Assembly (NCBI GenBank): GCA_017642885.1
Contig: JAEPOM010000020.1
Location: 1 to 64,000, forward strand
Length of the DNA: 64,000 nt
Source: Henriciella sp.
Lineage (GTDB): Bacteria; Pseudomonadota; Alphaproteobacteria; Caulobacterales; Hyphomonadaceae
Reading direction: 5' to 3'
Position numbers and translations under genes: made by a program. The notes below the pieces were generated by a model that was not told the DNA's origin, searched no databases, and saw only the letters and a program-made list of their open reading frames with translations. Below, piece after piece: positions 1-64,000 of this stretch; position 1 is the first letter of the stretch, and the number at the start of each line of letters is the position of its first letter.

Positions 1-74
1 AAATCTTCCTTCTCCCTAGCGGGATCATAAATGGAAAATTCCAACCTTAAATGGTCCGAAAATCGGGGGTCAGG

Positions 75-344
75 TCACAGTTCCCTGGACCAAAGTTGTG
101 AAATGTATGTATCTCTCTTTGCGCGTTCAAAGACTTCACAATAGTCTTTTTGTTGCGCCAAGCAGCTGTCATAATGCATCACATAAACTTCCCAGCCTTC
201 GTCTAGGACGCCCTCAATTTCAGAAGGAAACGCGATTTCTTTTTCGGCGGTCTTGCCAGGCTCGGCACTCAACGTTGTGTTGCACGACGTAATACCCGGG
301 AAGGAAAGCAGGATCGCCAAAGTCTTACCACCCCATATACGCAT
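75..344 (-). CDS. Small putative lipoprotein, function unknown
   Basis: An 89-residue protein with a short lipoprotein-type signal: a basic start (MRIWGGK), a hydrophobic stretch and then GITSC, a lipobox-like end with the acceptor Cys near residue 20. The mature part is short, charged and has two further Cys. I chose the internal ATG at 344 over the upstream one at 407 because an AGAGAG Shine-Dalgarno-like run lies about 8 bases before it and the signal peptide then starts at the N-terminus. I do not recognise the family. It lies divergent from carB and nothing links the two. Confidence 0.5.
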   Translation of the reverse strand: MRIWGGKTLAILLSFPGITSCNTTLSAEPGKTAEKEIAFPSEIEGVLDEGWEVYVMHYDSCLAQQKDYCEVFERAKRDTYISQLWSREL

Positions 345-729
345 GCAACTATCTCTCTTTCCGCTGGCATTAACCCGATCCCCCAAAAAGAATTTGGTCA
401 ACATCAATCTTACAAAAATTTCGTAATGCCGCGTACGATCATTTCAGTTCGAGACACGGGCTTTGATTTACCAGAGTGACTTATTAAGGGCGCCCCCAAA
501 AAACGCCCCAAGCATGGAGTTCGCCTAATGTCTCCTAATGACCCAAAGCAGACCTTAAAGCCGCAACTTTCGTAACGGTTCAGACCACACGCGAACCTCC
601 CGTCCGCCTCCAACACACCCTTGCACGCAACTTTTCCTGCGGATCGCGTCATTTTCGCTTGCCCGTCCTTGCGACTCCCCGCTATACGCCACCCGTTTGC
701 CTACGCTGCGTGACGAGAAGGAATTCCAG
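345..729. other. Intergenic region upstream of carB
   Basis: About 385 bases with no convincing gene; the short ORFs here lack family features and good start sites. It must hold the divergent promoters for the lipoprotein and carB. A weak GGGCG/CGCCC inverted repeat with an A-rich loop lies near 489-510. I see no riboswitch or tRNA. Confidence 0.4.
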
Positions 730-3700
730 ATGCCCAAACGCACCGATATTCAGTCCATTCTCGTCATTGGTGCAGGGCCTATTATTATCGGGCAGGCGTG
801 CGAGTTCGATTATTCCGGTGTGCAAGCCATCAAGGCGCTGAAAGGCGAAGGCTACCGGGTCATTCTCGTCAACTCCAATCCGGCCACAATCATGACCGAT
901 CCAGGTCTCGCTGACGCGACCTATATTGAGCCGATCACGCCGGATTTCGTTGAAAAGATTATCGAGATTGAAAAGCCGGACGCGCTGCTACCGACCATGG
1001 GCGGTCAGACCGCTTTGAATTGTGCCCTCGCCCTTGATCAGGCGGGGGTTCTTTCTAAGCACGGCGTAGAATTGATTGGCGCGCGAGCCGACGCGATCGA
1101 GATGGCGGAAGACCGTAAACTGTTCCGCGAAGCCATGGACCGTATCGGCCTTGAAAATCCGAAGGCCGAAATCGTCTCATCGCCCAAGAATGAAGATGGA
1201 TCTTACGATCGCATCACCGGTCTCAAGAATGCAATGGACGCGCTCGAATATGTCGGCTTGCCCGCGATTATTCGCCCTGCGTTTACGCTCGGCGGTACCG
1301 GCGGCGGCGTCGCCTACAACAAAGCCGAATATGAAGAGATCTGCCGCTCCGGGATCGCCGCGTCGCCCGTGGCGCAAATCCTGGTCGATGAAAGTCTGCT
1401 CGGCTGGAAAGAGTTTGAGATGGAAGTCGTTCGCGACAAAGCGGACAATGCCATCATCATCTGCGCCATCGAGAACATTGATCCAATGGGCGTGCATACC
1501 GGCGACTCCATCACTGTCGCGCCTGCCCTGACGCTGACCGATCGCGAATACCAGGTGATGCGCAACGCCTCGCTCGCCGTGCTGCGCGAGATTGGGGTGG
1601 AGACCGGCGGCTCGAACGTGCAATTCGCGGTCAACCCGGAAGACGGCCGCCTCGTCGTGATCGAGATGAACCCCCGGGTGTCTCGCTCATCGGCATTGGC
1701 CTCCAAGGCGACAGGTTTTCCGATCGCAAAAATCGCCGCCAAGCTGGCCGTCGGCTATACGCTTGATGAGCTCGACAATGACATTACCGGCGTGACGCCA
1801 GCCTCGTTCGAGCCGACGATTGACTATGTCGTCACCAAGATCCCGCGCTTTGCGTTCGAAAAGTTTGAGGGTGCTGAACCGCTCCTGACCACAGCGATGA
1901 AGTCGGTGGGCGAAGCCATGGCGATCGGCCGCAACTTTCAGGAGAGCCTCCAAAAGGCGCTCTGCTCGCTCGAAACCGGGCTCAACGGACTCAACGAAAT
2001 CGAATTCAGTGGTGAGGGCGCGCTGCGCGAAGCGCTCAGCAAGCAGACCCCAGACCGCCTTCGGATTGTGGCTCAGGCCTTCCGCAAAGGGATTTCGGTT
2101 GAGGACGTGCACGCGGCCACCAGCATCGATCTCTGGTTCCTGCGCCAGATCGCGCAAATTGTGTCGGTCGAAGAGAATATTCGCCGGGATGGCCTGCCGA
2201 CGACGCAGCGGAACTTTATCGATCTCAAGGGTATGGGCTTTTCAGATGCCCGCCTTGGCGAACTGATCGGCCAGAGCGAACAAGACGTGCGCGCGGTGCG
2301 CCATAAGCTGTCCGTCCGTCCCGTCTATAAACGGATCGACACCTGCGCGGCAGAATTCGCGGCGAAGACACCCTACCTCTATTCAACATATGAGCATCCG
2401 GTGTTCGGGGCTGAGACTGCCGATTGCGAGGCCCTGCCCTCGACCCGCAAGAAAGCCATTATTCTCGGCGGGGGTCCTAACCGGATCGGCCAGGGAATCG
2501 AGTTTGACTATTGTTGCTGCCACGCCGCTTTCGCCATGGCCGATATCGGCATCGAGAGCGTGATGGTGAACTGCAACCCCGAAACAGTGTCGACCGATTA
2601 TGATACTTCCGACCGCCTCTATTTCGAGCCGCTGACCGAAGAGCATGTCTCCGAAATCATCCATAAAGAGCAAAGCGCCGGCAAACTGGCAGGCGTGATC
2701 GTTCAGTTTGGCGGCCAAACCCCGCTCAAACTAGCGCAGCCGCTCAACCAGTCCGGCGTGCCGATCCTCGGGACCAGCCCTGACAGCATCGACCTCGCGG
2801 AGGATCGAAATGAATGGTCCGCCCTGCTGTCCAATCTCGGCATCCAGCAGCCGCCGTCTGCAAGCGCGCGCTCGATTGAAGAAACGCTCGAAAAAGCTGG
2901 CGAGCTTGGGTACCCGGTCATGCTGCGCCCTTCTTTCGTTCTTTCGGGAACGGCGATGCGTATCTGCCATAGCGATGAAGATGTGCGCGAATATGCCGGC
3001 TACGCCCTATCCGTCGCGGGTGATGGATCTCTCTTCATTGACCGCTATCTCTCCGACGCCATCGAGGTTGATGTGGATGCGCTGTGTGACGGCGAGAACG
3101 TCCATGTCGCAGGGATTATGGAGCATATCGAAGAGGCGGGCGTCCATTCCGGTGACAGTGCCTGCGCACTGCCGCCATATACGCTCTCTCCGAGCATCAT
3201 CGGTCGCTTGAGTGAGCAAACCATTGCCCTCGCCAAAGCGCTCAATGTGTCCGGTCTCATCAACATCCAGTATGCCGTCAAAGGCGACGAAATCTATGTG
3301 CTGGAAGCTAACCCACGCGCCAGCCGGACAGTGCCTTTCGTTGCCAAGGCCGTCGGCGCTCCTATTGCCAGCATTGCTGCAAAGATCATGGGCGGCAAAG
3401 CCCTGACTGAGTTTGATCTGCGACATGCAGAGGCGAGCCGCGTAGCTGTCAAAGAAGCTGTCTTCCCATTTGCACGCTTCGCTAATGTTGACCCGATCTT
3501 GGGACCAGAAATGCGGTCTACTGGCGAAGTGATGGGCTGGGACGACGATTTCGGTACCGCTTTCCTGAAGGCTCAGATAGGCGCGGGGGTTGAGTTGCCT
3601 ACCTCTGGTACCGCGTTCATCTCTCTGCGAAATGCCGATAAAGCGGAGATCATTGAACCCGCGAGAAGCCTGATAGAAATGGGCTTCAAAATCGTCGCGA

Positions 3701-3993
3701 CATCCGGCACTGCAAGCTTCCTTCGAGAGCACGGTATAGATGCCGAAACTGTCAAAAAGGTGCTGGAAGGAAAGCCGAATATCGAGGATGAAATCCTCAA
3801 CGGCACGATCGACCTCGTCCTCAACACGACTGAAGGCGCGCAGTCGCGCAAAGACTCCAAGTCGATCCGCCGACGGTCCCTGGTTCAGAAGATTCCATAC
3901 TTCACGACACTCGCAGCCTGTCGCGCCGCCGTGAGGGCGATTCGCGTCATGCGCGAAAAACCACTTTCGGTTCGCTCGTTACAGAAAGCATAG
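730..3993 (+). CDS. carB: Carbamoyl-phosphate synthase large subunit
   Basis: CarB makes carbamoyl phosphate from bicarbonate, ammonia (passed on by CarA) and two ATP, feeding pyrimidine and arginine synthesis in the cytoplasm. The protein has 1087 residues, usual for the family, with the duplicated layout: a first half with ATP-grasp features (TLGGTGGG near residue 186, [17 protein letters not shown] near 312), a second half that opens again with [15 protein letters not shown], and a C-terminal MGS-like allosteric domain. The ATG at 730 follows AAGGAA and matches the conserved MPKRTDI start; the upstream in-frame ATG at 697 is less likely. carA is not next to it. greA follows 86 bases downstream, a common alphaproteobacterial neighbour. 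Confidence 0.97.
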
Positions 3994-4079
3994 CTTGCGA
4001 TTTCAGGCTTTTTGCACTACTTGACGCCCCTGTCTTTTGATTGGACGCTGTCTTTCAGACCCAAATACGGTACACATTC

Positions 4080-4553
4080 ATGCAACGCACACCCATGACC
4101 GCCGGGGGCTACGAGGCCCTCGACGCAGAACTGAAAAATCTCAAATCAGTCGAGCGCCCGGCCGTGATCCAGGCGATCTCTGAAGCCCGTGAGCATGGCG
4201 ATCTTTCCGAGAACGCGGAATATCACGCCGCCAAGGAAAAGCAGTCCTTCATCGAAGGCCGGATTGTCGAGCTGGAAGACAAGCTGTCTCGCGCTGACGT
4301 GATCGACCTCACCAAAGTCAAAGGCGACAAGATCGTCTTCGGCGCCACGGTGACGATCATTGATGTCGATACCGAGGAAGAGTCGACATACCAGATTGTT
4401 GGCGAAGACGAGGCCGATATTGCCAAAGGCAAGGTCTCGAACACGTCGCCAATTGCCCGCGCTCTGATCGGCAAGGGTGAAGGAGACGAAGCAGAGGTTG
4501 CCGCACCCGGCGGCGCGCGTCTCTACGAAGTTGCCCAAGTGAAGTACATCTAA
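4080..4553 (+). CDS. greA: Transcription elongation factor GreA
   Basis: GreA rescues backtracked RNA polymerase by stimulating transcript cleavage. The protein has 157 residues, the family norm. It has the N-terminal coiled-coil with the conserved [12 protein letters not shown] tip region (near residues 43-54), where the acidic residues that act in the polymerase channel sit, and a C-terminal FKBP-like domain ending [12 protein letters not shown]. The start at 4080 ([14 protein letters not shown]) matches the family; the upstream ATG at 4041 would add 13 atypical residues. It probably shares a transcript with carB. Confidence 0.96.
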
Positions 4554-4565
4554 ATCAATTTCTTC

Positions 4566-4589
4566 ACCTCACACGCGAATTCTGTCAGG
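4566..4589 (+). repeat. Short composite repeat, copy 1
   Basis: Two words are joined here: ACCTCACACGCGA (4566-4578) and CGAATTCTGTCAGG (4576-4589). Both recur in the opposite order upstream of egtB (39953-39990). This copy ends 9 bases before the ELM1-like gene. It could be a promoter or leader element or chance. Confidence 0.3.
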
Positions 4590-4598
4590 TCTCATTCT

Positions 4599-5684
4599 AT
4601 GGATTCGCGCGAGTCATCCCTTGGTCCCTCGATTTGGGCGGTCAGTGACGGCCGCGCTGGTAATGCAGCGCAGGTCCGCGCCGTCATAAGCGCGCTGACG
4701 GAGACCCGTAGATGGTTGCAGATCGGCCATATCTCGGGTCAAGGCCATCGCTCAGAACCGATCACGCTGACACCGCGAGCGCCCTGGACGTGGCTGCCCG
4801 GAGCCAGTTGGCCATCGCCGCGCGGGGCCCTTCCTGCGGCCCAACGCGACATTCTTTCCAGCCCATGGCCAACCGTCTGGGTCGCTGCCGGTCGCCGCAG
4901 CGCGCCGTTTACAGCTTCCGTACGTGACTGGAGCGGCGGACGAACTCTTTCGGTTCAAATCCTCGATCCAAAGACAGACCCAGAGCAATTCGATCTCGTG
5001 GTTGTTCCAGAGCATGATGCGCTGAGCGGGCCGAACGTCATTCGAACCACAGGATCGCCCACGCATTTTTCCGAAGACATGATCGAAGAAGCCGGACAGG
5101 CCTTTGCCGACCTCGCAGACGAGCGTGGGAAAAGCGCCGTGGTGATCCTCGGCGGAGATTCGAAAGCTCACAAATTTACCCGCGAGGCCGCGGACACGCT
5201 GATCGCGCGACTGGAAACTCTGGCAAACCAGGGTTGGCGCCTACGTATTACCTGCTCAAGGCGAACCCCGGTTCAAGTGGTGGGCGAGATGCGCAGTTTT
5301 GCCGACCGGGTCGGCGCGCGATTCTGGGCGAGCGAACGCGATGGTCCAAATCCATACCTCGCTTGGCTGCTCTATTCAGACGTCGCCATCGTTACTGAAG
5401 ACAGTGCGAACATGTTGTCAGACGCCGCCTGGCATGGACTTCCCATCCATATAGCGCGTCTATCTGGACAAGCGCCGAAATTCGATCGCTTGCACCAAAG
5501 CCTGATCGATCGCGAATGTGCGCGTTGGTTCGAGGGTCAGCTGGAACAATGGGATTATGCGCCTCTCCGCGAAGCAGGCCGCGTCGCAGATGCAATCATT
5601 GAGAAGTTGCTTGAGCGTTATCCGCAACCCGCCATGGATCAAAGCTCAGATCAGACGAAAACCGTTGCTCCAGACTGGCTTTAG
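4599..5684 (+). CDS. Mitochondrial fission ELM1-like family protein (DUF1022)
   Basis: A 361-residue protein of the ELM1/DUF1022 type, common in alphaproteobacteria and related to the plant mitochondrial fission factor ELM1. It starts with the typical SIWAVSDGRAGNAAQ and has a glycosyltransferase-like (GT-B fold) look: ILGGDSKAHKF near residue 188, and VTEDSANMLSDAAWHGLPI near 265, like the nucleotide-sugar-binding half of GT-B enzymes. No signal peptide or membrane segment is seen. The bacterial role is not well established; a place in envelope biogenesis is inference. It ends convergent with lpxC, overlapping it by 4 bases. Confidence 0.8.
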   Translation: MDSRESSLGPSIWAVSDGRAGNAAQVRAVISALTETRRWLQIGHISGQGHRSEPITLTPRAPWTWLPGASWPSPRGALPAAQRDILSSPWPTVWVAAGRRSAPFTASVRDWSGGRTLSVQILDPKTDPEQFDLVVVPEHDALSGPNVIRTTGSPTHFSEDMIEEAGQAFADLADERGKSAVVILGGDSKAHKFTREAADTLIARLETLANQGWRLRITCSRRTPVQVVGEMRSFADRVGARFWASERDGPNPYLAWLLYSDVAIVTEDSANMLSDAAWHGLPIHIARLSGQAPKFDRLHQSLIDRECARWFEGQLEQWDYAPLREAGRVADAIIEKLLERYPQPAMDQSSDQTKTVAPDWL

Positions 5685-6598
5685 GCAGACGCTGCTTCCA
5701 TAGCAGCATTTGTCTCAACCAGATTGGCATCCGTTTCCCAGCACCAGGCTTCGGGTTGATCCAACAGGGCGCGAACCAGCTTGTTATTCATCGCGTGGCC
5801 AGGCTGACGCGCCTCATAGATGCCAGCGATTGGCGCTCCAGCAAGCATCAGGTCGCCGACAGCGTCGAGCAATTTGTGGCGAATGAATTCATCATCGCTG
5901 CGCAAGCCTTCGGGATTCACCACTTCGTCACCGTCAATGACGACAGCGTTTTCCAGAGATCCGCCGCGGGCAAGGCCCATGGCTTTCAGGGTCTCGACAT
6001 CACGTGCAAATCCGAAGGTTCGGGCAAATGCAATGTCGCGAGCAAACAGGCCCGGCATCAGACGCATCGCCATTTGCTGGGTGCCGATGGCTTTAGACTC
6101 AAACTCAATCTTGGCTTTCAGGGTAAGAACATTGTCCTGGCTCGGAGACAGACGCGCCCATTTAACGCCATCGCGAACTTCTACCTTATCGAGGATCCGG
6201 ATGCGGCGGCGCAGAGCTGATTGCTCCTGCAGACCCGCATTGTGGAACAGTTCGCAGAAAACAGCGGATGAGCCGTCCATGATCGGTGTTTCGGGCCCAT
6301 CAATATCGACCAGGACATTATCCAGCCCCATGCCGGCACACGCGGCGAGAAAATGCTCAACCGTGGCAACACTGGCGCCGTCTTCATTGGTCAGCGTCGT
6401 GCCGAGCTGAACTTCGGTGACATGGTCGCCGCGGGCTAGAATATCGCTCTTGCTGTCGAGATCCACGCGTCGGAACCGAATACCGGTATTTACCGGTGCT
6501 GGCTTGATCACCATGCGGGCGCGCTCGCCTGAATGCACGCCAATACCAGCGCAAATCACCGGTGTGTTCAATGTCGACTGATACTCTACTCGTCCCAA
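5681..6598 (-). CDS. lpxC: UDP-3-O-acyl-N-acetylglucosamine deacetylase
   Basis: LpxC carries out the committed step of lipid A synthesis, a zinc-dependent deacetylation. With a TTG start at 6598 the protein has 305 residues, the E. coli length. The zinc ligands fall at His82 (EHFLAA), His241 and Asp245 (HKLLDAVGD), and the general acid His268 in RQPGHAM, all offset by 3 from E. coli numbering. The TTG is preceded at about 7 bases by AGGGAG. The ATG at 6670 would add 24 unrelated residues and run close to the ftsZ terminator. As in many proteobacteria lpxC lies just downstream of ftsZ, but here a hairpin separates them. Confidence 0.93.
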   Translation of the reverse strand: MGRVEYQSTLNTPVICAGIGVHSGERARMVIKPAPVNTGIRFRRVDLDSKSDILARGDHVTEVQLGTTLTNEDGASVATVEHFLAACAGMGLDNVLVDIDGPETPIMDGSSAVFCELFHNAGLQEQSALRRRIRILDKVEVRDGVKWARLSPSQDNVLTLKAKIEFESKAIGTQQMAMRLMPGLFARDIAFARTFGFARDVETLKAMGLARGGSLENAVVIDGDEVVNPEGLRSDDEFIRHKLLDAVGDLMLAGAPIAGIYEARQPGHAMNNKLVRALLDQPEAWCWETDANLVETNAAMEAASA

Positions 6599-6691
6599 GC
6601 CTACTCTCCCTGCAGACCAGCCATAAACACTGACCGAGGTAGTCCCCTCAACACAAGCTTTGTTGCTCAATGTTGCAATTGATCAGAAATG

Positions 6692-6721
6692 ATAAAGCCG
6701 TCCGCGAGCGGACGGCTTTAT
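6692..6721 (-). terminator. Intrinsic terminator after ftsZ
   Basis: A perfect 14-base inverted repeat (ATAAAGCCGTCCGC and its complement) around a 2-base centre lies 19 bases past the ftsZ stop. It is GC-rich with an A/T-rich outer stem and should end the dcw transcript, so lpxC needs its own promoter in the bases after it. Confidence 0.8.
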
Positions 6722-6739
6722 GTGAACGATTTGTAAGCC

Positions 6740-8092
6740 TTAATTGTTGGCTGATCGGCGCAGAAAAGCCGGAATTTCGAGATCTGCATCGTCGAACGCG
6801 GCAGGTTTCGGGTGATCTTCCGGCGTGGAGACGATCGATTCGCGATCATCGCCGTCTTCAATGTCATCATTGTCGCCGACTGCGTCTTCGCGGCGCCATC
6901 CAAACAGGTTCGAGAACCCAGCCGGGCTGTCTGCCACCGGTTTGGTAAATGCTGCTTCAGCACTGACCGTATCGCTGCCGCTTTGCCCTTCAATATGGGC
7001 CGGAGGCAGTTCACGACCACGGAAGTCCGGCCGAGGGTCAACCTCTGGTTCTGGCGCGACATGCTGCTGGGTCACAACGACAGGCGCTGGTTCTGCCTCG
7101 TGTTCTGCGACGGGTGGTGCAGGACGGATTGGAGCGGCTGTGAAGCCTTCCTCAGCAGCCACACCCGCGGCCACGACTGAGACCCGAATGCGTCCTTCCA
7201 ATTCCGCGTCAAACGTCGACCCGAGAATGATGTTCGCATCCGCATCAACTTCGCGGCGAATTTCGTTGGCAGCTTCGTCCAGCTCGAACAGCGTCATATC
7301 ATAGCCGCCTGTGATGTTGATCAGGACGCCTCTGGCGCCTCTCATCGAAACATCATCGAGGAGTGGATTGTCGATCGCGCAGCGCGCAGCTTCAAGCGCG
7401 CGTCCTTCGCCCTCGCCCTCGCCCATACCCATCATGGCTGTGCCCATGCCTTTCATGATGGTGCGGACATCGGCAAAGTCGAGATTGATCAGGCCTGGCA
7501 TGATCATCAAATCTGTAATCCCGCGAACACCTGAATAGAGCACGTCATCGGCCATCCGGAAGGCTTCAGCAAACGTGGTGCGCTCATTGGCAATACGGAA
7601 CAGGTTCTGATTTGGAACAACGATCAGCGTATCAACGGCGTCTTTCATCCGGACGAGGCCAGATTCCGCGGTGGTCATGCGGTGCGCACCTTCAAAGCCA
7701 AACGGCTTGGTCACGACGCCGATCGTCAGAATGCCTTTATCATGCGCAGCTTTGGCGATGACCGGCGCGGCACCCGTGCCGGTTCCGCCTCCCATGCCTG
7801 CTGCGACAAAGACCATGTGCGCATCTTCGAGTGCGTCCATGATGTCGGTCATAGATTCTTCTGCAGACGCTTCGCCTACTTCGGGCCGCGCCCCGGCGCC
7901 GAGACCGGCTGTCGTCTCCGGTCCAAGCTGGATGCGGTTTTCGGTTTTGGAGCGGCGCATGGCCTGCGCATCGGTATTGGCAACGTAAAACTCTACGCCC
8001 TGCAGATTCGCTTCGATCATGTTGTCGACAGCGTTTCCACCGGCACCACCAACGCCAATAACGACTATTCGTGGTTTGAGTTCTTTCGTCAT
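6740..8092 (-). CDS. ftsZ: Cell division protein FtsZ
   Basis: FtsZ is the tubulin-like GTPase that forms the cytokinetic ring. The 450-residue protein has the N-terminal Rossmann start ([15 protein letters not shown]), the tubulin signature GGGTGTGAA (near residue 104) and the synergy-loop NLDFADV (near 205). A long acidic, Pro-rich linker of about 115 residues follows, and the C-terminal peptide [13 protein letters not shown] docks FtsA and other partners. A long linker is typical of alphaproteobacteria. It is the last dcw gene, 100 bases after ftsA; that gap holds a CtrA-like box. Confidence 0.98.
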
Positions 8093-8161
8093 GGCTTATT
8101 CCCGATCTCTCTGATTATGCGTACCAAACGCCCTGTACAGGAATAGAATGACGGACTTCGC

Positions 8162-8176
8162 CTAAAAGTTCCTTAA
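8162..8176 (-). promoter_or_regulatory. CtrA-like box upstream of ftsZ
   Basis: Read on the minus strand this is TTAA, 7 bases, TTAG: one mismatch from the CtrA consensus TTAA-N7-TTAA. It sits about 70 bases before the ftsZ start. In Caulobacter CtrA controls ftsZ directly, which supports the call; binding here is inference. Confidence 0.5.
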
Positions 8177-8192
8177 ATGACTGTCATCTCGC

Positions 8193-9488
8193 TCAAAAAT
8201 TTTCGCGGATCCAGTTTAAGGCCTTCGAAATCACTCCACGCCCGGCGGGACCTCCGGTAAGCGCCGCTGCTCCCCCTGCCCGAGAAGCGTCGGCAAACCC
8301 CTTCAATTCATAGCTTATCAGACCCGCCGCTGTGGAAAAGGCCGGATTACCGTAATTGTCACCTAAAATGTCAGCATCGATAGGTCGTCCGAGCCGAACA
8401 GGCTGTTTCAGGACCTCAGCAGCGAGCTCACGCACACCGGCAAGCTGGCTCGCGCCGCCGGTGAGAACGGTCCGTCTCGGAAGGATCGGACGCAGTGGAC
8501 TGGCCGTGAGATGCGCCTGCACCATTTCGAATAATTCTTCGATCCGCGGCGCAATGATCGAGGTCAGCTCGCCGCGGGTCATACGGCCAGCCTTCAGGCG
8601 GCCATCATCGCCGAGACGCGGCGCTTCAATCCGCTCCGCCATGCCGGGACCGTCCGTATCAGCGGTTCCATGCAGCGTTTTCAGACGTTCCGCCGCGGCG
8701 AAAGTCGTACCAATCCCTTGCGCAATATCACCGGTCACGCGGGCCCCACCCACTTTGACCAGGTCCAACCAGGCTGGCGCCCCGTTCATGAACACAGAGA
8801 CTGACGTCACGCCGCCGCCAAAATCGATGCAGACAGCGCCGTTCTCGATCTCGTCATCAATCAAGGTGCCAGATCCGCTCGCCAGCGCTGACGGAACGAT
8901 GCGTTCCACACCCAGATGGGCGCGCTGCACACATTCTTTGAGATTCTTCACCAGAGACTTCGGCGCCGTCACCACATTCAGCAGGACGCGCACGCGGTCG
9001 CCGATCATGCCAACCGGGTCACGGATGTCATCTTGATCGTCAACGCCGTACATGACGGGATAAGCGCCAAGCAGCTCCCGCTCTTTTGGGACAATCTTGC
9101 CGAGCGCTTGCGCCCAGACTTTCTGAACATCGCGGCTGGAAATTTCGCGCTGGCCAAGCTCGATCTCTGCTTCGGCGAGTTGGCTGTCTACTTTTGGCCC
9201 GGTAATCCCGAGGATCACGCGATCTATACGCTCACCGGCTTCACGCTCAGCATCTTCCACCGCGAGGCGGATGGAGCGTTCCAGGGCTTCAATATCACTG
9301 ATCGAGCCGCCATTGAAACCGCGGCTCTGTTGGCGGCCACCGCCCATGAAAGCAAATCCGGCGCGGCTGCCAGGATCCACGCGGCCAATCAAACAAGCAA
9401 TTTTCGAACACCCAATATCCAGCGCTGCGACGACTGTACCGGCTTTGCCGACATGTCTCGGCTTTAGTCTTTGCGTGTTCGCGGCCAT
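8193..9488 (-). CDS. ftsA: Cell division protein FtsA
   Basis: FtsA is the actin-like ATPase that tethers FtsZ filaments to the membrane. The 431-residue protein shows the phosphate-1 loop ALDIGCSKIACLIG (near residue 22), the SHS2 region after about residue 90, the second phosphate loop IDFGGGVTSVSVF (near 220) and GGASQLAGVREL (near 345). The extreme C-terminus ISKALNWIRENF is the usual amphipathic membrane helix. Its ATG overlaps the ftsQ stop (TGATG), so the two are translationally coupled. Confidence 0.97.
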   Translation of the reverse strand: MAANTQRLKPRHVGKAGTVVAALDIGCSKIACLIGRVDPGSRAGFAFMGGGRQQSRGFNGGSISDIEALERSIRLAVEDAEREAGERIDRVILGITGPKVDSQLAEAEIELGQREISSRDVQKVWAQALGKIVPKERELLGAYPVMYGVDDQDDIRDPVGMIGDRVRVLLNVVTAPKSLVKNLKECVQRAHLGVERIVPSALASGSGTLIDDEIENGAVCIDFGGGVTSVSVFMNGAPAWLDLVKVGGARVTGDIAQGIGTTFAAAERLKTLHGTADTDGPGMAERIEAPRLGDDGRLKAGRMTRGELTSIIAPRIEELFEMVQAHLTASPLRPILPRRTVLTGGASQLAGVRELAAEVLKQPVRLGRPIDADILGDNYGNPAFSTAAGLISYELKGFADASRAGGAAALTGGPAGRGVISKALNWIRENF

Positions 9489-10309
9489 CAGGCAGCTCCT
9501 CCCATCATCTCTCCGGCAGGTGTCAAAAACACCCGCCCCGTCACGCGCAGATCAATCTCTTTGAGCGGACGGCGCGTCAGCTCCCCAGCTTCATCCAGGC
9601 GCGCAAAACTCAGCACGCTGGGTGTAATACTCTCGTCATTCGGCAGCTTCACCAGGGCCCCAGATTTGAGAACCAGATCCCAGCGACGACCCGCAACCCG
9701 GCGGGCATGGTCGATTTCCTGACGCAGACCCGGCATTACCAACAACGCCTTGTCCAAGGCCGGAGCCGCGGCGGGCCCACCAACCCCAACAGTCTTGATA
9801 AGATCAGCGTGATCCTGCGGGCGGGCTTTCGGCATGAGCTGGCCCATATTGTCGACAACGGTCCAGGTCTGACCGTCATTCCAAAGCGCCATGGGTTCAG
9901 CCGCATCGGCATAGATCATGACCGTGTCGGGCCAGAGACGGAAAACGCGAACATTGGTGACCAGGCGGGTCTCTTCGACGCGGCGCTGGATCAGATGCGG
10001 ATCGGCGCGGAACATGTTCTCGCCCGGCTCAACCATGGCGGAGGCCTTGATCTGACGCGCCACAGCGGGAACGTGCTCAAGCCCGATCACTTCGACCGTA
10101 TCAACCGATAGGCCCACAGACCGCGACGCCCCGTCCATCGCGCTGCCCCAGCGCTGGCCCATTTGTGAGAGCGAACCGCCAAGCATAGCTGCGCCCGCCA
10201 CGATCATGGCGACGACCATGACGAGGCCGAAGACAACCGAAGAAATCTGGGTACGTTCCAGATAGACTTCCGGCTCAGGCGCTTTCTTTTTGCTTTTCGC
10301 TCGCGGCAT
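9488..10309 (-). CDS. ftsQ: Cell division protein FtsQ
   Basis: FtsQ is a bitopic divisome protein linking early and late division proteins. With the start at 10309 it has 273 residues: a basic cytoplasmic tail (MPRAKSKKKAPEPE), one membrane segment (about residues 27-47), a POTRA domain (about 65-135, starting VDTVEVIGLEHV) and a beta domain that ends near GRVFLTPAGEMMGG. The start was chosen because AGGGAAG lies 4-10 bases upstream; the longer ORF from 10465 adds 52 atypical residues. In most alphaproteobacteria ddl lies directly upstream; here it is absent. Confidence 0.93.
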   Translation of the reverse strand: MPRAKSKKKAPEPEVYLERTQISSVVFGLVMVVAMIVAGAAMLGGSLSQMGQRWGSAMDGASRSVGLSVDTVEVIGLEHVPAVARQIKASAMVEPGENMFRADPHLIQRRVEETRLVTNVRVFRLWPDTVMIYADAAEPMALWNDGQTWTVVDNMGQLMPKARPQDHADLIKTVGVGGPAAAPALDKALLVMPGLRQEIDHARRVAGRRWDLVLKSGALVKLPNDESITPSVLSFARLDEAGELTRRPLKEIDLRVTGRVFLTPAGEMMGGAA

Positions 10310-10480
10310 GCCGCTTCCCTTATCATCGCCAACAAAACCCGTTGGACAACGACATGTTTGGACTACCCAACGCCTGATGCGCTTTGTTCGCCGCACTATG
10401 ACGACCTGACTGACACCATCAGGCGGATCGGCTGTCACCACATGGCGCGATCCACCAGCGACCAATTTTGCAGTAAAGTC

Positions 10481-10495
10481 GTAAAACTCTCTTAA
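10481..10495 (-). promoter_or_regulatory. CtrA-like box upstream of ftsQ
   Basis: On the minus strand the bases read TTAA, 7 bases, TTAC, one mismatch from TTAA-N7-TTAA, about 172 bases before the ftsQ start. In Caulobacter the ftsQA promoter is CtrA-dependent. Since the gene upstream is unrelated debris, ftsQAZ probably rely on a promoter in this gap. Confidence 0.5.
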
Positions 10496-10565
10496 GGCGG
10501 AGGCGGCGCAGGCAGGTTTTTTTGGCCCGCACCGACGTTAGCCAGATCAGGCTGCGTTCAGAGCG

Positions 10566-10594
10566 AGGATCGGAGGGTGTATCCCCCCGATCCT
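10566..10594 (-). repeat. Inverted repeat after the cadherin-like remnant
   Basis: AGGATCGG and CCGATCCT pair across an inner AGGGTGTATCCCC, giving a hairpin of about 11 pairs just past the stop of the cadherin-like remnant. It could terminate that transcript, but there is no U-run after it on the minus strand. Confidence 0.45.
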
Positions 10595-10600
10595 GAAGCC

Positions 10601-11449
10601 CTAAAATCCATCGAGCGCGTCTGACATGTCGAGCTGCATCTGCGGCGCCACGAACCCGTCATCAACCCAATCTATCGCGGGCAATTTCGTGAGCTCCTGC
10701 GGCGTTGAGGGCGTCGTCGGCGGCGCTGCCGGATCAGTGGGCGTGGAAACAACCGTCCCTTCGAGATCCTCAAGCAGTTCAGCGTCCAGTTTGACGGTGG
10801 AAAGGCTGAAACCAGAGAGAGGAAGAGCGGATCCCTCCAGCACGTCCTCAACCGTGATCGTGATCGTCTGGGTGCTGGTGCGCCCACCTTCATCCGCCTC
10901 AACCACAATCTGATAGTCGTTTGTCTCTGGCAGATTGAAAGGTACCTGGGTCACATACGAGGTCATATCACCCGATATACTGGACGAGAGCGTCGTCGCA
11001 TCGACCCCTGATGGCGCGTACACGTTGTAATCGGTGGTGCCGTCGGCCTGTGCAGACGCGGTGACGATTATCTCGTTGCCGCCCAAAGTGACGATGCCTG
11101 CAAAAGTTTCACTCGTGTCCTCGCCGTTGATGAGGACGGCTTCGCCAATTTCAAGAGTGCCATTCTCATTTCCGGCCGAGGAGTTCGGGTTCTCCGTGAT
11201 GACGTTAGCATCCTGCTCAATAGTGCGCTCTGCAAGGCTGGTATCGATGCGAACGACGCTGTCAGCGGCATAAGCCGAAACTGGCGATTCATAGTCCGGT
11301 TCGTTGATGAATTTCAGCTCGTTGGTCAGGGCATCGATGGTGAACAGATCCCCGTGTGCACCGCCGACAATGGAATAAGAGACAGTGCCGCCTGAAATAT
11401 ACGGATCCGCTGAGAGGAGCAGACCTGTCCCGGTTTCGTTTTCGTCCAT
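10601..11449 (-). pseudogene. 3' fragment of a cadherin-repeat surface protein
   Basis: This open segment of about 280 codons begins inside a cadherin-like repeat (DENETGTG, then TVSYSIVGGAHGDLFTID and LKFINEPDYESP) of the kind found in long secreted adhesins. A second Ig-like stretch and a Pro/Thr-rich tail ending DMSDALDGF follow. There is no signal peptide and no proper start: upstream the sequence changes abruptly into a type I secretion ABC transporter in another frame. I read it as the C-terminal remnant of a much longer secreted protein, cut by a deletion or by misassembly near 11450. Confidence 0.6.
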
Positions 11450-11999
11450 AAAGGACCAGAATGAAGAGCGGCGTGAACGGCAGATCAAAAACCGGCAGGA
11501 TCATTCCGTTAGAATAAAAGGACTGAACCACGGAAAGGTCTGACAAGTCTTTTTGCAAGGACCCATCGGCTCGCGCTTCCGCAAAATTGACGTTGAACAA
11601 ACGCTCGCCATAGCGGCGCTGGAGCCATCTTGCCGCAAGCGCCAATGTGTGCCGACGCGCGCTTTCGGCGAACACGTATGTGACCATCAACCCCGCCGCC
11701 AATCCCGAGACGAGCAGCAATGTATCGAGCGACCCTGATGTTAGAACCCGGTCATAGACTTGCAGCATATAGAGCGGCGAAACGAGCAGCAAAATATTGA
11801 CCGAAACGGAGAAGAAAGCCGTGACCAGAATGAAGGAATTCAGTCCGGTATTCTGAGACCCCTTATCCTGCGTCATATCTTCATTCACGGGCGCTTGACC
11901 CATGGGGGCGGCACCAAGAGACTTTTGAAGAGATCCCTTAGCGTTCTCTTGCGGGGGGCTTGTTTGCGGGTCCGATTGCGCCGCGCCTGACGGGCTCAT
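11450..11999 (-). pseudogene. 5' fragment of a type I secretion ABC transporter (PrtD/HlyB type)
   Basis: The first 183 or so codons look like the N-terminal half of a type I secretion permease/ATPase. There is a Pro/Gln-rich lead, a membrane segment with FFSVSVNILLLVSPLYMLQ, then YDRVLTSGSLDTLL, a second segment, ARRHTLALAARWLQRRYGE, and FDLPFTPLFILVL. Full members have about 570 residues with the remaining helices and an ATPase domain, which are absent. After FILVLY the frame continues as about 50 basic, unrelated residues, while the other frame becomes cadherin-like. The likely start is the ATG at 11999. The product cannot be a working transporter. Confidence 0.65.
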
Positions 12000-12429
12000 T
12001 TGTACGACTCGCAAGCGGCAATCATCCAAGCGGTCCGTCCGTCTCGCACGGCACGTGTTCTGGCCTTTAAATTTGGTTCGCCCGCCACTCTATGTTCCCT
12101 CAAAAAAGAACGAACTTCGCCGCGCTGGAGGTGCAATCTCCCAACTCAGAAACGTTCGTGAATTGATCAACACTCTAGAAGAGAGGTGCGGTCAGTCATT
12201 CTCTCATCGTCTCAATTTCTTCGCAGAGGCTTCCCCACTCCCCTCGCGAACAAACGCGCTCAAGACATGGAAGTTGCGCGCAAGAACCCTGTTTGGATTC
12301 CCAAAATTCCAATGAAAACATGCGAGTTTCCGCGCCCTAGAAGAATAATTTTCCGAGGGGGTTGCTCTGAGTGTTTACATGTGTAACACGAATGCACCGA
12401 GATTGGTTCCGCGTCTGGAGTAACACTTA
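12000..12429. other. Divergent intergenic region before the TonB-dependent receptor
   Basis: About 430 bases between the transporter remnant and the plus-strand receptor gene, with no supportable ORF. It must contain the receptor promoter. An imperfect palindrome with GTGTT/AACAC arms (12371-12389) lies about 40 bases before the receptor start and could be an operator. I see no Fur box or riboswitch. Confidence 0.35.
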
Positions 12430-14472
12430 ATGAAACGCACTTTCCTCGTCGGGTTAGCGATCAGTCTTCCCCTCTCTGCACCCGCACAGAACCTGGACCA
12501 GCCCGACGAGGATTCACGGACATTTACGTCTTCGGACTTTCAACAATTCGCGCCGCGCACCGCGCTGGACATGGTTTCCCAGATTCCGGGCTTCAGCATC
12601 TCTCAAAGCGATGAGGAACAACGCGGATTTGGACAGGCAGACGAAAACGTCCTGATCAATGGCCAACGCATCTCATCAAAATCTACATCCGCTAGAGATG
12701 CGCTCTCTCGTATCCCGGCAGAGAATGTCGAGAAGATCGAGATTGTCGATGGCGCGCGCCTGGATATTCCGGGTCTCAGCGGACAAGTTGCCAACGTCTC
12801 CGCAACCTCCAGCGGGATCTCCGGCACCTGGAGCGTTCACCAGAGATATCGTGAACGACTCGAAGCCGGTGTTCGCTGGGCAGAAGTGTCCGTGAACGGC
12901 CAATACGGCAATCTTGGTTGGGCCCTCACGCTTGAGGCAGAACCCGGACGCGGCGGCGCTGCGGGACGCGAAAACATATTCGACGGTTCGGGAAACCTAA
13001 CCCACTTTCGCGAGGAGCGCGGCCGGTTCTTAAATGAGAATACAAGCATCAACGGTAGTCTGGCCTGGACGCCGAGCAATGGTCACATCGCTAATCTGAA
13101 CGCCGAGTACAGCGTTTCTGAACCAGACGAACTCGAAACCAGCTCAGAATTTCTGGCTGATGGCACTTTGGTCAGCCAATCCGAATTCAAGTTCAATGAA
13201 GACGAGTGGGAAGGCGAAATTGGCGCGGACTATGAATTTGGGCTCGGGCCAGGTCGCCTGAAGTTGATCGGTTTGCAACGCAATGAACACAGCCCTGTCA
13301 CACTTCAGTTTCTCCGATCAAACGTCGATGGCACGAACATCACAAATGACCTCTTCGCGCGCACCACGGACGAAAGCGAGAGCATTTTGCGCGGCGAGTA
13401 TAGCTGGGCCGGGAAGAACAATTCCGACTGGCAGGTTTCCCTCGAAGGGGCGTTCAATTCCCTCGAGAACGAATCCGACTTTTTCACCGGCACGACCTTG
13501 GACGCGACCCCGAACCGCACCGTGATCGACCCCGGAACACGCGTCGAAGAAAAGCGAGCCGAAACCTTCATCACACATGGCCGCCAACTGAACCAGAAGA
13601 TGCGGCTGCAAGTCACTCTGGGTGCGGAACAGTCGGAGATTTCCTCTGACGGTGTAGGCGGACAAACGCGTACGTTCACCCGTCCCAAAGGCAGCGCATC
13701 GCTGGCTTGGGATGTAGATGATAATCTGAAAGTCAATGCGTCTGCGGAACGGATGGTTGGGCAGCTCGACTTTTTCGATTTCGTCGCCAATATCGACCCG
13801 AACAATGGCGATGATAATGTTGGGAACGCAGACATCGTTCCGGATCAACGCTGGCGCTTTTCCGTAGAAGCCGAGAAGGACTTTGGCAGCTGGGGCGCGC
13901 TCACCGCCGAGGTCATTTATGATGAAATTGAAGACCTGATCGATCAGGTCCCAATCGGAAATGGCGAGGGCCCGGGCAATCTGGACAGTGCCTCTCGGAT
14001 CGCGTTTGAGCTTGATGGAACTTTGATGCTCGACAATTTCGGCTGGAAAGGAGCGCAGCTCGAATATCAGACATCCCTGCAAGACACATTCCTCGACGAT
14101 CCGTTGACGGGCGAAACCCGCGACTTCAACGCCTCACGCATCCACTTCTACGAGGTCAACCTGCGCCACGATATTCCCAACACCAATCTGGCCTGGGGCA
14201 TCAATTACGAGAATTTCCTGGAATCTCCGCGGTTTCGCCGTGACGTTCGTATCAACTTCTCAGAGCCGAAGGGCTTTGTCTGGGGGTTTGTCGAGCATAA
14301 GGATATTTTCGGCATGACCGGCACGGCCTTTTTCGGCAACCTGATCGATACCGATTCTAAAGTGACAAGAGTGTTCTACGATCCCGATCGCAACGGTCAG
14401 ATTGATCGGGTCGAAGATCGTATTCGCAACTTCGGCAGCATTCTCACGCTGCGACTGAAAGGGACGTTCTAG
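12430..14472 (+). CDS. TonB-dependent receptor-like outer membrane protein
   Basis: A 680-residue exported protein. It has a signal peptide ([20 protein letters not shown]), a plug-like domain (about residues 35-130: [41 protein letters not shown]) and then a long run of alternating beta strands, ending in Phe as outer membrane barrels do. No clear TonB box is visible near the N-terminus, and the substrate is unknown. It faces against the dcw cluster and its stop overlaps that of murB by 4 bases. It stands where ddl is expected, so it looks like an insertion into the cluster. Confidence 0.85.
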
Positions 14473-15398
14473 TCCTGTTGCAACCGACCAATCCGGCGAA
14501 TTTCCCAGCGCAGGTCAACACCTGAATGTTCCAGGACACGCGCGCGCACTAATTCTCCAAGTGCCTCAATATCCGCAGCGGTCGCTTCGCCCGTATTGAT
14601 CAGAAAGTTGCAATGCTTCTCGCTGACCATCGCGCCGCCGACGCGGAGACCTCGGCAGCCCGCAGCGTCGATCAGTTTCCAGCTTGAGCGCGCATCGGGC
14701 GTCCCCGGTGGGTCCGGATTGGCGAAAGTCGACCCGCCTGTCTTGTCCTTGATTGGCTGCGTGTCGGCGCGGCGTTTTTGGTGCGCTGCGATCTCTTCAG
14801 CCAAGATATCGGGATCGCTCATGCCGCTCCCTTCTAGATGCAGCTGGGTGACGATAACATTGCTGGCAAAGTCGGTATGGCGGTAGGCAAAGCCGATATC
14901 TTTTCGCTGCAGGCTCACCGGCTCGCCCGCGCGGCTTATGCCGTCCACGGCGATGACGACATCGCTCAGCTCATGTCCGTAGCACCCTGCATTGGTGCGC
15001 ACCGCTCCGCCGATCGAGCCCGGAATGCCAGAGAGAAATGAGAGACCACCAATTCCGGCCCGGGCAGCCGCTTTCGCGACACTTAGATCCAGCGCTCCGG
15101 CACGCGCGCTGACGGTTGTATCGTGATGTTTGACCTTCCCCCAATACGCGCCCATCAACCGGATCACGACGCCCTCGATCCCACCATCGCGCACAATCGT
15201 ATTTGAACCGACCCCGAGAACCGTGACTGGAACATCTTCCGGTAGCGCCTTTAGGAAGGCCGCCAGGTCGGCGTCATCCGCTGGCAAGAACAAGGCATCG
15301 GAGGTGCCGCCCACGCGGAACCATGTATATGGCGCCAACGGCGCATCGGTCAGCAATTTGCCCCGCGGCTGCGGCATCGACTCAAGATCAAAATCCAT
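14469..15398 (-). CDS. murB: UDP-N-acetylenolpyruvoylglucosamine reductase
   Basis: MurB reduces UDP-GlcNAc-enolpyruvate to UDP-MurNAc with FAD and NADPH in the cytoplasm. The 309-residue protein has the FAD-binding start (NTWFRVGG-like [10 protein letters not shown], near residue 26), [15 protein letters not shown] (near 60), the type II-like [15 protein letters not shown] (near 125), catalytic-site [11 protein letters not shown] (near 222), and ...[15 protein letters not shown] near 260. The next gene on this strand should be ddl but the cluster is broken here. Confidence is high from motif order and cluster position. Confidence 0.97.
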
Positions 15399-15480
15399 AA
15401 GCTGCCCTAACCCGCCAACGCATCAGAGCAAAGGGGTGAAGGCACAACAAACGCGGTTGCCGATTGACGAAGCTGAAGGA

Positions 15481-16050
15481 CTAGAATGTGTAACGCAGCC
15501 TGAAATGGGCGCTCGCCTCAGTCTCGTATTGCTCAGCGAGCAGCGCGCCAGACGTCGCCGCCAGGCGGCTGTGATCGGGTGGATTGAACACCCCTACCCC
15601 GATCGCCGCATTCGCCGACCAGCCCGTTTTGTTAGACCCGGAGCGAACGCCCAATCCAATAAAGGGTGCGCTGTCTGATTGGCGGTTAAACAGCCTATCG
15701 CTCCGGGTCATCTCAGTAATCGCGCGATCAATTTGACGTCCAAGTTCGGACGCATCCTCGGTCGTGCCGACTGTCACAACGAGATTTGGATGCGGGGTCG
15801 AGAATTGTGCAAACTTACCGACACGGCCAGCCTCCGCAACGTCGACTTGCGGCGATGGGAGCTCGGCCGGTGCATCGGTGAATCTCGCATCGAATCGGGG
15901 TCGCAGGGGTGTTGGCGAAACGGTCACAGGCGTCGTGTCTACGAAACGCAGCCGCAATACAGGCTCATCATCCATCAGAGCGTCAGCGGCAACACCTGCC
16001 ACTCCACCTCCGATTACTATGATTGCCAAACACGCAGTCTTAAAGCGCAC
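15481..16050 (-). CDS. Hypothetical exported or membrane-anchored protein in the dcw cluster
   Basis: About 189 residues, family not recognised. A single hydrophobic segment near the start (TACLAIIVIGGGVAGVAADA) could be a signal peptide or anchor. The rest is acidic and Pro-rich in the middle, and the C-terminus (SAHFRLRYTF) alternates and ends in Phe like an outer membrane strand. I prefer the GTG at 16050, which has AGAGGG about 7 bases upstream; the GTG at 16089 has no ribosome site. It sits between murC and murB in the same direction, so it is probably co-transcribed. A cell envelope role is inference. Confidence 0.55.
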   Translation of the reverse strand: MRFKTACLAIIVIGGGVAGVAADALMDDEPVLRLRFVDTTPVTVSPTPLRPRFDARFTDAPAELPSPQVDVAEAGRVGKFAQFSTPHPNLVVTVGTTEDASELGRQIDRAITEMTRSDRLFNRQSDSAPFIGLGVRSGSNKTGWSANAAIGVGVFNPPDHSRLAATSGALLAEQYETEASAHFRLRYTF

Positions 16051-16152
16051 GACGTCGTCCCTCTCGTCATCAAGGGGCGATGTAGCCACCGAGATTTTGA
16101 CAAAAGTTCAGAGAAATTGGCGCAATTCAGGACGCCTCGTTCACCATAAGGC

Positions 16153-17562
16153 TCAGGACTCGAGCCGCTCGATCAATTCGTTCGCATGGGTCGATATGCT
16201 CCCCGCGCCCATACAAACGACCATATCGCCGGGTTCTGAGATCTCCCGAATCAGATCCGGTAAGGTTTCCAGATCGTCGAGCACCTGGGCCTGTTTATGG
16301 CCATGTCCCCGCATACTTTCGACCAGGTGAACGTGATCGACGCCCTCAATCGGCGTCTCGCCGGCGGCAAATACGGGTGTGATGACCGCAATATCAGCCT
16401 CGCGATAGCATTGCGCAAACTCTTCAAACAGATCCCCGAGCCGCGAATACCGATGGGGCTGCGAGATGGCGATGACACGCCCCTGCCCCTGAATGGCCCG
16501 GGCCGCTTTCAGGCAAGCCATGATCTCGACCGGGTGGTGAGCGTAATCGTCGATGACTTTCACACCGTTCCATTCGCCAACCGGAGTGAAGCGCCGTTTG
16601 ACCCCGCCAAAGGCTTTCAAACTATCGCGCAGCTGCTCATTGCTCGCGCCAAGTTCGACCGCCACGGCGATCGCAGCCAGCGCGTTGGAAACATTGTGCT
16701 CCCCCGCCATGGGCAGGAAGACTTGCTCGATTACTCGCTCGTCTGCGTTCAGATTGGACCGGATCATCACGTCGAACGTGACGCCCTCAGTGGTCGGTTG
16801 CAGGTTCACCGCGCGCACATCGGCCTGGCGATTATAGCCATATGTGATGATCCGCCGGTCCGAGACGCGCGCGACCATGGCCGCGACTTCCGGATGATCG
16901 GTGCACAGTACGCCAAAGCCATAGAATGGGATGTTGCCGACATAAGTATCAAACGCGGCGCGCAGCGCATCCATGGAGCCATAATGCTCCATATGCTCTG
17001 GATCCATATTGGTCACGATCGCGATGGTCGGACGGATCTTCATGAACGTGCCGTCCGACTCGTCAGCCTCCAGAACGATCCAGTCACCGTCGCCCGCTTT
17101 GGCGTTTGAGCCATAGGCGTTGATGATGCCGCCATTGATCACGGTCGGGTCGATGCCGGCGCCGTCCAGCAAGGCAGCGACCATGGTTGTGGTGGTCGTC
17201 TTGCCATGCGTGCCCGCAACCGCGACGGTCCATTTCAGGCGAATGATTTCAGCCAGCATATCAGCGCGGCGAACGACCGGAATGCCCGCGGCCCGCGCTG
17301 CCTGGACCTCGACATTGTCATCCTTGATCGCGCTGGAGATGATCACTGCGCTGGTCCCGGCGACATTGTCAGCCACATGCCCAATATGCACGACCGCGCC
17401 TTTCTCGCGCAGACGCTCGACATTGGCGCTCTCTTTCATATCCGAGCCCTGAACCTGATAGCCAAGATTGATCATGATCTCGGCAATACCGGACATGCCA
17501 ATGCCGCCAATACCAACCAAATGAGCCGGACCGAGCGGGAAGGGTGTGGGGGAAGGTTTCAT
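16153..17562 (-). CDS. murC: UDP-N-acetylmuramate--L-alanine ligase
   Basis: MurC joins L-Ala to UDP-MurNAc, the first peptide-forming step of peptidoglycan. The 469-residue protein has the Mur ligase layout: N-terminal Rossmann ([15 protein letters not shown]), the ATP-binding [10 protein letters not shown] (near residue 112), central [10 protein letters not shown] (near 165) and [10 protein letters not shown] (near 184), and a C-terminal domain with [10 protein letters not shown] (near 337). The ATG at 17562 has AGGAA about 7 bases upstream; the codon at 17583 does not. A small unknown ORF precedes it in the operon. Confidence 0.96.
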
Positions 17563-17570
17563 ATCAATTC

Positions 17571-18011
17571 CTATTCGAACCACATGCTCACGACGCTGCG
17601 CTTTTTGCTATAAGTTCTGACCTTTAGGTTTTCGGCGAGAGTGTCGTCAATATACAAGCCGGAGACGCGCACAGTATGCCTGCAAAACTCCGTGTACAGC
17701 GTGGAGCGACAGTGAGTGCTCGTGCGTTCAGCGGGCAAGGGTTCGCAAGCATCCCGAGCGCTGCCGTCACCACAAATCGAAAAACAGGTGAGTTCAATAA
17801 ACTGTGCGCTTTTGATGAACGCCTGTCTTGTGCTTCCAGTTGAAAACTGCGCAGCGATCTCCCGGCCCAGCTTGCTCTGTCGATCATGTGTACGGGTCAA
17901 TTCGCAATCCACACTGTCGCGTCTCCCTGTTAGATCCGCCGCCCACCAAAAAGCGGCGACGAGCGAAAGGACACCGAACACAGCCCCAACCCGATATACA
18001 ATTGAGCTCAT
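17571..18011 (-). CDS. Small Cys-rich membrane-anchored protein between murG and murC
   Basis: A 146-residue protein with one N-terminal membrane segment (about residues 6-25) followed by a domain with six cysteines, an even number that would suit disulfides on the periplasmic side. Its ATG overlaps the murG stop (ATGA), typical of coupled translation, and its stop lies just before the murC start. I do not recognise a family. The coupling argues that it is real and made along with MurG and MurC. Six cysteines in a cytoplasmic enzyme operon is unusual and makes export likely. Confidence 0.6.
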
Positions 18012-19105
18012 CGATCTGACGCGATCTGCTCCGCCAGATCCGCCAGGTCTTGCGCCGCGCGGACGTTTCCAAGCGCTTTAGCCGCGGCGGCGCGCACCGC
18101 CAAGTTATTGGCCTCGCGCAATCGCAGCGCGATCAATTCGCCGAGCAGATTTGGATAGAGATTATCCTCCAGAAGCATATCCGCGCCGCCCGCTTCCACG
18201 AGCCCCTCGGCATTGGCTTCCTGGTGATTGTCCATAGCGATCTTGAGCGGGATCAGGATGGAGGGACGCCCGACCGCCGCTATCTCGCTGACCGTGCCTG
18301 CGCCAGAGCGTGCAATCACCAGATGCGCCGCCGCGAGCCGGTCCGGCATATCCGAAAAGAAAGACTGCAAGGTCGCGTTGACCTGGACCTTGTCATAGAT
18401 CGCGCGGACCTGATCCATTTGCTCTTCCCGGACTTGCTGGACGACGTGCAGGCGCACGCGCAACGGGGCCGGAATGTGATTGGCGATGGCAAGCGGGATC
18501 GCCTCACCCAGGATCCGTGCGCCCTGGCTGCCACCTGTGATGAAGATGGTGAGCTCAGCATCCATACTCGGGAACGGTATATCCCGGACCGCAGCGATCG
18601 GCGCGCGCACCGGATTTCCGATCGGGTGATGATTGGCCCCGCCCGGCAATCGATCCAGTCGCTCAAACCCGGACGCCACCACCGCGGCTTTTCCAGCAAA
18701 GGCGCGATTGACGCGGCCGAGCACGGCATTCTGTTCGTGGATCAGGAGTGGAATGCCAAGGCGTCTTCCCGCCGACAAGGCGGGGTAGGCCGGATAGCCG
18801 CCAAACCCTGCGACCAGAGCCGGTTTCTGTTTTTGCTTGAATCGTTTTGCGGCAGCGTTCACACCGGCCCGCAGTTTCAAGGCTGTTCCCGGCAAGGTCC
18901 ATGGTTTGCGCAGATTCGGGCTCGCCGCTTTGACTTCCATTTTCCAGTCGGCCGGAAACTTGTCGGCATAGCGCAGGCCGCGATCATCGCTGATCAGTCC
19001 GACTTCCCAGCCGCGAGATACCATTTCATCGGCAAAGGCCGCAGCCGGGAACATATGTCCGCCCGTTCCGCCTGCCCCGATCACAACTAGGGGTTTGTCG
19101 CTCAT
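18008..19105 (-). CDS. murG: Lipid I GlcNAc-transferase MurG
   Basis: MurG adds GlcNAc to lipid I to make lipid II on the inner face of the membrane. The 365-residue GT-B protein has the N-terminal G-loop [12 protein letters not shown] (near residue 10), a second G-loop FITGGSQGA (near 190), [12 protein letters not shown] (near 122), and the acceptor/UDP region [22 protein letters not shown] split near 262-283. The gene begins 1 base after the ftsW stop, and its own stop overlaps the next ORF. Confidence 0.97.
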
Positions 19106-19106
19106 T

Positions 19107-20240
19107 CTAGTCCTTCACGCTTGTATGGCCGCGCCGGATCAGGGCTAGCGCCAAGCCGAGTGTCAGCGCGATCCCTAACATTGACGACCCGCCCGAAGAA
19201 ATGAATGGCAGCGTCATGCCTTTTGGCGGGATCAGGCTCACATTTACCGCAATGTTTATGGCAGCCTGAAGACCAAAAAGCGTAAACAATCCGGTCGCTG
19301 CGGCGCGCGGATAAGGGTCGTGCAGGCGCGCTGCGGCCCTCAACCCCTTCCAGACAATGAACCCGAATATGAAGATCAGACCAATCGCAGCGATATAGCC
19401 AAACTCTTCACCGAGGACGGCATAGATGAAATCGGTATGCGCATCCGGAAGCGCTGTCTTGATCTTTCCCTCCCCAGGTCCGACGCCGAACAGGCCGCCC
19501 CGCCCAATCGCTTCGGACGCCTTGTCGATCTGGTACGTGTCGTACTCGGTCGGGTTGATGAAGGAATTGATGCGAAAGCGAACATGCGGCAGCGTTGCGT
19601 AGAGCAGGCCGGACAGCGCCGCGCCGCCACCCGCAAAAACCGCTGCCCACCGCCATGGCAGACCAGACACAAAGAAAGTCACAACGAACGCGGCGGTCAG
19701 GAGTGCCGACTGCCCGACATCAGGCTGCAACAGGAGAAAGCCGAGCGTCACACAGAAAAAGACCAACGTGATCGCTGCCCAGGGGCCCTTGGGATACATA
19801 GCCCGCTGCGCCAGCAACCAGCCGGTCAACACGATCAAGGCGGGTTTCACGAACTCCGACGGCTGAAGACTGAAGCCGCCAAAGCGGATCCAGCGCTGCG
19901 CGCCTTTCGCCTCGTATCCAGACACCAGGATGTAAGCCAGCAAGACCAGTGAGCCAAAGAACACCAAAGCCGCCAATCGGCGCGCCCAGACGCGCTCCAG
20001 AAGACTTGTTCCGACCAAGACAATCACTGCCGCACCGACGAACATCGCCTGGCGTTTCACAAAGTAGAAACTGTCAGCATAGCCAAGCCGTTCAGCTGCG
20101 GGTGGGCCTGCCGCGAGCGACATCAAAAGCCCAACACATAGCAGCAGGATCGCCGACATAAGGATTGTCCAGTCGAGCCCGCGATGCCATTCCAGAAACC
20201 GGCCTGTGGCAGAGCGCGGACGAAGGGCGACCTCGACCAT
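19107..20240 (-). CDS. ftsW: SEDS peptidoglycan polymerase FtsW
   Basis: FtsW polymerises glycan strands at the septum with its partner FtsI. The 377-residue protein has about ten membrane segments and SEDS family marks: [13 protein letters not shown] (near residue 125), the large loop with [17 protein letters not shown] (near 270), and [16 protein letters not shown] (near 335). The order murD-ftsW-murG is the normal dcw order. Confidence 0.97.
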
Positions 20241-20249
20241 GCCTGTCCC

Positions 20250-21671
20250 CTAGACCGCTTCTTTTTGCGGGGTGACTTGCGCCGCCAGGCGCTGAACAAT
20301 GTCCCTGAAGGCGTCGCCGCGCGCTTCGAAATCCTTGAACTGATCGAAACTCGCACAGGCCGGGGACAGCAACACGATAGGGTTCTGTTCGCCGGACGCC
20401 TTGGCTGCATCAAAGGCCGCCTGGGTCGCCGCTTCAAGCGTGCCGCACTTCACCGTCGAAGCCTTATCACTCAGCGTCTTGGCGAAAGAGGCTTCGCTTT
20501 CACCGATCAGATAGGCTTGCGCAATCCGGTCGAACCAGGGCTCCAGCGGCTGAATGCCTTCCGCCTTGGGAACACCGCCGGCAATCCAGTGCACGCGCGG
20601 CCAGGTCTTGAGTGCTTGCTCCGCCGCCTGCGCATTGGTTGCTTTGCTGTCATTGACGAAGCGTACGCCTTCTACTTCACCGACAAGTTCCATGCGGTGC
20701 GGTAGGCCCGGGAAGGATCTGATCGCCGCCATGATGCGCCCCGGCGCCACGCCGAGCGCCTGACAGGCGGCATAGGCTGCTGCAGCATTCTGGTGATTGT
20801 GACGGCCCGGAAGCGCTTCAGCTTCAGCCAGATCGCCGACCCGGATCGCTTGTCCGCCAATGCTGTCATAGAGGTGGCCGTCCACAGCGCTGACGCCGCG
20901 TGCGAGGCCAAATTCGGAACTGATCTGAATCACGCGGCCGCCACCTGGACGCTGACGTCCCATGGCAATCGCCTGACTATAGGGGTCATCGATGCCGACA
21001 ATTGCCGCATCGCGTAGACGCTGGTTGGCGAAGATTCGCTTCTTGGCGTCTACATAACCATCCATGCCGCCATGCCGGTCGAGATGGTCAGGTGAAATAT
21101 TCAAAAAGACCGCTACATCGCAGCGCAGGCTTTCGACCAGATCGAGTTGGTAAGACGACAGTTCCAGCACATAAATCGCGTTGGCATTCAGCGCGGCCAT
21201 ATCCAGCACGCCTTTGCCAATATTGCCGCCGACGCGAACATCACGGCCAGCTTCTTTCAATATATGACCGATCAAAGCTGTCGTCGTAGATTTCCCGTTC
21301 GTGCCTGTGATCCCGACAATCTTCGGGCGACCTTTTTCCGGAAGCGCCTGCACCGCGCGGGCGAACAATTCCATGTCGCCAACAACGGGTACGTTCATCA
21401 TCTCGGCCATGCGCACCAAACGATGCGGCTGCGGGAACCGGAACGGAATACCGGGTGACAGGACGAGCGCGGCGAATTTCTGCCAGTCGCGCTTGTTGAT
21501 GTCGCTGACATTGACGCCTTCCGCCTCGGCCTTGGCGCGCGCGGCTTCCCCGTCATCCCAGGCATGCACGCGCGCACCGCCTGCTGCCAAGGCTTTCGCA
21601 GCGGACAATCCGGTGCGGCCCAGGCCATAGACGGCGACATCGCGCCCTGCATATTCGGTGATGGGGATCAT
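20250..21671 (-). CDS. murD: UDP-N-acetylmuramoylalanine--D-glutamate ligase
   Basis: MurD adds D-Glu to UDP-MurNAc-L-Ala. The 473-residue protein has VYGLGRTGLSAAKALAAGG at the N-terminal Rossmann fold, ATP-binding GITGTNGKSTTTALI (near residue 117), ELSSYQLD (near 168), NISPDHLDRHGG (near 190) and a C-terminal domain with FVNDSKATNAQAA (near 330). It is spaced 10 bases from mraY and 9 from ftsW, in the usual order. Confidence 0.97.
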   Translation of the reverse strand: MIPITEYAGRDVAVYGLGRTGLSAAKALAAGGARVHAWDDGEAARAKAEAEGVNVSDINKRDWQKFAALVLSPGIPFRFPQPHRLVRMAEMMNVPVVGDMELFARAVQALPEKGRPKIVGITGTNGKSTTTALIGHILKEAGRDVRVGGNIGKGVLDMAALNANAIYVLELSSYQLDLVESLRCDVAVFLNISPDHLDRHGGMDGYVDAKKRIFANQRLRDAAIVGIDDPYSQAIAMGRQRPGGGRVIQISSEFGLARGVSAVDGHLYDSIGGQAIRVGDLAEAEALPGRHNHQNAAAAYAACQALGVAPGRIMAAIRSFPGLPHRMELVGEVEGVRFVNDSKATNAQAAEQALKTWPRVHWIAGGVPKAEGIQPLEPWFDRIAQAYLIGESEASFAKTLSDKASTVKCGTLEAATQAAFDAAKASGEQNPIVLLSPACASFDQFKDFEARGDAFRDIVQRLAAQVTPQKEAV

Positions 21672-21681
21672 CGGTCGCGCG

Positions 21682-22875
21682 TTACCTCAGCTTCAACGTG
21701 GCCAGGCCCGCAAGGGCGAACAGGAGCGAAAGAATCCAGAAGCGGACCACGACCCGGGTCTCAGGCCAGTTCTTCTTCTGAAAATGGTGATGCAGCGGCG
21801 CCATCAGAAAGATGCGCTTGCCTTCGCCGGTCAGCTTCCTTGTGATCTTGAACCAGCCGACCTGTAGAACAACCGACAGCACCTCAAGCACAAACAAGCC
21901 GCCAATTACGGCCAGCGCGAACTCGTGCTTAATCGCTACCGCGACCACGCCGATCAGGCCGCCGAGGCCGAGCGATCCGGTATCCCCCATGAAGACTTTG
22001 GCCGGATAGGCATTGTACCAAAGGAAGCCCATTCCGGCACCCATCATGGCCCCCATAAGGACCGCCATTTCACCCGCACCGGGCGTGAATTGAATGCCGA
22101 GATAGCCTGAGAACACAAAGTTACCGGTCAAGTAGGCAATCATCGCGAACGCCGCGCCGGTGAACATGATAGGCACAATCGCGAGACCATCCAGGCCATC
22201 GGTAAAGTTCACTGCATTTGCGAACCCGACAATCACTATGCAGGCAAAGAGGACGAAGAATCCGCCCAGTGGCAGGAAATAGTCATTCACGAAAGGGATC
22301 GCGACGCCGCCGGAGAAGGACGCCTCATTACGCTCGACAGAAGTCTCCGGCGCAAATTGCGCCACCCATTCGGCCAGCGGATTGAGCGCGCCCCAATCAG
22401 CGTGACCTAACGGCGTGTGCGCGCCATGCAGCCCCATGATGAAGGCACCGGCAAGCGCGGCCACGAGAAACTCGGTGCCAAGGCGTATGCGGGCAGACAC
22501 ACCATCGGTGCTCTGCTTGGTCACCTTGGCATAATCATCGAGGAAGCCGAGAAAGGCGTATGACAGCGACACCGCCAACACGACCCAAATGTAAGGGTTC
22601 TTCAAGTCAGCGAAGAGCAGTGTCCCGAGCAGCAGACCGACCCAGATCAGGAAGCCGCCCATTGTTGGTGTGCCCTGCTTGGAGAGCTGTGCCTCGAGCG
22701 AGAGATCACGGATCGGCTGGCCTTTGCCTTGCCGTGCGCGAAGAAAATTGATCAACCACCCGCCTGTGATCACCGTGAACAGAAACGCTGTCACAAGCGC
22801 CAGTCCTGTCCGGAAGGTCAGGTAGTTTAAAAGTCGAAGCGGCCCCTCATCGGTGGCCAGCCATTCATATAGCAT
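21682..22875 (-). CDS. mraY: Phospho-MurNAc-pentapeptide transferase
   Basis: MraY moves phospho-MurNAc-pentapeptide to undecaprenyl phosphate, giving lipid I. About 397 residues with ten membrane segments. Signatures are [11 protein letters not shown] (near residue 120), [13 protein letters not shown] (near 222), [14 protein letters not shown] (near 290) and [12 protein letters not shown] (near 365). The ATG at 22875 has AGGGGG 5 bases upstream. The start overlaps the 149-aa ORF that stands where murF is expected. The substrate, the UDP-MurNAc-pentapeptide, is the MurF product, so a MurF must exist somewhere. Confidence 0.96.
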
Positions 22876-23314
22876 CATAACCCCCTGCAGCACCTTCTGC
22901 GCCGCGGTCCATCACCTGTCCGTCTGCGGCAACGCTCTGGAGGCGCGGCTCGTCTGCGGACGGTGTTATTTCGGGGGTATTCGGTGTCATTAACAAGAGT
23001 CCGACACCGGATTTCAGTTTATCTTTTCCGTTAGGATTCCGGATTGGAATAATGCGCGCCGAAACGGACTCGTTTCGGTCTGTCATCCAGACGTGCGACG
23101 CTGCCAGGCTCGCCGCCGCAGCGCGATGGTTAGAACCCATTGTCAACAATAGAACTTCTCGGTTTTTCGCCGCGTGTCTCTGCGCCGCTTGCGCGAGCGA
23201 AGACCAGACAGACCGATGCCGAGGGTGGAATTCTGTGGATGAAATCTCCACGCCCTGCGATTGCGAAACCTGACCGTGAGATGGGACGTGAGATAGAGCG
23301 TGAGCGTCAAGCAT
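22865..23314 (-). CDS. Unrecognised 149-aa ORF at the murF position
   Basis: This ORF fills the gap between murE and mraY exactly: its ATG overlaps the murE stop by 8 bases and its stop lies inside the start of mraY. It is too short for MurF (about 450-480 residues) and lacks any Mur ligase ATP motif. A segment [14 protein letters not shown] (near residues 55-68) is only faintly like the C-terminal VLVKGSN region of MurF proteins. The N-terminus is His/Ser-rich and there is no signal peptide. It may be a real small gene, the decayed end of a deleted murF, or an ORF by chance. Confidence 0.4.
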
Positions 23315-24749
23315 TCGTCACCTCCCCCAGCGCCGCGAGAGCGGTTTCCTGATCGCTGAACGGGACCACCGTGTCGCCGATGATTTGCCCAGTTTCGTGA
23401 CCCTTGCCCGCAATTAGCAACGTATCGCCTTTACGCAGATCCTTGATCGCCCGCCGGATGGCTTCGCCGCGATCGCCAATCTCCAAGCCATTTGGAACGC
23501 CGGCCAACACTTCGGAACGAATGAAGGCCGGGTCCTCGCTGCGAGGATTGTCATCCGTAACGATCACGAGGTCGGCATGTTTGGCAGCCACTTCACCCAT
23601 CAATGGGCGTTTGCCGCGATCGCGGTCGCCGCCGCATCCGAAGACCACAACCAATCGTCCAGCTGTGTGCGGACGCGCGGCGCGGATCAGGACGTCCAGG
23701 CCTGCAGGCGTATGCGCATAGTCAACAAAAATCCCTGCGCCCGCTTCTGTTTCGCCAACATATTCGAGACGCCCTTTGACGGGCTTCAGCTTCGCCATGC
23801 CCTCAGCGACGGCCTGCAAGTCGACACCGCCAGCCAGCGCGAGGCCCGCAGCGGTCAAGGCATTCAAGGCCTGGAACTCACCGATTAGCGGAAGATCAAT
23901 CGCCGCTTTTTCGCCGCGCCAGTCGAGGAAGAGACGCTGTCCGGTTGCCTTTGGCATCAGCTCTTCAATCTTCAAATCGGCGCCGCGCCAGCCAACCGAA
24001 ACGATGTCGAGGCCAGCTGATCTGCCAGCCTCCTCGAAGAACAAACGCTGGTCGCTGTCAGCATTGACGACGGCCGGGCACCCTTTTGGAGCGAGCTCAG
24101 AGAACAGACGCGTTTTGGCTGCGCGGTACTCATCCATCGTCTCGTGATAATCGAGATGGTCTTGCGTGAGATTGGTGAACGCGACCCCAGACAGATTGAC
24201 CGCATCGAGCCGATATTGCGCGAGGCCGTGCGAGGAGGCCTCCATGGCAACATGCGAGACACCATCTTGGGCGAGGCTTTGCAAGGTCGCGTGGATCGCG
24301 ACCGGGTCAGGGGTCGTGTGGCCAAGATCGATGTGACCATTCGGACCGATGGCACCGAGCGTTCCCATACTCGCAGCACTCAGGTTCGCCTGGTCCCAGA
24401 TCTGGCGCAGAAAATCGACGGTGGAGCTTTTACCATTTGTCCCGGTGACCGCGACGATGGTTTGAGGTTGCTGCGAATAGAACCGCGCAGACGCTTCCGC
24501 CAGAGCCAGTCGGGCATTCTCGACGCCGACTGAGACCACGCCTTCGATGGGCGGCAAGTCTTCGCCCAGAACAGCGACCGCGCCAGCTTCTATCGCACCC
24601 GAAATGAACTTGCGCCCATCCGTGACAACCCCTTGCATCGCGGCAAACACGAAGCCCGGCCGCACTTGGCGACTGTCCGCGGTGAGCCCGGTGATTGGAA
24701 CGTCACCGTCTGCACCGGTGAGTTGCGGGAACAGATCTCTCAATATCAT
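23307..24749 (-). CDS. murE: UDP-MurNAc-L-Ala-D-Glu--meso-diaminopimelate ligase
   Basis: MurE adds the third residue of the stem peptide. The 480-residue protein has the ATP-binding VTGTNGKSSTVDF (near residue 105), TPDPVAIH and EASSHGLAQ (near 145-175), NLTQDHLDYHETMD (near 195), and DDNPRSEDP (near 405). The DNPR motif is the known mark for meso-diaminopimelate rather than lysine. Its ATG overlaps the ftsI stop (ATGA). Confidence 0.97.
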   Translation of the reverse strand: MILRDLFPQLTGADGDVPITGLTADSRQVRPGFVFAAMQGVVTDGRKFISGAIEAGAVAVLGEDLPPIEGVVSVGVENARLALAEASARFYSQQPQTIVAVTGTNGKSSTVDFLRQIWDQANLSAASMGTLGAIGPNGHIDLGHTTPDPVAIHATLQSLAQDGVSHVAMEASSHGLAQYRLDAVNLSGVAFTNLTQDHLDYHETMDEYRAAKTRLFSELAPKGCPAVVNADSDQRLFFEEAGRSAGLDIVSVGWRGADLKIEELMPKATGQRLFLDWRGEKAAIDLPLIGEFQALNALTAAGLALAGGVDLQAVAEGMAKLKPVKGRLEYVGETEAGAGIFVDYAHTPAGLDVLIRAARPHTAGRLVVVFGCGGDRDRGKRPLMGEVAAKHADLVIVTDDNPRSEDPAFIRSEVLAGVPNGLEIGDRGEAIRRAIKDLRKGDTLLIAGKGHETGQIIGDTVVPFSDQETALAALGEVTNA

Positions 24750-26404
24750 AGCGTCGTACCTCTCCTGTCTGAGACGGAGCGGACGCGAGGCGTTGACCGG
24801 GCGGGTTCATCAAATCTGGGCTCGACCCCAAGAATAGGGGCAATCCGTTCGATGACGCGCCCTGCCGTTGGCGCAGCGTTCCAGGCTGCGGTTCGCCCAC
24901 GGTCCTTTCCGGCCTTAGGCGAGTCCAGCACGATCAATACGACATATTCAGGGCTATCGGCGGGGAAAATCGCGGCGAAGCTGCAAATGTTCTCGTCTTC
25001 CGAATAGCCGCCTGGGATTGGTTTTTCGGCGGTTCCGGTTTTACCCGCGACGCGGTAGCCGCCAACTTCAGCGCTCTCACCGGTTCCATCGACCACGGCT
25101 TGGCGCAGCATGCGAATAACCAGATTGGCCGTTGGCGCGGCCATGACCCGTTTCGGGCTCCGCTTGCGCTGAGGCTCCAGAAGCAGGGTCGGAGAGACGG
25201 TTTCACCCGCATTGGCAAGCGATGCAAACGCGCTGGCAAAAGCGATCGGCGAGACTGCAATGCCATGCCCATAGCTCGCCGTCGCGCTGTAGAGATCGTC
25301 GAATGTCTCGGGCAGAAGCGGACTGGCGCTACCGGTCAGTTCAATCGACGAACGAGAGAACAGTCCGAGCGATGAGAAGAACTCCTGCTGACGTCGCGCG
25401 CCCAATTGCCAGGCGATTTTCACGGTCCCGATATTCGAGCTGTCGGCGATTATCTCAAACGCCGTCGGACGGCCGACTATCGGATGGTCGTCATTGATCT
25501 GACGACCGCGAATGGTGATTGGGTCACGCACGTCAAACTTGTCGCTGGGCCGAATGGCACCTGCGTCCAGCGCGCCCGCCACAGTCAGCGGTTTGAAGAT
25601 TGAGCCAAGCTCGTAAACGGCGCCGCTCGACCGGTCGAGCAGAGCGGGGTCTTCAGGGTCGAGATCTGTCGCCTTATGCGGATCGAGGGGCGGCCAGCTC
25701 GCCATACCAAGTACTTCGCCTGAATTTGCCGCCATGACGATCCCGGCGCCGGCCTCAGCGTCATACTCTCCAATGGCCGCCGCGAGTTCGGCCTCCAGGC
25801 TGAACTGAATATTGGCATCGATCGACAAAGCGAGCGGAGTCTGGTCGCGGGTCAGACGATCATCGAGGGCATATTCGATACCGCCCAGTCCCTGGCCGTC
25901 TGCGCCAGCATAACCAAGAACGTGCCCGGCTAATGTCCCTCGCGGATAGGCCCGGCGGGTCTCTTCGCGAAACCCGATGCCTTCGAGACCAAGCGCAAAC
26001 ACCGCCTGGCGCTGGCGCGGTGTCACACCGCGTTCAATCCAGGCGAAGGCGCGCTCATTATTCGAAAGACGCGCCGTGATCGTCTCCACGTCGAGATCCG
26101 AGAGCACGGTCGCAAGCTCGTTCGCAATCAACTGCGCATCGCCGATTGCCCGCGGATCGGCGAACACGGAATACACGGTCACCGAAGTGGCGAGCAGGTC
26201 GCCATTTCGATCAACAATATCGGCGCGGCGAGGCGCCTCTTCGAAACGAGCCGCAACTATGGACGTCGCAGCAGGCCCGTTCAGCGCAACGGTCAGCCCC
26301 TTCAGGGCGATTGCGCCAAACAAAGCCAGCAAGCTGATCGACACTATTCGCGTCCGCATGCCGCCACCCCGCATGGTCAGCTCAGATCCGTTGTCTCGGG
26401 TCAT
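24746..26404 (-). CDS. ftsI: Septal transpeptidase FtsI (PBP3)
   Basis: FtsI is the class B penicillin-binding protein that cross-links septal peptidoglycan. The 552-residue protein has one N-terminal membrane anchor (about residues 17-38), a pedestal domain with RGTLAGHVLGYAG (near 150), and a transpeptidase domain with SIFK (active Ser near 267), SSN (near 322) and KTGTAEKP (near 456). The ATG at 26404 overlaps the ftsL stop, though ATGs 10-15 codons in would also fit the anchor. Confidence 0.97.
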   Translation of the reverse strand: MTRDNGSELTMRGGGMRTRIVSISLLALFGAIALKGLTVALNGPAATSIVAARFEEAPRRADIVDRNGDLLATSVTVYSVFADPRAIGDAQLIANELATVLSDLDVETITARLSNNERAFAWIERGVTPRQRQAVFALGLEGIGFREETRRAYPRGTLAGHVLGYAGADGQGLGGIEYALDDRLTRDQTPLALSIDANIQFSLEAELAAAIGEYDAEAGAGIVMAANSGEVLGMASWPPLDPHKATDLDPEDPALLDRSSGAVYELGSIFKPLTVAGALDAGAIRPSDKFDVRDPITIRGRQINDDHPIVGRPTAFEIIADSSNIGTVKIAWQLGARRQQEFFSSLGLFSRSSIELTGSASPLLPETFDDLYSATASYGHGIAVSPIAFASAFASLANAGETVSPTLLLEPQRKRSPKRVMAAPTANLVIRMLRQAVVDGTGESAEVGGYRVAGKTGTAEKPIPGGYSEDENICSFAAIFPADSPEYVVLIVLDSPKAGKDRGRTAAWNAAPTAGRVIERIAPILGVEPRFDEPARSTPRVRSVSDRRGTTL

Positions 26405-26736
26405 TGCTGCACCTCCCGATCTACGGGCGTGTCTGGGTCTGGCAGCTCCATCGGCGGCCCAACCCGGCCATCGAGATCAACCGTTCGGACAAACTGCTCA
26501 GCGCGGGCCGGCACCATTCCGAGCTCGCGGCGCGCGAATTCTTCGATCCATTCCTGACGGGAGCGATGAGCAAATTCTGCGAGCAGTTCTGCATGCTCCG
26601 CCTCGGCCGCTTCAATCTGGACTTCAATGTTCTTGATTTCGGCCACAGTATCCTGTGCGCCGTATTTCGCCCGGTACAGGCTGAAAATAAGGACGGCGAC
26701 AACCGCCAGGCCGAACAGAAAGGCGCGCTTACTCAT
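26401..26736 (-). CDS. ftsL: Cell division protein FtsL-like
   Basis: A 111-residue bitopic protein with a membrane segment at residues 5-21 and then a predicted coiled-coil (AEIKNIEVQIEAAEAEHAE, about 32-60). A motif RRELGM (near 70) follows, as in FtsL proteins of alphaproteobacteria. FtsL works with FtsB and FtsQ in activating FtsWI. Sequence conservation in this family is low, so the call rests mainly on topology and its place between rsmH and ftsI with ATGA overlaps on both sides. Confidence 0.88.
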   Translation of the reverse strand: MSKRAFLFGLAVVAVLIFSLYRAKYGAQDTVAEIKNIEVQIEAAEAEHAELLAEFAHRSRQEWIEEFARRELGMVPARAEQFVRTVDLDGRVGPPMELPDPDTPVDREVQQ

Positions 26737-27725
26737 AGGGCGGCCTCCAGCGCCTTGAGCGGCGGCACAGACTTTCCAGTGTCGACTGGATCAGCCCAGG
26801 CGGGCGCATCCGTGCGAACAACGACCCGCAAACGAGACGAACGAGCGCGAGGATTTTGTGAAATCTCCGCCTCGCCGGGCTCAGTTGCTTTGCGACGCTT
26901 CAGCTCAAAGGAAGGCGCCGGACCTTTCGCCGCTTCGGGCATATAGCGCGACCCGCCACCGAGCGCGCCCGAGCGCTCGCGCATGAATTGTTTGACGAGG
27001 CGATCTTCGAGCGAATGAAATGTCACAACCACGAGGCGTCCACCGGGCGCGAGCACGCGCTCTGCCGCCGCTAGCCCGCGGGCCAGCTCGCCAAGCTCGT
27101 CATTCACATACATGCGGATCGCTTGAAAGGTCAGAGTCGCTGGATGCGTTTTCTTGCCCCGTCGACCGCCAACAGCGTGCTCTACGCAGTTGGCAAGATC
27201 GAGCGTCGTCTCAAAAGGTTCAGTATTGCGCCGCGCAACAATGGCGCCGGCTATTCTTCTGGCCTGCCGCTCTTCTCCCAGCTGGCGAAGGATCGTCGTC
27301 AGATCCGCCGCGCTCATATGATTCACGACGTCCGCAGCGCCCGGTCCAGTTTGGCCCATGCGCATATCGAGTGGTCCATCCCGCATGAAGGAAAAGCCCC
27401 GGTCGCCTTCATCAATCTGGAAAGAAGACACCCCAATGTCGAGCATCACACCATGCACTTCTGAGACGCCTGCAGCTTCCAGAAGCTCGTCCAGATCGCC
27501 AAATCGCCCAAGCAATGGCGTCAGCCGCGGCTGCTGGTCCGCCAGAGCTTCCGCGCGGGTGATCGCGTCCAAATCACGGTCTATGCCAATGAGCTGGCAG
27601 TCTGCCGCCTCCAGCACACGCAAAGCATATCCGCCGCCTCCAAAGGTGCCATCCACATAGGTTTCGCCATCCGTGGGCTGGAGCGCCTCAAGCACTTCTT
27701 CCAGGAGGACAGGGACATGGCTCAT
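26733..27725 (-). CDS. rsmH: 16S rRNA (cytosine1402-N4)-methyltransferase
   Basis: RsmH (MraW) methylates N4 of C1402 in the ribosomal P site using SAM. The 330-residue protein has the family start HVPVLLEEVLEAL, SAM motif I YVDGTFGGGGYA (near residue 22), MLDIGVSSFQID (near 96), RGFSFMRDGPLDMRM (near 112) and VVTFHSLEDRLVK (near 235). Its ATG overlaps the mraZ stop. Confidence 0.97.
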   Translation of the reverse strand: MSHVPVLLEEVLEALQPTDGETYVDGTFGGGGYALRVLEAADCQLIGIDRDLDAITRAEALADQQPRLTPLLGRFGDLDELLEAAGVSEVHGVMLDIGVSSFQIDEGDRGFSFMRDGPLDMRMGQTGPGAADVVNHMSAADLTTILRQLGEERQARRIAGAIVARRNTEPFETTLDLANCVEHAVGGRRGKKTHPATLTFQAIRMYVNDELGELARGLAAAERVLAPGGRLVVVTFHSLEDRLVKQFMRERSGALGGGSRYMPEAAKGPAPSFELKRRKATEPGEAEISQNPRARSSRLRVVVRTDAPAWADPVDTGKSVPPLKALEAAL

Positions 27726-28216
27726 CGTTCGCCCTCCCCGACCACACCGCGAATACCGCCAGTGGCGAGTTGAGCGTTGAACGATCCCTCAAAGTCAGAT
27801 TGCACATCGCCTAGCTGGGCTTCCATTTCCGCGTCAAAGGCGGCGTACCGAGCCGGTTCCCAGACATAGAAACGATCGATCGCACCAACGAAAGCGAGAT
27901 CCTTCTCAATTCCAGCCAGGCCGAGGTGCTTGGCCGGGATCTTGATCCGTCCGGTATCATCGAGCTTTAATTCTACCGCTTTCGACACGGTGCGATTGAG
28001 AAACACTTTGCGGGCAGTTGAGTTCGGACTCATGCGCAGGAGCGTCTTCTGGTTCTCCAGCATCAGGGCGTCGCCACCCCCTTCAAGACAGGGGGAGCCG
28101 TCGAGGGCCGGATAGAGGAAAATTCGCGCTCCACCTTCCAGCGCATGCCGAAACGGCGCCGGAACTGAAACCCGTCCTTTCGTATCCAGCGATGTCTCAT
28201 AGGTTGAGACAAACAC
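27722..28216 (-). CDS. mraZ: Transcriptional regulator MraZ
   Basis: MraZ is an AbrB-like (SpoVT-type) regulator that binds repeated boxes in front of its own dcw operon. About 164 residues with two copies of the fold: DTKGRVSVPAPFRHAL near residue 12 and DDTGRIKIPAKHLGLAG near 88. I place the start at the GTG at 28216 because GGGAG ends 6 bases before it; the TTG at 28220-28222 directly abuts that site. It heads the dcw operon, and four spaced boxes lie 58-92 bases upstream. Confidence 0.94.
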   Translation of the reverse strand: MFVSTYETSLDTKGRVSVPAPFRHALEGGARIFLYPALDGSPCLEGGGDALMLENQKTLLRMSPNSTARKVFLNRTVSKAVELKLDDTGRIKIPAKHLGLAGIEKDLAFVGAIDRFYVWEPARYAAFDAEMEAQLGDVQSDFEGSFNAQLATGGIRGVVGEGER

Positions 28217-28273
28217 GTGCAACTCCCATCACTAGCCCCGACTGGAAATGCGTGGATCCAGCCTGTTCAGTAC

Positions 28274-28308
28274 TGGGATAACATGGGACAGCTTGGATTC
28301 AAATGGGC
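28274..28308 (+). promoter_or_regulatory. MraZ-type operator, four boxes at 10-base spacing
   Basis: TGGGA (28274), TGGGA (28284), TGGAT (28294) and TGGGC (28304) lie exactly 10 bases apart, matching the TGGGN-N5 direct repeats bound by MraZ. They are on the plus strand, opposite to mraZ transcription, and the third box is degenerate. Autoregulation of the dcw operon by MraZ follows by inference. Confidence 0.65.
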
Positions 28309-28425
28309 TAGCTTGCGAATCTTTCGTGTCCACACAAACGCCGCATGAAAACCAATGCAGAACAAACCAAAAATAGATCGGAACGTTTCATTGTGGATCG
28401 CCGTTAACTAATACAAAAGCTTTTG

Positions 28426-28440
28426 TTTACAACTGGTTAA
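28426..28440 (+). promoter_or_regulatory. CtrA-like box in the mraZ/trkH gap
   Basis: TTTA, 7 bases, TTAA followed by CC: one mismatch from the CtrA consensus. It abuts a perfect palindrome. Either divergent promoter could be its target. Confidence 0.35.
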
Positions 28441-28580
28441 CCACGGCCTCGAAAAGACGAAGAATTTCACATAATCCATGATTTTTTTCCACACTGGTCC
28501 CGATATTGTATGCGACTGACCGCGCGGCGTTGCTAAAAGTACACGCCTTCTCAGCATTTGCCCGTTAAGTCCCCGAACCC

Positions 28581-30035
28581 ATGCAGCTTCGCGTCGTTAT
28601 CCTGGCCCTCGGCATCATGACCGCCCTTCTCGGCGCGGCCATGATCCCGTGCTGGTTGCTCGACGTCGCTGACGGGCGGGCCGAATGGCCGGTCTTCGCC
28701 GCCAGCGCGACGATGCTGCTCCTGTTTGGAGGCGGTCTTGTTGTTTTGTCGGGCGGGCGGCCGGAGCGAACCGGACCGCGCGAGGCGTTCCTCCTCACCG
28801 TGCTCGTCTGGGTCGTCCTACCCGCGATGGCCGCGATCCCGTTCATGGGAATCGGCATGAGTTTCACAAACGCGATGTTTGAAAGCATATCCGGTCTTAC
28901 GACTACCGGATCGACGGTGATGACTGAACTGGATGACCAGCCTCGCGGCATTCTGCTTTGGCGCGCAATCTTGCAATGGTTTGGCGGCATCGGAATTATC
29001 GTTACCGCGATCGCTATCCTGCCAATGCTGCGTGTGGGCGGGATGCAGCTCTTCCAGCTGGAAAGCTCAGACGTGGCCGGCAAGTTCATGCCGCGGATTG
29101 GCGAGATCTCGGCCCAGATTGGCATGATCTACCTGTTCATCTCGATCAGCTGCGCGCTCGCCTATATGCTGTCCGGCATGAACACGTTCGACGCCGTGGC
29201 GCACGCCATGACCACAGTCGCAGCGGGTGGCTACTCCACACACGACGCCTCGTTCGGCGCGTTTTATGAAACAGCTGCGGTACCGACCGCCATCTTCTTC
29301 ATGATCATTGCGGGATTGCCATTCAGCTTGCTGGCACTCGCCATGATCCATGGCCGTGTGAAGCCGCTGCTCTTTGACCCGCAACCACGATTATTCATCA
29401 CGCTGATCGCGGTGATCACGACTCTTGTCTTCTTCCTGCGGGTTATCGCCGACCAGGATTATGTCATCATCAGCCCGATCAATGGCTATATCGAGACCTT
29501 GTTCAACGTCGTCTCAGTCCTGACCGGCACCGGGTATGCGACGACGCCCTATGATGGCTGGGGCGAGCCAATCGTGATGATCTTCCTGATTACGATCTTC
29601 TTAGGGGGTTGCGCTGGTTCAGCGGCTTGCGGGATCAAGATGTTCCGCCTGGAAATCACATTCCGTGCCGTCCTCGCCCATGCGCAGCAAATGGTCAGCC
29701 CGAACCGCGTCGTCCGCATTCGCTATGGCGGCAAAGTCATCGACAATGATACATTGCAATCTGTGATGGTCTTCGTCTTCCTGTATCTTGGGACGTTTGT
29801 CGCCGCCGCCATCCTGCTCAGCCTGACCGGCGAGTCGCCGCTTACGGCTATCTCCGGGGCGGCAACCAGTGTGTCGAATGTTGGTCCTGGCCTGGGCCCG
29901 GATATTGGCCCTGCAGGCACGTTCGAAGGGCTAACCGATCGCGGCAAGTGGATCTGCGCCGTCGCCATGCTGCTCGGACGGCTCGAATTCACCGCTGTGT
30001 TTGTTCTGATGACCCGGCGGTTCTGGCGCGGATAA
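28581..30035 (+). CDS. trkH: Potassium uptake protein TrkH
   Basis: TrkH is the membrane channel subunit of the Trk potassium uptake system, gated by TrkA. The 484-residue protein has about ten membrane segments and the four selectivity loops: GLTTTGS (near residue 110), TTVAAGGYSTH (near 213), VLTGTGYAT (near 315) and TSVSNVGPGLG (near 430). trkA is not in the window. It reads away from the dcw cluster, and proA follows after 49 bases. Confidence 0.95.
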   Translation: MQLRVVILALGIMTALLGAAMIPCWLLDVADGRAEWPVFAASATMLLLFGGGLVVLSGGRPERTGPREAFLLTVLVWVVLPAMAAIPFMGIGMSFTNAMFESISGLTTTGSTVMTELDDQPRGILLWRAILQWFGGIGIIVTAIAILPMLRVGGMQLFQLESSDVAGKFMPRIGEISAQIGMIYLFISISCALAYMLSGMNTFDAVAHAMTTVAAGGYSTHDASFGAFYETAAVPTAIFFMIIAGLPFSLLALAMIHGRVKPLLFDPQPRLFITLIAVITTLVFFLRVIADQDYVIISPINGYIETLFNVVSVLTGTGYATTPYDGWGEPIVMIFLITIFLGGCAGSAACGIKMFRLEITFRAVLAHAQQMVSPNRVVRIRYGGKVIDNDTLQSVMVFVFLYLGTFVAAAILLSLTGESPLTAISGAATSVSNVGPGLGPDIGPAGTFEGLTDRGKWICAVAMLLGRLEFTAVFVLMTRRFWRG

Positions 30036-30084
30036 TTTAGATTCTCTCATTGCTCCGCTGGCCCAAATCCGGCAGAAGCACGCC

Positions 30085-31371
30085 ATGGCCGATACAATGC
30101 ACACACCGACTGAAGATCTGCACGCCGCTATGCTCAGCATGGGCACGCAGGCCCGTACCGCATCCGCAACCCTGGCCAAGGCCGGACCGGACGCGCGGAC
30201 CCGCGGCATTCGTGCTATGGCGGATGCCTTGATCGCGGCAGAAAACGACGTGCTCGCAGCAAATGCTGAGGACCTTGCGGGCGGCAAGGAAAAGGGCCTG
30301 TCCGCTGCAATGATGGACCGCTTGGCACTCGATGGCGCCCGCGTCGCCGGCATTGCCGAAGCGCTCCGCGCCGTCGCCGAACTGCCAGATCCTGTCGGCA
30401 CAGAGATTGCGCGCTGGACGGTTCCTTCAGGCCTCGACATTGCCCGCGTGCGCACACCCCTGGGCGTCATTGGCATTATCTATGAAGCGCGTCCGAATGT
30501 GACCGCGGACGCGGCCGCTCTGTGCATCCGTTCGGGTAACTCTGCCATCTTGCGCGCAGGTAGCGAAAGCCTTCAGTCTGCCATCGCGATTGCTGATGCT
30601 TTGCGCGCCGGGCTTGCTTCAGTCGGGTTACCGGCAGACGCAGTACAACTGGTTCAAACCAAGGATCGCGCGGCTGTTGGTCATATGCTTACGGGCCTCA
30701 ATGGTAGTGTGGATGTGATCGTCCCGCGCGGCGGCAAGAGCCTCGTCGCGCGCGTTCAGGACGAAGCCCGCGTGCCGGTCATCGGTCATTTGGAAGGCCT
30801 GTGTCATACTTATGTCGATGCTGCAGCCGACCCGCAAAAAGCGATCGACATTGTCGTCAACGCCAAGATGCGCCGGACAGGAATCTGCGGCGCAACCGAA
30901 ACGCTTTTGATTGATCAGGCTATTGCGACCGAGCTGCTTCCTGGCATCGCCGCAACCCTCACCGATGCAGGCTGCACCCTGAAAGGGGATGACGCCGCAC
31001 AGGCCTTAGCGGCGAACATCCAACCCGCCAATGAAGAAGACTGGCGCACCGAGTATCTCGACACGATCATCTCCGTCCGGGTCGTGGACGGCGTTGAAGG
31101 CGCGATGGCGCATATCGAAACCTACGGCACCAGCCATACCGAATGCATCATTACGGAAGACCAAGAGACTGCAGAACGATTTCTCGCTGAAGTCGATTCC
31201 GGGATCGTCATGCATAATGCTTCGACCCAGTTTGCCGATGGCGGCCAGTTTGGCATGGGCGCAGAGATCGGAATTGCGACGGGCCGCATTCATGCCCGCG
31301 GTCCTGTCGGCGCGGAGCAGCTGACCATTTTCAAATACCAGGTCCGCGGCACCGGCCAGACGCGCCCATAA
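30085..31371 (+). CDS. proA: Gamma-glutamyl phosphate reductase
   Basis: ProA reduces gamma-glutamyl phosphate to the semialdehyde with NADPH, the second step of proline synthesis. The 428-residue aldehyde dehydrogenase-fold protein has GVIGIIYEARPNVT (near residue 130), SLVARVQDEARVPVIGHL (near 220) and the catalytic Cys in MRRTGICGATETLL (near 268). ATGs at 30085 and 30100 are both possible. proB is not adjacent. nadD follows by 15 bases. Confidence 0.96.
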   Translation: MADTMHTPTEDLHAAMLSMGTQARTASATLAKAGPDARTRGIRAMADALIAAENDVLAANAEDLAGGKEKGLSAAMMDRLALDGARVAGIAEALRAVAELPDPVGTEIARWTVPSGLDIARVRTPLGVIGIIYEARPNVTADAAALCIRSGNSAILRAGSESLQSAIAIADALRAGLASVGLPADAVQLVQTKDRAAVGHMLTGLNGSVDVIVPRGGKSLVARVQDEARVPVIGHLEGLCHTYVDAAADPQKAIDIVVNAKMRRTGICGATETLLIDQAIATELLPGIAATLTDAGCTLKGDDAAQALAANIQPANEEDWRTEYLDTIISVRVVDGVEGAMAHIETYGTSHTECIITEDQETAERFLAEVDSGIVMHNASTQFADGGQFGMGAEIGIATGRIHARGPVGAEQLTIFKYQVRGTGQTRP

Positions 31372-31386
31372 AGACAGGCGATACCG

Positions 31387-31992
31387 ATGGCCCACCTCCG
31401 CCCTGCCGCGCACCTGCCGCCGACCAGCACACGCGCGCGCATCGGTCTGTTTGGCGGCAGTTTCGATCCGCCTCATCGCGGTCACTTACACGTCGCCGAG
31501 ATCGCCATGCAGCGACTGAACCTGGACCAGGTCTGGTGGTTCCCGACCCCCGGCAATCCGCTCAAGGAAGCTCCGAGCGATTATGAAGCCCGGCTGGGCG
31601 CTGTTCGGATCCTGACCGGAAACAATCGCGCCTTCGAGGTCAGCGATATCGAACACCGAATGCACCTTCGCTATACGGTCGATCTGGTACGGCTTCTGCG
31701 CAAGCACTGCCCGCATGCCAAGCTGACCTGGATCATGGGCGGAGACAGCCTGATGACGTTCCATCACTGGAAAGACTGGAAGGCGCTCGCTCATTTGGTT
31801 CCGGTGGCCGTGGTCGCCCGCCCGGGGTTTGAGCTTGCCGCCAGGTTCAGCCCGTTCGCCAAGGCGTTCCGCCAAAACCGCTTGCCTGACCGCGGCGCCC
31901 GGATCTTGCCCGGGCATGCAACCCCGGCTTGGATTTATCTCCCAGCTCCGCTAAATCCGCTGTCCTCGACAGCCATCCGGAACGCGCTCTGA
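31387..31992 (+). CDS. nadD: Nicotinate-nucleotide adenylyltransferase
   Basis: NadD makes deamido-NAD from nicotinate mononucleotide and ATP. The 201-residue protein shows the nucleotidyltransferase start GLFGGSFDPPHRGHL (near residue 20), WWFPTPGNPLK (near 48), WIMGGDSLM (near 116) and the C-terminal SSTAIRNAL (ISSTxIR class). The family order proA-nadD-rsfS-rlmH is usual in alphaproteobacteria, but here a short asparaginase-like gene is inserted after nadD with a TGATG overlap. Confidence 0.96.
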   Translation: MAHLRPAAHLPPTSTRARIGLFGGSFDPPHRGHLHVAEIAMQRLNLDQVWWFPTPGNPLKEAPSDYEARLGAVRILTGNNRAFEVSDIEHRMHLRYTVDLVRLLRKHCPHAKLTWIMGGDSLMTFHHWKDWKALAHLVPVAVVARPGFELAARFSPFAKAFRQNRLPDRGARILPGHATPAWIYLPAPLNPLSSTAIRNAL

Positions 31993-32483
31993 TGACCAAA
32001 TTGCATGTATTCACAACCGGCGGCACGATCGACAAAGTCTATTTCGACGCTTTGTCAGAATTCCAGGTTGGCGAGTCGCCTCTTGATGCGATTTTGCGTG
32101 AAGCGAATGTCGGCATCGAGTACGACCTCACCTCTTTGATGCGCAAAGACAGCCTCGAGCTAACCGACGAAGACCGAAGCACGATTTATGAGGCCGTAGC
32201 AGAAACAGACGCCGCTCACATTCTGATCACGCATGGCACCGACACGATGGCCCAGACGGCGGAACGGCTACGCGGCATCGAGAACAAGACGATCATCCTG
32301 ACCGGGTCGATGCAACCGGCCCGTCTGCGCTCCACGGATGCGATCTTCAATGTCGGCTTTGCTATCGCCGCCGCGCAGCTGCAATCGCCCGGCGTTTACA
32401 TCGCTATGAATGGCCGCGTTTTCCCGGCCGGGCATGTCCGTAAGGACCGCACTGCTGGTCAATTTGTCGATGCGAATAGCTGA
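31992..32483 (+). CDS. Short asparaginase-domain protein
   Basis: A 163-residue protein matching only the N-terminal domain of L-asparaginases. The first catalytic Thr is in TTGGTIDK (near residue 9) and the second Thr-Asp pair in THGTDTMAQTA (near 78), then ILTGSMQPARL. The C-terminal domain of the usual 320-350 residue enzyme is absent, and the ending (HVRKDRTAGQFVDAN) looks natural, so this seems to be the known single-domain type and not a truncation. Its substrate is unknown. The ATG overlaps the nadD stop, so it is coupled. Confidence 0.8.
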   Translation: MTKLHVFTTGGTIDKVYFDALSEFQVGESPLDAILREANVGIEYDLTSLMRKDSLELTDEDRSTIYEAVAETDAAHILITHGTDTMAQTAERLRGIENKTIILTGSMQPARLRSTDAIFNVGFAIAAAQLQSPGVYIAMNGRVFPAGHVRKDRTAGQFVDANS

Positions 32484-32581
32484 GACTAAAAAACAAAGCA
32501 GCCAGTGTTGCCGATAATCCCTAGGCCGCACGCGCGACGCATGTTAGGATCGGCTAAGAAACAACTTTATGGAGCTGCACC

Positions 32582-32977
32582 CTGCCCGCTGCAAAAACTG
32601 AGACCAATTCGGCTCGCGCGACCAGTATTGAAGACATCCGCGCCTTCTCAGACACGATCATCGCCTCACTGGAAGATGACAAAGCCGAAGATCTCACCGT
32701 CATTGATCTGACGGAGAAATCCTCCCTCGCAGACATCATGATTATCGCTTCGGGTCGTTCGGCCCGTCATGTGACGTCTATTGCCACGCACCTGGCCCAG
32801 AAGGTGAAGGACAAGAAGGGCGAGTCGCCCAAGCTTGAAGGCCTGCCAAATGCGGACTGGGTTCTGATCGATCTCGGCGACGTCATTGTGCACCTGTTCC
32901 GCCCGGAAGTTCGCGCCTTTTACAATCTGGAAAAGATCTGGGCCGGTGATAGCGGTCACCGCCCTTCTGACGTTTAA
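32582..32977 (+). CDS. rsfS: Ribosome silencing factor RsfS, with no standard start codon
   Basis: RsfS binds ribosomal protein uL14 and blocks subunit joining when nutrients are short. Family features are VIDLTEKSSLADIMIIASG, RHVTSIATHL, EGLPNADWVLIDLGDVIVHLF and RAFYNLEKIW. The open frame runs from just after a TAA (32555-32557) with no ATG, GTG or TTG before the conserved part. The best start is a CTG at 32582, 7 bases after GGAG, giving 131 residues, a normal length. An ATG at 32569 lies in another frame and stops after 10 codons. A one-base error in the A5 run at 32592-32596 would join the two frames. Confidence 0.85.
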   Translation: MPAAKTETNSARATSIEDIRAFSDTIIASLEDDKAEDLTVIDLTEKSSLADIMIIASGRSARHVTSIATHLAQKVKDKKGESPKLEGLPNADWVLIDLGDVIVHLFRPEVRAFYNLEKIWAGDSGHRPSDV

Positions 32978-32986
32978 ACCCTGTAG

Positions 32987-33451
32987 ATGCACATCACTCT
33001 GATCAGCGTGGGCAAGCTCAAGACGGGCCCCGAAAAAGCGCTGGTGGACGATTATGTCTCCAGATTCAACAAGTCAGGCCCTTCGATCGGCTTGCGATCC
33101 CTGAAGCTTGTTGATCTGGCGAGTGGCGGCGGGCTGGAAGCGGAAGGCAAGCTGATCCTGAACGCCGTACCGCCGGGCGCGCATGTGCTGCGTCTCGACG
33201 AGCATGGTGCCGCGCTCACGTCCGTAAAGTTCGCCAATCAGATCGCACAGCTTCGCGATCGCGGAACGCCTCAGCTTTGTTTCCTCATCGGCGGCGCTGA
33301 AGGCTATAGTGAAGCTGTACGCGCAGCTTACCCGAACACGCTGGCGCTGGGCCCGCAAACCTGGCCACATCGATTGGTCAAAGCGATGCTATCAGAACAG
33401 CTCTATCGCGCCGTCAGTCTTCTGGCAGGTCTGCCCTATCACAAGGTTTGA
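32987..33451 (+). CDS. rlmH: 23S rRNA (pseudouridine1915-N3)-methyltransferase
   Basis: RlmH methylates pseudouridine 1915 in helix 69 of 23S rRNA. The 154-residue SPOUT-fold protein starts MHITLISVGKLK and has LRLDEHGAALTSVKFA (near residue 67), CFLIGGAEGYS (near 97) and the C-terminal knot region PHRLVKAMLSEQLYRA ending GLPYHKV. It lies 9 bases after rsfS, its usual partner. Confidence 0.97.
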   Translation: MHITLISVGKLKTGPEKALVDDYVSRFNKSGPSIGLRSLKLVDLASGGGLEAEGKLILNAVPPGAHVLRLDEHGAALTSVKFANQIAQLRDRGTPQLCFLIGGAEGYSEAVRAAYPNTLALGPQTWPHRLVKAMLSEQLYRAVSLLAGLPYHKV

Positions 33452-33453
33452 GC

Positions 33454-34305
33454 CTATTTCGGGGACATCCCGAACCGCTTCCAGAAGAACCCGTCGACCA
33501 CGCGCTTCGGCAGCAGCATGGGCAGCGTAAAGTTCGTCAGCTTGTCCGGAACCGGTGCGTAGCGGGCTTTCGGGTCTTTCGCGCTCAGCGCGGTTTCAAT
33601 CGTCTTCGCAATGATGATGGGATCGAGCCCGGTGCGGCCGCCGTCCAGCATGGTTTCGCTAAAGATTTCGATCGGTTTGGCCCAGGGCGAATTGGCATAC
33701 GGGTTGGAGCTGTTGCTCTTTTCAGCTTTGTCCCAGATCGGTGTTTTAACCGCGCCCGGCCCAACCGCGATGGCGTCAATGCCGAATAGAACCAATTCCC
33801 GGCGCAGACTGTCGGTTATGCTCTCCACGGCGTGCTTGGTCGCGGTATAGGCGCCGAGGAAAGGCGCGGAAAGCCGACCGCCGACACTCGTAATATTGAC
33901 GATGCGGCCCGGCGCCCCTTCAAGGCTTTGATCCATTCCGAGCAGGGGTGCAAAAGCCTGGCTGGCGCGCAGCAAGCCGAAGACATTCACCGAGAAATGC
34001 GCTTCGAACTGATCCAAAGGTTGTAGGGCCAACGGCCCCATATTGGCGATCCCGGCATTGTTGACGAGGCCTGCGAGTTTCTGCCCATCGAGCGCAGCGC
34101 GGACAGTTTCCACGGCAGCATCGACTTGTTCAGGTTGGGTCACATCGAGCAGGATCGGCTTGATACGGTCATCCGCGTCTACGAGTGCGGCGCCGTCGGC
34201 CTCCTTGCGGATGCCAGCGAAGACCTGCCATCCCTGCGCAGCGAGATACTCCGCGGTGGCGCGGCCAATGCCCGTCGAGGCGCCTGTGATTACGACTGTC
34301 TTCAT
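33454..34305 (-). CDS. SDR family oxidoreductase
   Basis: A 283-residue classical short-chain dehydrogenase. It has the NAD(P) motif TGASTGIG (near residue 7), LVNNAGIANMG (near 81), a catalytic Ser in NITSVGG (near 140) and YTATK (near 154). The general look is that of retinol dehydrogenase-like SDRs; the substrate is unknown. It is convergent with rlmH, with only 2 bases between the stops. A strong A/T-rich inverted repeat lies about 25 bases before its start. Confidence 0.88.
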   Translation of the reverse strand: MKTVVITGASTGIGRATAEYLAAQGWQVFAGIRKEADGAALVDADDRIKPILLDVTQPEQVDAAVETVRAALDGQKLAGLVNNAGIANMGPLALQPLDQFEAHFSVNVFGLLRASQAFAPLLGMDQSLEGAPGRIVNITSVGGRLSAPFLGAYTATKHAVESITDSLRRELVLFGIDAIAVGPGAVKTPIWDKAEKSNSSNPYANSPWAKPIEIFSETMLDGGRTGLDPIIIAKTIETALSAKDPKARYAPVPDKLTNFTLPMLLPKRVVDGFFWKRFGMSPK

Positions 34306-34329
34306 AAAGCCTGGTCCTAGGTTGCGTTA

Positions 34330-34355
34330 TTTTATATACGGAGTGATATATAAAA
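34330..34355. promoter_or_regulatory. A/T-rich inverted repeat before an SDR gene
   Basis: TTTTATATAC, 6 bases, ATATATAAAA: 10-base arms with one mismatch, 25 bases upstream of the SDR start. The place and symmetry suggest a repressor operator over the promoter. The base content stands out from its GC-rich surroundings. Confidence 0.5.
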
Positions 34356-34359
34356 TGGA

Positions 34360-34866
34360 TTAAGTTTTGCCAGCGCCGCCGCGTATGACCTTCAATTGCG
34401 GGGGTTTCTTTGGTTTCGCCTGCACCGAAATTGGCGGTTTTGGCCCAGCTTCAGGGTCACTTGATAGGTCACTGGCACGAACCAGCTGCGGCTTGTTCGG
34501 TCTCGGCTTCGCTGCGGGCTCAGGCGCTGGGACCTCCAGATCCTCGTCGATCTGACGGACCCGCGGGGATGTTTTGCGCTTGAAACCGCCTTTGCTGCCA
34601 AAGCCCGATTTCCCCTTGCCGCGGGCTTTCTTGTCGATCTCGCGCAGTTTCACGTGCTGCAACGCGGACAAGGCTTCGTCAGATTGGCCCTTTTCCAGAT
34701 CATGAAAGGCCGACCCGAATTTCTCGATCCGCTCTTCCACTTCTTCGAGGAATTGCTTTTCCCAGTCCGAAAGCGGCGGGCCCAGCCCCTGTTCGGCGAG
34801 CATCGCTGCCTTGCGCAGTTTGCGCAGGGCTTTGCGTTTCTTTCGCTCGTCGACATCGCGGGACAT
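34360..34866 (-). CDS. Hypothetical basic, helical protein
   Basis: A 168-residue protein not recognised. The N-terminal half is highly charged and probably helical (DERKKRKALRKLRKAAMLAE, then a helix near residues 38-55). It is followed by a Gly/Lys patch (KKARGKGKSGFGSKGGFKRK) and a long Pro/Lys-rich, probably disordered tail. No membrane segment. Such basic tails often bind nucleic acid, but this is inference. The gene gapR lies 46 bases upstream in the same direction. Confidence 0.6.
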   Translation of the reverse strand: MSRDVDERKKRKALRKLRKAAMLAEQGLGPPLSDWEKQFLEEVEERIEKFGSAFHDLEKGQSDEALSALQHVKLREIDKKARGKGKSGFGSKGGFKRKTSPRVRQIDEDLEVPAPEPAAKPRPNKPQLVRASDLSSDPEAGPKPPISVQAKPKKPPQLKVIRGGAGKT

Positions 34867-34912
34867 GCCCGCAAGTCTAGTGCGATCCGGTCATGTCGGG
34901 CAAGCGCAGCGC

Positions 34913-35173
34913 CTAGAGCTCGCCGAGGGCGTCCAGGTAAACTTCCAGGATGGCTTCCTGTTCGGCGCGCTCATCCCGGTCCTGCTTGCGCAGTCTGACG
35001 ACCGCGCGCAGCGCTTTGGTGTCATATCCGAGGGCTTTCGCCTCGCCGTAGACTTCCTTGATCTGCTCGGCGATCTCTTTCTTTTCTTCCTCGAGACGCT
35101 CGATCCGCTCCACCGTCAGGCGCAGCTTATCGCGCGCGGCTTCGGTGAGATTGTCGTTCATCGGTTCAGTCAT
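34913..35173 (-). CDS. gapR: GapR-type nucleoid-associated protein (DUF2312)
   Basis: GapR in Caulobacter binds overtwisted, A/T-rich DNA ahead of forks and aids topoisomerases and chromosome replication. The 86-residue protein has the DUF2312 helices: [20 protein letters not shown], then [20 protein letters not shown] and [20 protein letters not shown], with the Lys-rich DNA-facing residues. The ATG at 35173 is preceded by GAGAGA; ATGs at 35194 and 35161 are possible. It points to the alphaproteobacterial origin of the window. Confidence 0.93.
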
Positions 35174-35338
35174 AGCGTCTCTCGATTCATGCAATTGGCA
35201 AAAAGGAACCCCGGCTCCCTAATCGGAAAAAGGAGGGATGGCGAGCGACAATTGGGCTCGAACTGCAGCACGCGTCGCTAACGGGAAATTGAAACAACTG
35301 TGAGTGGACGATCCGCGTTCAAACGCTATCTGTTGTGC

Positions 35339-35866
35339 ATGATGAAAAACACGCTTTCCTCCCTTCGTCGCCGCACATTCCTTGCGGCCGCCCCCGCTGC
35401 ATTCGTGGCGGCTTGTTCTGGCGCTGGAAATTCAGGTCAGGCTTTTGCCAACACACCCAGTGCTGATTTCGCTGATAGCGAATGGCGGAACTTGACCAAG
35501 GATGAGTGGAAGGCACGCCTCGAACCACTCGCATTCCGGGTCCTGCGCGAAGAGGCCACCGAGCGGGCCTTCACCTCGCCTCTCAATGATGAGAAGCGCG
35601 ACGGTGTCTTCCATTGTGCGGGCTGCGATCTCGCCGTTTTCGAGAGCGCCAAAAAATATGATAGCGGCACCGGTTGGCCGAGTTTCTACGATTACATTCC
35701 CGGCACGCTGGGGTTCAAGGAAGACAACAAGCTCTGGATGACCCGGACAGAGTATCATTGCGCTCGCTGCGGCGGGCATCATGGTCATGTCTTCACCGAT
35801 GGTCCGGCCCCGACCGGCCTGCGCTATTGCAACAATGGCGCGGCGCTGACGTTTAAGCCGGCTTAG
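35339..35866 (+). CDS. msrB: Exported methionine-(R)-sulfoxide reductase MsrB
   Basis: MsrB reduces methionine-R-sulfoxide in proteins. About 175 residues: a twin-arginine signal (LRRRTFLAAAPAAF) ending in a lipobox-like VAACSG, then the MsrB domain with two zinc CxxC pairs (HCAGCDL near residue 99, HCARCGGHHGHVF near 140), SGTGWPSF and the catalytic Cys in LRYCNNGAALTF. The tail CNNG differs from the common CINS but keeps the Cys. The signal implies a Tat-exported, perhaps lipid-anchored enzyme repairing envelope proteins. The start could also be the GTG at 35300. Confidence 0.92.
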   Translation: MMKNTLSSLRRRTFLAAAPAAFVAACSGAGNSGQAFANTPSADFADSEWRNLTKDEWKARLEPLAFRVLREEATERAFTSPLNDEKRDGVFHCAGCDLAVFESAKKYDSGTGWPSFYDYIPGTLGFKEDNKLWMTRTEYHCARCGGHHGHVFTDGPAPTGLRYCNNGAALTFKPA

Positions 35867-36303
35867 TCGGCCTTCTTCTCTCCGAACAAGTCCATCTGGT
35901 TTGGATCGATGAACCGCTTGCGAGAGCTTTTCTTGGTCCGGCCAGATTTGAAGTAGAGATCATCAGTGTGATCTTCCTGGTCGGCGTGCGGCGCTGGCGC
36001 CGGTTTTGGCTTCGGGGCGGGTTTCTTTTTCTTGACCTTGGCGAGCTTCCAATAGGTCACCGCCAGCACTGTTTTGCCTGACCCGTCCTCATAATGCTGA
36101 ACGAACCCATGACCGGGATTATCGGCCGCCTGTTCCATGATTTTGGGCAGATCTTTTTCCGATGGAGTAATCCATTCGGTTTCGAGCGCATCTATCGCGA
36201 CATCGCCGGCAAGATCTTCCGCCTCATAGCGTGTCCGCGCGGCCTCCATCGTGCCCTTCAGGGCATCGCGGGCGGTCTTACCGAGAGGGTATGCGTGGCT
36301 CAT
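35863..36303 (-). CDS. Hypothetical protein with a sliding-clamp-like C-terminal motif
   Basis: A 146-residue unrecognised protein. The N-terminal half (about residues 1-90) looks folded, with DNPGHGFVQHYEDGSGKTVLAVTYWKLAKV. A Lys/Pro-rich linker follows, and near the end RKRFIDPNQMDLFGEKK. The sequence QMDLF is one step from the beta-clamp binding consensus QL[SD]LF, and its place in a flexible tail is typical of such motifs. It sits just downstream of mmcB, on the same strand. A role with the replication clamp is inference. Confidence 0.6.
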   Translation of the reverse strand: MSHAYPLGKTARDALKGTMEAARTRYEAEDLAGDVAIDALETEWITPSEKDLPKIMEQAADNPGHGFVQHYEDGSGKTVLAVTYWKLAKVKKKKPAPKPKPAPAPHADQEDHTDDLYFKSGRTKKSSRKRFIDPNQMDLFGEKKAD

Positions 36304-36348
36304 AGGGGCGCAGCTAGGGCTGAGGGGGCAAAGAGTCCATAGGGCATC

Positions 36349-36792
36349 TTAAGCAATCACAGGCTGATACAGGCGCGTTGCCGCAAGTCGTGCAAACCTC
36401 AATGTCACGGCCTTGCGCCTGGCTGCTACCAATTTCTCGCACTCTGGTTCCCGCAGAATGGCGCCGCCAAAAGCGTCGGCGATAATAAGACCGGTATCAT
36501 CCGGGATCAGATCCTGCGGGAACTCATGCCCGACCGCAAAATAGAATCGGTCGCAGAAAGGCCGGTATTCTGGCCACTTCTGATCGCTGCGAAAATCAGC
36601 CACAGAAGACTTGATCTCGACAATCGTAATCTCGCCGCCCGGTCCGATGGCAGCGACATCAGCGCGGCGGCCATTGGCGAGAGTCATTTCCGTCACGCCG
36701 GCAAAACCATGGTCCGTCATCAGGCGCAAAACGCCGCGAGCGATCTGCTGTGCAACGGGATCTTGTACCACTTCCGCGTCGATGTCCTGCAC
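36349..36792 (-). CDS. mmcB: MmcB family DNA repair protein
   Basis: MmcB (DUF1052) is an SOS-induced protein linked to mitomycin C resistance in Caulobacter. The 147-residue protein has a PD-(D/E)XK nuclease-like core: NGRRADVAAIG (Asp), then ITIVEIKSSVADFRSD (Glu-x-Lys), and FYFAVGHEFP. I choose the GTG at 36792, with GGGAGG 5 bases upstream, over the ATG at 36852, because the longer form would run through a LexA box that then lies just upstream of the gene. Confidence 0.88.
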   Translation of the reverse strand: MQDIDAEVVQDPVAQQIARGVLRLMTDHGFAGVTEMTLANGRRADVAAIGPGGEITIVEIKSSVADFRSDQKWPEYRPFCDRFYFAVGHEFPQDLIPDDTGLIIADAFGGAILREPECEKLVAARRKAVTLRFARLAATRLYQPVIA

Positions 36793-36808
36793 ATTTGCCT
36801 CCCGCCAT

Positions 36809-36823
36809 GTTCTCAAGATGTTC
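36809..36823 (-). promoter_or_regulatory. lexA box: LexA (SOS) box upstream of mmcB
   Basis: GTTC, 7 bases, GTTC: a perfect match to the alphaproteobacterial LexA consensus, 17-31 bases before the chosen mmcB start. It fits the known SOS control of mmcB and supports the start. Confidence 0.8.
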
Positions 36824-36854
36824 CAGAATACGATTCTCGCCGGAGAGGTCAAAC

Positions 36855-36884
36855 AAAAAAGCCCCGGCGCGCGGCCGGGGCTTT
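36855..36884 (-). terminator. Intrinsic terminator after the BI-1 family gene
   Basis: AAAGCCCCGGC and GCCGGGGCTTT pair around GCGCG. Read on the minus strand the stem is followed by a run of six T, a canonical terminator for the BI-1 gene, 22 bases past its stop. Confidence 0.9.
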
Positions 36885-36905
36885 AAAATTAGGATTTGCA
36901 GGCCG

Positions 36906-37688
36906 CTAGTCGCGTGATGCAAGAAGCATCAGGACAAAGCGGAACATGTTGACGAACATGATGAAGAAATTGAGCGCGCCCCAATTTGTCATCACCGCCA
37001 TGCCACGTTGATCGCCAGCAAAGGAATAATAGCCTTCCTTGAGCTGTTGTGTCTGCCACGCGACGAGCACCGCAGACAGCATCGCGAACCCACCAGAGAT
37101 GATCCACTCCATCGGGCCAGAATGCTCGATCAGGCCGATTGCAGGCAGGATCATATAGATGATCGCAACCGCAAACAGGGCCCAGATCGCCATGATGGCG
37201 AAGCTGCCAATCGCGCTGAGATCGCGCTTCGTTGTGTAACCCCAGAGCGACAAGGCCGCGAAGGCTGAGGCTGTGATGAAGAAAGCTTTGGCGATCGTCA
37301 TATTGGTAAACGATTGCGAGATTCCTCCCGCTGTCGTGATGCTCATGTTCGCCTGAGCGAGCGCAAAGTAGACACCGAGGCCCAACCCGATTGTCGCGAC
37401 AATAGCCCAATACAGGATCGCCGATCCGGCCGGGCTAGGATTCTTCATGAAGAACATCGACCCGATGATCAGCACTGGCGGGGCGAACATCACTATGTAG
37501 TAAATCGGCGGCGCAAAGACGATGTCACGTACCGCAGGGACGGTGCCTGCGACAAAGGCGAGAATGCCCGCAATGGCGATTCCGATGGTCAGCTTAGAGT
37601 AGACCCCGAGCATAAAAGTTCGAAGTCCAGCATCCACGCTGGCATCCATCGACCGGCCACGGGCGATAGACGTGTTGAAGTCGTTCAT
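36906..37688 (-). CDS. Bax inhibitor-1/YccA family membrane protein
   Basis: A 260-residue protein with seven predicted membrane segments, typical of the BI-1/YbhL/YccA family. It begins with a cytoplasmic N-terminus (MNDFNTSIARGRSMDA) and has FFITASAFAALSLWGYTTKRDL (split near residues 134-155) and a C-terminal segment FFIMFVNMFRFVLMLLASRD. Family members have been linked to proton/calcium leak and to control of membrane proteolysis; the function here is unknown. It is divergent from an aldo/keto reductase and ends in a clear terminator. Confidence 0.93.
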   Translation of the reverse strand: MNDFNTSIARGRSMDASVDAGLRTFMLGVYSKLTIGIAIAGILAFVAGTVPAVRDIVFAPPIYYIVMFAPPVLIIGSMFFMKNPSPAGSAILYWAIVATIGLGLGVYFALAQANMSITTAGGISQSFTNMTIAKAFFITASAFAALSLWGYTTKRDLSAIGSFAIMAIWALFAVAIIYMILPAIGLIEHSGPMEWIISGGFAMLSAVLVAWQTQQLKEGYYSFAGDQRGMAVMTNWGALNFFIMFVNMFRFVLMLLASRD

Positions 37689-37834
37689 GGCTTCCTCTTT
37701 TCAAAGGCCCGCGCACGAGCGCACGGATTGCCTATATTATGTGGTTGTTTTTATCGCTTTTCAAGAAAAACCGGACTGGTCAGCGGCAGAATCAGCACTA
37801 TCGTTCCCGCCGATCAAGAAATGAGGAATTACTT

Positions 37835-38890
37835 ATGGCGATTGAAAAACGACAGCTTGGGCGAACCGATCTGATGGTTACCTCATGTTGTCTCGGCACG
37901 ATGACATGGGGCCAGCAGAATACGGAAGCTGAAGGTCACGCCCAGATGGACTATGCGCTCGAGCGCGGGGTGAACTTCTGGGACACGGCAGAAATGTACT
38001 CCGTACCGCCATCGGCGGAAACCCAAGGCTCGACAGAGCGCATTATCGGAACCTGGTTCCAGAAAACGGGTCGTCGCCAGGACGTCATTCTAGCCACCAA
38101 AATCGCTGGACTGTCGAAGCAGATCTGGACACGCGACGCAGATGTTGAGTGGACGCGTCACACCAAGGATCAAATCGACGAAGCTGTGTTCAAAAGCCTC
38201 AAGCGCCTGCAGACCGACTATATCGATTTATACCAGCTTCACTGGCCGGATCGCCCGGCTGGCTTATTTGGCGCCAAAATGAATTCCAAAGCCTACAGCT
38301 ACCCATACGAGCCGTTTGAGGACATTCTCGCGCATTTGGACACACACGTGAAAGCCGGGCGAATCCGCCATATTGGCGTGTCCAACGAAACCCCCTTCGG
38401 GGTCATGCGCTTTGTGGCAGAAAGCGAAGCCCGCGGTCTGCCGCGCATGGCGTCCATCCAGAATGCCTACAACCTGGTCAATCGCCAGTTCGAGGACGGG
38501 GGATTGGAAGAGGCTTGTGTGCGCGAACAGGTCAGCCTGCTCGCCTATTCGCCTTTGGGCCAAGGCTATCTCACTGGTAAATATCGCAACGGCGCCCTTC
38601 CAAAAGGCTCCCGCAAGCAATTGTTCGAACGCCTGCAGCGCTATGAGAGCCCGCAAGGGCTGCGTGCCATTGAGTCCTACTTGGAGCTTGCGGACAAAAC
38701 CGGCCTCGATCCAAGCCAGATTGCGATCAAATTCTGTGACACACGCAGTTTCATGGGATCAACGATCATCGGAGCCACCAGTATGGAGCAGCTCAAGGTC
38801 TGTATCGACGCATTTGACCTCGACTGGACGGACGAACTGGAGACCGCGGTCAATGACCTGCACGCGGAGCAACCATCTCCATGTCCTTAA
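37835..38890 (+). CDS. Aldo/keto reductase (Tas-like)
   Basis: A 351-residue NADPH-dependent oxidoreductase with the AKR barrel. The catalytic tetrad is visible: Asp and Tyr in WDTAEMYS (near residue 52), Lys in LATKIAG (near 88), and His in YQLHWPDRP (near 135). The coenzyme end has SPLGQGYLTGKY (near 240) and STIIGATSMEQL (near 310). The size and NTEAEGHAQMDYA region resemble E. coli Tas. The ATG at 37835 follows GAGGAA; upstream in-frame ATGs add unrelated residues. Confidence 0.9.
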   Translation: MAIEKRQLGRTDLMVTSCCLGTMTWGQQNTEAEGHAQMDYALERGVNFWDTAEMYSVPPSAETQGSTERIIGTWFQKTGRRQDVILATKIAGLSKQIWTRDADVEWTRHTKDQIDEAVFKSLKRLQTDYIDLYQLHWPDRPAGLFGAKMNSKAYSYPYEPFEDILAHLDTHVKAGRIRHIGVSNETPFGVMRFVAESEARGLPRMASIQNAYNLVNRQFEDGGLEEACVREQVSLLAYSPLGQGYLTGKYRNGALPKGSRKQLFERLQRYESPQGLRAIESYLELADKTGLDPSQIAIKFCDTRSFMGSTIIGATSMEQLKVCIDAFDLDWTDELETAVNDLHAEQPSPCP

Positions 38891-38994
38891 CCATAGGATA
38901 TATTGATTTGGTTTGACTTTGACGGAGCGTTTGGGCAGATTTGGCCCGGCTGCAACGATCACAGTAGATCGCAGCATAGTAAAGGGGAATAATG

Positions 38995-39327
38995 ATGGCT
39001 GACGCCTCAAAGTACGAAGACAATATCAAGAAATATGCGAACGGCTATAATCAAGCCGCTGCAGAGAAAATTGTGGGACATCTCGGAATCGCGCTGCGCA
39101 ATCGCGACAGCTCGTTGGTTTCTTGCTCAGACGATACCGAACTACAGCGGGTTCGTGAAAAATGGTGCCGTGGCAAGCTTTCGCTCGCCCAAACCAATGA
39201 CGAACTCGACGCAGCAATCGGTGCTGTCTGTGAAAAGCTGTCGCCGGAAGGCGGCAACAAGTCTCGCGTCACCTTCTACTACCTGCTCGCAGAGCATTTT
39301 GGTAAGCTTGGGGACCTCGCAGGTTAA
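38995..39327 (+). CDS. DUF2853 family protein
   Basis: A 110-residue protein matching the DUF2853 pattern: KYEDNIKKYANG at the start, GIALRNRDSSLVSCSD (near residue 31), ELDAAIGAVCEKL (near 70) and RVTFYYLLAEHFGKL near the end. It is a small helical cytoplasmic protein of unknown function, widespread in alphaproteobacteria. The second ATG (38995) is 7 bases after AAGGGG, better than 38992. A terminator follows. Confidence 0.88.
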   Translation: MADASKYEDNIKKYANGYNQAAAEKIVGHLGIALRNRDSSLVSCSDDTELQRVREKWCRGKLSLAQTNDELDAAIGAVCEKLSPEGGNKSRVTFYYLLAEHFGKLGDLAG

Positions 39328-39350
39328 GCAAATTTATCCTATAGGATCTG

Positions 39351-39378
39351 AAAAGCCCGGCCGCTGGTCGGGTTTTTT
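39351..39378 (+). terminator. Intrinsic terminator after the DUF2853 gene
   Basis: AAAAGCCCGGCC pairs with GGTCGGGTTTTT (two G-U pairs) around GCT, followed by more T. It sits 24 bases past the stop. Confidence 0.85.
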
Positions 39379-39405
39379 GGTTTAGACCTCCAGCTCCGAA
39401 ACGCC

Positions 39406-39945
39406 ATGCACCGTCTGTTTGCCGCCCTTCCCGTTCCAGATCATATCGCGGACCGCCTGGATCCACTTTCAGTGGAGATTTATGGCGCGCGGTGGCGACG
39501 CCGCGAGCACTATCACATCACGCTGTGCTTCTATGGGAAGGTCGACGGCGAAACCGCGCACGCCATTGCCGATGAGCTGGAAAACATAGACAGCCCCGCA
39601 CTGGAGCTAAACCTCGACGGCGTTGGCTGGTTTGGTCGGCGAGAACCACGCGCCCTCTATGCGCGCATCGCCGAGAATGAGGCGCTAACGGCGTTAGCAA
39701 CAGAGTGCCGCAAGATCGCACGAAAATTTGATGTGAAGCTTGGGCAGGATCCGTTCCTGCCTCATATCACGCTGGCTTACTGCAATCAGACGCCGATCGA
39801 AGCCGCACGCGCGTGGAGCGAAGACTTCCAAATTCTCAATTCTGACGGCTTTCTCGTGGACGCATTCCACCTTTATGAAAGCTTCACGGGACACAAACGC
39901 CAGAGCCGGTATGTTGCCCAAGCAGACTATCGCCTTGGGGCCTGA
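39406..39945 (+). CDS. thpR: RNA 2',3'-cyclic phosphodiesterase (2'-5' RNA ligase-like)
   Basis: A 179-residue 2H phosphoesterase, opening MHRLFAALPVPDHIA. The two catalytic H-x-T motifs are HITLCFYG (near residue 37) and HITLAYC (near 121). ThpR opens 2',3'-cyclic phosphates on RNA ends and can join tRNA halves in vitro; its cellular role is not settled. A possible shared transcript with egtB is 64 bases downstream, but a repeat-bearing gap lies between. Confidence 0.92.
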   Translation: MHRLFAALPVPDHIADRLDPLSVEIYGARWRRREHYHITLCFYGKVDGETAHAIADELENIDSPALELNLDGVGWFGRREPRALYARIAENEALTALATECRKIARKFDVKLGQDPFLPHITLAYCNQTPIEAARAWSEDFQILNSDGFLVDAFHLYESFTGHKRQSRYVAQADYRLGA

Positions 39946-39952
39946 CTGCTGA

Positions 39953-39990
39953 CGAATTCTGTCAGGACGTCCGGTTGACCTCACACGCGA
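39953..39990 (+). repeat. Short composite repeat, copy 2
   Basis: CGAATTCTGTCAGG (39953-39966) and ACCTCACACGCGA (39978-39990) are the same two words as at 4566-4589, in reverse order and 11 bases apart. The first, with its left flank, can form a small hairpin (CTGAC/GTCAG). A TTGACC (39975-39980) could be a -35 element for egtB. Confidence 0.3.
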
Positions 39991-40009
39991 TGGGCGAGAC
40001 AAGGACGCC

Positions 40010-41272
40010 ATGGCACATCCGAGGCGAGAGCCGATTTCCCGACAAGACTATGCCTTGCGCTTCCGGACCGTAAGACGACAGACAGAAGCGCTGGCCGCGT
40101 CGCTGAGTGATGCAGATGCCACGGCGCAATCCATGGAAGACGCCAGCCCGGCCAAGTGGCACCTGGCACATACGAGCTGGTTTTTCGAAGAATTCATGCT
40201 CGCGCCTGTGTTCGGCGATAAGGTCCGGTTTCACGACAAGTTCAGCTACTTGTTCAACTCCTATTACAACGCCGTTGGCGACCGTCATGCCCGGCCGATG
40301 CGCGGCCTGTTGACCCGCCCATCGCTTGATCAGGTGCTGGCTTACCGCGCGCACGTCGATGCGAAAATGCTGCAATTGTTCGACACCCATCCAGGCGCGT
40401 GCGGGTTGCTCGACCTCGGCCTGGCGCACGAACAGCAGCATCAGGAATTACTGCTGACCGACATCCTGCATCTATTCGCTCAAAATCCGCTACGCCCCGC
40501 TCTGAAACCTGACGTAAATTTGACCACCGCCAATCTCGACGCCGCGCCGCTGAGCTGGGATCGATTCGAGGGCGGCACGGTCGCAATTGGTCATGACGGC
40601 GAGGCCTTCGCGTTTGATTGCGAAACTCCAAAGCACCAGACCATTCTGCGACCGTTCGAACTGGCGAGCCGTGCTGTGACCAATCGGGACTGGCTCGCTT
40701 TCGTCAATCAGGGCGGCTATGGCGACGCGAAAGTCTGGCTCTCGGATGGGTTCGCAACCGCTCAAGCAGAAGACTGGCAAGCCCCGCTCTACTGGTTTCA
40801 GCAGGACGGCAACTGGCACACGATGACGCTATCTGGGGCCCAGCGCCTCAACTTGGAAGCGCCCGTCACCCATGTCAGCTATTATGAGGCCGACGCCTAC
40901 GCGACTTGGGTCGGCGCACGCCTGCCGACGGAGCAGGAATGGGAATTTGCCGCGCGCAAAACAGAACCAGACGGCACGTTTGCTGGATCAGGCTATTACC
41001 AGCCGCAAGTCCAGACCATCGCGGATGAGCGTTACTATTTCGGCGACGTCTGGGAATGGACCGCCAGCCCGTTCACGCCGTATCCAGGATTTTCCATCGC
41101 TGATGGCGCCGTCGGCGAGTATAATGGCAAGTTCATGAGCGGACAGATGGTCCTGCGCGGCGGATCCTGCGCAACACCGGACCAACACATCCGGGCGACC
41201 TACCGAAACTTCTTTCACCCCGGCAAACGCTGGCAGTTTAGCGGCCTTAGACTGGCCAGGGATATTGCTTGA
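40010..41272 (+). CDS. egtB: Ergothioneine sulfoxide synthase EgtB
   Basis: EgtB is a non-haem iron enzyme that joins trimethylhistidine (hercynine) to a thiol with oxygen. The 420-residue protein has an N-terminal DinB-like domain with the iron ligands in [13 protein letters not shown] (His51 or His54) and [11 protein letters not shown] (His140, His144). A C-terminal FGE-sulfatase domain follows ([20 protein letters not shown] near residue 288, [20 protein letters not shown] near 382). egtD follows with a TGATG overlap. Whether the thiol is cysteine or gamma-glutamylcysteine cannot be told from this. Confidence 0.95.
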
Positions 41273-42225
41273 TGGATGATGTATTTGAAACCGCGGCGAC
41301 GGACGCGCGGGCCGTCTTCTTGCGCGATGTGTTGAACGGCCTTTCCGAAGCCCAGAAAACCCTGCCTTGTCAGTATTTCTACGATGCTGCCGGATCGGAC
41401 CTGTTCGAGCAGATCACCACCCTGCCGGAATACTACCCAACCCGAACCGAGATCGCGATCTTGAACGCGCACGCTGCCGAGATTGCAGCCTCGCTCGGTG
41501 AACATGTCCTCATGGTCGAATATGGCGCTGGCGCATCGACGAAGACCCGCATCCTCCTCGACGCTTTGCAATCGCCGGCCGGCTACGTCCCGATTGATGT
41601 CTCGGAAGAGTTTCTGCTTCATACGGCACAGGCCCTGCGGACGGATTATCCGGACTTGCCGGTCCATCCAGTCGTGGGCGATTTCATGATTCGCTTTGGT
41701 CTACCGAACGAAAGCAAGGGTCGGCCGGTCGGGTTCTTCCCGGGCTCGACGATTGGCAATCTCAGCGACGACGACATTCTCCGCTTCATGTCCTCTGCGC
41801 GCGACTTGCTTGGCGATGGAAGCCAATTCTTGATCGGCGTCGACTTGCGCAAGGACGCTGACATCCTGGTGCCGGCCTATGATGACGCCGCGGGAGTGAC
41901 GGCCAGTTTCAACCTCAACCTGCTCACTCGCATCAATCGCGAACTCGGGGCAGACTTCGACCTGTCTTCATTTGAACACCGCGCGATCTGGAATGACACG
42001 GCGTCTCGGATTGAGATGCATCTGGTCAGCCAGCGCTCGCAAGACGTGCAGGTCGGAGGACGATCCGTCCACTTCGACGCGGGTGAAAGCATTCACACCG
42101 AAAACTCGCGCAAGTTCTCAATTGACAGCCTGACGCCCCTGTTCGAACAAACGGGCTGGAACCTGAACAAACAATGGCTGGATGAAAGGCACTATTTCGC
42201 AGTGCTTCTGCTCTCAGCCGACTAA
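41272..42225 (+). CDS. egtD: L-histidine N(alpha)-methyltransferase EgtD
   Basis: EgtD trimethylates histidine to hercynine, the first step of ergothioneine synthesis. The 317-residue SAM enzyme has LPCQYFYDAAGSDLFEQIT (near residue 29), EYYPTRTE (near 53), the SAM loop VEYGAGASTKTRIL (near 83), PIDVSEEFL (near 107), FFPGSTIGNLS (near 155), and a C-terminus with GESIHTENSRKFS (near 268) that helps bind histidine. Its ATG overlaps the egtB stop, so both enzymes are made together. No egtA, egtC or egtE lies nearby. Confidence 0.95.
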   Translation: MDDVFETAATDARAVFLRDVLNGLSEAQKTLPCQYFYDAAGSDLFEQITTLPEYYPTRTEIAILNAHAAEIAASLGEHVLMVEYGAGASTKTRILLDALQSPAGYVPIDVSEEFLLHTAQALRTDYPDLPVHPVVGDFMIRFGLPNESKGRPVGFFPGSTIGNLSDDDILRFMSSARDLLGDGSQFLIGVDLRKDADILVPAYDDAAGVTASFNLNLLTRINRELGADFDLSSFEHRAIWNDTASRIEMHLVSQRSQDVQVGGRSVHFDAGESIHTENSRKFSIDSLTPLFEQTGWNLNKQWLDERHYFAVLLLSAD

Positions 42226-42241
42226 GCTGGGAGAAAACAAT

Positions 42242-43048
42242 ATGAGAGATCTTGAAGGCCGCAAGGCGCTGGTGACCGGATCCGCCACCGGACTGGGCCG
42301 CTCGATTGCTGTCATGCTGGCCGAGCGCGGCGCAGACATTATCGTCAATTGCACGCGCTCCATAGAGGACGCCGAAGAAACGGTTGCCATCTGTAATGAG
42401 CATGGCGCGCAAACACAGCTCGTCGCAGCCGATGTCTCCACCGATGAAGGATGCGCCAAGCTTGCCGAAGCAGCTGGACGATGGGGGCATCTGGACATCC
42501 TCGCCAATAATGCAGGCATCACCCGCCACGCGCGCGATCATAGCGACCTGAACGCGCTGACACGGCAGGATTTCCTCGACACCTATGCCGTGAATGTAGC
42601 TGGGCCGTTTCTGATCATGCAGGCGTGCAAGGATCTTTTGGTAAAGGCCCACGAGACGACAGGCCGCGCGAGCGCCGTGCTTAACGTTTCCTCCATCGCC
42701 GGCGTGACCGGTATCGGGTCATCCGTCGCTTACGCCGCCACCAAGGGCGCGCTCAACACGATGACACTGTCCTTGGCGCGGGCCCTCGCCCCGGCCATTC
42801 GTGTGAATGCCGTTTGCCCCGGCTTCATCGGCACGCGCTGGTTCAAGGACGAGATGGATGCGGACAGCTATGCGCGCCTGGAAGAGGGCGTCGCCAAGTC
42901 TGTGCCGCTGAATGTTGCGAGTGGGCCTGATGATATTGCCGCCTCAGCACTGTTCTTCCTGACCGATGCCTCCCGCCATGTCACTGGCGAGACGCTGCTC
43001 GTGGATGCCGGGATGCACCTCGGCTACGCGCCGCTCACCGCTCGGTAA
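42242..43048 (+). CDS. SDR family oxidoreductase (FabG-like)
   Basis: A 268-residue classical SDR. It shows TGSATGLGRSIA (near residue 13), ILANNAGITRHARD (near 88), catalytic Ser in NVSSIAGVTG (near 147), YAATKGALNT (near 164) and the C-terminal GETLLVDAGMHLG. The substrate is not known. The ATG at 42242 has GGGAGA about 9 bases upstream and lies 16 bases after egtD, so it may be part of the egt transcript. A link to ergothioneine metabolism is only by neighbourhood. Confidence 0.88.
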   Translation: MRDLEGRKALVTGSATGLGRSIAVMLAERGADIIVNCTRSIEDAEETVAICNEHGAQTQLVAADVSTDEGCAKLAEAAGRWGHLDILANNAGITRHARDHSDLNALTRQDFLDTYAVNVAGPFLIMQACKDLLVKAHETTGRASAVLNVSSIAGVTGIGSSVAYAATKGALNTMTLSLARALAPAIRVNAVCPGFIGTRWFKDEMDADSYARLEEGVAKSVPLNVASGPDDIAASALFFLTDASRHVTGETLLVDAGMHLGYAPLTAR

Positions 43049-43217
43049 AAGATATATCTAACCTCTACTCCGACGCCAGAACGGGCGCGAATTGAGCAAT
43101 CTGCTCAAATTTCGTGCGCGATACCAGAAATTGTATTCCCAGTGGCTGAGTTAAGTGGCCAAATTCCGTGCACTCCGCTTTTTGGGATCACCAATCGCAA
43201 TTTCTGGAAGGAACGGA

Positions 43218-43895
43218 ATGATGGGCAAAATGATTTCAAGGGGCCTCGCCCTCGCAATGGTTGCTGGTGCTTTTACCGCGGCCGCTCCTGCTGCACTCGC
43301 AGAAGGTGAATTTTCGGGCAATGTCGCCCTGACCACTGACTATGTCTGGCGCGGCGTCTCACAAAACAATGAGAACCCAGCCATTCAGGGCGGATTCGAC
43401 TATGCCAATGGCAAGTTCTATGCGGGCACCTGGGCCTCGATCGTCGACTTCGGCGGCGCGAATATGGAGCTGGACCTGTATGGCGGTTTCGCGGGTGAAA
43501 CCGAAGGCGGCCTGTCCTGGGATGTTGGCGTCATCGGCTATGTCTATCCGGATGCAGATGATCTCGACTTTATCGAGCTCTATGGCGGTCTCGGCGGCTC
43601 TCTCGGCGCGGTAGATGTTGGCGGCTATGTCTATATCGATCCAGACAATGAGACGACTTATGTCGACTTCACCGCCGGATTCGCAGCGACGGAGACGCTC
43701 GGTTTTGATGCGTCTGTCGGCAGCTATCTCGATGGCGGCGACGGGTTCGTTGAAGAATTCACCAATTACTCGCTCGGCGCTACGCTCTCGACTGAATATG
43801 TCGATTTCGACCTGCGCTTCTGGGGCAATGATGGCGATACGTTCGGCGACGTAGGCGACGAGCGCGTGGTCCTGACCGTCAGCCGCGCACTGTAG
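43218..43895 (+). CDS. TorF family putative porin
   Basis: A 225-residue exported beta-barrel protein. It has a signal peptide ending APAALA near residue 30, then NVALTTDYVWRGVSQ, the hallmark start of this family (TIGR02001), repeated acidic, Gly/Tyr-rich strands, and a C-terminus ERVVLTVSRAL. The start at 43218 follows GGAAGGAAC closely; the longer ORF from 43155 adds unrelated residues. It probably forms a small outer membrane channel; the solute is unknown. A strong double hairpin follows. Confidence 0.85.
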   Translation: MMGKMISRGLALAMVAGAFTAAAPAALAEGEFSGNVALTTDYVWRGVSQNNENPAIQGGFDYANGKFYAGTWASIVDFGGANMELDLYGGFAGETEGGLSWDVGVIGYVYPDADDLDFIELYGGLGGSLGAVDVGGYVYIDPDNETTYVDFTAGFAATETLGFDASVGSYLDGGDGFVEEFTNYSLGATLSTEYVDFDLRFWGNDGDTFGDVGDERVVLTVSRAL

Positions 43896-43911
43896 AACTT
43901 TCATAGGTTAA

Positions 43912-43997
43912 AGCCCGCCTCTTGCCCTCCTGTCAGGGCGGGCCTGACTGGCCGCTGCTTTCATCGATTGTGATGGAAGCAGCGGCTTTTTCTTTTG
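43912..43997 (+). terminator. Double hairpin terminator after the TorF porin
   Basis: A first hairpin (GCCCGCC with GGCGGGC, 43914-43943) is followed by a second with a 15-base stem (43951-43965 with 43972-43986, one G-U pair), loop GATTGT, and then TTTTTCTTTT. The second is a strong intrinsic terminator. Confidence 0.9.
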
Positions 43998-44019
43998 GGA
44001 TCGGGATTTTTCGTGAGCG

Positions 44020-44868
44020 TTAGGGGGCTGATTCCGGCAAGCCTAGAAACTCTTCCCAATAAGGATGGCAGAAGTCACTATATCGGATCATGGCCCGCAC
44101 CATGTCTTCGCGACCTGCAGCATCTATATGCGTCGCCGGAAGCAACGGGTCGGCATTTATCTGCCGGATGATGTGCTCTCCGATTACGAAGGATTCGCGG
44201 GTCACGGTATGCAGGTCCTGGCGCTCCAACCGGCTTTGACTTTGGTTGAGAAGCTCAACCGCTCGCCCATAACTCGCGTTTATCTCTTCGCTGGGCCAGA
44301 GTGTCAGCGGGTTTTCCGAGCCACTCTGCTTGAGGTCGTCCGATCTCATCAAGACCATTTGAGGCTCTACCCCGAATTGGCAGAGTTTCGCGTGCATCTC
44401 CGATGTCGAATAGCTCAAATTGTCAGGCCTGACCCATAGCCCACTGACGAGCGCTTTGAATCCGAGCAGTCGAAACGCGCGTTCACGAGCCCGCACCTTG
44501 CGCCTGAGGGTTTTGCCGAGATGTGCGGTGTGCACCCCGAACCAGCCTCCCTCCCATTCGCGAATTCGGCTCAACGCGGTGACCCATTCACCGGCTTTAT
44601 TTTTCATCGCCAAACCGCCTGGCCCAATCGTGTACATGCCGCGAGCGGTTTTTTTGAGCAGGGCTTCAGCAACCAATCGACCGGCCGTTACGCGAATGGC
44701 TGAGGGTTTTTGCTCAAATAGTTTGCCCCACGCAATCAGTTGCCGAATTGGCAGACTGGCCATGTTCGGCTGCGACAGAACAGATAAGATCAGTCGCTTT
44801 GCCGTTGGTCGCTCGCTCAATCGAGGGTGATCAGAAATTGTCGGAAGCCGAAGCGCTGTTCCAGCCAA
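44020..44868 (-). CDS. PaaX-like transcriptional regulator
   Basis: About 282 residues. The N-terminal part is a winged-helix domain (AKRLILSVLSQP, then SAIRVTAGRLVAEALLKKTA) and the C-terminal part has PaaX marks (WFGVHTAHLGKTLRRKVR, RAFRLLGFKALVSGLWVRPD). PaaX is a repressor of phenylacetate genes that senses phenylacetyl-CoA; relatives control other aromatic pathways. I prefer the TTG at 44868, right after the Rieske oxygenase stop; the ATG at 44919 would overlap that gene by 47 bases. Control of the oxygenase upstream is a likely but unproven role. Confidence 0.7.
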   Translation of the reverse strand: MAGTALRLPTISDHPRLSERPTAKRLILSVLSQPNMASLPIRQLIAWGKLFEQKPSAIRVTAGRLVAEALLKKTARGMYTIGPGGLAMKNKAGEWVTALSRIREWEGGWFGVHTAHLGKTLRRKVRARERAFRLLGFKALVSGLWVRPDNLSYSTSEMHAKLCQFGVEPQMVLMRSDDLKQSGSENPLTLWPSEEINASYGRAVELLNQSQSRLERQDLHTVTRESFVIGEHIIRQINADPLLPATHIDAAGREDMVRAMIRYSDFCHPYWEEFLGLPESAP

Positions 44869-44872
44869 CAGA

Positions 44873-46033
44873 TCACCCGATTTCGTCGCGAAGGCAGGCG
44901 TGCAAACGCCCGATCGCACTCTCGAACAGGCCGAAGGTGAGGTGCTCGTTCGCGCCGCTGTTCAATCCTTGTTGTGCCGATAGGACGACGGACAAATCCT
45001 CAACCGCACCCGTTTTTGCAAATGCCTGACCCTCAAGAATGGATTGCCGCATAGCATCAGGTTTGCCGTCATCATCCCGCGTTCCACGGCCCAGAAGATA
45101 GGAGTGTTGGCGCGTCTTGTTCGGACTAAGCGGCTCTAGCGCAACCACCTGAATACAATTGGGGAACGTTGAAACGACCACGTTTGGAAATAGATGATAG
45201 ACATAGGTAAGGCACCCATTCGTCGACCAATTCTCCCGCGGTTTTGTGCGCAGTTTTTCGATCGTCTGATATGGAAACGCGATCCGGTTGTTCTCGCCAA
45301 ATGCCTCGACCACGGTCAGATTGTCGTACTGTCTGGGATAGAAGGTTTTCGTGTGCAGAGACCGAATATGGTAGCCCTCGAGCGAGCTTTCGAGATGTAT
45401 TTTCCAGTTCGCCTCGACGTCCGTTTCGGTCGTTTCGATCAACTCAAAGTCATCGGGGATGAGCCCGAGTATATTGTCGTCAACCAGTGCTGCGGCCTCA
45501 GAATTGTCTTGGCGAACATAGACCAGCCCGCCGACTTCCTTGCACGCCACAGGCACCAATCCATTGTCGTTACTCTCAAAGCCTGGAAAACCGTCTTCAT
45601 CGGGGATGTTCTTGAGTCGCCCGTCCAGGCCGTACGTCCAGCCATGATAGGGGCAAACGAGGGCGCGCTTGCAACCTTGGCCATCCGCCAATTTTACGCC
45701 GCGATGTCGGCAGGCATTTCTGAAGACCTTGGCCGTGCCATCTTCTGCGCGCACGGCGATCAATGGGACGCCCGCTGATGACCGCGCGACGAAATCACCC
45801 GTCTTTGCCAATGCGAGGCTCGGACAGAACACAACAAAGCGACGTTTTATCAAATCCAATTCGGCGTCTAATCGATCCTGCGAGATGTAATTCGCGACAG
45901 GCTCCGTCCAAACCGTATCGCCAAGGTCGGTGGTTTTGTTATCAATATGATCGAAGATTCGCAGCACCACTTGAGCATCACGCAGAAGACTCGACGAGTT
46001 GGAGATCGTGGTTGGGGTAACTTGTGAGGACAT
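44873..46033 (-). CDS. Rieske-type aromatic ring-hydroxylating oxygenase, alpha subunit
   Basis: A 386-residue Rieske oxygenase. The [2Fe-2S] site is CRHRG...CPYHGWTYG (Cys and His pairs near residues 105 and 126), and the mononuclear iron site lies in NWKIHLESSLEGYHIRSLH split near 205-225 (Glu, His, His). Start at the ATG 46033; the ORF extends upstream to 46162 without family features. No beta subunit, ferredoxin or reductase gene lies beside it, so it needs partners from elsewhere. The type resembles alpha-only (alpha3) oxygenases that demethylate or hydroxylate small substrates. The substrate is unknown. Confidence 0.88.
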   Translation of the reverse strand: MSSQVTPTTISNSSSLLRDAQVVLRIFDHIDNKTTDLGDTVWTEPVANYISQDRLDAELDLIKRRFVVFCPSLALAKTGDFVARSSAGVPLIAVRAEDGTAKVFRNACRHRGVKLADGQGCKRALVCPYHGWTYGLDGRLKNIPDEDGFPGFESNDNGLVPVACKEVGGLVYVRQDNSEAAALVDDNILGLIPDDFELIETTETDVEANWKIHLESSLEGYHIRSLHTKTFYPRQYDNLTVVEAFGENNRIAFPYQTIEKLRTKPRENWSTNGCLTYVYHLFPNVVVSTFPNCIQVVALEPLSPNKTRQHSYLLGRGTRDDDGKPDAMRQSILEGQAFAKTGAVEDLSVVLSAQQGLNSGANEHLTFGLFESAIGRLHACLRDEIG

Positions 46034-46160
46034 GCGGGACTCCATCGATTGGCACTCTAAGTGAGAATTCCACACGCTAAATGAAACATATTTCGACGAC
46101 AATGGATAATTTTTGTTATATTGAGCAGTGACAGATGCCCTTTGCAACCAATCACAAGAC

Positions 46161-46191
46161 AAAAACGGCCCGGGAAAACCCCAGGCCGTTT
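46161..46191 (-). terminator. Intrinsic terminator after gcrA
   Basis: AAACGGCC pairs with GGCCGTTT with an inner GGG/CCC stem, and the minus-strand transcript then has a run of T (TTTTTG). It lies 32 bases past the gcrA stop. Confidence 0.8.
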
Positions 46192-46222
46192 CAATTATTC
46201 GCTACATTAAGTGCCGTACGTT

Positions 46223-46750
46223 CTAGCCAGCAATTTTGCGGACATAGTCATACTCGGCCTTTTTCCGCTCGCGCTTTTTGGCGGGCTGGAAGGCAACCTG
46301 AGCGTGTTCAGAGCAGTATGGACCACTGCTCGATTTGCGACCGCAGAAGGCAAATTTCGGGTCGGCAGGATCACCGATCGGCCATTTGCACATGCTATCG
46401 CGCAGCGTGAGAATGGTCGCAGCTTCGCCATCTGCCAGTGGATGCGGCGGCAGCGCTGTAAGCATGGCCACTTTCTCGTTCGGCTTCAGGTCTGGCTCGG
46501 TCGCCACACGCTGCGGCTTTGGCACGACGACGCTGCCATCTGGCTGGATGCGCGGCTTCGGACGCGCCAGGCGTGGTGGGCGCTTCACAGGGCGCGATGG
46601 CGTCGCGCGGCCGGATAGGCCGAGGCGGTGAACCTTGCCAATCACCGCGTTGCGCGTCACGCCGCCAAGCTCCTTGGCAATCTGGCTGGCCGAATGACCC
46701 TCCGCCCAGAGTTTTTTGAGAACTTCTACCCGATCTTCTGTCCAAGCCAT
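46223..46750 (-). CDS. gcrA: GcrA cell cycle regulator
   Basis: GcrA binds the housekeeping sigma factor and methylated GANTC promoters and drives S-phase genes in Caulobacter-type cell cycles. The 175-residue protein has the family start MAWTEDRVEVLKKLWAEG, a helix-turn-helix (SASQIAKELGGVTRNAVIG, near residues 20-38) with HRLGLSGR, a basic Pro-rich linker, and the C-terminal sigma-binding part with SMCKWPIGDP (near 119), KFAFCGRKSSSGPYCSEH (Cys/His-rich). It is found only in alphaproteobacteria. DnaA-box-like sites lie in its upstream gap. Confidence 0.95.
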   Translation of the reverse strand: MAWTEDRVEVLKKLWAEGHSASQIAKELGGVTRNAVIGKVHRLGLSGRATPSRPVKRPPRLARPKPRIQPDGSVVVPKPQRVATEPDLKPNEKVAMLTALPPHPLADGEAATILTLRDSMCKWPIGDPADPKFAFCGRKSSSGPYCSEHAQVAFQPAKKRERKKAEYDYVRKIAG

Positions 46751-46868
46751 GCGTTTTACCCCGCTTTGTGGCAGCCCCTAGATATTGATTGGAGCGATGC
46801 CTCCAGCCCCGCTCTAACGCTATATATCGTATCAGGAGCAAAATGAAACACAAGATGCTGAGCCAATC

Positions 46869-46936
46869 TGTCCACAGCCAATCAACATGTAGTAGTAGCT
46901 GTGGATAGTTTTTAACCTATCGCCAAACGCCGAGTC
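46869..46936. promoter_or_regulatory. Likely gcrA control region with DnaA-box-like sites
   Basis: TGTGGATAG (46900-46908) is 8/9 to the DnaA box (complement of TTATCCACA with one change), and TGTCCACAG (46869-46877) faces it as an imperfect inverted copy. A GAGTC methylation site (GANTC) is at 46932-46936. In Caulobacter DnaA acts on gcrA, which fits. The region could also serve the divergent permease gene. Confidence 0.45.
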
Positions 46937-46955
46937 AGCTCTTAAGTGATCGGTT

Positions 46956-47789
46956 ATGGCTGATACATCTCGATCTCTCATCTCGTCTCCTAAACCGCGC
47001 ACCTATGGTGCGGTCAACTGGCTCGGACTGTGGACCCTTTATAAACGCGAAGTGGGCCGTTTTTTGAAGGTCTGGATGCAGACATTGCTGGCGCCGGTCG
47101 TCTCTACCCTGCTCTTCATGACCGTCTTCAAGCTCGCCTTCGGCAATCGCGGTGAGCTGAGCGGCGACTTTTCGGGGCTTGATTATAACAGCTTCCTGGC
47201 CCCCGGCCTGATCGTCATGTCGATGCTGCAGAACGCGTTTCAGAACTCGTCGAGCTCCCTGACCATTGCCAAGGTCCAGGGCAGCCAGGTCGATTTCCTG
47301 ATGCCGCCTCTGTCGCCGCTGGAGCTCACCATCGGGTTCATTTTCGGGGCCGCCACACGTGGCGTGATGGTCGGTGTGATCGCCGCGATGGGCATCCATT
47401 TCAGCGGCCTCGCCGATCTATCGGTCGTGCATATCTGGCCAGTGGTCTGGTTTGGCCTGATGGCGACCATCTTCCTCGCAGCGATTGGCGCCATGGGCGG
47501 TATCTGGGCCGACAAGTTCGATCACCTTGCTGCCGTCTCCAACTTCGTGATTGTCCCGCTGACCTTCCTGTCAGGGACCTTTTACGACATCAATGTTCTA
47601 GTAGAGCCGTTCAAATCGCTGGCCTATTTCGATCCCATCTTTTTTCTCATCGACGGGTTTCGATATGGCTTCCTTGATGCAGCCAACTCTAACGTGATGA
47701 CCGGCATGGTGGTCAGCGGCGGAGTGGCCTTTGCCGCATCCGCCGGTGTCTGGTGGATGCTGCGGTCCGGGTACAAGCTGAAAGCCTAA
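46956..47789 (+). CDS. ABC-2 type transporter permease
   Basis: A 277-residue membrane protein with about six helices and the ABC-2 layout: TLYKREVGRFLKVWMQTLLA at the cytoplasmic lead, SFLAPGLIVMSMLQNAFQNSS (split near residues 90-110), and PLTFLSGTFYDINVLVEPF near 205-225, a typical ABC-2 motif. The cognate ATPase would normally be adjacent but is not; the next gene is a soluble ABC-F protein. The substrate (a lipid, polysaccharide or drug) is unknown. Confidence 0.88.
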   Translation: MADTSRSLISSPKPRTYGAVNWLGLWTLYKREVGRFLKVWMQTLLAPVVSTLLFMTVFKLAFGNRGELSGDFSGLDYNSFLAPGLIVMSMLQNAFQNSSSSLTIAKVQGSQVDFLMPPLSPLELTIGFIFGAATRGVMVGVIAAMGIHFSGLADLSVVHIWPVVWFGLMATIFLAAIGAMGGIWADKFDHLAAVSNFVIVPLTFLSGTFYDINVLVEPFKSLAYFDPIFFLIDGFRYGFLDAANSNVMTGMVVSGGVAFAASAGVWWMLRSGYKLKA

Positions 47790-47874
47790 ACCTCACTTGG
47801 CCTCCCGCATGAGAGGGTCGAAGGATGAGGCAGATGATTGACGTCGCCTAGATCGCACCGCAAACACCGTCCCC

Positions 47875-49677
47875 ATGTCTCTTCCCATCCTCACCATGAC
47901 AGATGTTCGGCTCGCTTTTGGCGGTAAGCCGCTCTTTGAGGGCGTGACTTTTACTCTCGCTAAGGGCGAACGGGCGGCGCTTGTCGGGCGCAACGGGGCC
48001 GGAAAATCAACGTTGATGCGGCTGATCACGGGCCGCCACGAACCCGATGATGGCGAGCTTTGGAAACATCCGGGCACCGTCATCACCAAGGTCGACCAGG
48101 AACCTGACCTCAGCGCCTTCGACACCGCGCTCGACTATGCAATTTCTGGCGGCGCTGAACCCTGGCAGGCCGAGGCTGAGCTCGGACATTTCGGCGTCGA
48201 TCCGAGCATGAGCCCCGACATCCTTTCTGGTGGACAGATCCGCCGCGCCGCGCTGGCCAAAGCATTTGCCTCAGCGCCAGACATCTTGCTGCTCGATGAG
48301 CCGACCAACCATCTCGACGTGCCAATGATCGAGACGCTGGAGAACCGTCTTCTGGGCTTTAACGGCGCCGTGCTCCTGGTCAGCCACGATCGCCGCTTCA
48401 TGGAGAATGTCACGACCAACACGCTGTGGCTGCGCGATGGGATCGTGCTGAAGAGCCCGCGCGGCTATGGGGATTTTGAGCGCTGGGCGGAAGAGATCGA
48501 AGAGGCCGAGATCCGTCAGCTTCAAAAGCTCAAAACGCAATTGAAAGCCGAAGAACACTGGCTCAAGCGCGGCGTAACGGGACGCCGAGCGCGCAATATG
48601 GGCCGGCTACATAAACTGAAAGGCATGCGGGCAGAATCCGCCCGGCGAAAGGCCGCACTGGCTGCCCAAAAAGCCACTGCCGGGATCAGCGCCGAAGACG
48701 CCGGCAGCCAATCCCGCAAAGTGATCGAGACGTTCGGGCTCAGCAAAGCATTTGGCGACCTCAACATTGTCGAGGATCTCGATTTCAAGATCCTGCGCGG
48801 TGACCGGCTTGGCCTGATTGGCCCGAATGGGGTCGGCAAGACAACTCTGCTCAAGCTCCTCCTCGACGAGCTGGAGCGCGATAGTGGCAATGTGAAACTG
48901 AACCCGGCTTTAAAAATCACCTATCTCGACCAGACCCGCGACACGCTGCGCCCGAAAGACACGCTTTGGGAAGCGTTGGCGCCGCAAGGCGGGGACAGCA
49001 TCATGGTTCAGGGCAAGCAGCGCCATGTCGCCGCCTATGCCAAGGACTTTCTGTTCAAACCCGAACAATTGCGACAGGCCGTCTCCGCATTGTCCGGCGG
49101 TGAGCGTAATCGGCTCACGTTGGCCATTGCGCTGGCCCAATCAACCGATGTCCTGGTCCTCGATGAACCGACCAATGATCTCGACATGCAGACGCTCGAC
49201 TTACTTGAAGACATGCTCCTAAATTTCGAGGGAACACTGATCCTGGTCAGCCATGACCGCGCGTTCCTAGATGCCACGGTGACCTCCTGTCTCGTTCCGC
49301 TTGGCGACGGCAAATGGGTCGAAACCGCAGGCGGCTGGACCGACGCGCAGTCGCAGATCAAAAGCACGACCAGCAAAGAAAAAGGTGCTGGGCCAAAGGC
49401 AAAAGCGGCCAAGCCGAAAGCCAGCGAACCGAAGAAACAGACAAAACTCAGCTTCAAGGATCAGCATCGCCTGACCGAAGTCGAAACGCTGATGCCGCAA
49501 TTGGAAACAGAAATCGGCGAGCTTGAAACCAAGCTCGCCGATCCAAATTTGTTCAATGATAAGCCGGATGAGTTCAACCGGATCAATACTCGCCTGGAGG
49601 CGGCACGCTCCGAGCTGGAGCAGGCCGAATTGGACTGGATGGAGATTGAGGAGAAGAAGGAAGCCCTCGCAGGCTAA
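47875..49677 (+). CDS. ABC-F family ATPase (Uup-like)
   Basis: A 600-residue soluble protein with two ATPase domains: Walker A GRNGAGKST (near residue 39) and GPNGVGKTT (near 319), signatures LSGGQIRRA (near 119) and LSGGERNRL (near 406), and two Walker B segments LLLDEPTNHLD and LVLDEPTNDLD. There is no membrane domain. The interdomain linker has WLKRGVTGRRARNMGRL, and a C-terminal Lys/Ala linker leads to a coiled-coil (about residues 520-598), as in Uup. Such proteins act on ribosomes or branched DNA. Confidence 0.92.
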   Translation: MSLPILTMTDVRLAFGGKPLFEGVTFTLAKGERAALVGRNGAGKSTLMRLITGRHEPDDGELWKHPGTVITKVDQEPDLSAFDTALDYAISGGAEPWQAEAELGHFGVDPSMSPDILSGGQIRRAALAKAFASAPDILLLDEPTNHLDVPMIETLENRLLGFNGAVLLVSHDRRFMENVTTNTLWLRDGIVLKSPRGYGDFERWAEEIEEAEIRQLQKLKTQLKAEEHWLKRGVTGRRARNMGRLHKLKGMRAESARRKAALAAQKATAGISAEDAGSQSRKVIETFGLSKAFGDLNIVEDLDFKILRGDRLGLIGPNGVGKTTLLKLLLDELERDSGNVKLNPALKITYLDQTRDTLRPKDTLWEALAPQGGDSIMVQGKQRHVAAYAKDFLFKPEQLRQAVSALSGGERNRLTLAIALAQSTDVLVLDEPTNDLDMQTLDLLEDMLLNFEGTLILVSHDRAFLDATVTSCLVPLGDGKWVETAGGWTDAQSQIKSTTSKEKGAGPKAKAAKPKASEPKKQTKLSFKDQHRLTEVETLMPQLETEIGELETKLADPNLFNDKPDEFNRINTRLEAARSELEQAELDWMEIEEKKEALAG

Positions 49678-49686
49678 TCCGTTCCC

Positions 49687-51594
49687 CTAGACCTCAAACC
49701 ATCCACGTTCGCGCATCCAGTTGAGGATCTGGTCAGCCGCTTCGTCCGGGCTCATATCAACAGTGTTGATCTGGATTTCCGGTGCTTCGGGCGCTTCATA
49801 TGGGCTGTCGAGACCAGTGAAGTTCTTGATCTCACCGGCGCGGGCGCGCTTGTAGAGACCCTTCACGTCACGTTGCTCGGCAACGGCCAGAGGCGTGTCG
49901 ACGAACACTTCAACAAACTCGCCATCCACCATCATATTGCGCGCCATCCGACGTTCGGATCGGAACGGCGAGATGAAGCTGACCAGCGTAATCAGGCCGG
50001 CATCGCTCATCAGTTTCGCGACATTGGAGACCCGGCGGATGTTTTCCACGCGGTCCACATCGGTAAAGCCAAGATCCCGGTTGAGCCCATGACGGACATT
50101 GTCGCCGTCGAGCACGAAAGTATGCTTGCCCAGTGCGAACAGTTTTTGCTGCAACGCATTGGCAATAGTCGACTTGCCTGAGCCAGATAGACCCGTGAAC
50201 CAAAGCACAGCTGGCTTTTGCTCTTTTTGCTTGGAGAGCGCTTCGCGGTCGACATCCAGGGCTTGCCAGTGAATGTTACCCGCGCGGCGCAGCGCAAAAT
50301 CAATCAGACCGAGGCCAACAGTATTGTTGGTCATGCGATCGATCAGGATAAAGCCACCCGTCTCGCGGTTCGTATCATAAGGATCAAATGCAATCGGTTG
50401 ATCGAGGCCGAGTGTGATGACACCAAAATCATTCAATCCCAGCGTCTTGGCCGGTTTGTCCTGGATGGTGTTCACATCGATTCCAAATTTCAAATCGAGC
50501 ACCGTTGCAGTCACCGTCTTGGCGCCGATCTTAAGCAGATAGCGTCGACCTGGAAGCATGTCTTTATCCGCCATCCAGAGCACGCGGGCCTGGAACTGGT
50601 CCGCAACTTCGGCTGGATCAGAGGCGATACAGATTACGTCGCCGCGCGAGGTATCAACCTCATCAGCGAACGTCAGCGTCACGGATTGGCCAGCGACGGC
50701 TTCTTCGAGATCGCCACCATGCACGACAACGCGCTCGATGGTCGTTTCCTTGGCGCTCGGCAAAGTTTTGACCCGGTCGCCGGGTTTAATTGTGCCGGAT
50801 GCGATCTGTCCGGAGAATCCTCGGAAATCCAGGTTCGGCCGGTTGACCCACTGCACCGGCATGCGGAATGGCGCCGAGATGCGCGCATCGTCGACAGGCA
50901 CCGTTTCCAGATACTCCATCAGGCTTGGACCGGTGTACCAAGGTGTCTTGTCCGACGCGCCCGTAATGTTCGAGCCTTCCAGCGCGGACATCGGAATGGC
51001 CTGAATTTCAATTCCGGCTGAGAGTTCTTCGGCGAATTCGAGGAAATCGCGTTCAATCTGGTTGAACACCGCCTCATCATAATCAACCAGATCCATCTTG
51101 TTGATCGCCAGGACCAATTTGCGGATGCCTAGCGAAGACGCGATGAAGCTGTGGCGACGTGTCTGGGTCAGCACACCTTTGCGGGCGTCGATGAGCAAGA
51201 TGGCAAGATCAGCCGTCGAGGCGCCCGTCGCCATGTTGCGCGTATACTGCTCGTGGCCCGGTGTATCAGCGACAATGAATTTGCGCTTGTCGGTCGAGAA
51301 GAAACGATAAGCGACATCGATGGTGATGCCCTGCTCCCGCTCAGCAGCGAGCCCGTCTACCAGCAATGCAAAGTCGATATTCTCGCCTTGCGTGCCTTGC
51401 TTTTTCGAGTCGCGCTCGAGCGCATCCAGCTGATCTTCAAAGATCATCTTGGAGTCGTAGAGCAGACGCCCGATGAGCGTGGACTTGCCGTCGTCAACGC
51501 TGCCGCATGTGATGAAGCGGAGTAGAGACTTGTTTTCGTGCGCCTCAAGATAGGCGGTGATGTCTTCGGCGATCAGAGAGTCGATATGGGACAT
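49687..51594 (-). CDS. cysNC: Bifunctional sulfate adenylyltransferase GTPase subunit / APS kinase
   Basis: This 635-residue fusion activates sulfate: the CysN part is a GTPase that powers APS formation by CysD, and the CysC part phosphorylates APS to PAPS. Cys[18 protein letters not shown] (near residue 32), [12 protein letters not shown] (near 113), NKMDLVDYD (near 168), then beta-barrel domains. CysC begins near 445 with [18 protein letters not shown] and [14 protein letters not shown]. The gene follows cysD with no gap, so the two are co-transcribed. Confidence 0.96.
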
Positions 51595-52539
51595 TTAGAA
51601 GTATCCCTCTTGTTTTTTCTTTTCCATGGATGCGGCCTGGTCGCGGTCAATCGTGCGGCCCTGGCGCTCGGATGAGGTGGTCAGGAGCATTTCCTGAATA
51701 ATGTCTTCGAGCGTATCAGCCGTGCTTTCGACCGCGCCGGTCAACGGATAGCAACCGAGCGTCCGGAAGCGGACAAATTTCTCGACAGCGGTTTTTGCGA
51801 GCTCTGGTGGAACACGGTCATCGTCGACCATGATCTGGCTACCTTCCCATTCGACCACGGGACGTTTCGCAGCATAATAGAGCGGGACGATCTCAATCTG
51901 TTCGCGGCGGATATACTGCCAAATATCAAGTTCGGTCCAATTCGAGATAGGGAAGCAGCGAATGCTCTCACCCTTGTGGATGCGCGCATTGTAAAGATTC
52001 CAAAGCTCTGGACGCTGGTTCTTGGGGTCCCAGCGATGCTCCGCTGTACGGAAAGAAAACACGCGCTCTTTAGCGCGTGACTTTTCCTCATCACGGCGAG
52101 CGCCGCCAAACGCAACATCGAACTTGTATTTGTCGAGCGCCTGTTTCAGCGCTTGCGTCTTCATGACATCCGTGTGGACCGCCGAGCCATGCGAGAACGG
52201 ACCGACACCGGCCTCGACGCCTTCCTGATTGGTGTGGACGATCAGATCCATGCCAATTTCGGCCGCTTTACGATCGCGAAATGCGATCATCTCGCTGAAC
52301 TTCCAAGTCGTATCGACATGCATCAGCGGAAACGGCGGGACGCTCGGATAGAATGCCTTCATGGCCAGGTGCAGCATCACTGCGCTATCCTTGCCGACGG
52401 AATACAGCATGACCGGATTTTCGGCCTCGGCTGCGACTTCTCGCATGATATGAATGGCCTCGGCTTCAAGCCGATCAAGGTGAGTCTGGGAGGTCAATGA
52501 ATTCGCCCAATTCTGATTAAGTTTTGTTGTGCCCCACAT
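51595..52539 (-). CDS. cysD: Sulfate adenylyltransferase subunit 2
   Basis: CysD makes adenosine 5'-phosphosulfate (APS) from ATP and sulfate. The 314-residue N-type ATP pyrophosphatase has [16 protein letters not shown], the PP-loop [15 protein letters not shown] (near residue 43), [26 protein letters not shown] (near 157) and a C-terminus ending [11 protein letters not shown], which is typical. The ATG at 52539 is used; the open frame extends further upstream into the divergent reductase gene and has no family features there. Confidence 0.95.
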
Positions 52540-52676
52540 AGAAAACGCGCCTACTAAGAACAAGTGGTTGATGACGTTAGATTCGCTGAAGCAAAAAGGA
52601 TGCCGCAACGTCGCGACTGGCCATTGCGGTGTGAAAGTGGTCCAAAGATCAAAACTCAGACACTGGAGACCTGCCT

Positions 52677-53705
52677 GTGACGGAAACCATGCAACAGATC
52701 GCTCTGAAGGAATATTGCGAAGGGCCGCCGCGCCCGGAAAACTTCGAGCTGGTTGAGAAATCCCTACCCATTCCCAATGCGGGACAGTTTCGCGTGAGGC
52801 ATATCTGGAACTCAGTTGATCCAGGCACCCGATCACGCCTGTCTGGCGGCGACAGCTACGCCGCGGCCCTCCCACTCGGAAAGCCGATTGATGGCTTCAG
52901 TGTCGGCATCGTCGACGCCTCAGAAAACGACGCCTATCCGGTCGGCACCAAAGTGTTCTGCGCGGGCGGATGGCGAACCCATACAATCCAGACCGGCAAG
53001 GGCTTTATTGGCACAATTCCGGACAGTGTTCCGCTGCCTCTTTCTTTGTGGATTGGCGTGCTCGGCGTTCCGGGGCTGACCGCCTGGTTTGGTCTGAAAT
53101 CCGTCGCCAAGTTTCAGGCTGGAGATCGCGTTCTCGTAACCTCTGCCGCAGGACCTGTAGGTGCGACTGCAGGTCAGCTCGCTAAAGCCGGCGGCGCAGC
53201 GCAAGTCGTCGGGATCGCTGGCAGCGACGCGAAGTGCCAGTGGCTGGTCGACGACGCTGGGTTTGATTCCGCGATCAATTATAAGTCAGTCGCGGATCTC
53301 GACGCCGCCATCGCCGAAGCCATGCCAGACGGCGTCGACCTCCTGTTCGACAATGTCGGTAATGAGATGGTCAACCGCGTCCTTCCGAAAATGCGTCTGA
53401 ATGGCCGCATCTGCATCTCCGGCCAGGTAGCGGATTATAATCTGACACCCGAGGAGACCCCGGGGATCGTCAACACGAAACCGTTCATCACGCATCGCGT
53501 GATGATGCAGGGACTTGTTGTCTTCGATTTCGCCCGTGAATTTCCGGTCGCGCTGAATGAGATGGCGACTCTGATCGGCAAGGGAGAGCTGAAACTCAAG
53601 GAAGAACGGTTCGAAGGGATCGAAAAGATGCCGGAAGCGTTTTGCGGTTTGTTCCGCGGCGAAAATTTTGGTCGTCGCGTTGTCCAAGTGGGAGCGGAAG
53701 CATGA
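52677..53705 (+). CDS. MDR-family NADP-dependent oxidoreductase
   Basis: A 342-residue medium-chain dehydrogenase/reductase of the zinc-free, alkenal/leukotriene B4 reductase type. It shows [18 protein letters not shown] (near residue 43), the cofactor loop [20 protein letters not shown] (split near 153), [13 protein letters not shown] (near 223) and [10 protein letters not shown] (near 250). Such enzymes reduce alpha,beta-unsaturated carbonyls. It starts at a GTG (52677) with GGAG upstream. The next gene, a crotonase, overlaps it (ATGA), suggesting a shared catabolic pathway. Confidence 0.9.
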
Positions 53706-54514
53706 CCTCAGCATTCGACATTACCAAAGAGACCTATACCCGGTTCACGTTCGAGCGCGACGACCGCGTCCTGACTGCAGCGATTACGTCGGACCACCCG
53801 GTTAACGGGGTTGATGCCGCCATGCATGAGGAACTCGGCCGGATCTTTACCGATCTGCAGCGCGACAGTGGCTCCGACATTATCATCCTGACCGGCAAGG
53901 GCCGCGCCTTTTGTGCGGGCGGCGACTTTGACTGGTTCGAAGAGCAAATTTCGCAACCGAGAAAGTTCCGCGACATCGCCTGGGAAGCCAAACGCATCGT
54001 CACGTCAATCCTGGATATGGAAAAGCCGATGATCTGCCGCCTGAACGGCGCCGCGGCGGGTCTGGGCGCGACCATCGCCTTGTTGTGCGATATGATCGTC
54101 TCCGATGAAAAAGCCCTGATCGGCGACCCGCATGTCAAAGTCGGTCTGGTGGCTGGGGATGGCGGCGCCGTGATCTGGCCGCAACTGGTCGGCTTTGCGA
54201 AAGCCAAGGAACTTCTAATGACCGGCGACATGTTGACCGCCGCAGAGGCGCAGCAGCTCGGCCTGATCAATTATGCCGTCCCCACCGACCAACTGGACGC
54301 CAAAGTGGCTGAACTGGTTGGCAAGCTGCAAGGCAATCCGAAATGGGCTGTGCGCTGGACCAAGACGGTCACCAATATTCCGCTGCGGGCGCTCGCCGCG
54401 CAGATGATGGATGCCTCTGTTGGATGGGAAAGCGTTTCCAACTACATGGACGATCGGAAAGAGGCAGTCGATGCGTTTCGAGAGAAACGCAAACCCAACC
54501 TCACCGGGGAATGA
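53702..54514 (+). CDS. Enoyl-CoA hydratase/isomerase family protein
   Basis: A 270-residue crotonase-fold protein. Oxyanion-hole segments are KGRAFCAGGDFDWF (near residue 65) and NGAAAGLGATIALLCDMIV (split near 117). GDPHVKVGLVAGDGGAVIWP (near 140) covers the catalytic region of the family. The substrate is unknown. Its ATG lies in the stop of the MDR reductase gene, so the two are coupled. It converges on a serine hydrolase gene with no gap. Confidence 0.9.
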   Translation: MTSAFDITKETYTRFTFERDDRVLTAAITSDHPVNGVDAAMHEELGRIFTDLQRDSGSDIIILTGKGRAFCAGGDFDWFEEQISQPRKFRDIAWEAKRIVTSILDMEKPMICRLNGAAAGLGATIALLCDMIVSDEKALIGDPHVKVGLVAGDGGAVIWPQLVGFAKAKELLMTGDMLTAAEAQQLGLINYAVPTDQLDAKVAELVGKLQGNPKWAVRWTKTVTNIPLRALAAQMMDASVGWESVSNYMDDRKEAVDAFREKRKPNLTGE

Positions 54515-55645
54515 TTACATCAGCGACTGATAGGTCGCCTGCAACAGATTGAACCCGCGGACATCGCCGACAAGGCCGGCTTCCATCCGGTTCATCACAT
54601 AGGAAAAGCAAAGTCGGGCGTCCTGATCAATCAGGACGACGGAGCCGCCATACCCGCCCCAATAGGCAATGTTCTCGTTGGGGCCGAGCGGCATCGGATC
54701 GGCTGAAATACCGTAGCCCATTCCGAATACGACCGGGATGCCGAGCGCCAGGTCCATGCCGGTCGTCTGTTTGTCGAAGATGCGGCGCGTACCTTCGCGC
54801 GACATGATGGCCTTGCCAAATGCGCTGCCTTCGCAGGCCATTGGCGTCTGCGCGCGAACAATGGCGCGGGCATTGCCCTGACCGTTCGCCGCCGGGATCT
54901 CGGCAGCGCGCCAGGCTCTGGTATTAGCGGCGGAAGCATTTACAGCCGGATTGCGAAAGGTACGCGATGCGATCGAGTCATTCTGTTCGAGCTCAATCGG
55001 CGAGTCCGGCGGGAACAGATCAGCGACGCGTTGGTCCGTTTCTTCGGTTGTTCCAATGTGAAAGTCCGCGCCGAGTGGCTCAGCAATTTCCTGGCGATAG
55101 AAATTTCCGATCGATTGCCCGGTCACCCGGCGAACAATTTCTCCGATCAGATGGCCCTGGGTTAGTGCGTGGTACCCTGACTGAGTGCCCGGTTCCCACC
55201 AGGGTGCTTGCCCGGCCAACGTGCGGGTCATCCAGTCCCAGTCGTAAAGAGCCTCTGGTGACACTGGCTCGTCCATACCAGACAGGCCCGCCGAATGGCT
55301 GAGGAAGGTACGCACTTCAACGGCGTCTTTCCCGTTCTGCCCAAACTCAGGCCAATATTTCGCAGCTGGAGCGTAGAGATCGACCTCACCTTTGTCGGCC
55401 AAGAGAAGAAGCGACATCGCCGCCATGGTCTTGGTGCTCGACCAGACATTGACCAGAGTGTCCTCTTGCCAGGGGTCAGACTTGGCGCTGTCGAGATGAC
55501 CGCCCCAGAGGTCGACGACAAACTCCCCATCCAGAGTGATCGCAACAGACGCGCCGATCTCGTTGAACTGCTTGAAATTGGTTTCGAACGCGGCCTTCAC
55601 AGCCTCGAACTTCGCGTCGCATTTTCCCTGGATGGGCACGCCCAT
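54515..55645 (-). CDS. Serine hydrolase, beta-lactamase/EstB-like family
   Basis: A 376-residue protein of the class C beta-lactamase-like family, which includes esterases such as EstB. The active Ser-x-x-Lys is VWSSTKTMA (near residue 70), preceded by VDLWGGHLD (near 44). FLSHSAGLSGMD (near 115) and SGYHALTQGHLIGEI (near 157) take the place of the Y-x-N element, and WGGYGGSVVLID (near 328) stands for the KTG strand. There is no signal peptide, which argues for a cytoplasmic esterase and against a true beta-lactamase. Confidence 0.88.
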   Translation of the reverse strand: MGVPIQGKCDAKFEAVKAAFETNFKQFNEIGASVAITLDGEFVVDLWGGHLDSAKSDPWQEDTLVNVWSSTKTMAAMSLLLLADKGEVDLYAPAAKYWPEFGQNGKDAVEVRTFLSHSAGLSGMDEPVSPEALYDWDWMTRTLAGQAPWWEPGTQSGYHALTQGHLIGEIVRRVTGQSIGNFYRQEIAEPLGADFHIGTTEETDQRVADLFPPDSPIELEQNDSIASRTFRNPAVNASAANTRAWRAAEIPAANGQGNARAIVRAQTPMACEGSAFGKAIMSREGTRRIFDKQTTGMDLALGIPVVFGMGYGISADPMPLGPNENIAYWGGYGGSVVLIDQDARLCFSYVMNRMEAGLVGDVRGFNLLQATYQSLM

Positions 55646-55761
55646 GTTTACTCCTCCCGCAACCGTCTCGTTGTGTCCGAAACGGATTTATCTGATTGCG
55701 CAGTCCAATCTGAAATCGAAATCGCGCCTTGTCACCGATGTCGTAGCGACAATCTGACAGA

Positions 55762-55789
55762 CGAAAAAACACGCGGCCGAGGCCGCGTG
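55762..55789 (-). terminator. Intrinsic terminator after urcA
   Basis: CACGCGGCC and GGCCGCGTG form a 9-base stem; on the minus strand a run of six T follows. It lies about 30 bases past the urcA stop. Confidence 0.85.
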
Positions 55790-55818
55790 CTTTAGGGGGG
55801 AGGAAACAGAGTGCGCCT

Positions 55819-56136
55819 CTAGTGTGCCGTGTCCGGCTCAATATCGGCGAATTGAACTGCGCTCGATTGCGCGAGCTGTCTGAGCACGTCGGCGACAATC
55901 TGATTCTGGCAATCTCGGCGAACTCGCTTACGGGCCGACATATAGGTCGTGCCAGTCTCAGGCTTGCAAACCTTCCAGGCTTGTCGGCGAATGCTTTCAT
56001 ATGTCGCTTCTGGCGCCGCATCGAGATCCACCTCGATCATTACTTCCTGGGTTTTGGAGCCGTCTGCGAATGCGGACGGAATGAAGATCAGCGCGCTGCT
56101 AACGATGGCGAGTGCAAGGGTTCTGGGAGTAGGCAT
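55819..56136 (-). CDS. UrcA family protein
   Basis: A 105-residue exported protein. A signal peptide ends near IPSAFADG (residue 24), then EVMIEVDLDAAPEATYESIRRQAWKVC and a second Cys in RVRRDCQNQIVADVLRQL (each shown in part); these two conserved cysteines mark the UrcA family of Caulobacterales and sphingomonads. The function is unknown. The ATG at 56136 has AAAGGA 8-13 bases upstream; the longer ORF from 56346 is not credible. A terminator follows. Confidence 0.85.
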   Translation of the reverse strand: MPTPRTLALAIVSSALIFIPSAFADGSKTQEVMIEVDLDAAPEATYESIRRQAWKVCKPETGTTYMSARKRVRRDCQNQIVADVLRQLAQSSAVQFADIEPDTAH

Positions 56137-56310
56137 GGTTTTTTTCCTTTTTATGTTTCGCAACCCTGCCGGCTGCGAGGACCATAAGAGCGGATTTCCG
56201 CCAGCAGCTCTTCTCAACCGCGAAACTGAGTGTGCTTTTTTGAAAATGAGGACGCTTTTTGAAAATCGACAGGGTTTGACGCGAGCCACCATCTCGCCTA
56301 TCTCCCTGTC

Positions 56311-56370
56311 TCTACGTGGTGATTTGGCCGGTCGGCTTGCAGCCACGATAAAAAAGTCGCTAAAAGGCCG
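56311..56370 (+). promoter_or_regulatory. SAM-II: SAM-II riboswitch upstream of metA
   Basis: The segment holds the conserved parts of the SAM-II (metA) riboswitch: CGTGGTGATTTGGCC (56315-56329), GGCTTGCAGCCACG (56334-56347), an A-rich linker and AAGTCGCTAAAAGG (56354-56367). CGTGG pairs with CCACG, and the 3' part pairs back to form the H-type pseudoknot. SAM binding should hide the metA ribosome site and lower methionine synthesis. It ends about 70 bases before the metA start. Confidence 0.93.
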
Positions 56371-56442
56371 CGCGGATCACCCTTTGAAGGGGTTCACGTC
56401 TCCGCCTTCCTGACAGCGACAGACTGATGCGGAGAACGGCCC

Positions 56443-57360
56443 ATGCCGATCAAGATTCCAGATACGCTTCCAGCGCGCGAAACGCTGATCCAGGAAGGCG
56501 TTGCGGTCCTGTCCGATTCCGACGCGATCCGGCAGGATATCCGTCCCCTACAAATCGGTCTGCTCAATCTGATGCCGAACAAGATCCGCACCGAGACGCA
56601 AATTGCCCGATTGATCGGCGCCAGTCCGCTGCAGATTGAGATGACCCTTGTCATGGTGGGCGGTCACACGCCGAAGAATACCAGCCAGGAGCATCTGATC
56701 AGCTTCTATCAGAACTGGGATGAGGTGAAGCACCGTAAGTTTGATGGCTTCATCATCACGGGCGCGCCGATCGAAACGCTGCCTTTTGAAGACGTGACTT
56801 ATTGGAATGAATTGACCGAGATTTTCGAGTGGACCCGCACGCATGTGCATTCGGGGTTCTTTATCTGCTGGGGTGCGATGGCCGCTGCCTATCATTTCCA
56901 CGGCGTTCCCAAACATCAGCTGGGAGAAAAAGCCTTCGGCGTTTTCCGTCACCGCAATCTCGATCCGACCTCACCCTATCTGTCGGGCTTCAGCGATGAT
57001 TTCCAGATCCCCGTCAGCCGCTGGACGGAAGTACGAACGGCAGATATTGAACGCGCGCCTGACCTGAGCATCCTCATGGACAGCGATTTCACCGGCCCGT
57101 GTCTACTATCGGATCGCAAGGCCCGCAGCCTGTATTGCTTCAACCACATTGAGTACGATTCAACATCGCTCAAAGAGGAGTATGAGCGCGATGTTGCTTC
57201 AGGAAAAGCGATCCGCCCACCGCATGGCTATTTCCCAGGCGACGATGTGACTTTGCCGCCGCAAAACCGTTGGCGCAGTCACGCACACCTTCTGTTCGGA
57301 AACTGGATCAATCAGGTCTATCAAACGGTTCCATATGACGTCGATGAGATTGGCACATAA
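56443..57360 (+). CDS. metA: Homoserine O-acyltransferase of the MetA family, predicted acetyl-CoA type
   Basis: MetA acylates homoserine in methionine synthesis. In this 305-residue protein the catalytic Cys142 ([13 protein letters not shown]) and the His235/Glu237 pair (FNHIEYD) fall at the standard family positions. Residue 111 is Glu ([12 protein letters not shown]). The family rule is that Glu111 gives acetyl-CoA use and Gly111 succinyl-CoA use, so this is predicted to be a homoserine O-acetyltransferase (often called metAA). It is controlled by the SAM-II riboswitch upstream. A GNAT gene follows by 2 bases. Confidence 0.94.
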
Positions 57361-57362
57361 TC

Positions 57363-57905
57363 ATGATGCAGGTCCGCCGCGCCACGTCTGGCGATGCTGA
57401 ATTCATCGCGGAAACCTACCGACCATTCGTCGAAGACGGTTGGGCTTCTTTTGAACAGGACGTCCCATCGCCAGACGAAATGGCAGCGCGTATCGACTCG
57501 GCGGGAGAGTTTTATCCCTGGTTGATCGCGATGGAGAACGAGCGCCCACTTGCCTACGCATACGCTTCGCCGCACCGAACCCGCGCCGCCTATGTCAGCT
57601 CAGTCGATACGACAATCTATTGTGCTGCCGATACGCGAAGGAAAGGCGTCGGTAAGCAACTGTATGGAGCGCTTTGCGATACCCTGACCCAGCAAGGTTA
57701 TGTAATGGCCTTCGCGGGCATCGCTCTGCCCAATCCAGCCAGTCTCGCTTTGCATAAATCGGTTGGATTCGAACTTGTCGGCACTTACCCCAATGTTGGC
57801 TACAAACATGGCGCGTGGCGAGACACGCAATGGTGGGCGCGTCCGCTGGCGGAGCCCGCCAATCCACCCGGTCCCATTCTCAGAGTTTCACAAGTTTTCT
57901 CTTAG
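57363..57905 (+). CDS. GNAT N-acetyltransferase, phosphinothricin acetyltransferase-like
   Basis: A 180-residue GNAT protein. It has VRRATSGDAEFIAETYRPFV at the start, PWLIAMENERPLAYAYASP (near residue 57), the acetyl-CoA loop RRKGVGKQLYGAL (near 93) and ASLALHKSVGFELVGTYPNVG (in part, near 125). The pattern follows the Pat/Bar group, which acetylates phosphinothricin, methionine sulfone or similar amines. It directly follows metA and may share its riboswitch-controlled transcript. Confidence 0.85.
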   Translation: MMQVRRATSGDAEFIAETYRPFVEDGWASFEQDVPSPDEMAARIDSAGEFYPWLIAMENERPLAYAYASPHRTRAAYVSSVDTTIYCAADTRRKGVGKQLYGALCDTLTQQGYVMAFAGIALPNPASLALHKSVGFELVGTYPNVGYKHGAWRDTQWWARPLAEPANPPGPILRVSQVFS

Positions 57906-57985
57906 CGGCCTGCACATAAACTGACGCCGATCTGTCGCGGGGGGAGCGCTTCCACGCGCTGAGCATCCGCATTAAGGGACTGAGC

Positions 57986-59146
57986 ATGACTTACTTTGCT
58001 CAAGAACCTGATCACGTTTCTGAAATCCGCCGCCAGTTGCAGCGGTTCGTTACCGAGCATGCGCCGCGCGACAAGCGCCGTGAGTGGGATCGAAATTCCA
58101 CCTGGCCTCGAGAGGTCTTCAAAAGCATCGCCGAGATGGGATTGATCGGTCTGACCATCCCGGAAGAGTATGGCGGCATGGGCCAGGACATTGTTGGCGC
58201 AACCGCAGTGATCGACGAGCTGTGTCAGGCCGGGGCATTCCTCGCCGGGCCGTATATTCACGCCGCTTTTTATGGCGGGATGAACCTGTCTGAAAACGGC
58301 TCTGAAGAGCAGAAGGCCGAATTCCTGCCCAAGCTTGCTCGCGGCGAAATGTTTCTCTGCTACGGCCTGTCAGAACCGAATGTGGGCGGCGACCTGGCAA
58401 GCGTCGAAACGCGCAGCGAAATGCAGGGCGACGAGATCGTCGTGAACGGCGCTAAGCGCTGGTGTACCGGCGCTGACTGGTCGGACTATATCTATTGCCT
58501 GACCCGGTCCGGACCGCCGGAGGATCGCTACAAGAACCTCACATTCCTGCTCATCCCAACCGATGCGCCCGGCGTGACCATGCAGGCGATTGAGCATTCC
58601 AATCTGCGCTACACCAAATCCATGGACGTCTATTTCGACAATGTCCGATTGCCGAAATCAGCTATCGTTGGCGGCGAAGATAATTGGAACAAAGGCTGGA
58701 AACTGCTAGCTGGCCGCGCGCTCGACGTTGAGAAGATCGAGATCACCGCAGTCGCCTACGGCATTGCCCGCGCCGCGGTAGAAGAAGCCTGGCAATACGC
58801 TCAGGAACGCGAGCAATTTGGCAAACCGATTTCGCAACACCAGGCCATTCGGCACAAACTGGTCACCGCGCGAACCAAGCTCCAGGCGGCCAAACATATG
58901 CTTTATCACGGCGCACACCTCGCCAGCACAGGTCAGCCTTGCAGCATAGAGACCTCCATGGCGAAATTATTTGTCGCGGATACGGCGGTCGAGATTGCGA
59001 CAACCTGCCAACAAGTGATGGGCGCGTACGCGCTGTCAGATGCCTATGATATGGAACGCCACGTTCGCGATCTGCTGGGAATGCCGATCGTCGGCGGGTC
59101 CTCAGATATGCAGAAGAATAATCTTGCGAGCCTGATGCGCCTCTAG
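57986..59146 (+). CDS. Acyl-CoA dehydrogenase
   Basis: A 386-residue flavoprotein that oxidises an acyl-CoA to the enoyl-CoA. It shows GLTIPEEYGGMGQDIVGA (near residue 53), CYGLSEPNVGGDLAS (near 128), an FAD-binding RTP-like stretch, REQFGKPISQHQAI (near 272) and RHVRDLLGMPIVGGSSDM near the end. The usual Glu before GTS is replaced by Gly (VGGSSD). A Glu in ALDVEK (near 249), the place used by isovaleryl-CoA dehydrogenase, is the likely catalytic base. It belongs to the catabolic stretch 52.7-64 kb. Confidence 0.93.
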   Translation: MTYFAQEPDHVSEIRRQLQRFVTEHAPRDKRREWDRNSTWPREVFKSIAEMGLIGLTIPEEYGGMGQDIVGATAVIDELCQAGAFLAGPYIHAAFYGGMNLSENGSEEQKAEFLPKLARGEMFLCYGLSEPNVGGDLASVETRSEMQGDEIVVNGAKRWCTGADWSDYIYCLTRSGPPEDRYKNLTFLLIPTDAPGVTMQAIEHSNLRYTKSMDVYFDNVRLPKSAIVGGEDNWNKGWKLLAGRALDVEKIEITAVAYGIARAAVEEAWQYAQEREQFGKPISQHQAIRHKLVTARTKLQAAKHMLYHGAHLASTGQPCSIETSMAKLFVADTAVEIATTCQQVMGAYALSDAYDMERHVRDLLGMPIVGGSSDMQKNNLASLMRL

Positions 59147-59228
59147 CGCACTACCAGAAGTTGGGCACCTCCCTCTTGAGCCCTCTGCCCGCGCGTGTTG
59201 ATATAGACCAGCATCTAGCGAGTTGGAC

Positions 59229-59804
59229 ATGGACCTCTCTGCCCCAGGATATGAAACTGCGTTGCTGCGGTTCGAACCGGTGTGCGACGCGCATCGCGAG
59301 TTCCTGCGAGGGCCAGACATCGAAAAATCGCTCTGGAAATACATGCCGGCGCTGAGTGGCGGTACCAATCTCGAGAAATACCTGCAGGCCTTGCAGAAAT
59401 CACAGAAAGCCGGGGTCGCAGCCAATTATGTCCTGTTCCAGAAGTCAGATGGCGCCTATGCCGGGCTTGTCGGGTTTAGTGAGATCAACCGGGTCCATAG
59501 GCGTTTGCGCAACAATATTTCCTGGCATCCTCCGGGTACGGACGCGATCCACCTCTATCGGGCGGGCCAACACGGAATGATCAAACGCGCCTATGACTGG
59601 GGCGCCAAACGCATGGAATGGCAGATTAACCCCAAGAACGACTTTCTGATGCAAAACCTGCAATTCCTTGAACCCACTCGGGAAGCACATTTTCGAAACT
59701 TCGAACGCACCGCAGACGGTGTCTGGATCGATAAGATTGTTTTCTCGATGACGCGCCCCGAACTCGCCGCGGCGATTGAACGGCTAGAGCAGGACCTGCT
59801 TTAG
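59229..59804 (+). CDS. GNAT family N-acetyltransferase (RimJ/RimL-like)
   Basis: About 191 residues. The fold is GNAT-like: LLRFEPVCDAHREFL near the start, YVLFQKSDGAYAGLVGFSEI (near residue 68), HGMIKRAYDWGAKRMEWQ (near 117) and RNFERTADGVWIDKIVFSM (near 155), which follow the RimJ/RimL pattern of ribosomal or small-molecule acetyltransferases. The classic Q/RxxGxG/A loop is weak. The start could be the TTG at 59223. It converges on the P450 gene with a 4-base overlap. Confidence 0.75.
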   Translation: MDLSAPGYETALLRFEPVCDAHREFLRGPDIEKSLWKYMPALSGGTNLEKYLQALQKSQKAGVAANYVLFQKSDGAYAGLVGFSEINRVHRRLRNNISWHPPGTDAIHLYRAGQHGMIKRAYDWGAKRMEWQINPKNDFLMQNLQFLEPTREAHFRNFERTADGVWIDKIVFSMTRPELAAAIERLEQDLL

Positions 59805-61030
59805 ACCTCGACGTCCAACCGTTCGATGCCGCGGAAGAAAGGCAGGCTGCGCCATTCAATTTCCTGATCCGGAAGCTTCAAGTCCGGATAGCGCTCAAAC
59901 AATTTCAGATAGACCCGCCGCGCTTCGATCCGTGCCAATGGGGCTCCGATACAGATATGCGCGCCGCCTCCAAAAGAGACGTGCGACGAGCGCTTCACGG
60001 TGATGTCGAAGGCGTCTGGCGCGTCAAACTTGCCGGGATCCCGGTTCGCTGCGGCCAGCGACATGAAGACGGGTTGGCTCTTCTTCATCGGACACCCCGC
60101 AACCTCGCGATCCTCCGATACAATTCGCGATGTCGCCTGAACCGGCGCTTCATAGCGCAGCACTTCCTCAACCGCAGCGGCGCCGAGCGAAGGATCGGAC
60201 TTCAGCGCTGCGAGTTGATCTGGATGGTTCAGAAACAGCCAGACGCCATTGCCAATCAGATCCGTGGTGGTGAGATTTCCGCCAACAAGAAGCGCCTGTA
60301 AATTCACCCGCAATTCGTCATCATCGAATTCGCCGCCATCGGCCTGCGCCTGAACCATATCGCTGATCAGGTCATCCTTGGGATCCTGGCGACGGGCCGC
60401 CATAAGTTCCGTGAAATAGGCATCGAGCTTCTCGCCGCTGGCTTCCATATAGGCCGTTTCTTCGGGCGTCCGCATCGGGTTCAGGCTGAGAATGACGCCT
60501 TCCGACCAATCCCGAAATTCCGGTAACCGGCTTTCGTCGACGCCCAGAATATGGGCGATGATCAGGATTGGGATAGGCACAGCGATATGCTCCATCAAGT
60601 CAAACCTGCCAGAGGCCGGCGCGGCTTCGATGATCTGATCGATCAGCACTTCAATTTCGGGCTCCATCCTTTTGATACGCGCGTAAAACGCTTTGACCAG
60701 GGGCAGTCGATTGCGAGAATGGTCCGGGTCATCTTGGAACAGGATGCTCGACCGACGCCCGTCCGGATCATCCGGATTGGCGAACATGCGCGACATGGAG
60801 CCTTCTTCGGCTTTGCTCGGCTGGCGAACAAAAGTGCGGTCATTCACGGTGGCGCGAATATCGTCATAGCGCGTCAGCAGCCAAGTCTTCACCGCTTCGT
60901 CGCGCAGAACCGGGCACGTTTCACGCAGCGCCTTCAATTTTGGATGCGGGTTTTCCCGGGCATCAGCATCAAAGGCTGATATCTGAAATAGGCTGGTTGG
61001 TGCTTCAATCGCCGGCGTGTCATCGCTCAT
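59801..61030 (-). CDS. Cytochrome P450
   Basis: A 409-residue soluble bacterial P450. The haem-binding loop is FGGGAHICIGAPLAR (Cys near residue 359), the ExxR pair EEVLR lies in VEEVLRYEAPV (near 286), and the I-helix reads LLVGGNLTTTDLIGNG (near 250). The usual acid of the I-helix (A/G-G-x-E/D-T) is Leu here. The ATG at 61030 has GGAGG about 8 bases upstream. No ferredoxin or reductase lies nearby. Its place beside fatty acyl and Baeyer-Villiger enzymes suggests an alicyclic, terpenoid or steroid-like substrate. Confidence 0.94.
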   Translation of the reverse strand: MSDDTPAIEAPTSLFQISAFDADARENPHPKLKALRETCPVLRDEAVKTWLLTRYDDIRATVNDRTFVRQPSKAEEGSMSRMFANPDDPDGRRSSILFQDDPDHSRNRLPLVKAFYARIKRMEPEIEVLIDQIIEAAPASGRFDLMEHIAVPIPILIIAHILGVDESRLPEFRDWSEGVILSLNPMRTPEETAYMEASGEKLDAYFTELMAARRQDPKDDLISDMVQAQADGGEFDDDELRVNLQALLVGGNLTTTDLIGNGVWLFLNHPDQLAALKSDPSLGAAAVEEVLRYEAPVQATSRIVSEDREVAGCPMKKSQPVFMSLAAANRDPGKFDAPDAFDITVKRSSHVSFGGGAHICIGAPLARIEARRVYLKLFERYPDLKLPDQEIEWRSLPFFRGIERLDVEV

Positions 61031-61150
61031 TTTGTTAGCCTCCCTCGGCCATGCGGACGGCACGTTTGGGCTGAGCCTCTTTGTCAATCAACCGTCCGAT
61101 TAAGGGCTATCGTAGCGAAAAACCCTTGGCTCGCACAGGCTGACGACACG

Positions 61151-61918
61151 TCACCCTGCGTTCGCGAGCTCGATCGAGCGCGCCTGAAGCTCTGCCATCG
61201 AGTCTCCGAATTCCTGTGCCAGTTTGGCAACCGCGCGGGTTTCGGCCTTGTCAGCATATGTCCGTGCCGTGGACCCATCCGAAACCACTCGGCTGACACC
61301 CGACTTCTCGGCATGTGTCGTTAGTGTTGCGTACGGATAGCCGGTTCGGACATCGAGCATGAGCCCGCTCGCCGATGCTTCGACTTCGATCGTCCGGCTT
61401 GGCAGCACAAACATGCCGATCACTGTAAGATCTGCAAGCGCAAGCGCATTGGATTTTTCGTCCCGGCTGGAGCCGACTTCATAGGTCAACACATAGTCGA
61501 GATGTTGCCGCGCAGCGCCCCGCCGAATGTGTCCAATGATTGCCGCTGTATTGTTCGAGCGACGCGCAGGTGCATCGCTAACCATGGAGGCAATCAAAGG
61601 GCTGACCGGAACAAACTCGCCATAGTCTGATCCCAGCTCTTCGAGAACGTCTTGCCAAATCCGCGCCTCGTCTTCGGGCAGGGTCGTTAAGCCACCGTGC
61701 TCAATGCGCGCCAGACCAATGCGCGCCGGGAAGGCGAGCGTCGGCTCAATGGCTGCGATCCGACGGACATCCTCATCGACATCGGTTGCGACACCATTGG
61801 CGATTTCGTGGCTGGCATCATAGCGCGCGAGATAGTCCGCGCCTGAACTTGTTTGCAGATTGGTTTCACATGCGCCAACGCCGACAATCAGCGCCGCGAC
61901 CAGAACTAGGTTTCTCAT
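61151..61918 (-). CDS. Putative lipoprotein, function unknown
   Basis: A 255-residue protein with a lipoprotein signal (MRNLVLVAALIVGVGAC, acceptor Cys17). The mature part has IARIEHGG-like text near residue 70, a central block HLDYVLTYEVGSS, and ALADLTVIGMFVLPSRTIEV, then LDVRTGYPYATL. The pattern recalls outer membrane lipoproteins with a TolB-like N-terminal fold, but I cannot name the family with confidence. It is divergent from the flavin monooxygenase, with an inverted repeat in the shared gap. Confidence 0.65.
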   Translation of the reverse strand: MRNLVLVAALIVGVGACETNLQTSSGADYLARYDASHEIANGVATDVDEDVRRIAAIEPTLAFPARIGLARIEHGGLTTLPEDEARIWQDVLEELGSDYGEFVPVSPLIASMVSDAPARRSNNTAAIIGHIRRGAARQHLDYVLTYEVGSSRDEKSNALALADLTVIGMFVLPSRTIEVEASASGLMLDVRTGYPYATLTTHAEKSGVSRVVSDGSTARTYADKAETRAVAKLAQEFGDSMAELQARSIELANAG

Positions 61919-61943
61919 AAGTCGATCCTTCTCCCAAAATCAG

Positions 61944-61965
61944 TTTGTGAGCGTTTGCTTACAAA
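61944..61965. promoter_or_regulatory. Operator-like inverted repeat between a lipoprotein gene and the monooxygenase gene
   Basis: TTTGTGAGC, 4 bases, GCTTACAAA: 9-base arms with one mismatch, 26 bases before the lipoprotein start and about 96 before the monooxygenase start. Such palindromes are typical of TetR-type repressors. No regulator gene lies within the window beside it. Confidence 0.55.
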
Positions 61966-62060
61966 TGAGGCGAAATCCGGAACCCACTATGGTGTCTTCG
62001 GGGCAATCCTTGGCTTCCGTTCGGGAAAGACTGAGACAGTACACCAGACAGGAGAAAAGC

Positions 62061-63854
62061 ATGACGACAGCTACGCTCGACAAAGACGCCCTGAAGAAGA
62101 AATACGCCGAGGAACGCGACAAGCGATTGCGCACGGATGGCAACGCTCAGTATCAACGTCTTGAAGGAAAGTTCGAAGACCTGGCAACGGATCCATACAC
62201 GCCCTTGAAAGAACGAGCGCCTGTCACCGATCACGTCACATTCGCGTTTATCGGCGGCGGTTTTGCTGGTCTCGTCGTCGGGGCGCGGCTGAAGGAAGCT
62301 GGTGTAGAGAGCGTACGCATCATCGAAAAAGGCGGCGATTTCGGCGGCACTTGGTATTGGAACCGGTATCCGGGCGCGCAGTGCGATACGGCGGCGATGA
62401 TCTATCTGCCTTTGCTCGAAGAGACCGGGCACATGCCGAGCCAGAAATATGTCTACGCTCCAGAGATCCGTCAGCATTGCGGCAATATCGGACAGCAATT
62501 TGATCTCTACAAAGACGCGTTGTTCCACACCGAGGTGACCGCGCTGGAATGGCAGGCTGATACGTCCCGCTGGTTGATTGAGACCTCTCGCGGCGATGCT
62601 TTCACGGCAAAATATGTCGGCATGGGCACCGGCCCGCTGCACGTCGCCAAACTGCCAGGGATTGAAGGGATTGAGACCTTTAAGGGCAAATCTTTCCATA
62701 CCAGCCGCTGGGACTATGCCTATACTGGCGGCTCCCCGGACGGTGACCCCATGGACAAGTTGAAAGACAAACGCGTCGCAATCATTGGCACCGGCGCAAC
62801 CGCGGTGCAGTGCGTCCCGCATCTCGCCAAAGCGGCGAAAGAACTGCTGGTCTTCCAGCGCACCCCCTCTTCCGTCGACAAGCGAAACAATGAACCGATT
62901 GACCGCGAATGGTTCGACTCGATCGCGACCCCGGGCTGGCAAAAGCGCTGGTTCGACAATTTTGTAGACAACCAGTCCCAAGGCTTCCCGGAAGAAGACT
63001 ATGTCATGGATGGTTGGACTGAATTGTCCCGTCGCATCCGCGAGAAAGTCCGCCAGATGCCGCCGGATCAATGGACCCCTGAGGGCATGCTGCAAGCGTT
63101 CGAAGACGCAGACTTTGAAAAGATGGAAGAGATCCGTCAACGCTGCGAGGAGGTTGTCGCAGATCAGGACACAGCAGAAAAGCTGAAAGCCTGGTATCGC
63201 CAGCTCTGTAAGCGCCCGTGCTTCCATGATGAATACTTGCAGGCCTTCAACGAACCGGGCGCCCGCCTGATCCATACAGACGGCAAAGGCGTCGAGAAGA
63301 TCACTGAAACCGGATTGGTTTCAAATGGCGAACATTATGAAGTTGATTGCATCGTCTATGCGTCTGGATTTGAAGTCGGGTCGGACTATACAGCTCGGGC
63401 CGGTTTCGATCTCACCGGCCGCGATGGCGTGAAGCTGTCTGAAGCCTGGGCTGACGGTATGCAGACCCTTCACGGCCTGCACGTGAATGGATTCCCCAAT
63501 GCCTTCATCGTCCAGCCAAGCCAGGCCGCGAACCTCATCTCCAATGTGCCGCACAACATTGTCGATCATGCCAACACGATCTCAGCCGTGGTCGCGCACG
63601 CAGAACGCGAAGGGTTCACTGAGATTGAACCTGATCCCAACGCGCAAAAAGCCTGGGTAGAGCTCATCCTCTCCGGACAAGGTATGCTGATCGGCACAAC
63701 CGAGTGCACGCCCGGCTATTACAATAATGAAGGCGCCGGCGTGACCGACAAGAACCGCCATCAATTGGGCCACCCGTTAGGTGCGAAAGCGTTCTTCCAT
63801 CATATTGCAGCCTGGCGCGATAAAGGCACATATGACGGTCTGAATTTCTCCTGA
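62061..63854 (+). CDS. Flavin-containing, Baeyer-Villiger-type monooxygenase
   Basis: A 597-residue class B flavoprotein monooxygenase. The FAD loop is FIGGGFAGLVVGARL (near residue 64), then GGTWYWNRYPGAQCDT (near 97). The Baeyer-Villiger fingerprint F-x-G-x3-H-x3-W-D appears as FKGKSFHTSRWD (near 210), and the NADPH loop is AIIGTGATAVQCVPHLA (near 240). With an N-terminal extension of about 60 residues it resembles cyclic-ketone and steroid monooxygenases. The ATG at 62061 has AGGAG 6-10 bases upstream. A crotonase gene follows. Confidence 0.92.
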   Translation: MTTATLDKDALKKKYAEERDKRLRTDGNAQYQRLEGKFEDLATDPYTPLKERAPVTDHVTFAFIGGGFAGLVVGARLKEAGVESVRIIEKGGDFGGTWYWNRYPGAQCDTAAMIYLPLLEETGHMPSQKYVYAPEIRQHCGNIGQQFDLYKDALFHTEVTALEWQADTSRWLIETSRGDAFTAKYVGMGTGPLHVAKLPGIEGIETFKGKSFHTSRWDYAYTGGSPDGDPMDKLKDKRVAIIGTGATAVQCVPHLAKAAKELLVFQRTPSSVDKRNNEPIDREWFDSIATPGWQKRWFDNFVDNQSQGFPEEDYVMDGWTELSRRIREKVRQMPPDQWTPEGMLQAFEDADFEKMEEIRQRCEEVVADQDTAEKLKAWYRQLCKRPCFHDEYLQAFNEPGARLIHTDGKGVEKITETGLVSNGEHYEVDCIVYASGFEVGSDYTARAGFDLTGRDGVKLSEAWADGMQTLHGLHVNGFPNAFIVQPSQAANLISNVPHNIVDHANTISAVVAHAEREGFTEIEPDPNAQKAWVELILSGQGMLIGTTECTPGYYNNEGAGVTDKNRHQLGHPLGAKAFFHHIAAWRDKGTYDGLNFS

Positions 63855-63877
63855 GACGCCAATAGGACGGATCGCGC

Positions 63878-64000
63878 ATGGACCTGAAAACGACGCTCTA
63901 CTCGGTTGACGACCAGATCGCCACGATCACGCTGAACCGTCCGCATCGCGGCAATGCGTGGACCGGCCGGATGCATACCGAGTATCGCTACCTGCTGGAC
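63878..64000 (+). CDS. Enoyl-CoA hydratase/isomerase family protein, 5' part
   Basis: The window ends 41 codons into this gene. The visible part (VDDQIATITLNRPHRGNAWT, residues 10-29) is the typical N-terminus of the crotonase family, where the strand-loop leads to the first oxyanion-hole segment. It starts 23 bases after the monooxygenase stop, with AGGACGG upstream, so the two are probably co-transcribed. Confidence 0.8.
   Translation, partial: MDLKTTLYSVDDQIATITLNRPHRGNAWTGRMHTEYRYLLD

Follow-up and report, generated by a model that had tools for sequence, protein, structure and literature searches.

Why are murF and ddl both missing from a dcw cluster that is otherwise complete? MurF and Ddl are regarded as near-universal soluble enzymes and drug targets, D-cycloserine acting on Ddl. 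The question is raised by the window analysed here, a 64,000-nucleotide stretch of the genome of a Hyphomonas (3.66 Mb, 71 contigs, completeness 100). The gene order given in the preliminary description was borne out as mraZ-rsmH-ftsL-ftsI-murE-x-mraY-murD-ftsW-murG-(146 aa)-murC-(202 aa)-murB-//-ftsQ-ftsA-ftsZ-lpxC, murE being named by profile and the other genes by eye and by the matching order in relatives. As that description had stated, there is no murF between murE and mraY, where the interval holds just a 149-aa ORF (22865-23314) devoid of any family match in profile searches, and no Ddl is encoded before ftsQ. The features concerned, all in the window, are listed below.

9488..10309, minus strand: ftsQ, start at about 10309; a 325-aa ORF (9488-10465) extends beyond this start into the ddl remnant
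10397..10501, minus strand: ddl remnant of 35 codons just upstream of ftsQ, matching residues 213-247 of the DdlB of genome G002 (63% identity)
10475..10495, minus strand: conserved DNA block TTAAGAGAGTTTTACGACTTT inside the ddl remnant, with a CtrA-type box, TTAA-N7-TTAC, at 10481-10495
10601..12029, minus strand: between the TonB gene and ftsQ, what is left of a type I secretion/adhesin locus, including a PrtD-type transporter fragment
12430..14472, plus strand: TonB-receptor-like gene (PF07715) between murB and ftsQ
21682..22893, minus strand: mraY, intact, overlapping at its start with the 3' end of the murF-site relic frame
22865..23314, minus strand: 149-codon ORF in place of murF, a relic frame homologous in its 3' part to the C-terminus of MurF
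22868..23026, minus strand: murF 3' remnant, matching residues 431-483 of the MurF of genome G006 (47% identity, tblastn E 6.4e-5)
23307..24749, minus strand: murE, intact, 480 aa (NF001124, 590.6 bits; cut-off 476)

The TonB-receptor-like gene has relatives at the same place in several Hyphomonas genomes with a canonical murF (hereafter canonical genomes). The secretion/adhesin remains gave a weak Cadherin match, under its cut-off, and a larger locus of this type lies at the same place in genome G016.

A candidate substitute pair on another contig

Neither canonical gene was found elsewhere in the whole genome. Four MurF-profile matches were obtained, three being the murC, murD and murE of the dcw cluster and the fourth, which lies under the family cut-off at C1:73820-74875, being the genome's only unassigned MurF-type gene. 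Nine Ddl-profile matches were returned at E 1e-3, the best of which (C1:76221-77285; 216.8 bits) is below the cut-off and the next best of which scores 69.1 bits. The lack of canonical copies genome-wide thus indicates that neither absence is due to an assembly gap at these places. The whole-genome search proposed in the preliminary description instead revealed a MurF-type gene, a hydrolase gene and a Ddl-type gene within 3.6 kb on contig C1, outside the window:

C1:73772-77354: three-gene module encoding an alpha/beta hydrolase, a membrane-type MurF (TM-MurF) and a Ddl of a separate subfamily (DDL2)

A module neighbour, P0004, scored 57 bits with NF033103 (class A beta-lactamase; cut-off 200), and none of the module neighbours read by eye resembled vanH, vanX or vanRS.

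Reciprocal occurrence within the genus

TM-MurF was found in nine of 29 genomes of the genus. When 25 Hyphomonas genomes were compared, seven carried TM-MurF without a canonical MurF and 18 a canonical MurF without TM-MurF, so that, as regards the comparison with relatives suggested beforehand, the arrangement is not the ordinary one throughout the genus. All nine TM-MurF genomes show murE and mraY separated by 381-414 bp. Eight of them have a single Ddl match, that of the module, and none was obtained for the ninth, whose completeness is 84%; each of the seven canonical Hyphomonas genomes tested has one Ddl match, which is over the cut-off. A tree built from nine dcw proteins placed the seven TM-MurF genomes in one clade (support 1.000) adjoining the canonical genome G006, and MraY was 92-99% identical to that of the window in TM-MurF Hyphomonas versus 77-89% in canonical ones. 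The genome being a 71-contig draft, the gap might have been an assembly artefact or the trait of one draft genome, but this explanation is already excluded with near certainty by the recurrence of the same murE-mraY arrangement in all nine TM-MurF genomes, including the single-contig 3.6 Mb G041, and by the presence of relics at the same places.

Remains of the old genes

The ddl remnant of the window was detected by tblastn at E 4e-10 within the tonB-ftsQ interval and at E 1e-7 when 20 loci were searched together with the window. Relics of ddl were present in all six loci reaching the site, the weakest being short (12 residues in L092, E 1e-4). When third-position identity was compared over 875 windows of 17 living ddl genes, the top value (0.872, the mean being 0.524) fell in the DNA block seen inside the remnant. 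The block recurs with at most three mismatches in 23 of the 23 loci that reach it. Its CtrA-type box departs from the consensus by one base, and the pattern alone is expected in 16 of 100 shuffled windows. Judged from the sequence, the box in this scrap of ddl is apparently a promoter element that has outlived its gene and may be bound by CtrA; the part of ddl that remains would thus have a second job, serving ftsQA as a CtrA-type promoter element.

At the murF site, a C-terminal MurF match was found in 8/8 TM-MurF loci searched, with the last 43-99 residues of the relic frame matching. The frame is open in 9/9 TM-MurF Hyphomonas (145 codons in seven of them) and stays open in 0.02-0.5% of shuffles, the two other forward frames holding 3-9 stops each; in two of the nine cases, a reverse frame is free of stops as well. 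A 152-aa ORF lies between murE and mraY in G280 (locus L087). The consistently open frame, so rarely open in shuffles, could be taken to mean that the 149-codon ORF is no relic but encodes a new, functional small protein. However, it has diverged to the same extent at each codon position (0.40, 0.42 and 0.43, compared with 0.125, 0.072 and 0.525 in murE) and thus gives no sign of selection on amino acids, and this, together with the C-terminal MurF homology in the eight loci searched, makes a small protein very improbable. The open frame across the old murF site may instead keep murE and mraY translationally coupled.

Properties of the candidate substitute enzymes

TM-MurF scored 196 bits with TIGR01143, below the curated cut-off of 288.6. 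It has in common with canonical MurF (TIGR01143; NF010693 in alphaproteobacteria) the PF08245 and PF02875 domains, the P-loop TGSxGKT and a DDAYN-type motif. It differs in its sub-cut-off bit score, in a C-terminal ENDLPD-type motif and in its N-terminal part, where a helical, hydrophobic domain of about 165 residues of predicted helices replaces the N-terminal Mur domain: at E 0.01 just PF08245 and PF02875 were found and PF01225 (N-terminal Mur_ligase), which we take to be the UDP-sugar binder of MurF, was not. TGSxGKT, H261, K275 and a DD-x-x-N-x-N motif are present in 25 of 25 sequences, and G179, G182, K183, H261, K275, E277, D411, N414 and N416 are invariant; we assume for these residues the roles of the P-loop, lysine region and D-x-Y-N motif of Mur ligases. 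R23, Q32, Q33, Y36 and D52 of the helical segment are likewise invariant in the 25 sequences. The predicted fold (pLDDT 95) best matched MurF 3zl8 (Z 36.0, rmsd 4.4, 371 aligned); Foldseek ranks 1-10 were all MurF entries (2am1 among those named MurF), as were the top seven phmmer matches. As this model was compared as a whole chain, we claim no new fold for the helical N-terminal domain.

The best family match of DDL2 was TIGR01205 (218 bits; curated cut-off 245.65), and it resembles the DdlA/DdlB enzymes of that family in its full-length fold (3i12, Z 38.2, rmsd 2.7, 349 aligned). The 83 sequences aligned represent 80 distinct places, the duplicates L127, L134 and L149 being counted among the 83. 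With residues numbered as we assume for DdlB, the equivalents of E15, H63, S150, K215, Y216, R255 and N272 are kept in 83/83, as is the omega-loop K-Y pair. This pair is typical of D-Ala-D-Ala ligases, and its retention argues for D-Ala-D-Ala as the product. Unlike DdlA/DdlB, DDL2 has an LWE-type motif, a low-confidence omega-loop stretch (282-297) and an aromatic residue (F or Y in 83/83) at the place of DdlB Ser281, which is S in 7/7 Hyphomonas DdlB and presumably holds the carboxylate of the second substrate; its second-substrate loop reads PGS-x-x-x-[FY]-L, mostly LWE, where DdlB has PGMTxxSLVP. With TM-MurF lacking the N-terminal Mur domain and DDL2 carrying an aromatic residue for Ser281, the substrates of the two enzymes could differ from those of their canonical counterparts.

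Distribution and history of the module

The module was found under many phylum names, and 71 of the 80 module stretches fetched contain a hydrolase match. Distances in the three module trees, built without the duplicate loci L127, L134, L136, L141, L149 and L049, correlate (r 0.855-0.901; 0/200 permutations each). In the TM-MurF tree and the DDL2 tree alike, Hyphomonas shares a clade with Rhodobacteraceae, Croceicoccus and gammaproteobacterial MAGs (support 1.0). As the nearest relatives outside Hyphomonas are at most 58% identical, they identify no donor. A clean empty insertion site was not seen, the canonical sisters having HPD-VOC2 without the module and with other neighbours. Plasmid carriage was considered and rejected: a PLSDB tblastn of TM-MurF yielded 30 records, all of which cover less than 80% of the query, and the 25 matches listed of the 30 start at residue 162 or later and are thus probably ordinary MurF. 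The G177 sequence (30% identity, from residue 169), also probably an ordinary MurF, was removed, which reduced the non-genus rows from 23 to 22.

The double loss of murF and ddl is repeated in other alphaproteobacteria, and none of the genomes compared was seen to have lost murF while keeping ddl. In about 30 of the 47 carrier genomes tested, no intact MurF other than TM-MurF was detected. The 47 comprise 14 genomes plus G430 with a MurF match from the profile start, some of them partial, and 32 others; of these 32, five (G433, G427, G094, G065 and G196) hold just a MurF relic and two (G426 and G429) are uninformative. The 1e-40 cut-off could miss weak alphaproteobacterial MurFs; re-searching 34 genomes with NF010693 added G430. 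Actibacterium atlanticum (G426) was rejected as a TM-MurF-only isolate: MraY was not found either, so that its dcw region may be missing, and neither this genome nor, likewise, G429 was used for MurF loss. A canonical MurF accompanies a single Ddl match, that of the module, in seven of the 16 non-Hyphomonas module genomes tested, suggesting that canonical MurF can use the product of the module's Ddl. G065, G196 and G094 retain, as a fusion with MurE, a MurF N-part lacking the P-loop, which points to continued use of UDP-precursor binding in those three genomes.

Probable replacement and its alternatives

We consider it highly probable that a foreign module replaced the dcw murF and ddl in one Hyphomonas clade, the dead copies decaying in place. 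The preliminary description had proposed that the pair might have moved together or given way to a fused or a foreign pair. The last proposal is supported by the other subfamilies encoded on C1 and by the remains of the old genes in place; the substitutes do lie together, but for the same two reasons they are not the old genes moved, and they are not fused to each other, fusion not being seen in Hyphomonas. The ancestor of this clade would have gained the alpha/beta hydrolase, TM-MurF and DDL2 horizontally, probably as one unit, and the module would have taken over the formation and addition of the terminal dipeptide, a process in which the hydrolase may have a role, before the dcw ddl and murF decayed. 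Most likely, the cell still makes D-Ala-D-Ala, by DDL2 in the cytoplasm, and has its MurF at the membrane, TM-MurF adding the dipeptide to the tripeptide precursor at the inner membrane face, next to MraY. What has been kept of the dead genes would be the parts with a second job.

Alternatively, as the preliminary description had also allowed with less likelihood, the module might make a different peptide end (D-Ala-X, X not being D-Ala), as in van-type glycopeptide resistance, with a changed wall chemistry. VanX/VanY accompany van clusters much as the hydrolase travels with this pair, and the aromatic loop stands in place of the Ser281 loop in 83/83. A van-type precedent with its own murF is also on record (PMC4229326). 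We nevertheless hold a different peptide end to be improbable: the omega-loop K-Y is kept in every DDL2, the protein scores 218 bits as a D-Ala-D-Ala ligase compared with at most 147 bits for the D-Lac or D-Ser (Van-type) ligase profiles shown (cut-offs 495-775), and canonical MurF coexists with the module's sole Ddl in the 7/16 genomes noted above. Nor do we favor, although it is conceivable, that TM-MurF acts after MraY on a lipid-linked tripeptide (lipid I or II) rather than on soluble UDP-MurNAc-tripeptide. The helices found in place of PF01225 and their invariant residues would suit such a reaction, but MraY identities show no sign of a changed role and the MurF N-part fused to MurE persists in three genomes. 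Only as a tentative proposal may these elements be combined into a second stem-peptide route, in which a membrane TM-MurF would use lipid-linked tripeptide or, in some lineages, borrow the UDP-binding domain of a catalytically dead, MurE-fused MurF (a split MurF), with a dipeptide that is perhaps not D-Ala-D-Ala, and which would repeatedly have displaced the textbook route, ddl first and murF second.

Relation to known systems

A membrane-type MurF with its own Ddl implies that a second version of this step of peptidoglycan synthesis may exist, one whose substrate-binding parts are altered. The Hyphomonas clade makes it possible to compare the states before and after such a change, as they occur naturally, in a single genus. 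What survives of the dead genes also suggests two regulatory functions carried by coding sequence, namely a CtrA-type element in ddl and a coupling frame at murF. Searches of an open-licence library brought up no paper recognised as a description of the TM-MurF/DDL2 module. The peptidoglycan of H. neptunium is reported to contain hardly any pentapeptides (PMC10945521). The vanI cluster of Desulfitobacterium hafniense has its own murF and is like the module in encoding a Ddl-type ligase and an extra MurF together (PMC4229326); the module differs in that its ligase is not of Van type by score and in that the canonical genes were lost in the Hyphomonas clade. Loss of ddlB from the dcw cluster is reported for whole phyla, the FBC superphylum (PMC8871954). 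The Hyphomonas clade resembles these phyla in the absence of ddl from dcw, but differs in having lost murF too, within one genus, with relics in place and a candidate substitute identified.

The missing dcw genes have probable substitutes, neighbours of each other, elsewhere in the genome

The dcw gene order in the window agrees with that listed in the preliminary description, and the absence of murF from the murE-mraY gap and of ddl from before ftsQ was confirmed. Profile searches of the whole genome (G000; 3.66 Mb in 71 contigs, with the window on contig C12) located MurF-type and Ddl-type genes as neighbours on contig C1. The only MurF-type match outside the dcw cluster was at C1:73820-74875, and the best Ddl match in the genome at C1:76221-77285. 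The genes concerned are:

C1:73772-75367, minus strand: TM-MurF, a probable substitute MurF-type protein with a membrane-type N-terminal domain, 531 aa
C1:75364-76125, minus strand: alpha/beta hydrolase, 253 aa
C1:76134-77354, plus strand: DDL2, a probable substitute from a separate Ddl subfamily, 406 aa
C1:77351-78130 (L013 11352-12131), minus strand: class-A-beta-lactamase-like protein, 259 aa, 57 bits against a cut-off of 200

TM-MurF and DDL2 both scored below their respective family cut-offs; with the hydrolase they are referred to below as the module. In the 8 Hyphomonas carriers with sufficiently long contigs, the class-A-beta-lactamase-like gene lies next to DDL2; among the best 80 stretches of the wider species scan described below, it was matched in the Hyphomonas locus only. 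The window itself also contains a SAM_alpha riboswitch (56306-56383, plus strand, 73.2 bits).

The structure of TM-MurF was predicted using the L127 protein (89% identical) and 54 sequences. Residues 1-170, among which hydrophobic windows have their centres at 10-20, 53-80 and 120-136, are predicted to be mostly helical, and a domain search did not find PF01225; the remainder superposes on MurF (3zl8, Z 36.0, rmsd 4.4, 371 residues aligned). ATPase and DDAYN-type motifs are preserved in 25 sequences, as are the invariant Q32, Q33 and Y36 of an N-terminal FQQEEYD-like segment. DDL2 is predicted to adopt the Ddl fold (3i12, Z 38.2, rmsd 2.7, 349 aligned), and its catalytic residues are constant across 83 sequences from 80 distinct places; at the position of DdlB Ser281, all 83 carry F or Y, followed by L in all 83 and then mostly by WE. 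S92, D203 and H231 of the hydrolase are invariant in 41 sequences, such that a Ser-Asp-His triad is likely kept.

Reciprocal replacement within Hyphomonas

The arrangement is not ordinary in all close relatives. Eighteen of 25 Hyphomonas genomes (24 relatives and G000) yielded a full-length match to the alphaproteobacterial MurF profile (E 5.3e-106 or better) without TM-MurF, and the other seven combined TM-MurF with merely weak matches to that profile (best E 4e-13 to 1e-27). TM-MurF was present in 9 of 29 Hyphomonas genomes searched, in all nine of which murE and mraY are separated by 381-414 bp; the distance in 18 canonical loci, those keeping the ordinary genes, is 1329-1606 bp and is occupied by a MurF. 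When 16 Hyphomonas genomes (nine TM-MurF, seven canonical) were searched for Ddl, the module's was the sole match in 8 of 9 carriers, no match at E 1e-25 being obtained in the ninth (G042, 84% complete), and each of the seven canonical genomes had a single match above cut-off. In a phylogeny built from nine dcw proteins, each taken from 21-25 genomes, a branch with support 1.000 separates the seven TM-MurF genomes from the others; upon midpoint rooting, these seven are nested inside canonical lineages, with G006 adjacent. Module flanks, named by eye, are mostly alike among Hyphomonas carriers as far as contigs extend. A single replacement event in Hyphomonas is the simplest reading.

Relics of both genes persist. 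Using the MurF of G006 as tblastn query, the MurF C-terminus (from residue 388-441 through 483) was recovered from the murE-mraY interval of all eight TM-MurF loci searched (the window, L092, L093, L094, L097, L098, L221 and L222, with L095 left out; E 1.2e-8 to 6.4e-5). Four DdlB queries similarly revealed a scrap of DdlB before ftsQ in all six TM-MurF loci reaching the site (the window, L092, L093, L094, L097 and L221), the weakest being 12 residues in L092 (E 1e-4). A secretion and adhesin locus occupies at least 13 kb at the ddl site of G016, where the fetched stretch stops short of ftsQ. At 10601-12029 (minus strand), the window retains what is left of an ABC transporter for type I secretion, namely a PrtD-like N-part, along with a cadherin-type tail; the matching place in G016 (L098, L243) encodes a transporter of 580 aa (81% identical) together with a frame, at least 2957 aa long, that has a 34% match to the tail.

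The murF site has stayed an open frame in 9 of 9 TM-MurF Hyphomonas genomes (145 codons in seven), with an 8-nt overlap at the murE stop in eight of them and its own stop overlapping the mraY start. Its divergence is even across codon positions (0.402, 0.422, 0.432), compared to 0.125, 0.072, 0.525 for murE and 0.076, 0.015, 0.419 for mraY; stops are thus avoided while amino acids are seemingly free, which would fit translational coupling from murE to mraY. A stop-free reverse frame also occurs in two of the nine. A DnaA-box-like TCATCCACAG lies within the frame (window 23233-23242, minus strand; one match in the window, 0.17 expected), and spacers of other TM-MurF Hyphomonas carry, by eye, motifs resembling the DnaA box and GANTC sites. 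These spacer motifs may perhaps mark a cell-cycle-regulated promoter.

Occurrence and repeated displacement outside Hyphomonas

A wider scan of one genome per species yielded at least 572 stretches encoding a relative of the query, not necessarily all of the TM-MurF subfamily. Many of the best 80 are alphaproteobacterial, record titles also naming Gammaproteobacteria, Bacteroidota, Bacillota, Cyanobacteria, Chloroflexi, Chlamydiae and others; among these 80, several of which end at contig ends, 71 matched the hydrolase and 61 DDL2. Sampling of the class supplied 384 other genomes, 22 of which have TM-MurF (23 rows, one dropped). The module lies between murE and mraY in a Poribacteria MAG, and between murB or murC and ftsQ in several alphaproteobacterial genomes. 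Tree distances of its three proteins correlate (r 0.857, 0.901 and 0.855; 0 of 200 permutations each). No published description of the module was recognised in searches of open-licence literature.

The dcw cluster was inspected in 15 further carriers, where incomplete genomes weaken claims of absence: neither murF nor DdlB was found in the dcw stretch of G446 (Kordiimonas), G160, G265, G102, G318 and G431. In G438 (Blastochloris sulfoviridis), murE adjoins mraY, the stretch ends at murC and the sole Ddl match is the module's. murF is present without DdlB between murB and ftsQ in G440 (Kordiimonas), G434 and G158; it is also present in G430 and G428, whose ddl sites fall outside the stretch, the sole Ddl match of G430 being the module's. 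In G433 and G427 (Croceicoccus sediminis), what is left of murF is a frame of 332 or 320 codons, respectively, whose P-loop is no longer readable; murF is likewise reduced in G094, to a part fused to MurE (see below). In the 11 loci where murB and ftsQ could both be located, the two genes either overlap or are separated by no more than 214 bp. Each of 16 non-Hyphomonas carriers had exactly one Ddl match at E 1e-25. In 13 of them this match adjoins TM-MurF, in G160 and G265 it is DDL2-like but located elsewhere, and in G442 it is unclassified. Since seven of these 16 retain a canonical MurF match (G158, G425, G430, G434, G440, G447, G453), ddl tends to be lost before murF; no loss of murF with ddl kept was seen in the carriers examined. 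In another module-carrying lineage (G280), a 152-aa ORF without a BLAST match to MurF lies between murE and mraY (L087 9474-9932, minus strand).

Three genomes encode, in addition to TM-MurF elsewhere, a MurE fused to a MurF part devoid of P-loop and C-terminal domain (L235 of G094, L238 of G065, L239 of G196). Between G065 and G196, divergence by codon position is 0.33, 0.16, 0.52 in the MurF part (255 codons, 57% identical) and 0.16, 0.08, 0.53 in the MurE part. Judging from this one close pair, the MurF part looks to be under selection as a protein despite its lost P-loop. The domain it retains is precisely the one that TM-MurF is without; for the same pair, the two could possibly form a split MurF.

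A conserved block inside ddl

The ddl scrap carries a 31-nt block found with at most 3 mismatches in all 23 loci reaching it (6 TM-MurF, 17 canonical), L098 and L243 being too short to do so. Across 17 living ddl genes, third-position identity peaks in the windows on the block (0.872, against a mean of 0.524 and an sd of 0.108 over 875 windows). The block includes TTAA-N7-TTAC, 170-190 nt upstream of ftsQ. With 0.16 occurrences expected, this pattern appears once in the window; since 16 of 100 shuffles contain it too, the evidence lies in the conservation and not in the motif. We infer a putative CtrA-dependent ftsQA promoter within ddl that would have outlived its host gene. The CtrA consensus of H. 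neptunium is TTAA-N7-TTAAC and its ftsAKQZ genes are under CtrA regulation (PMC7200025), and Caulobacter has a CtrA site at ftsQA (PMC3751295).
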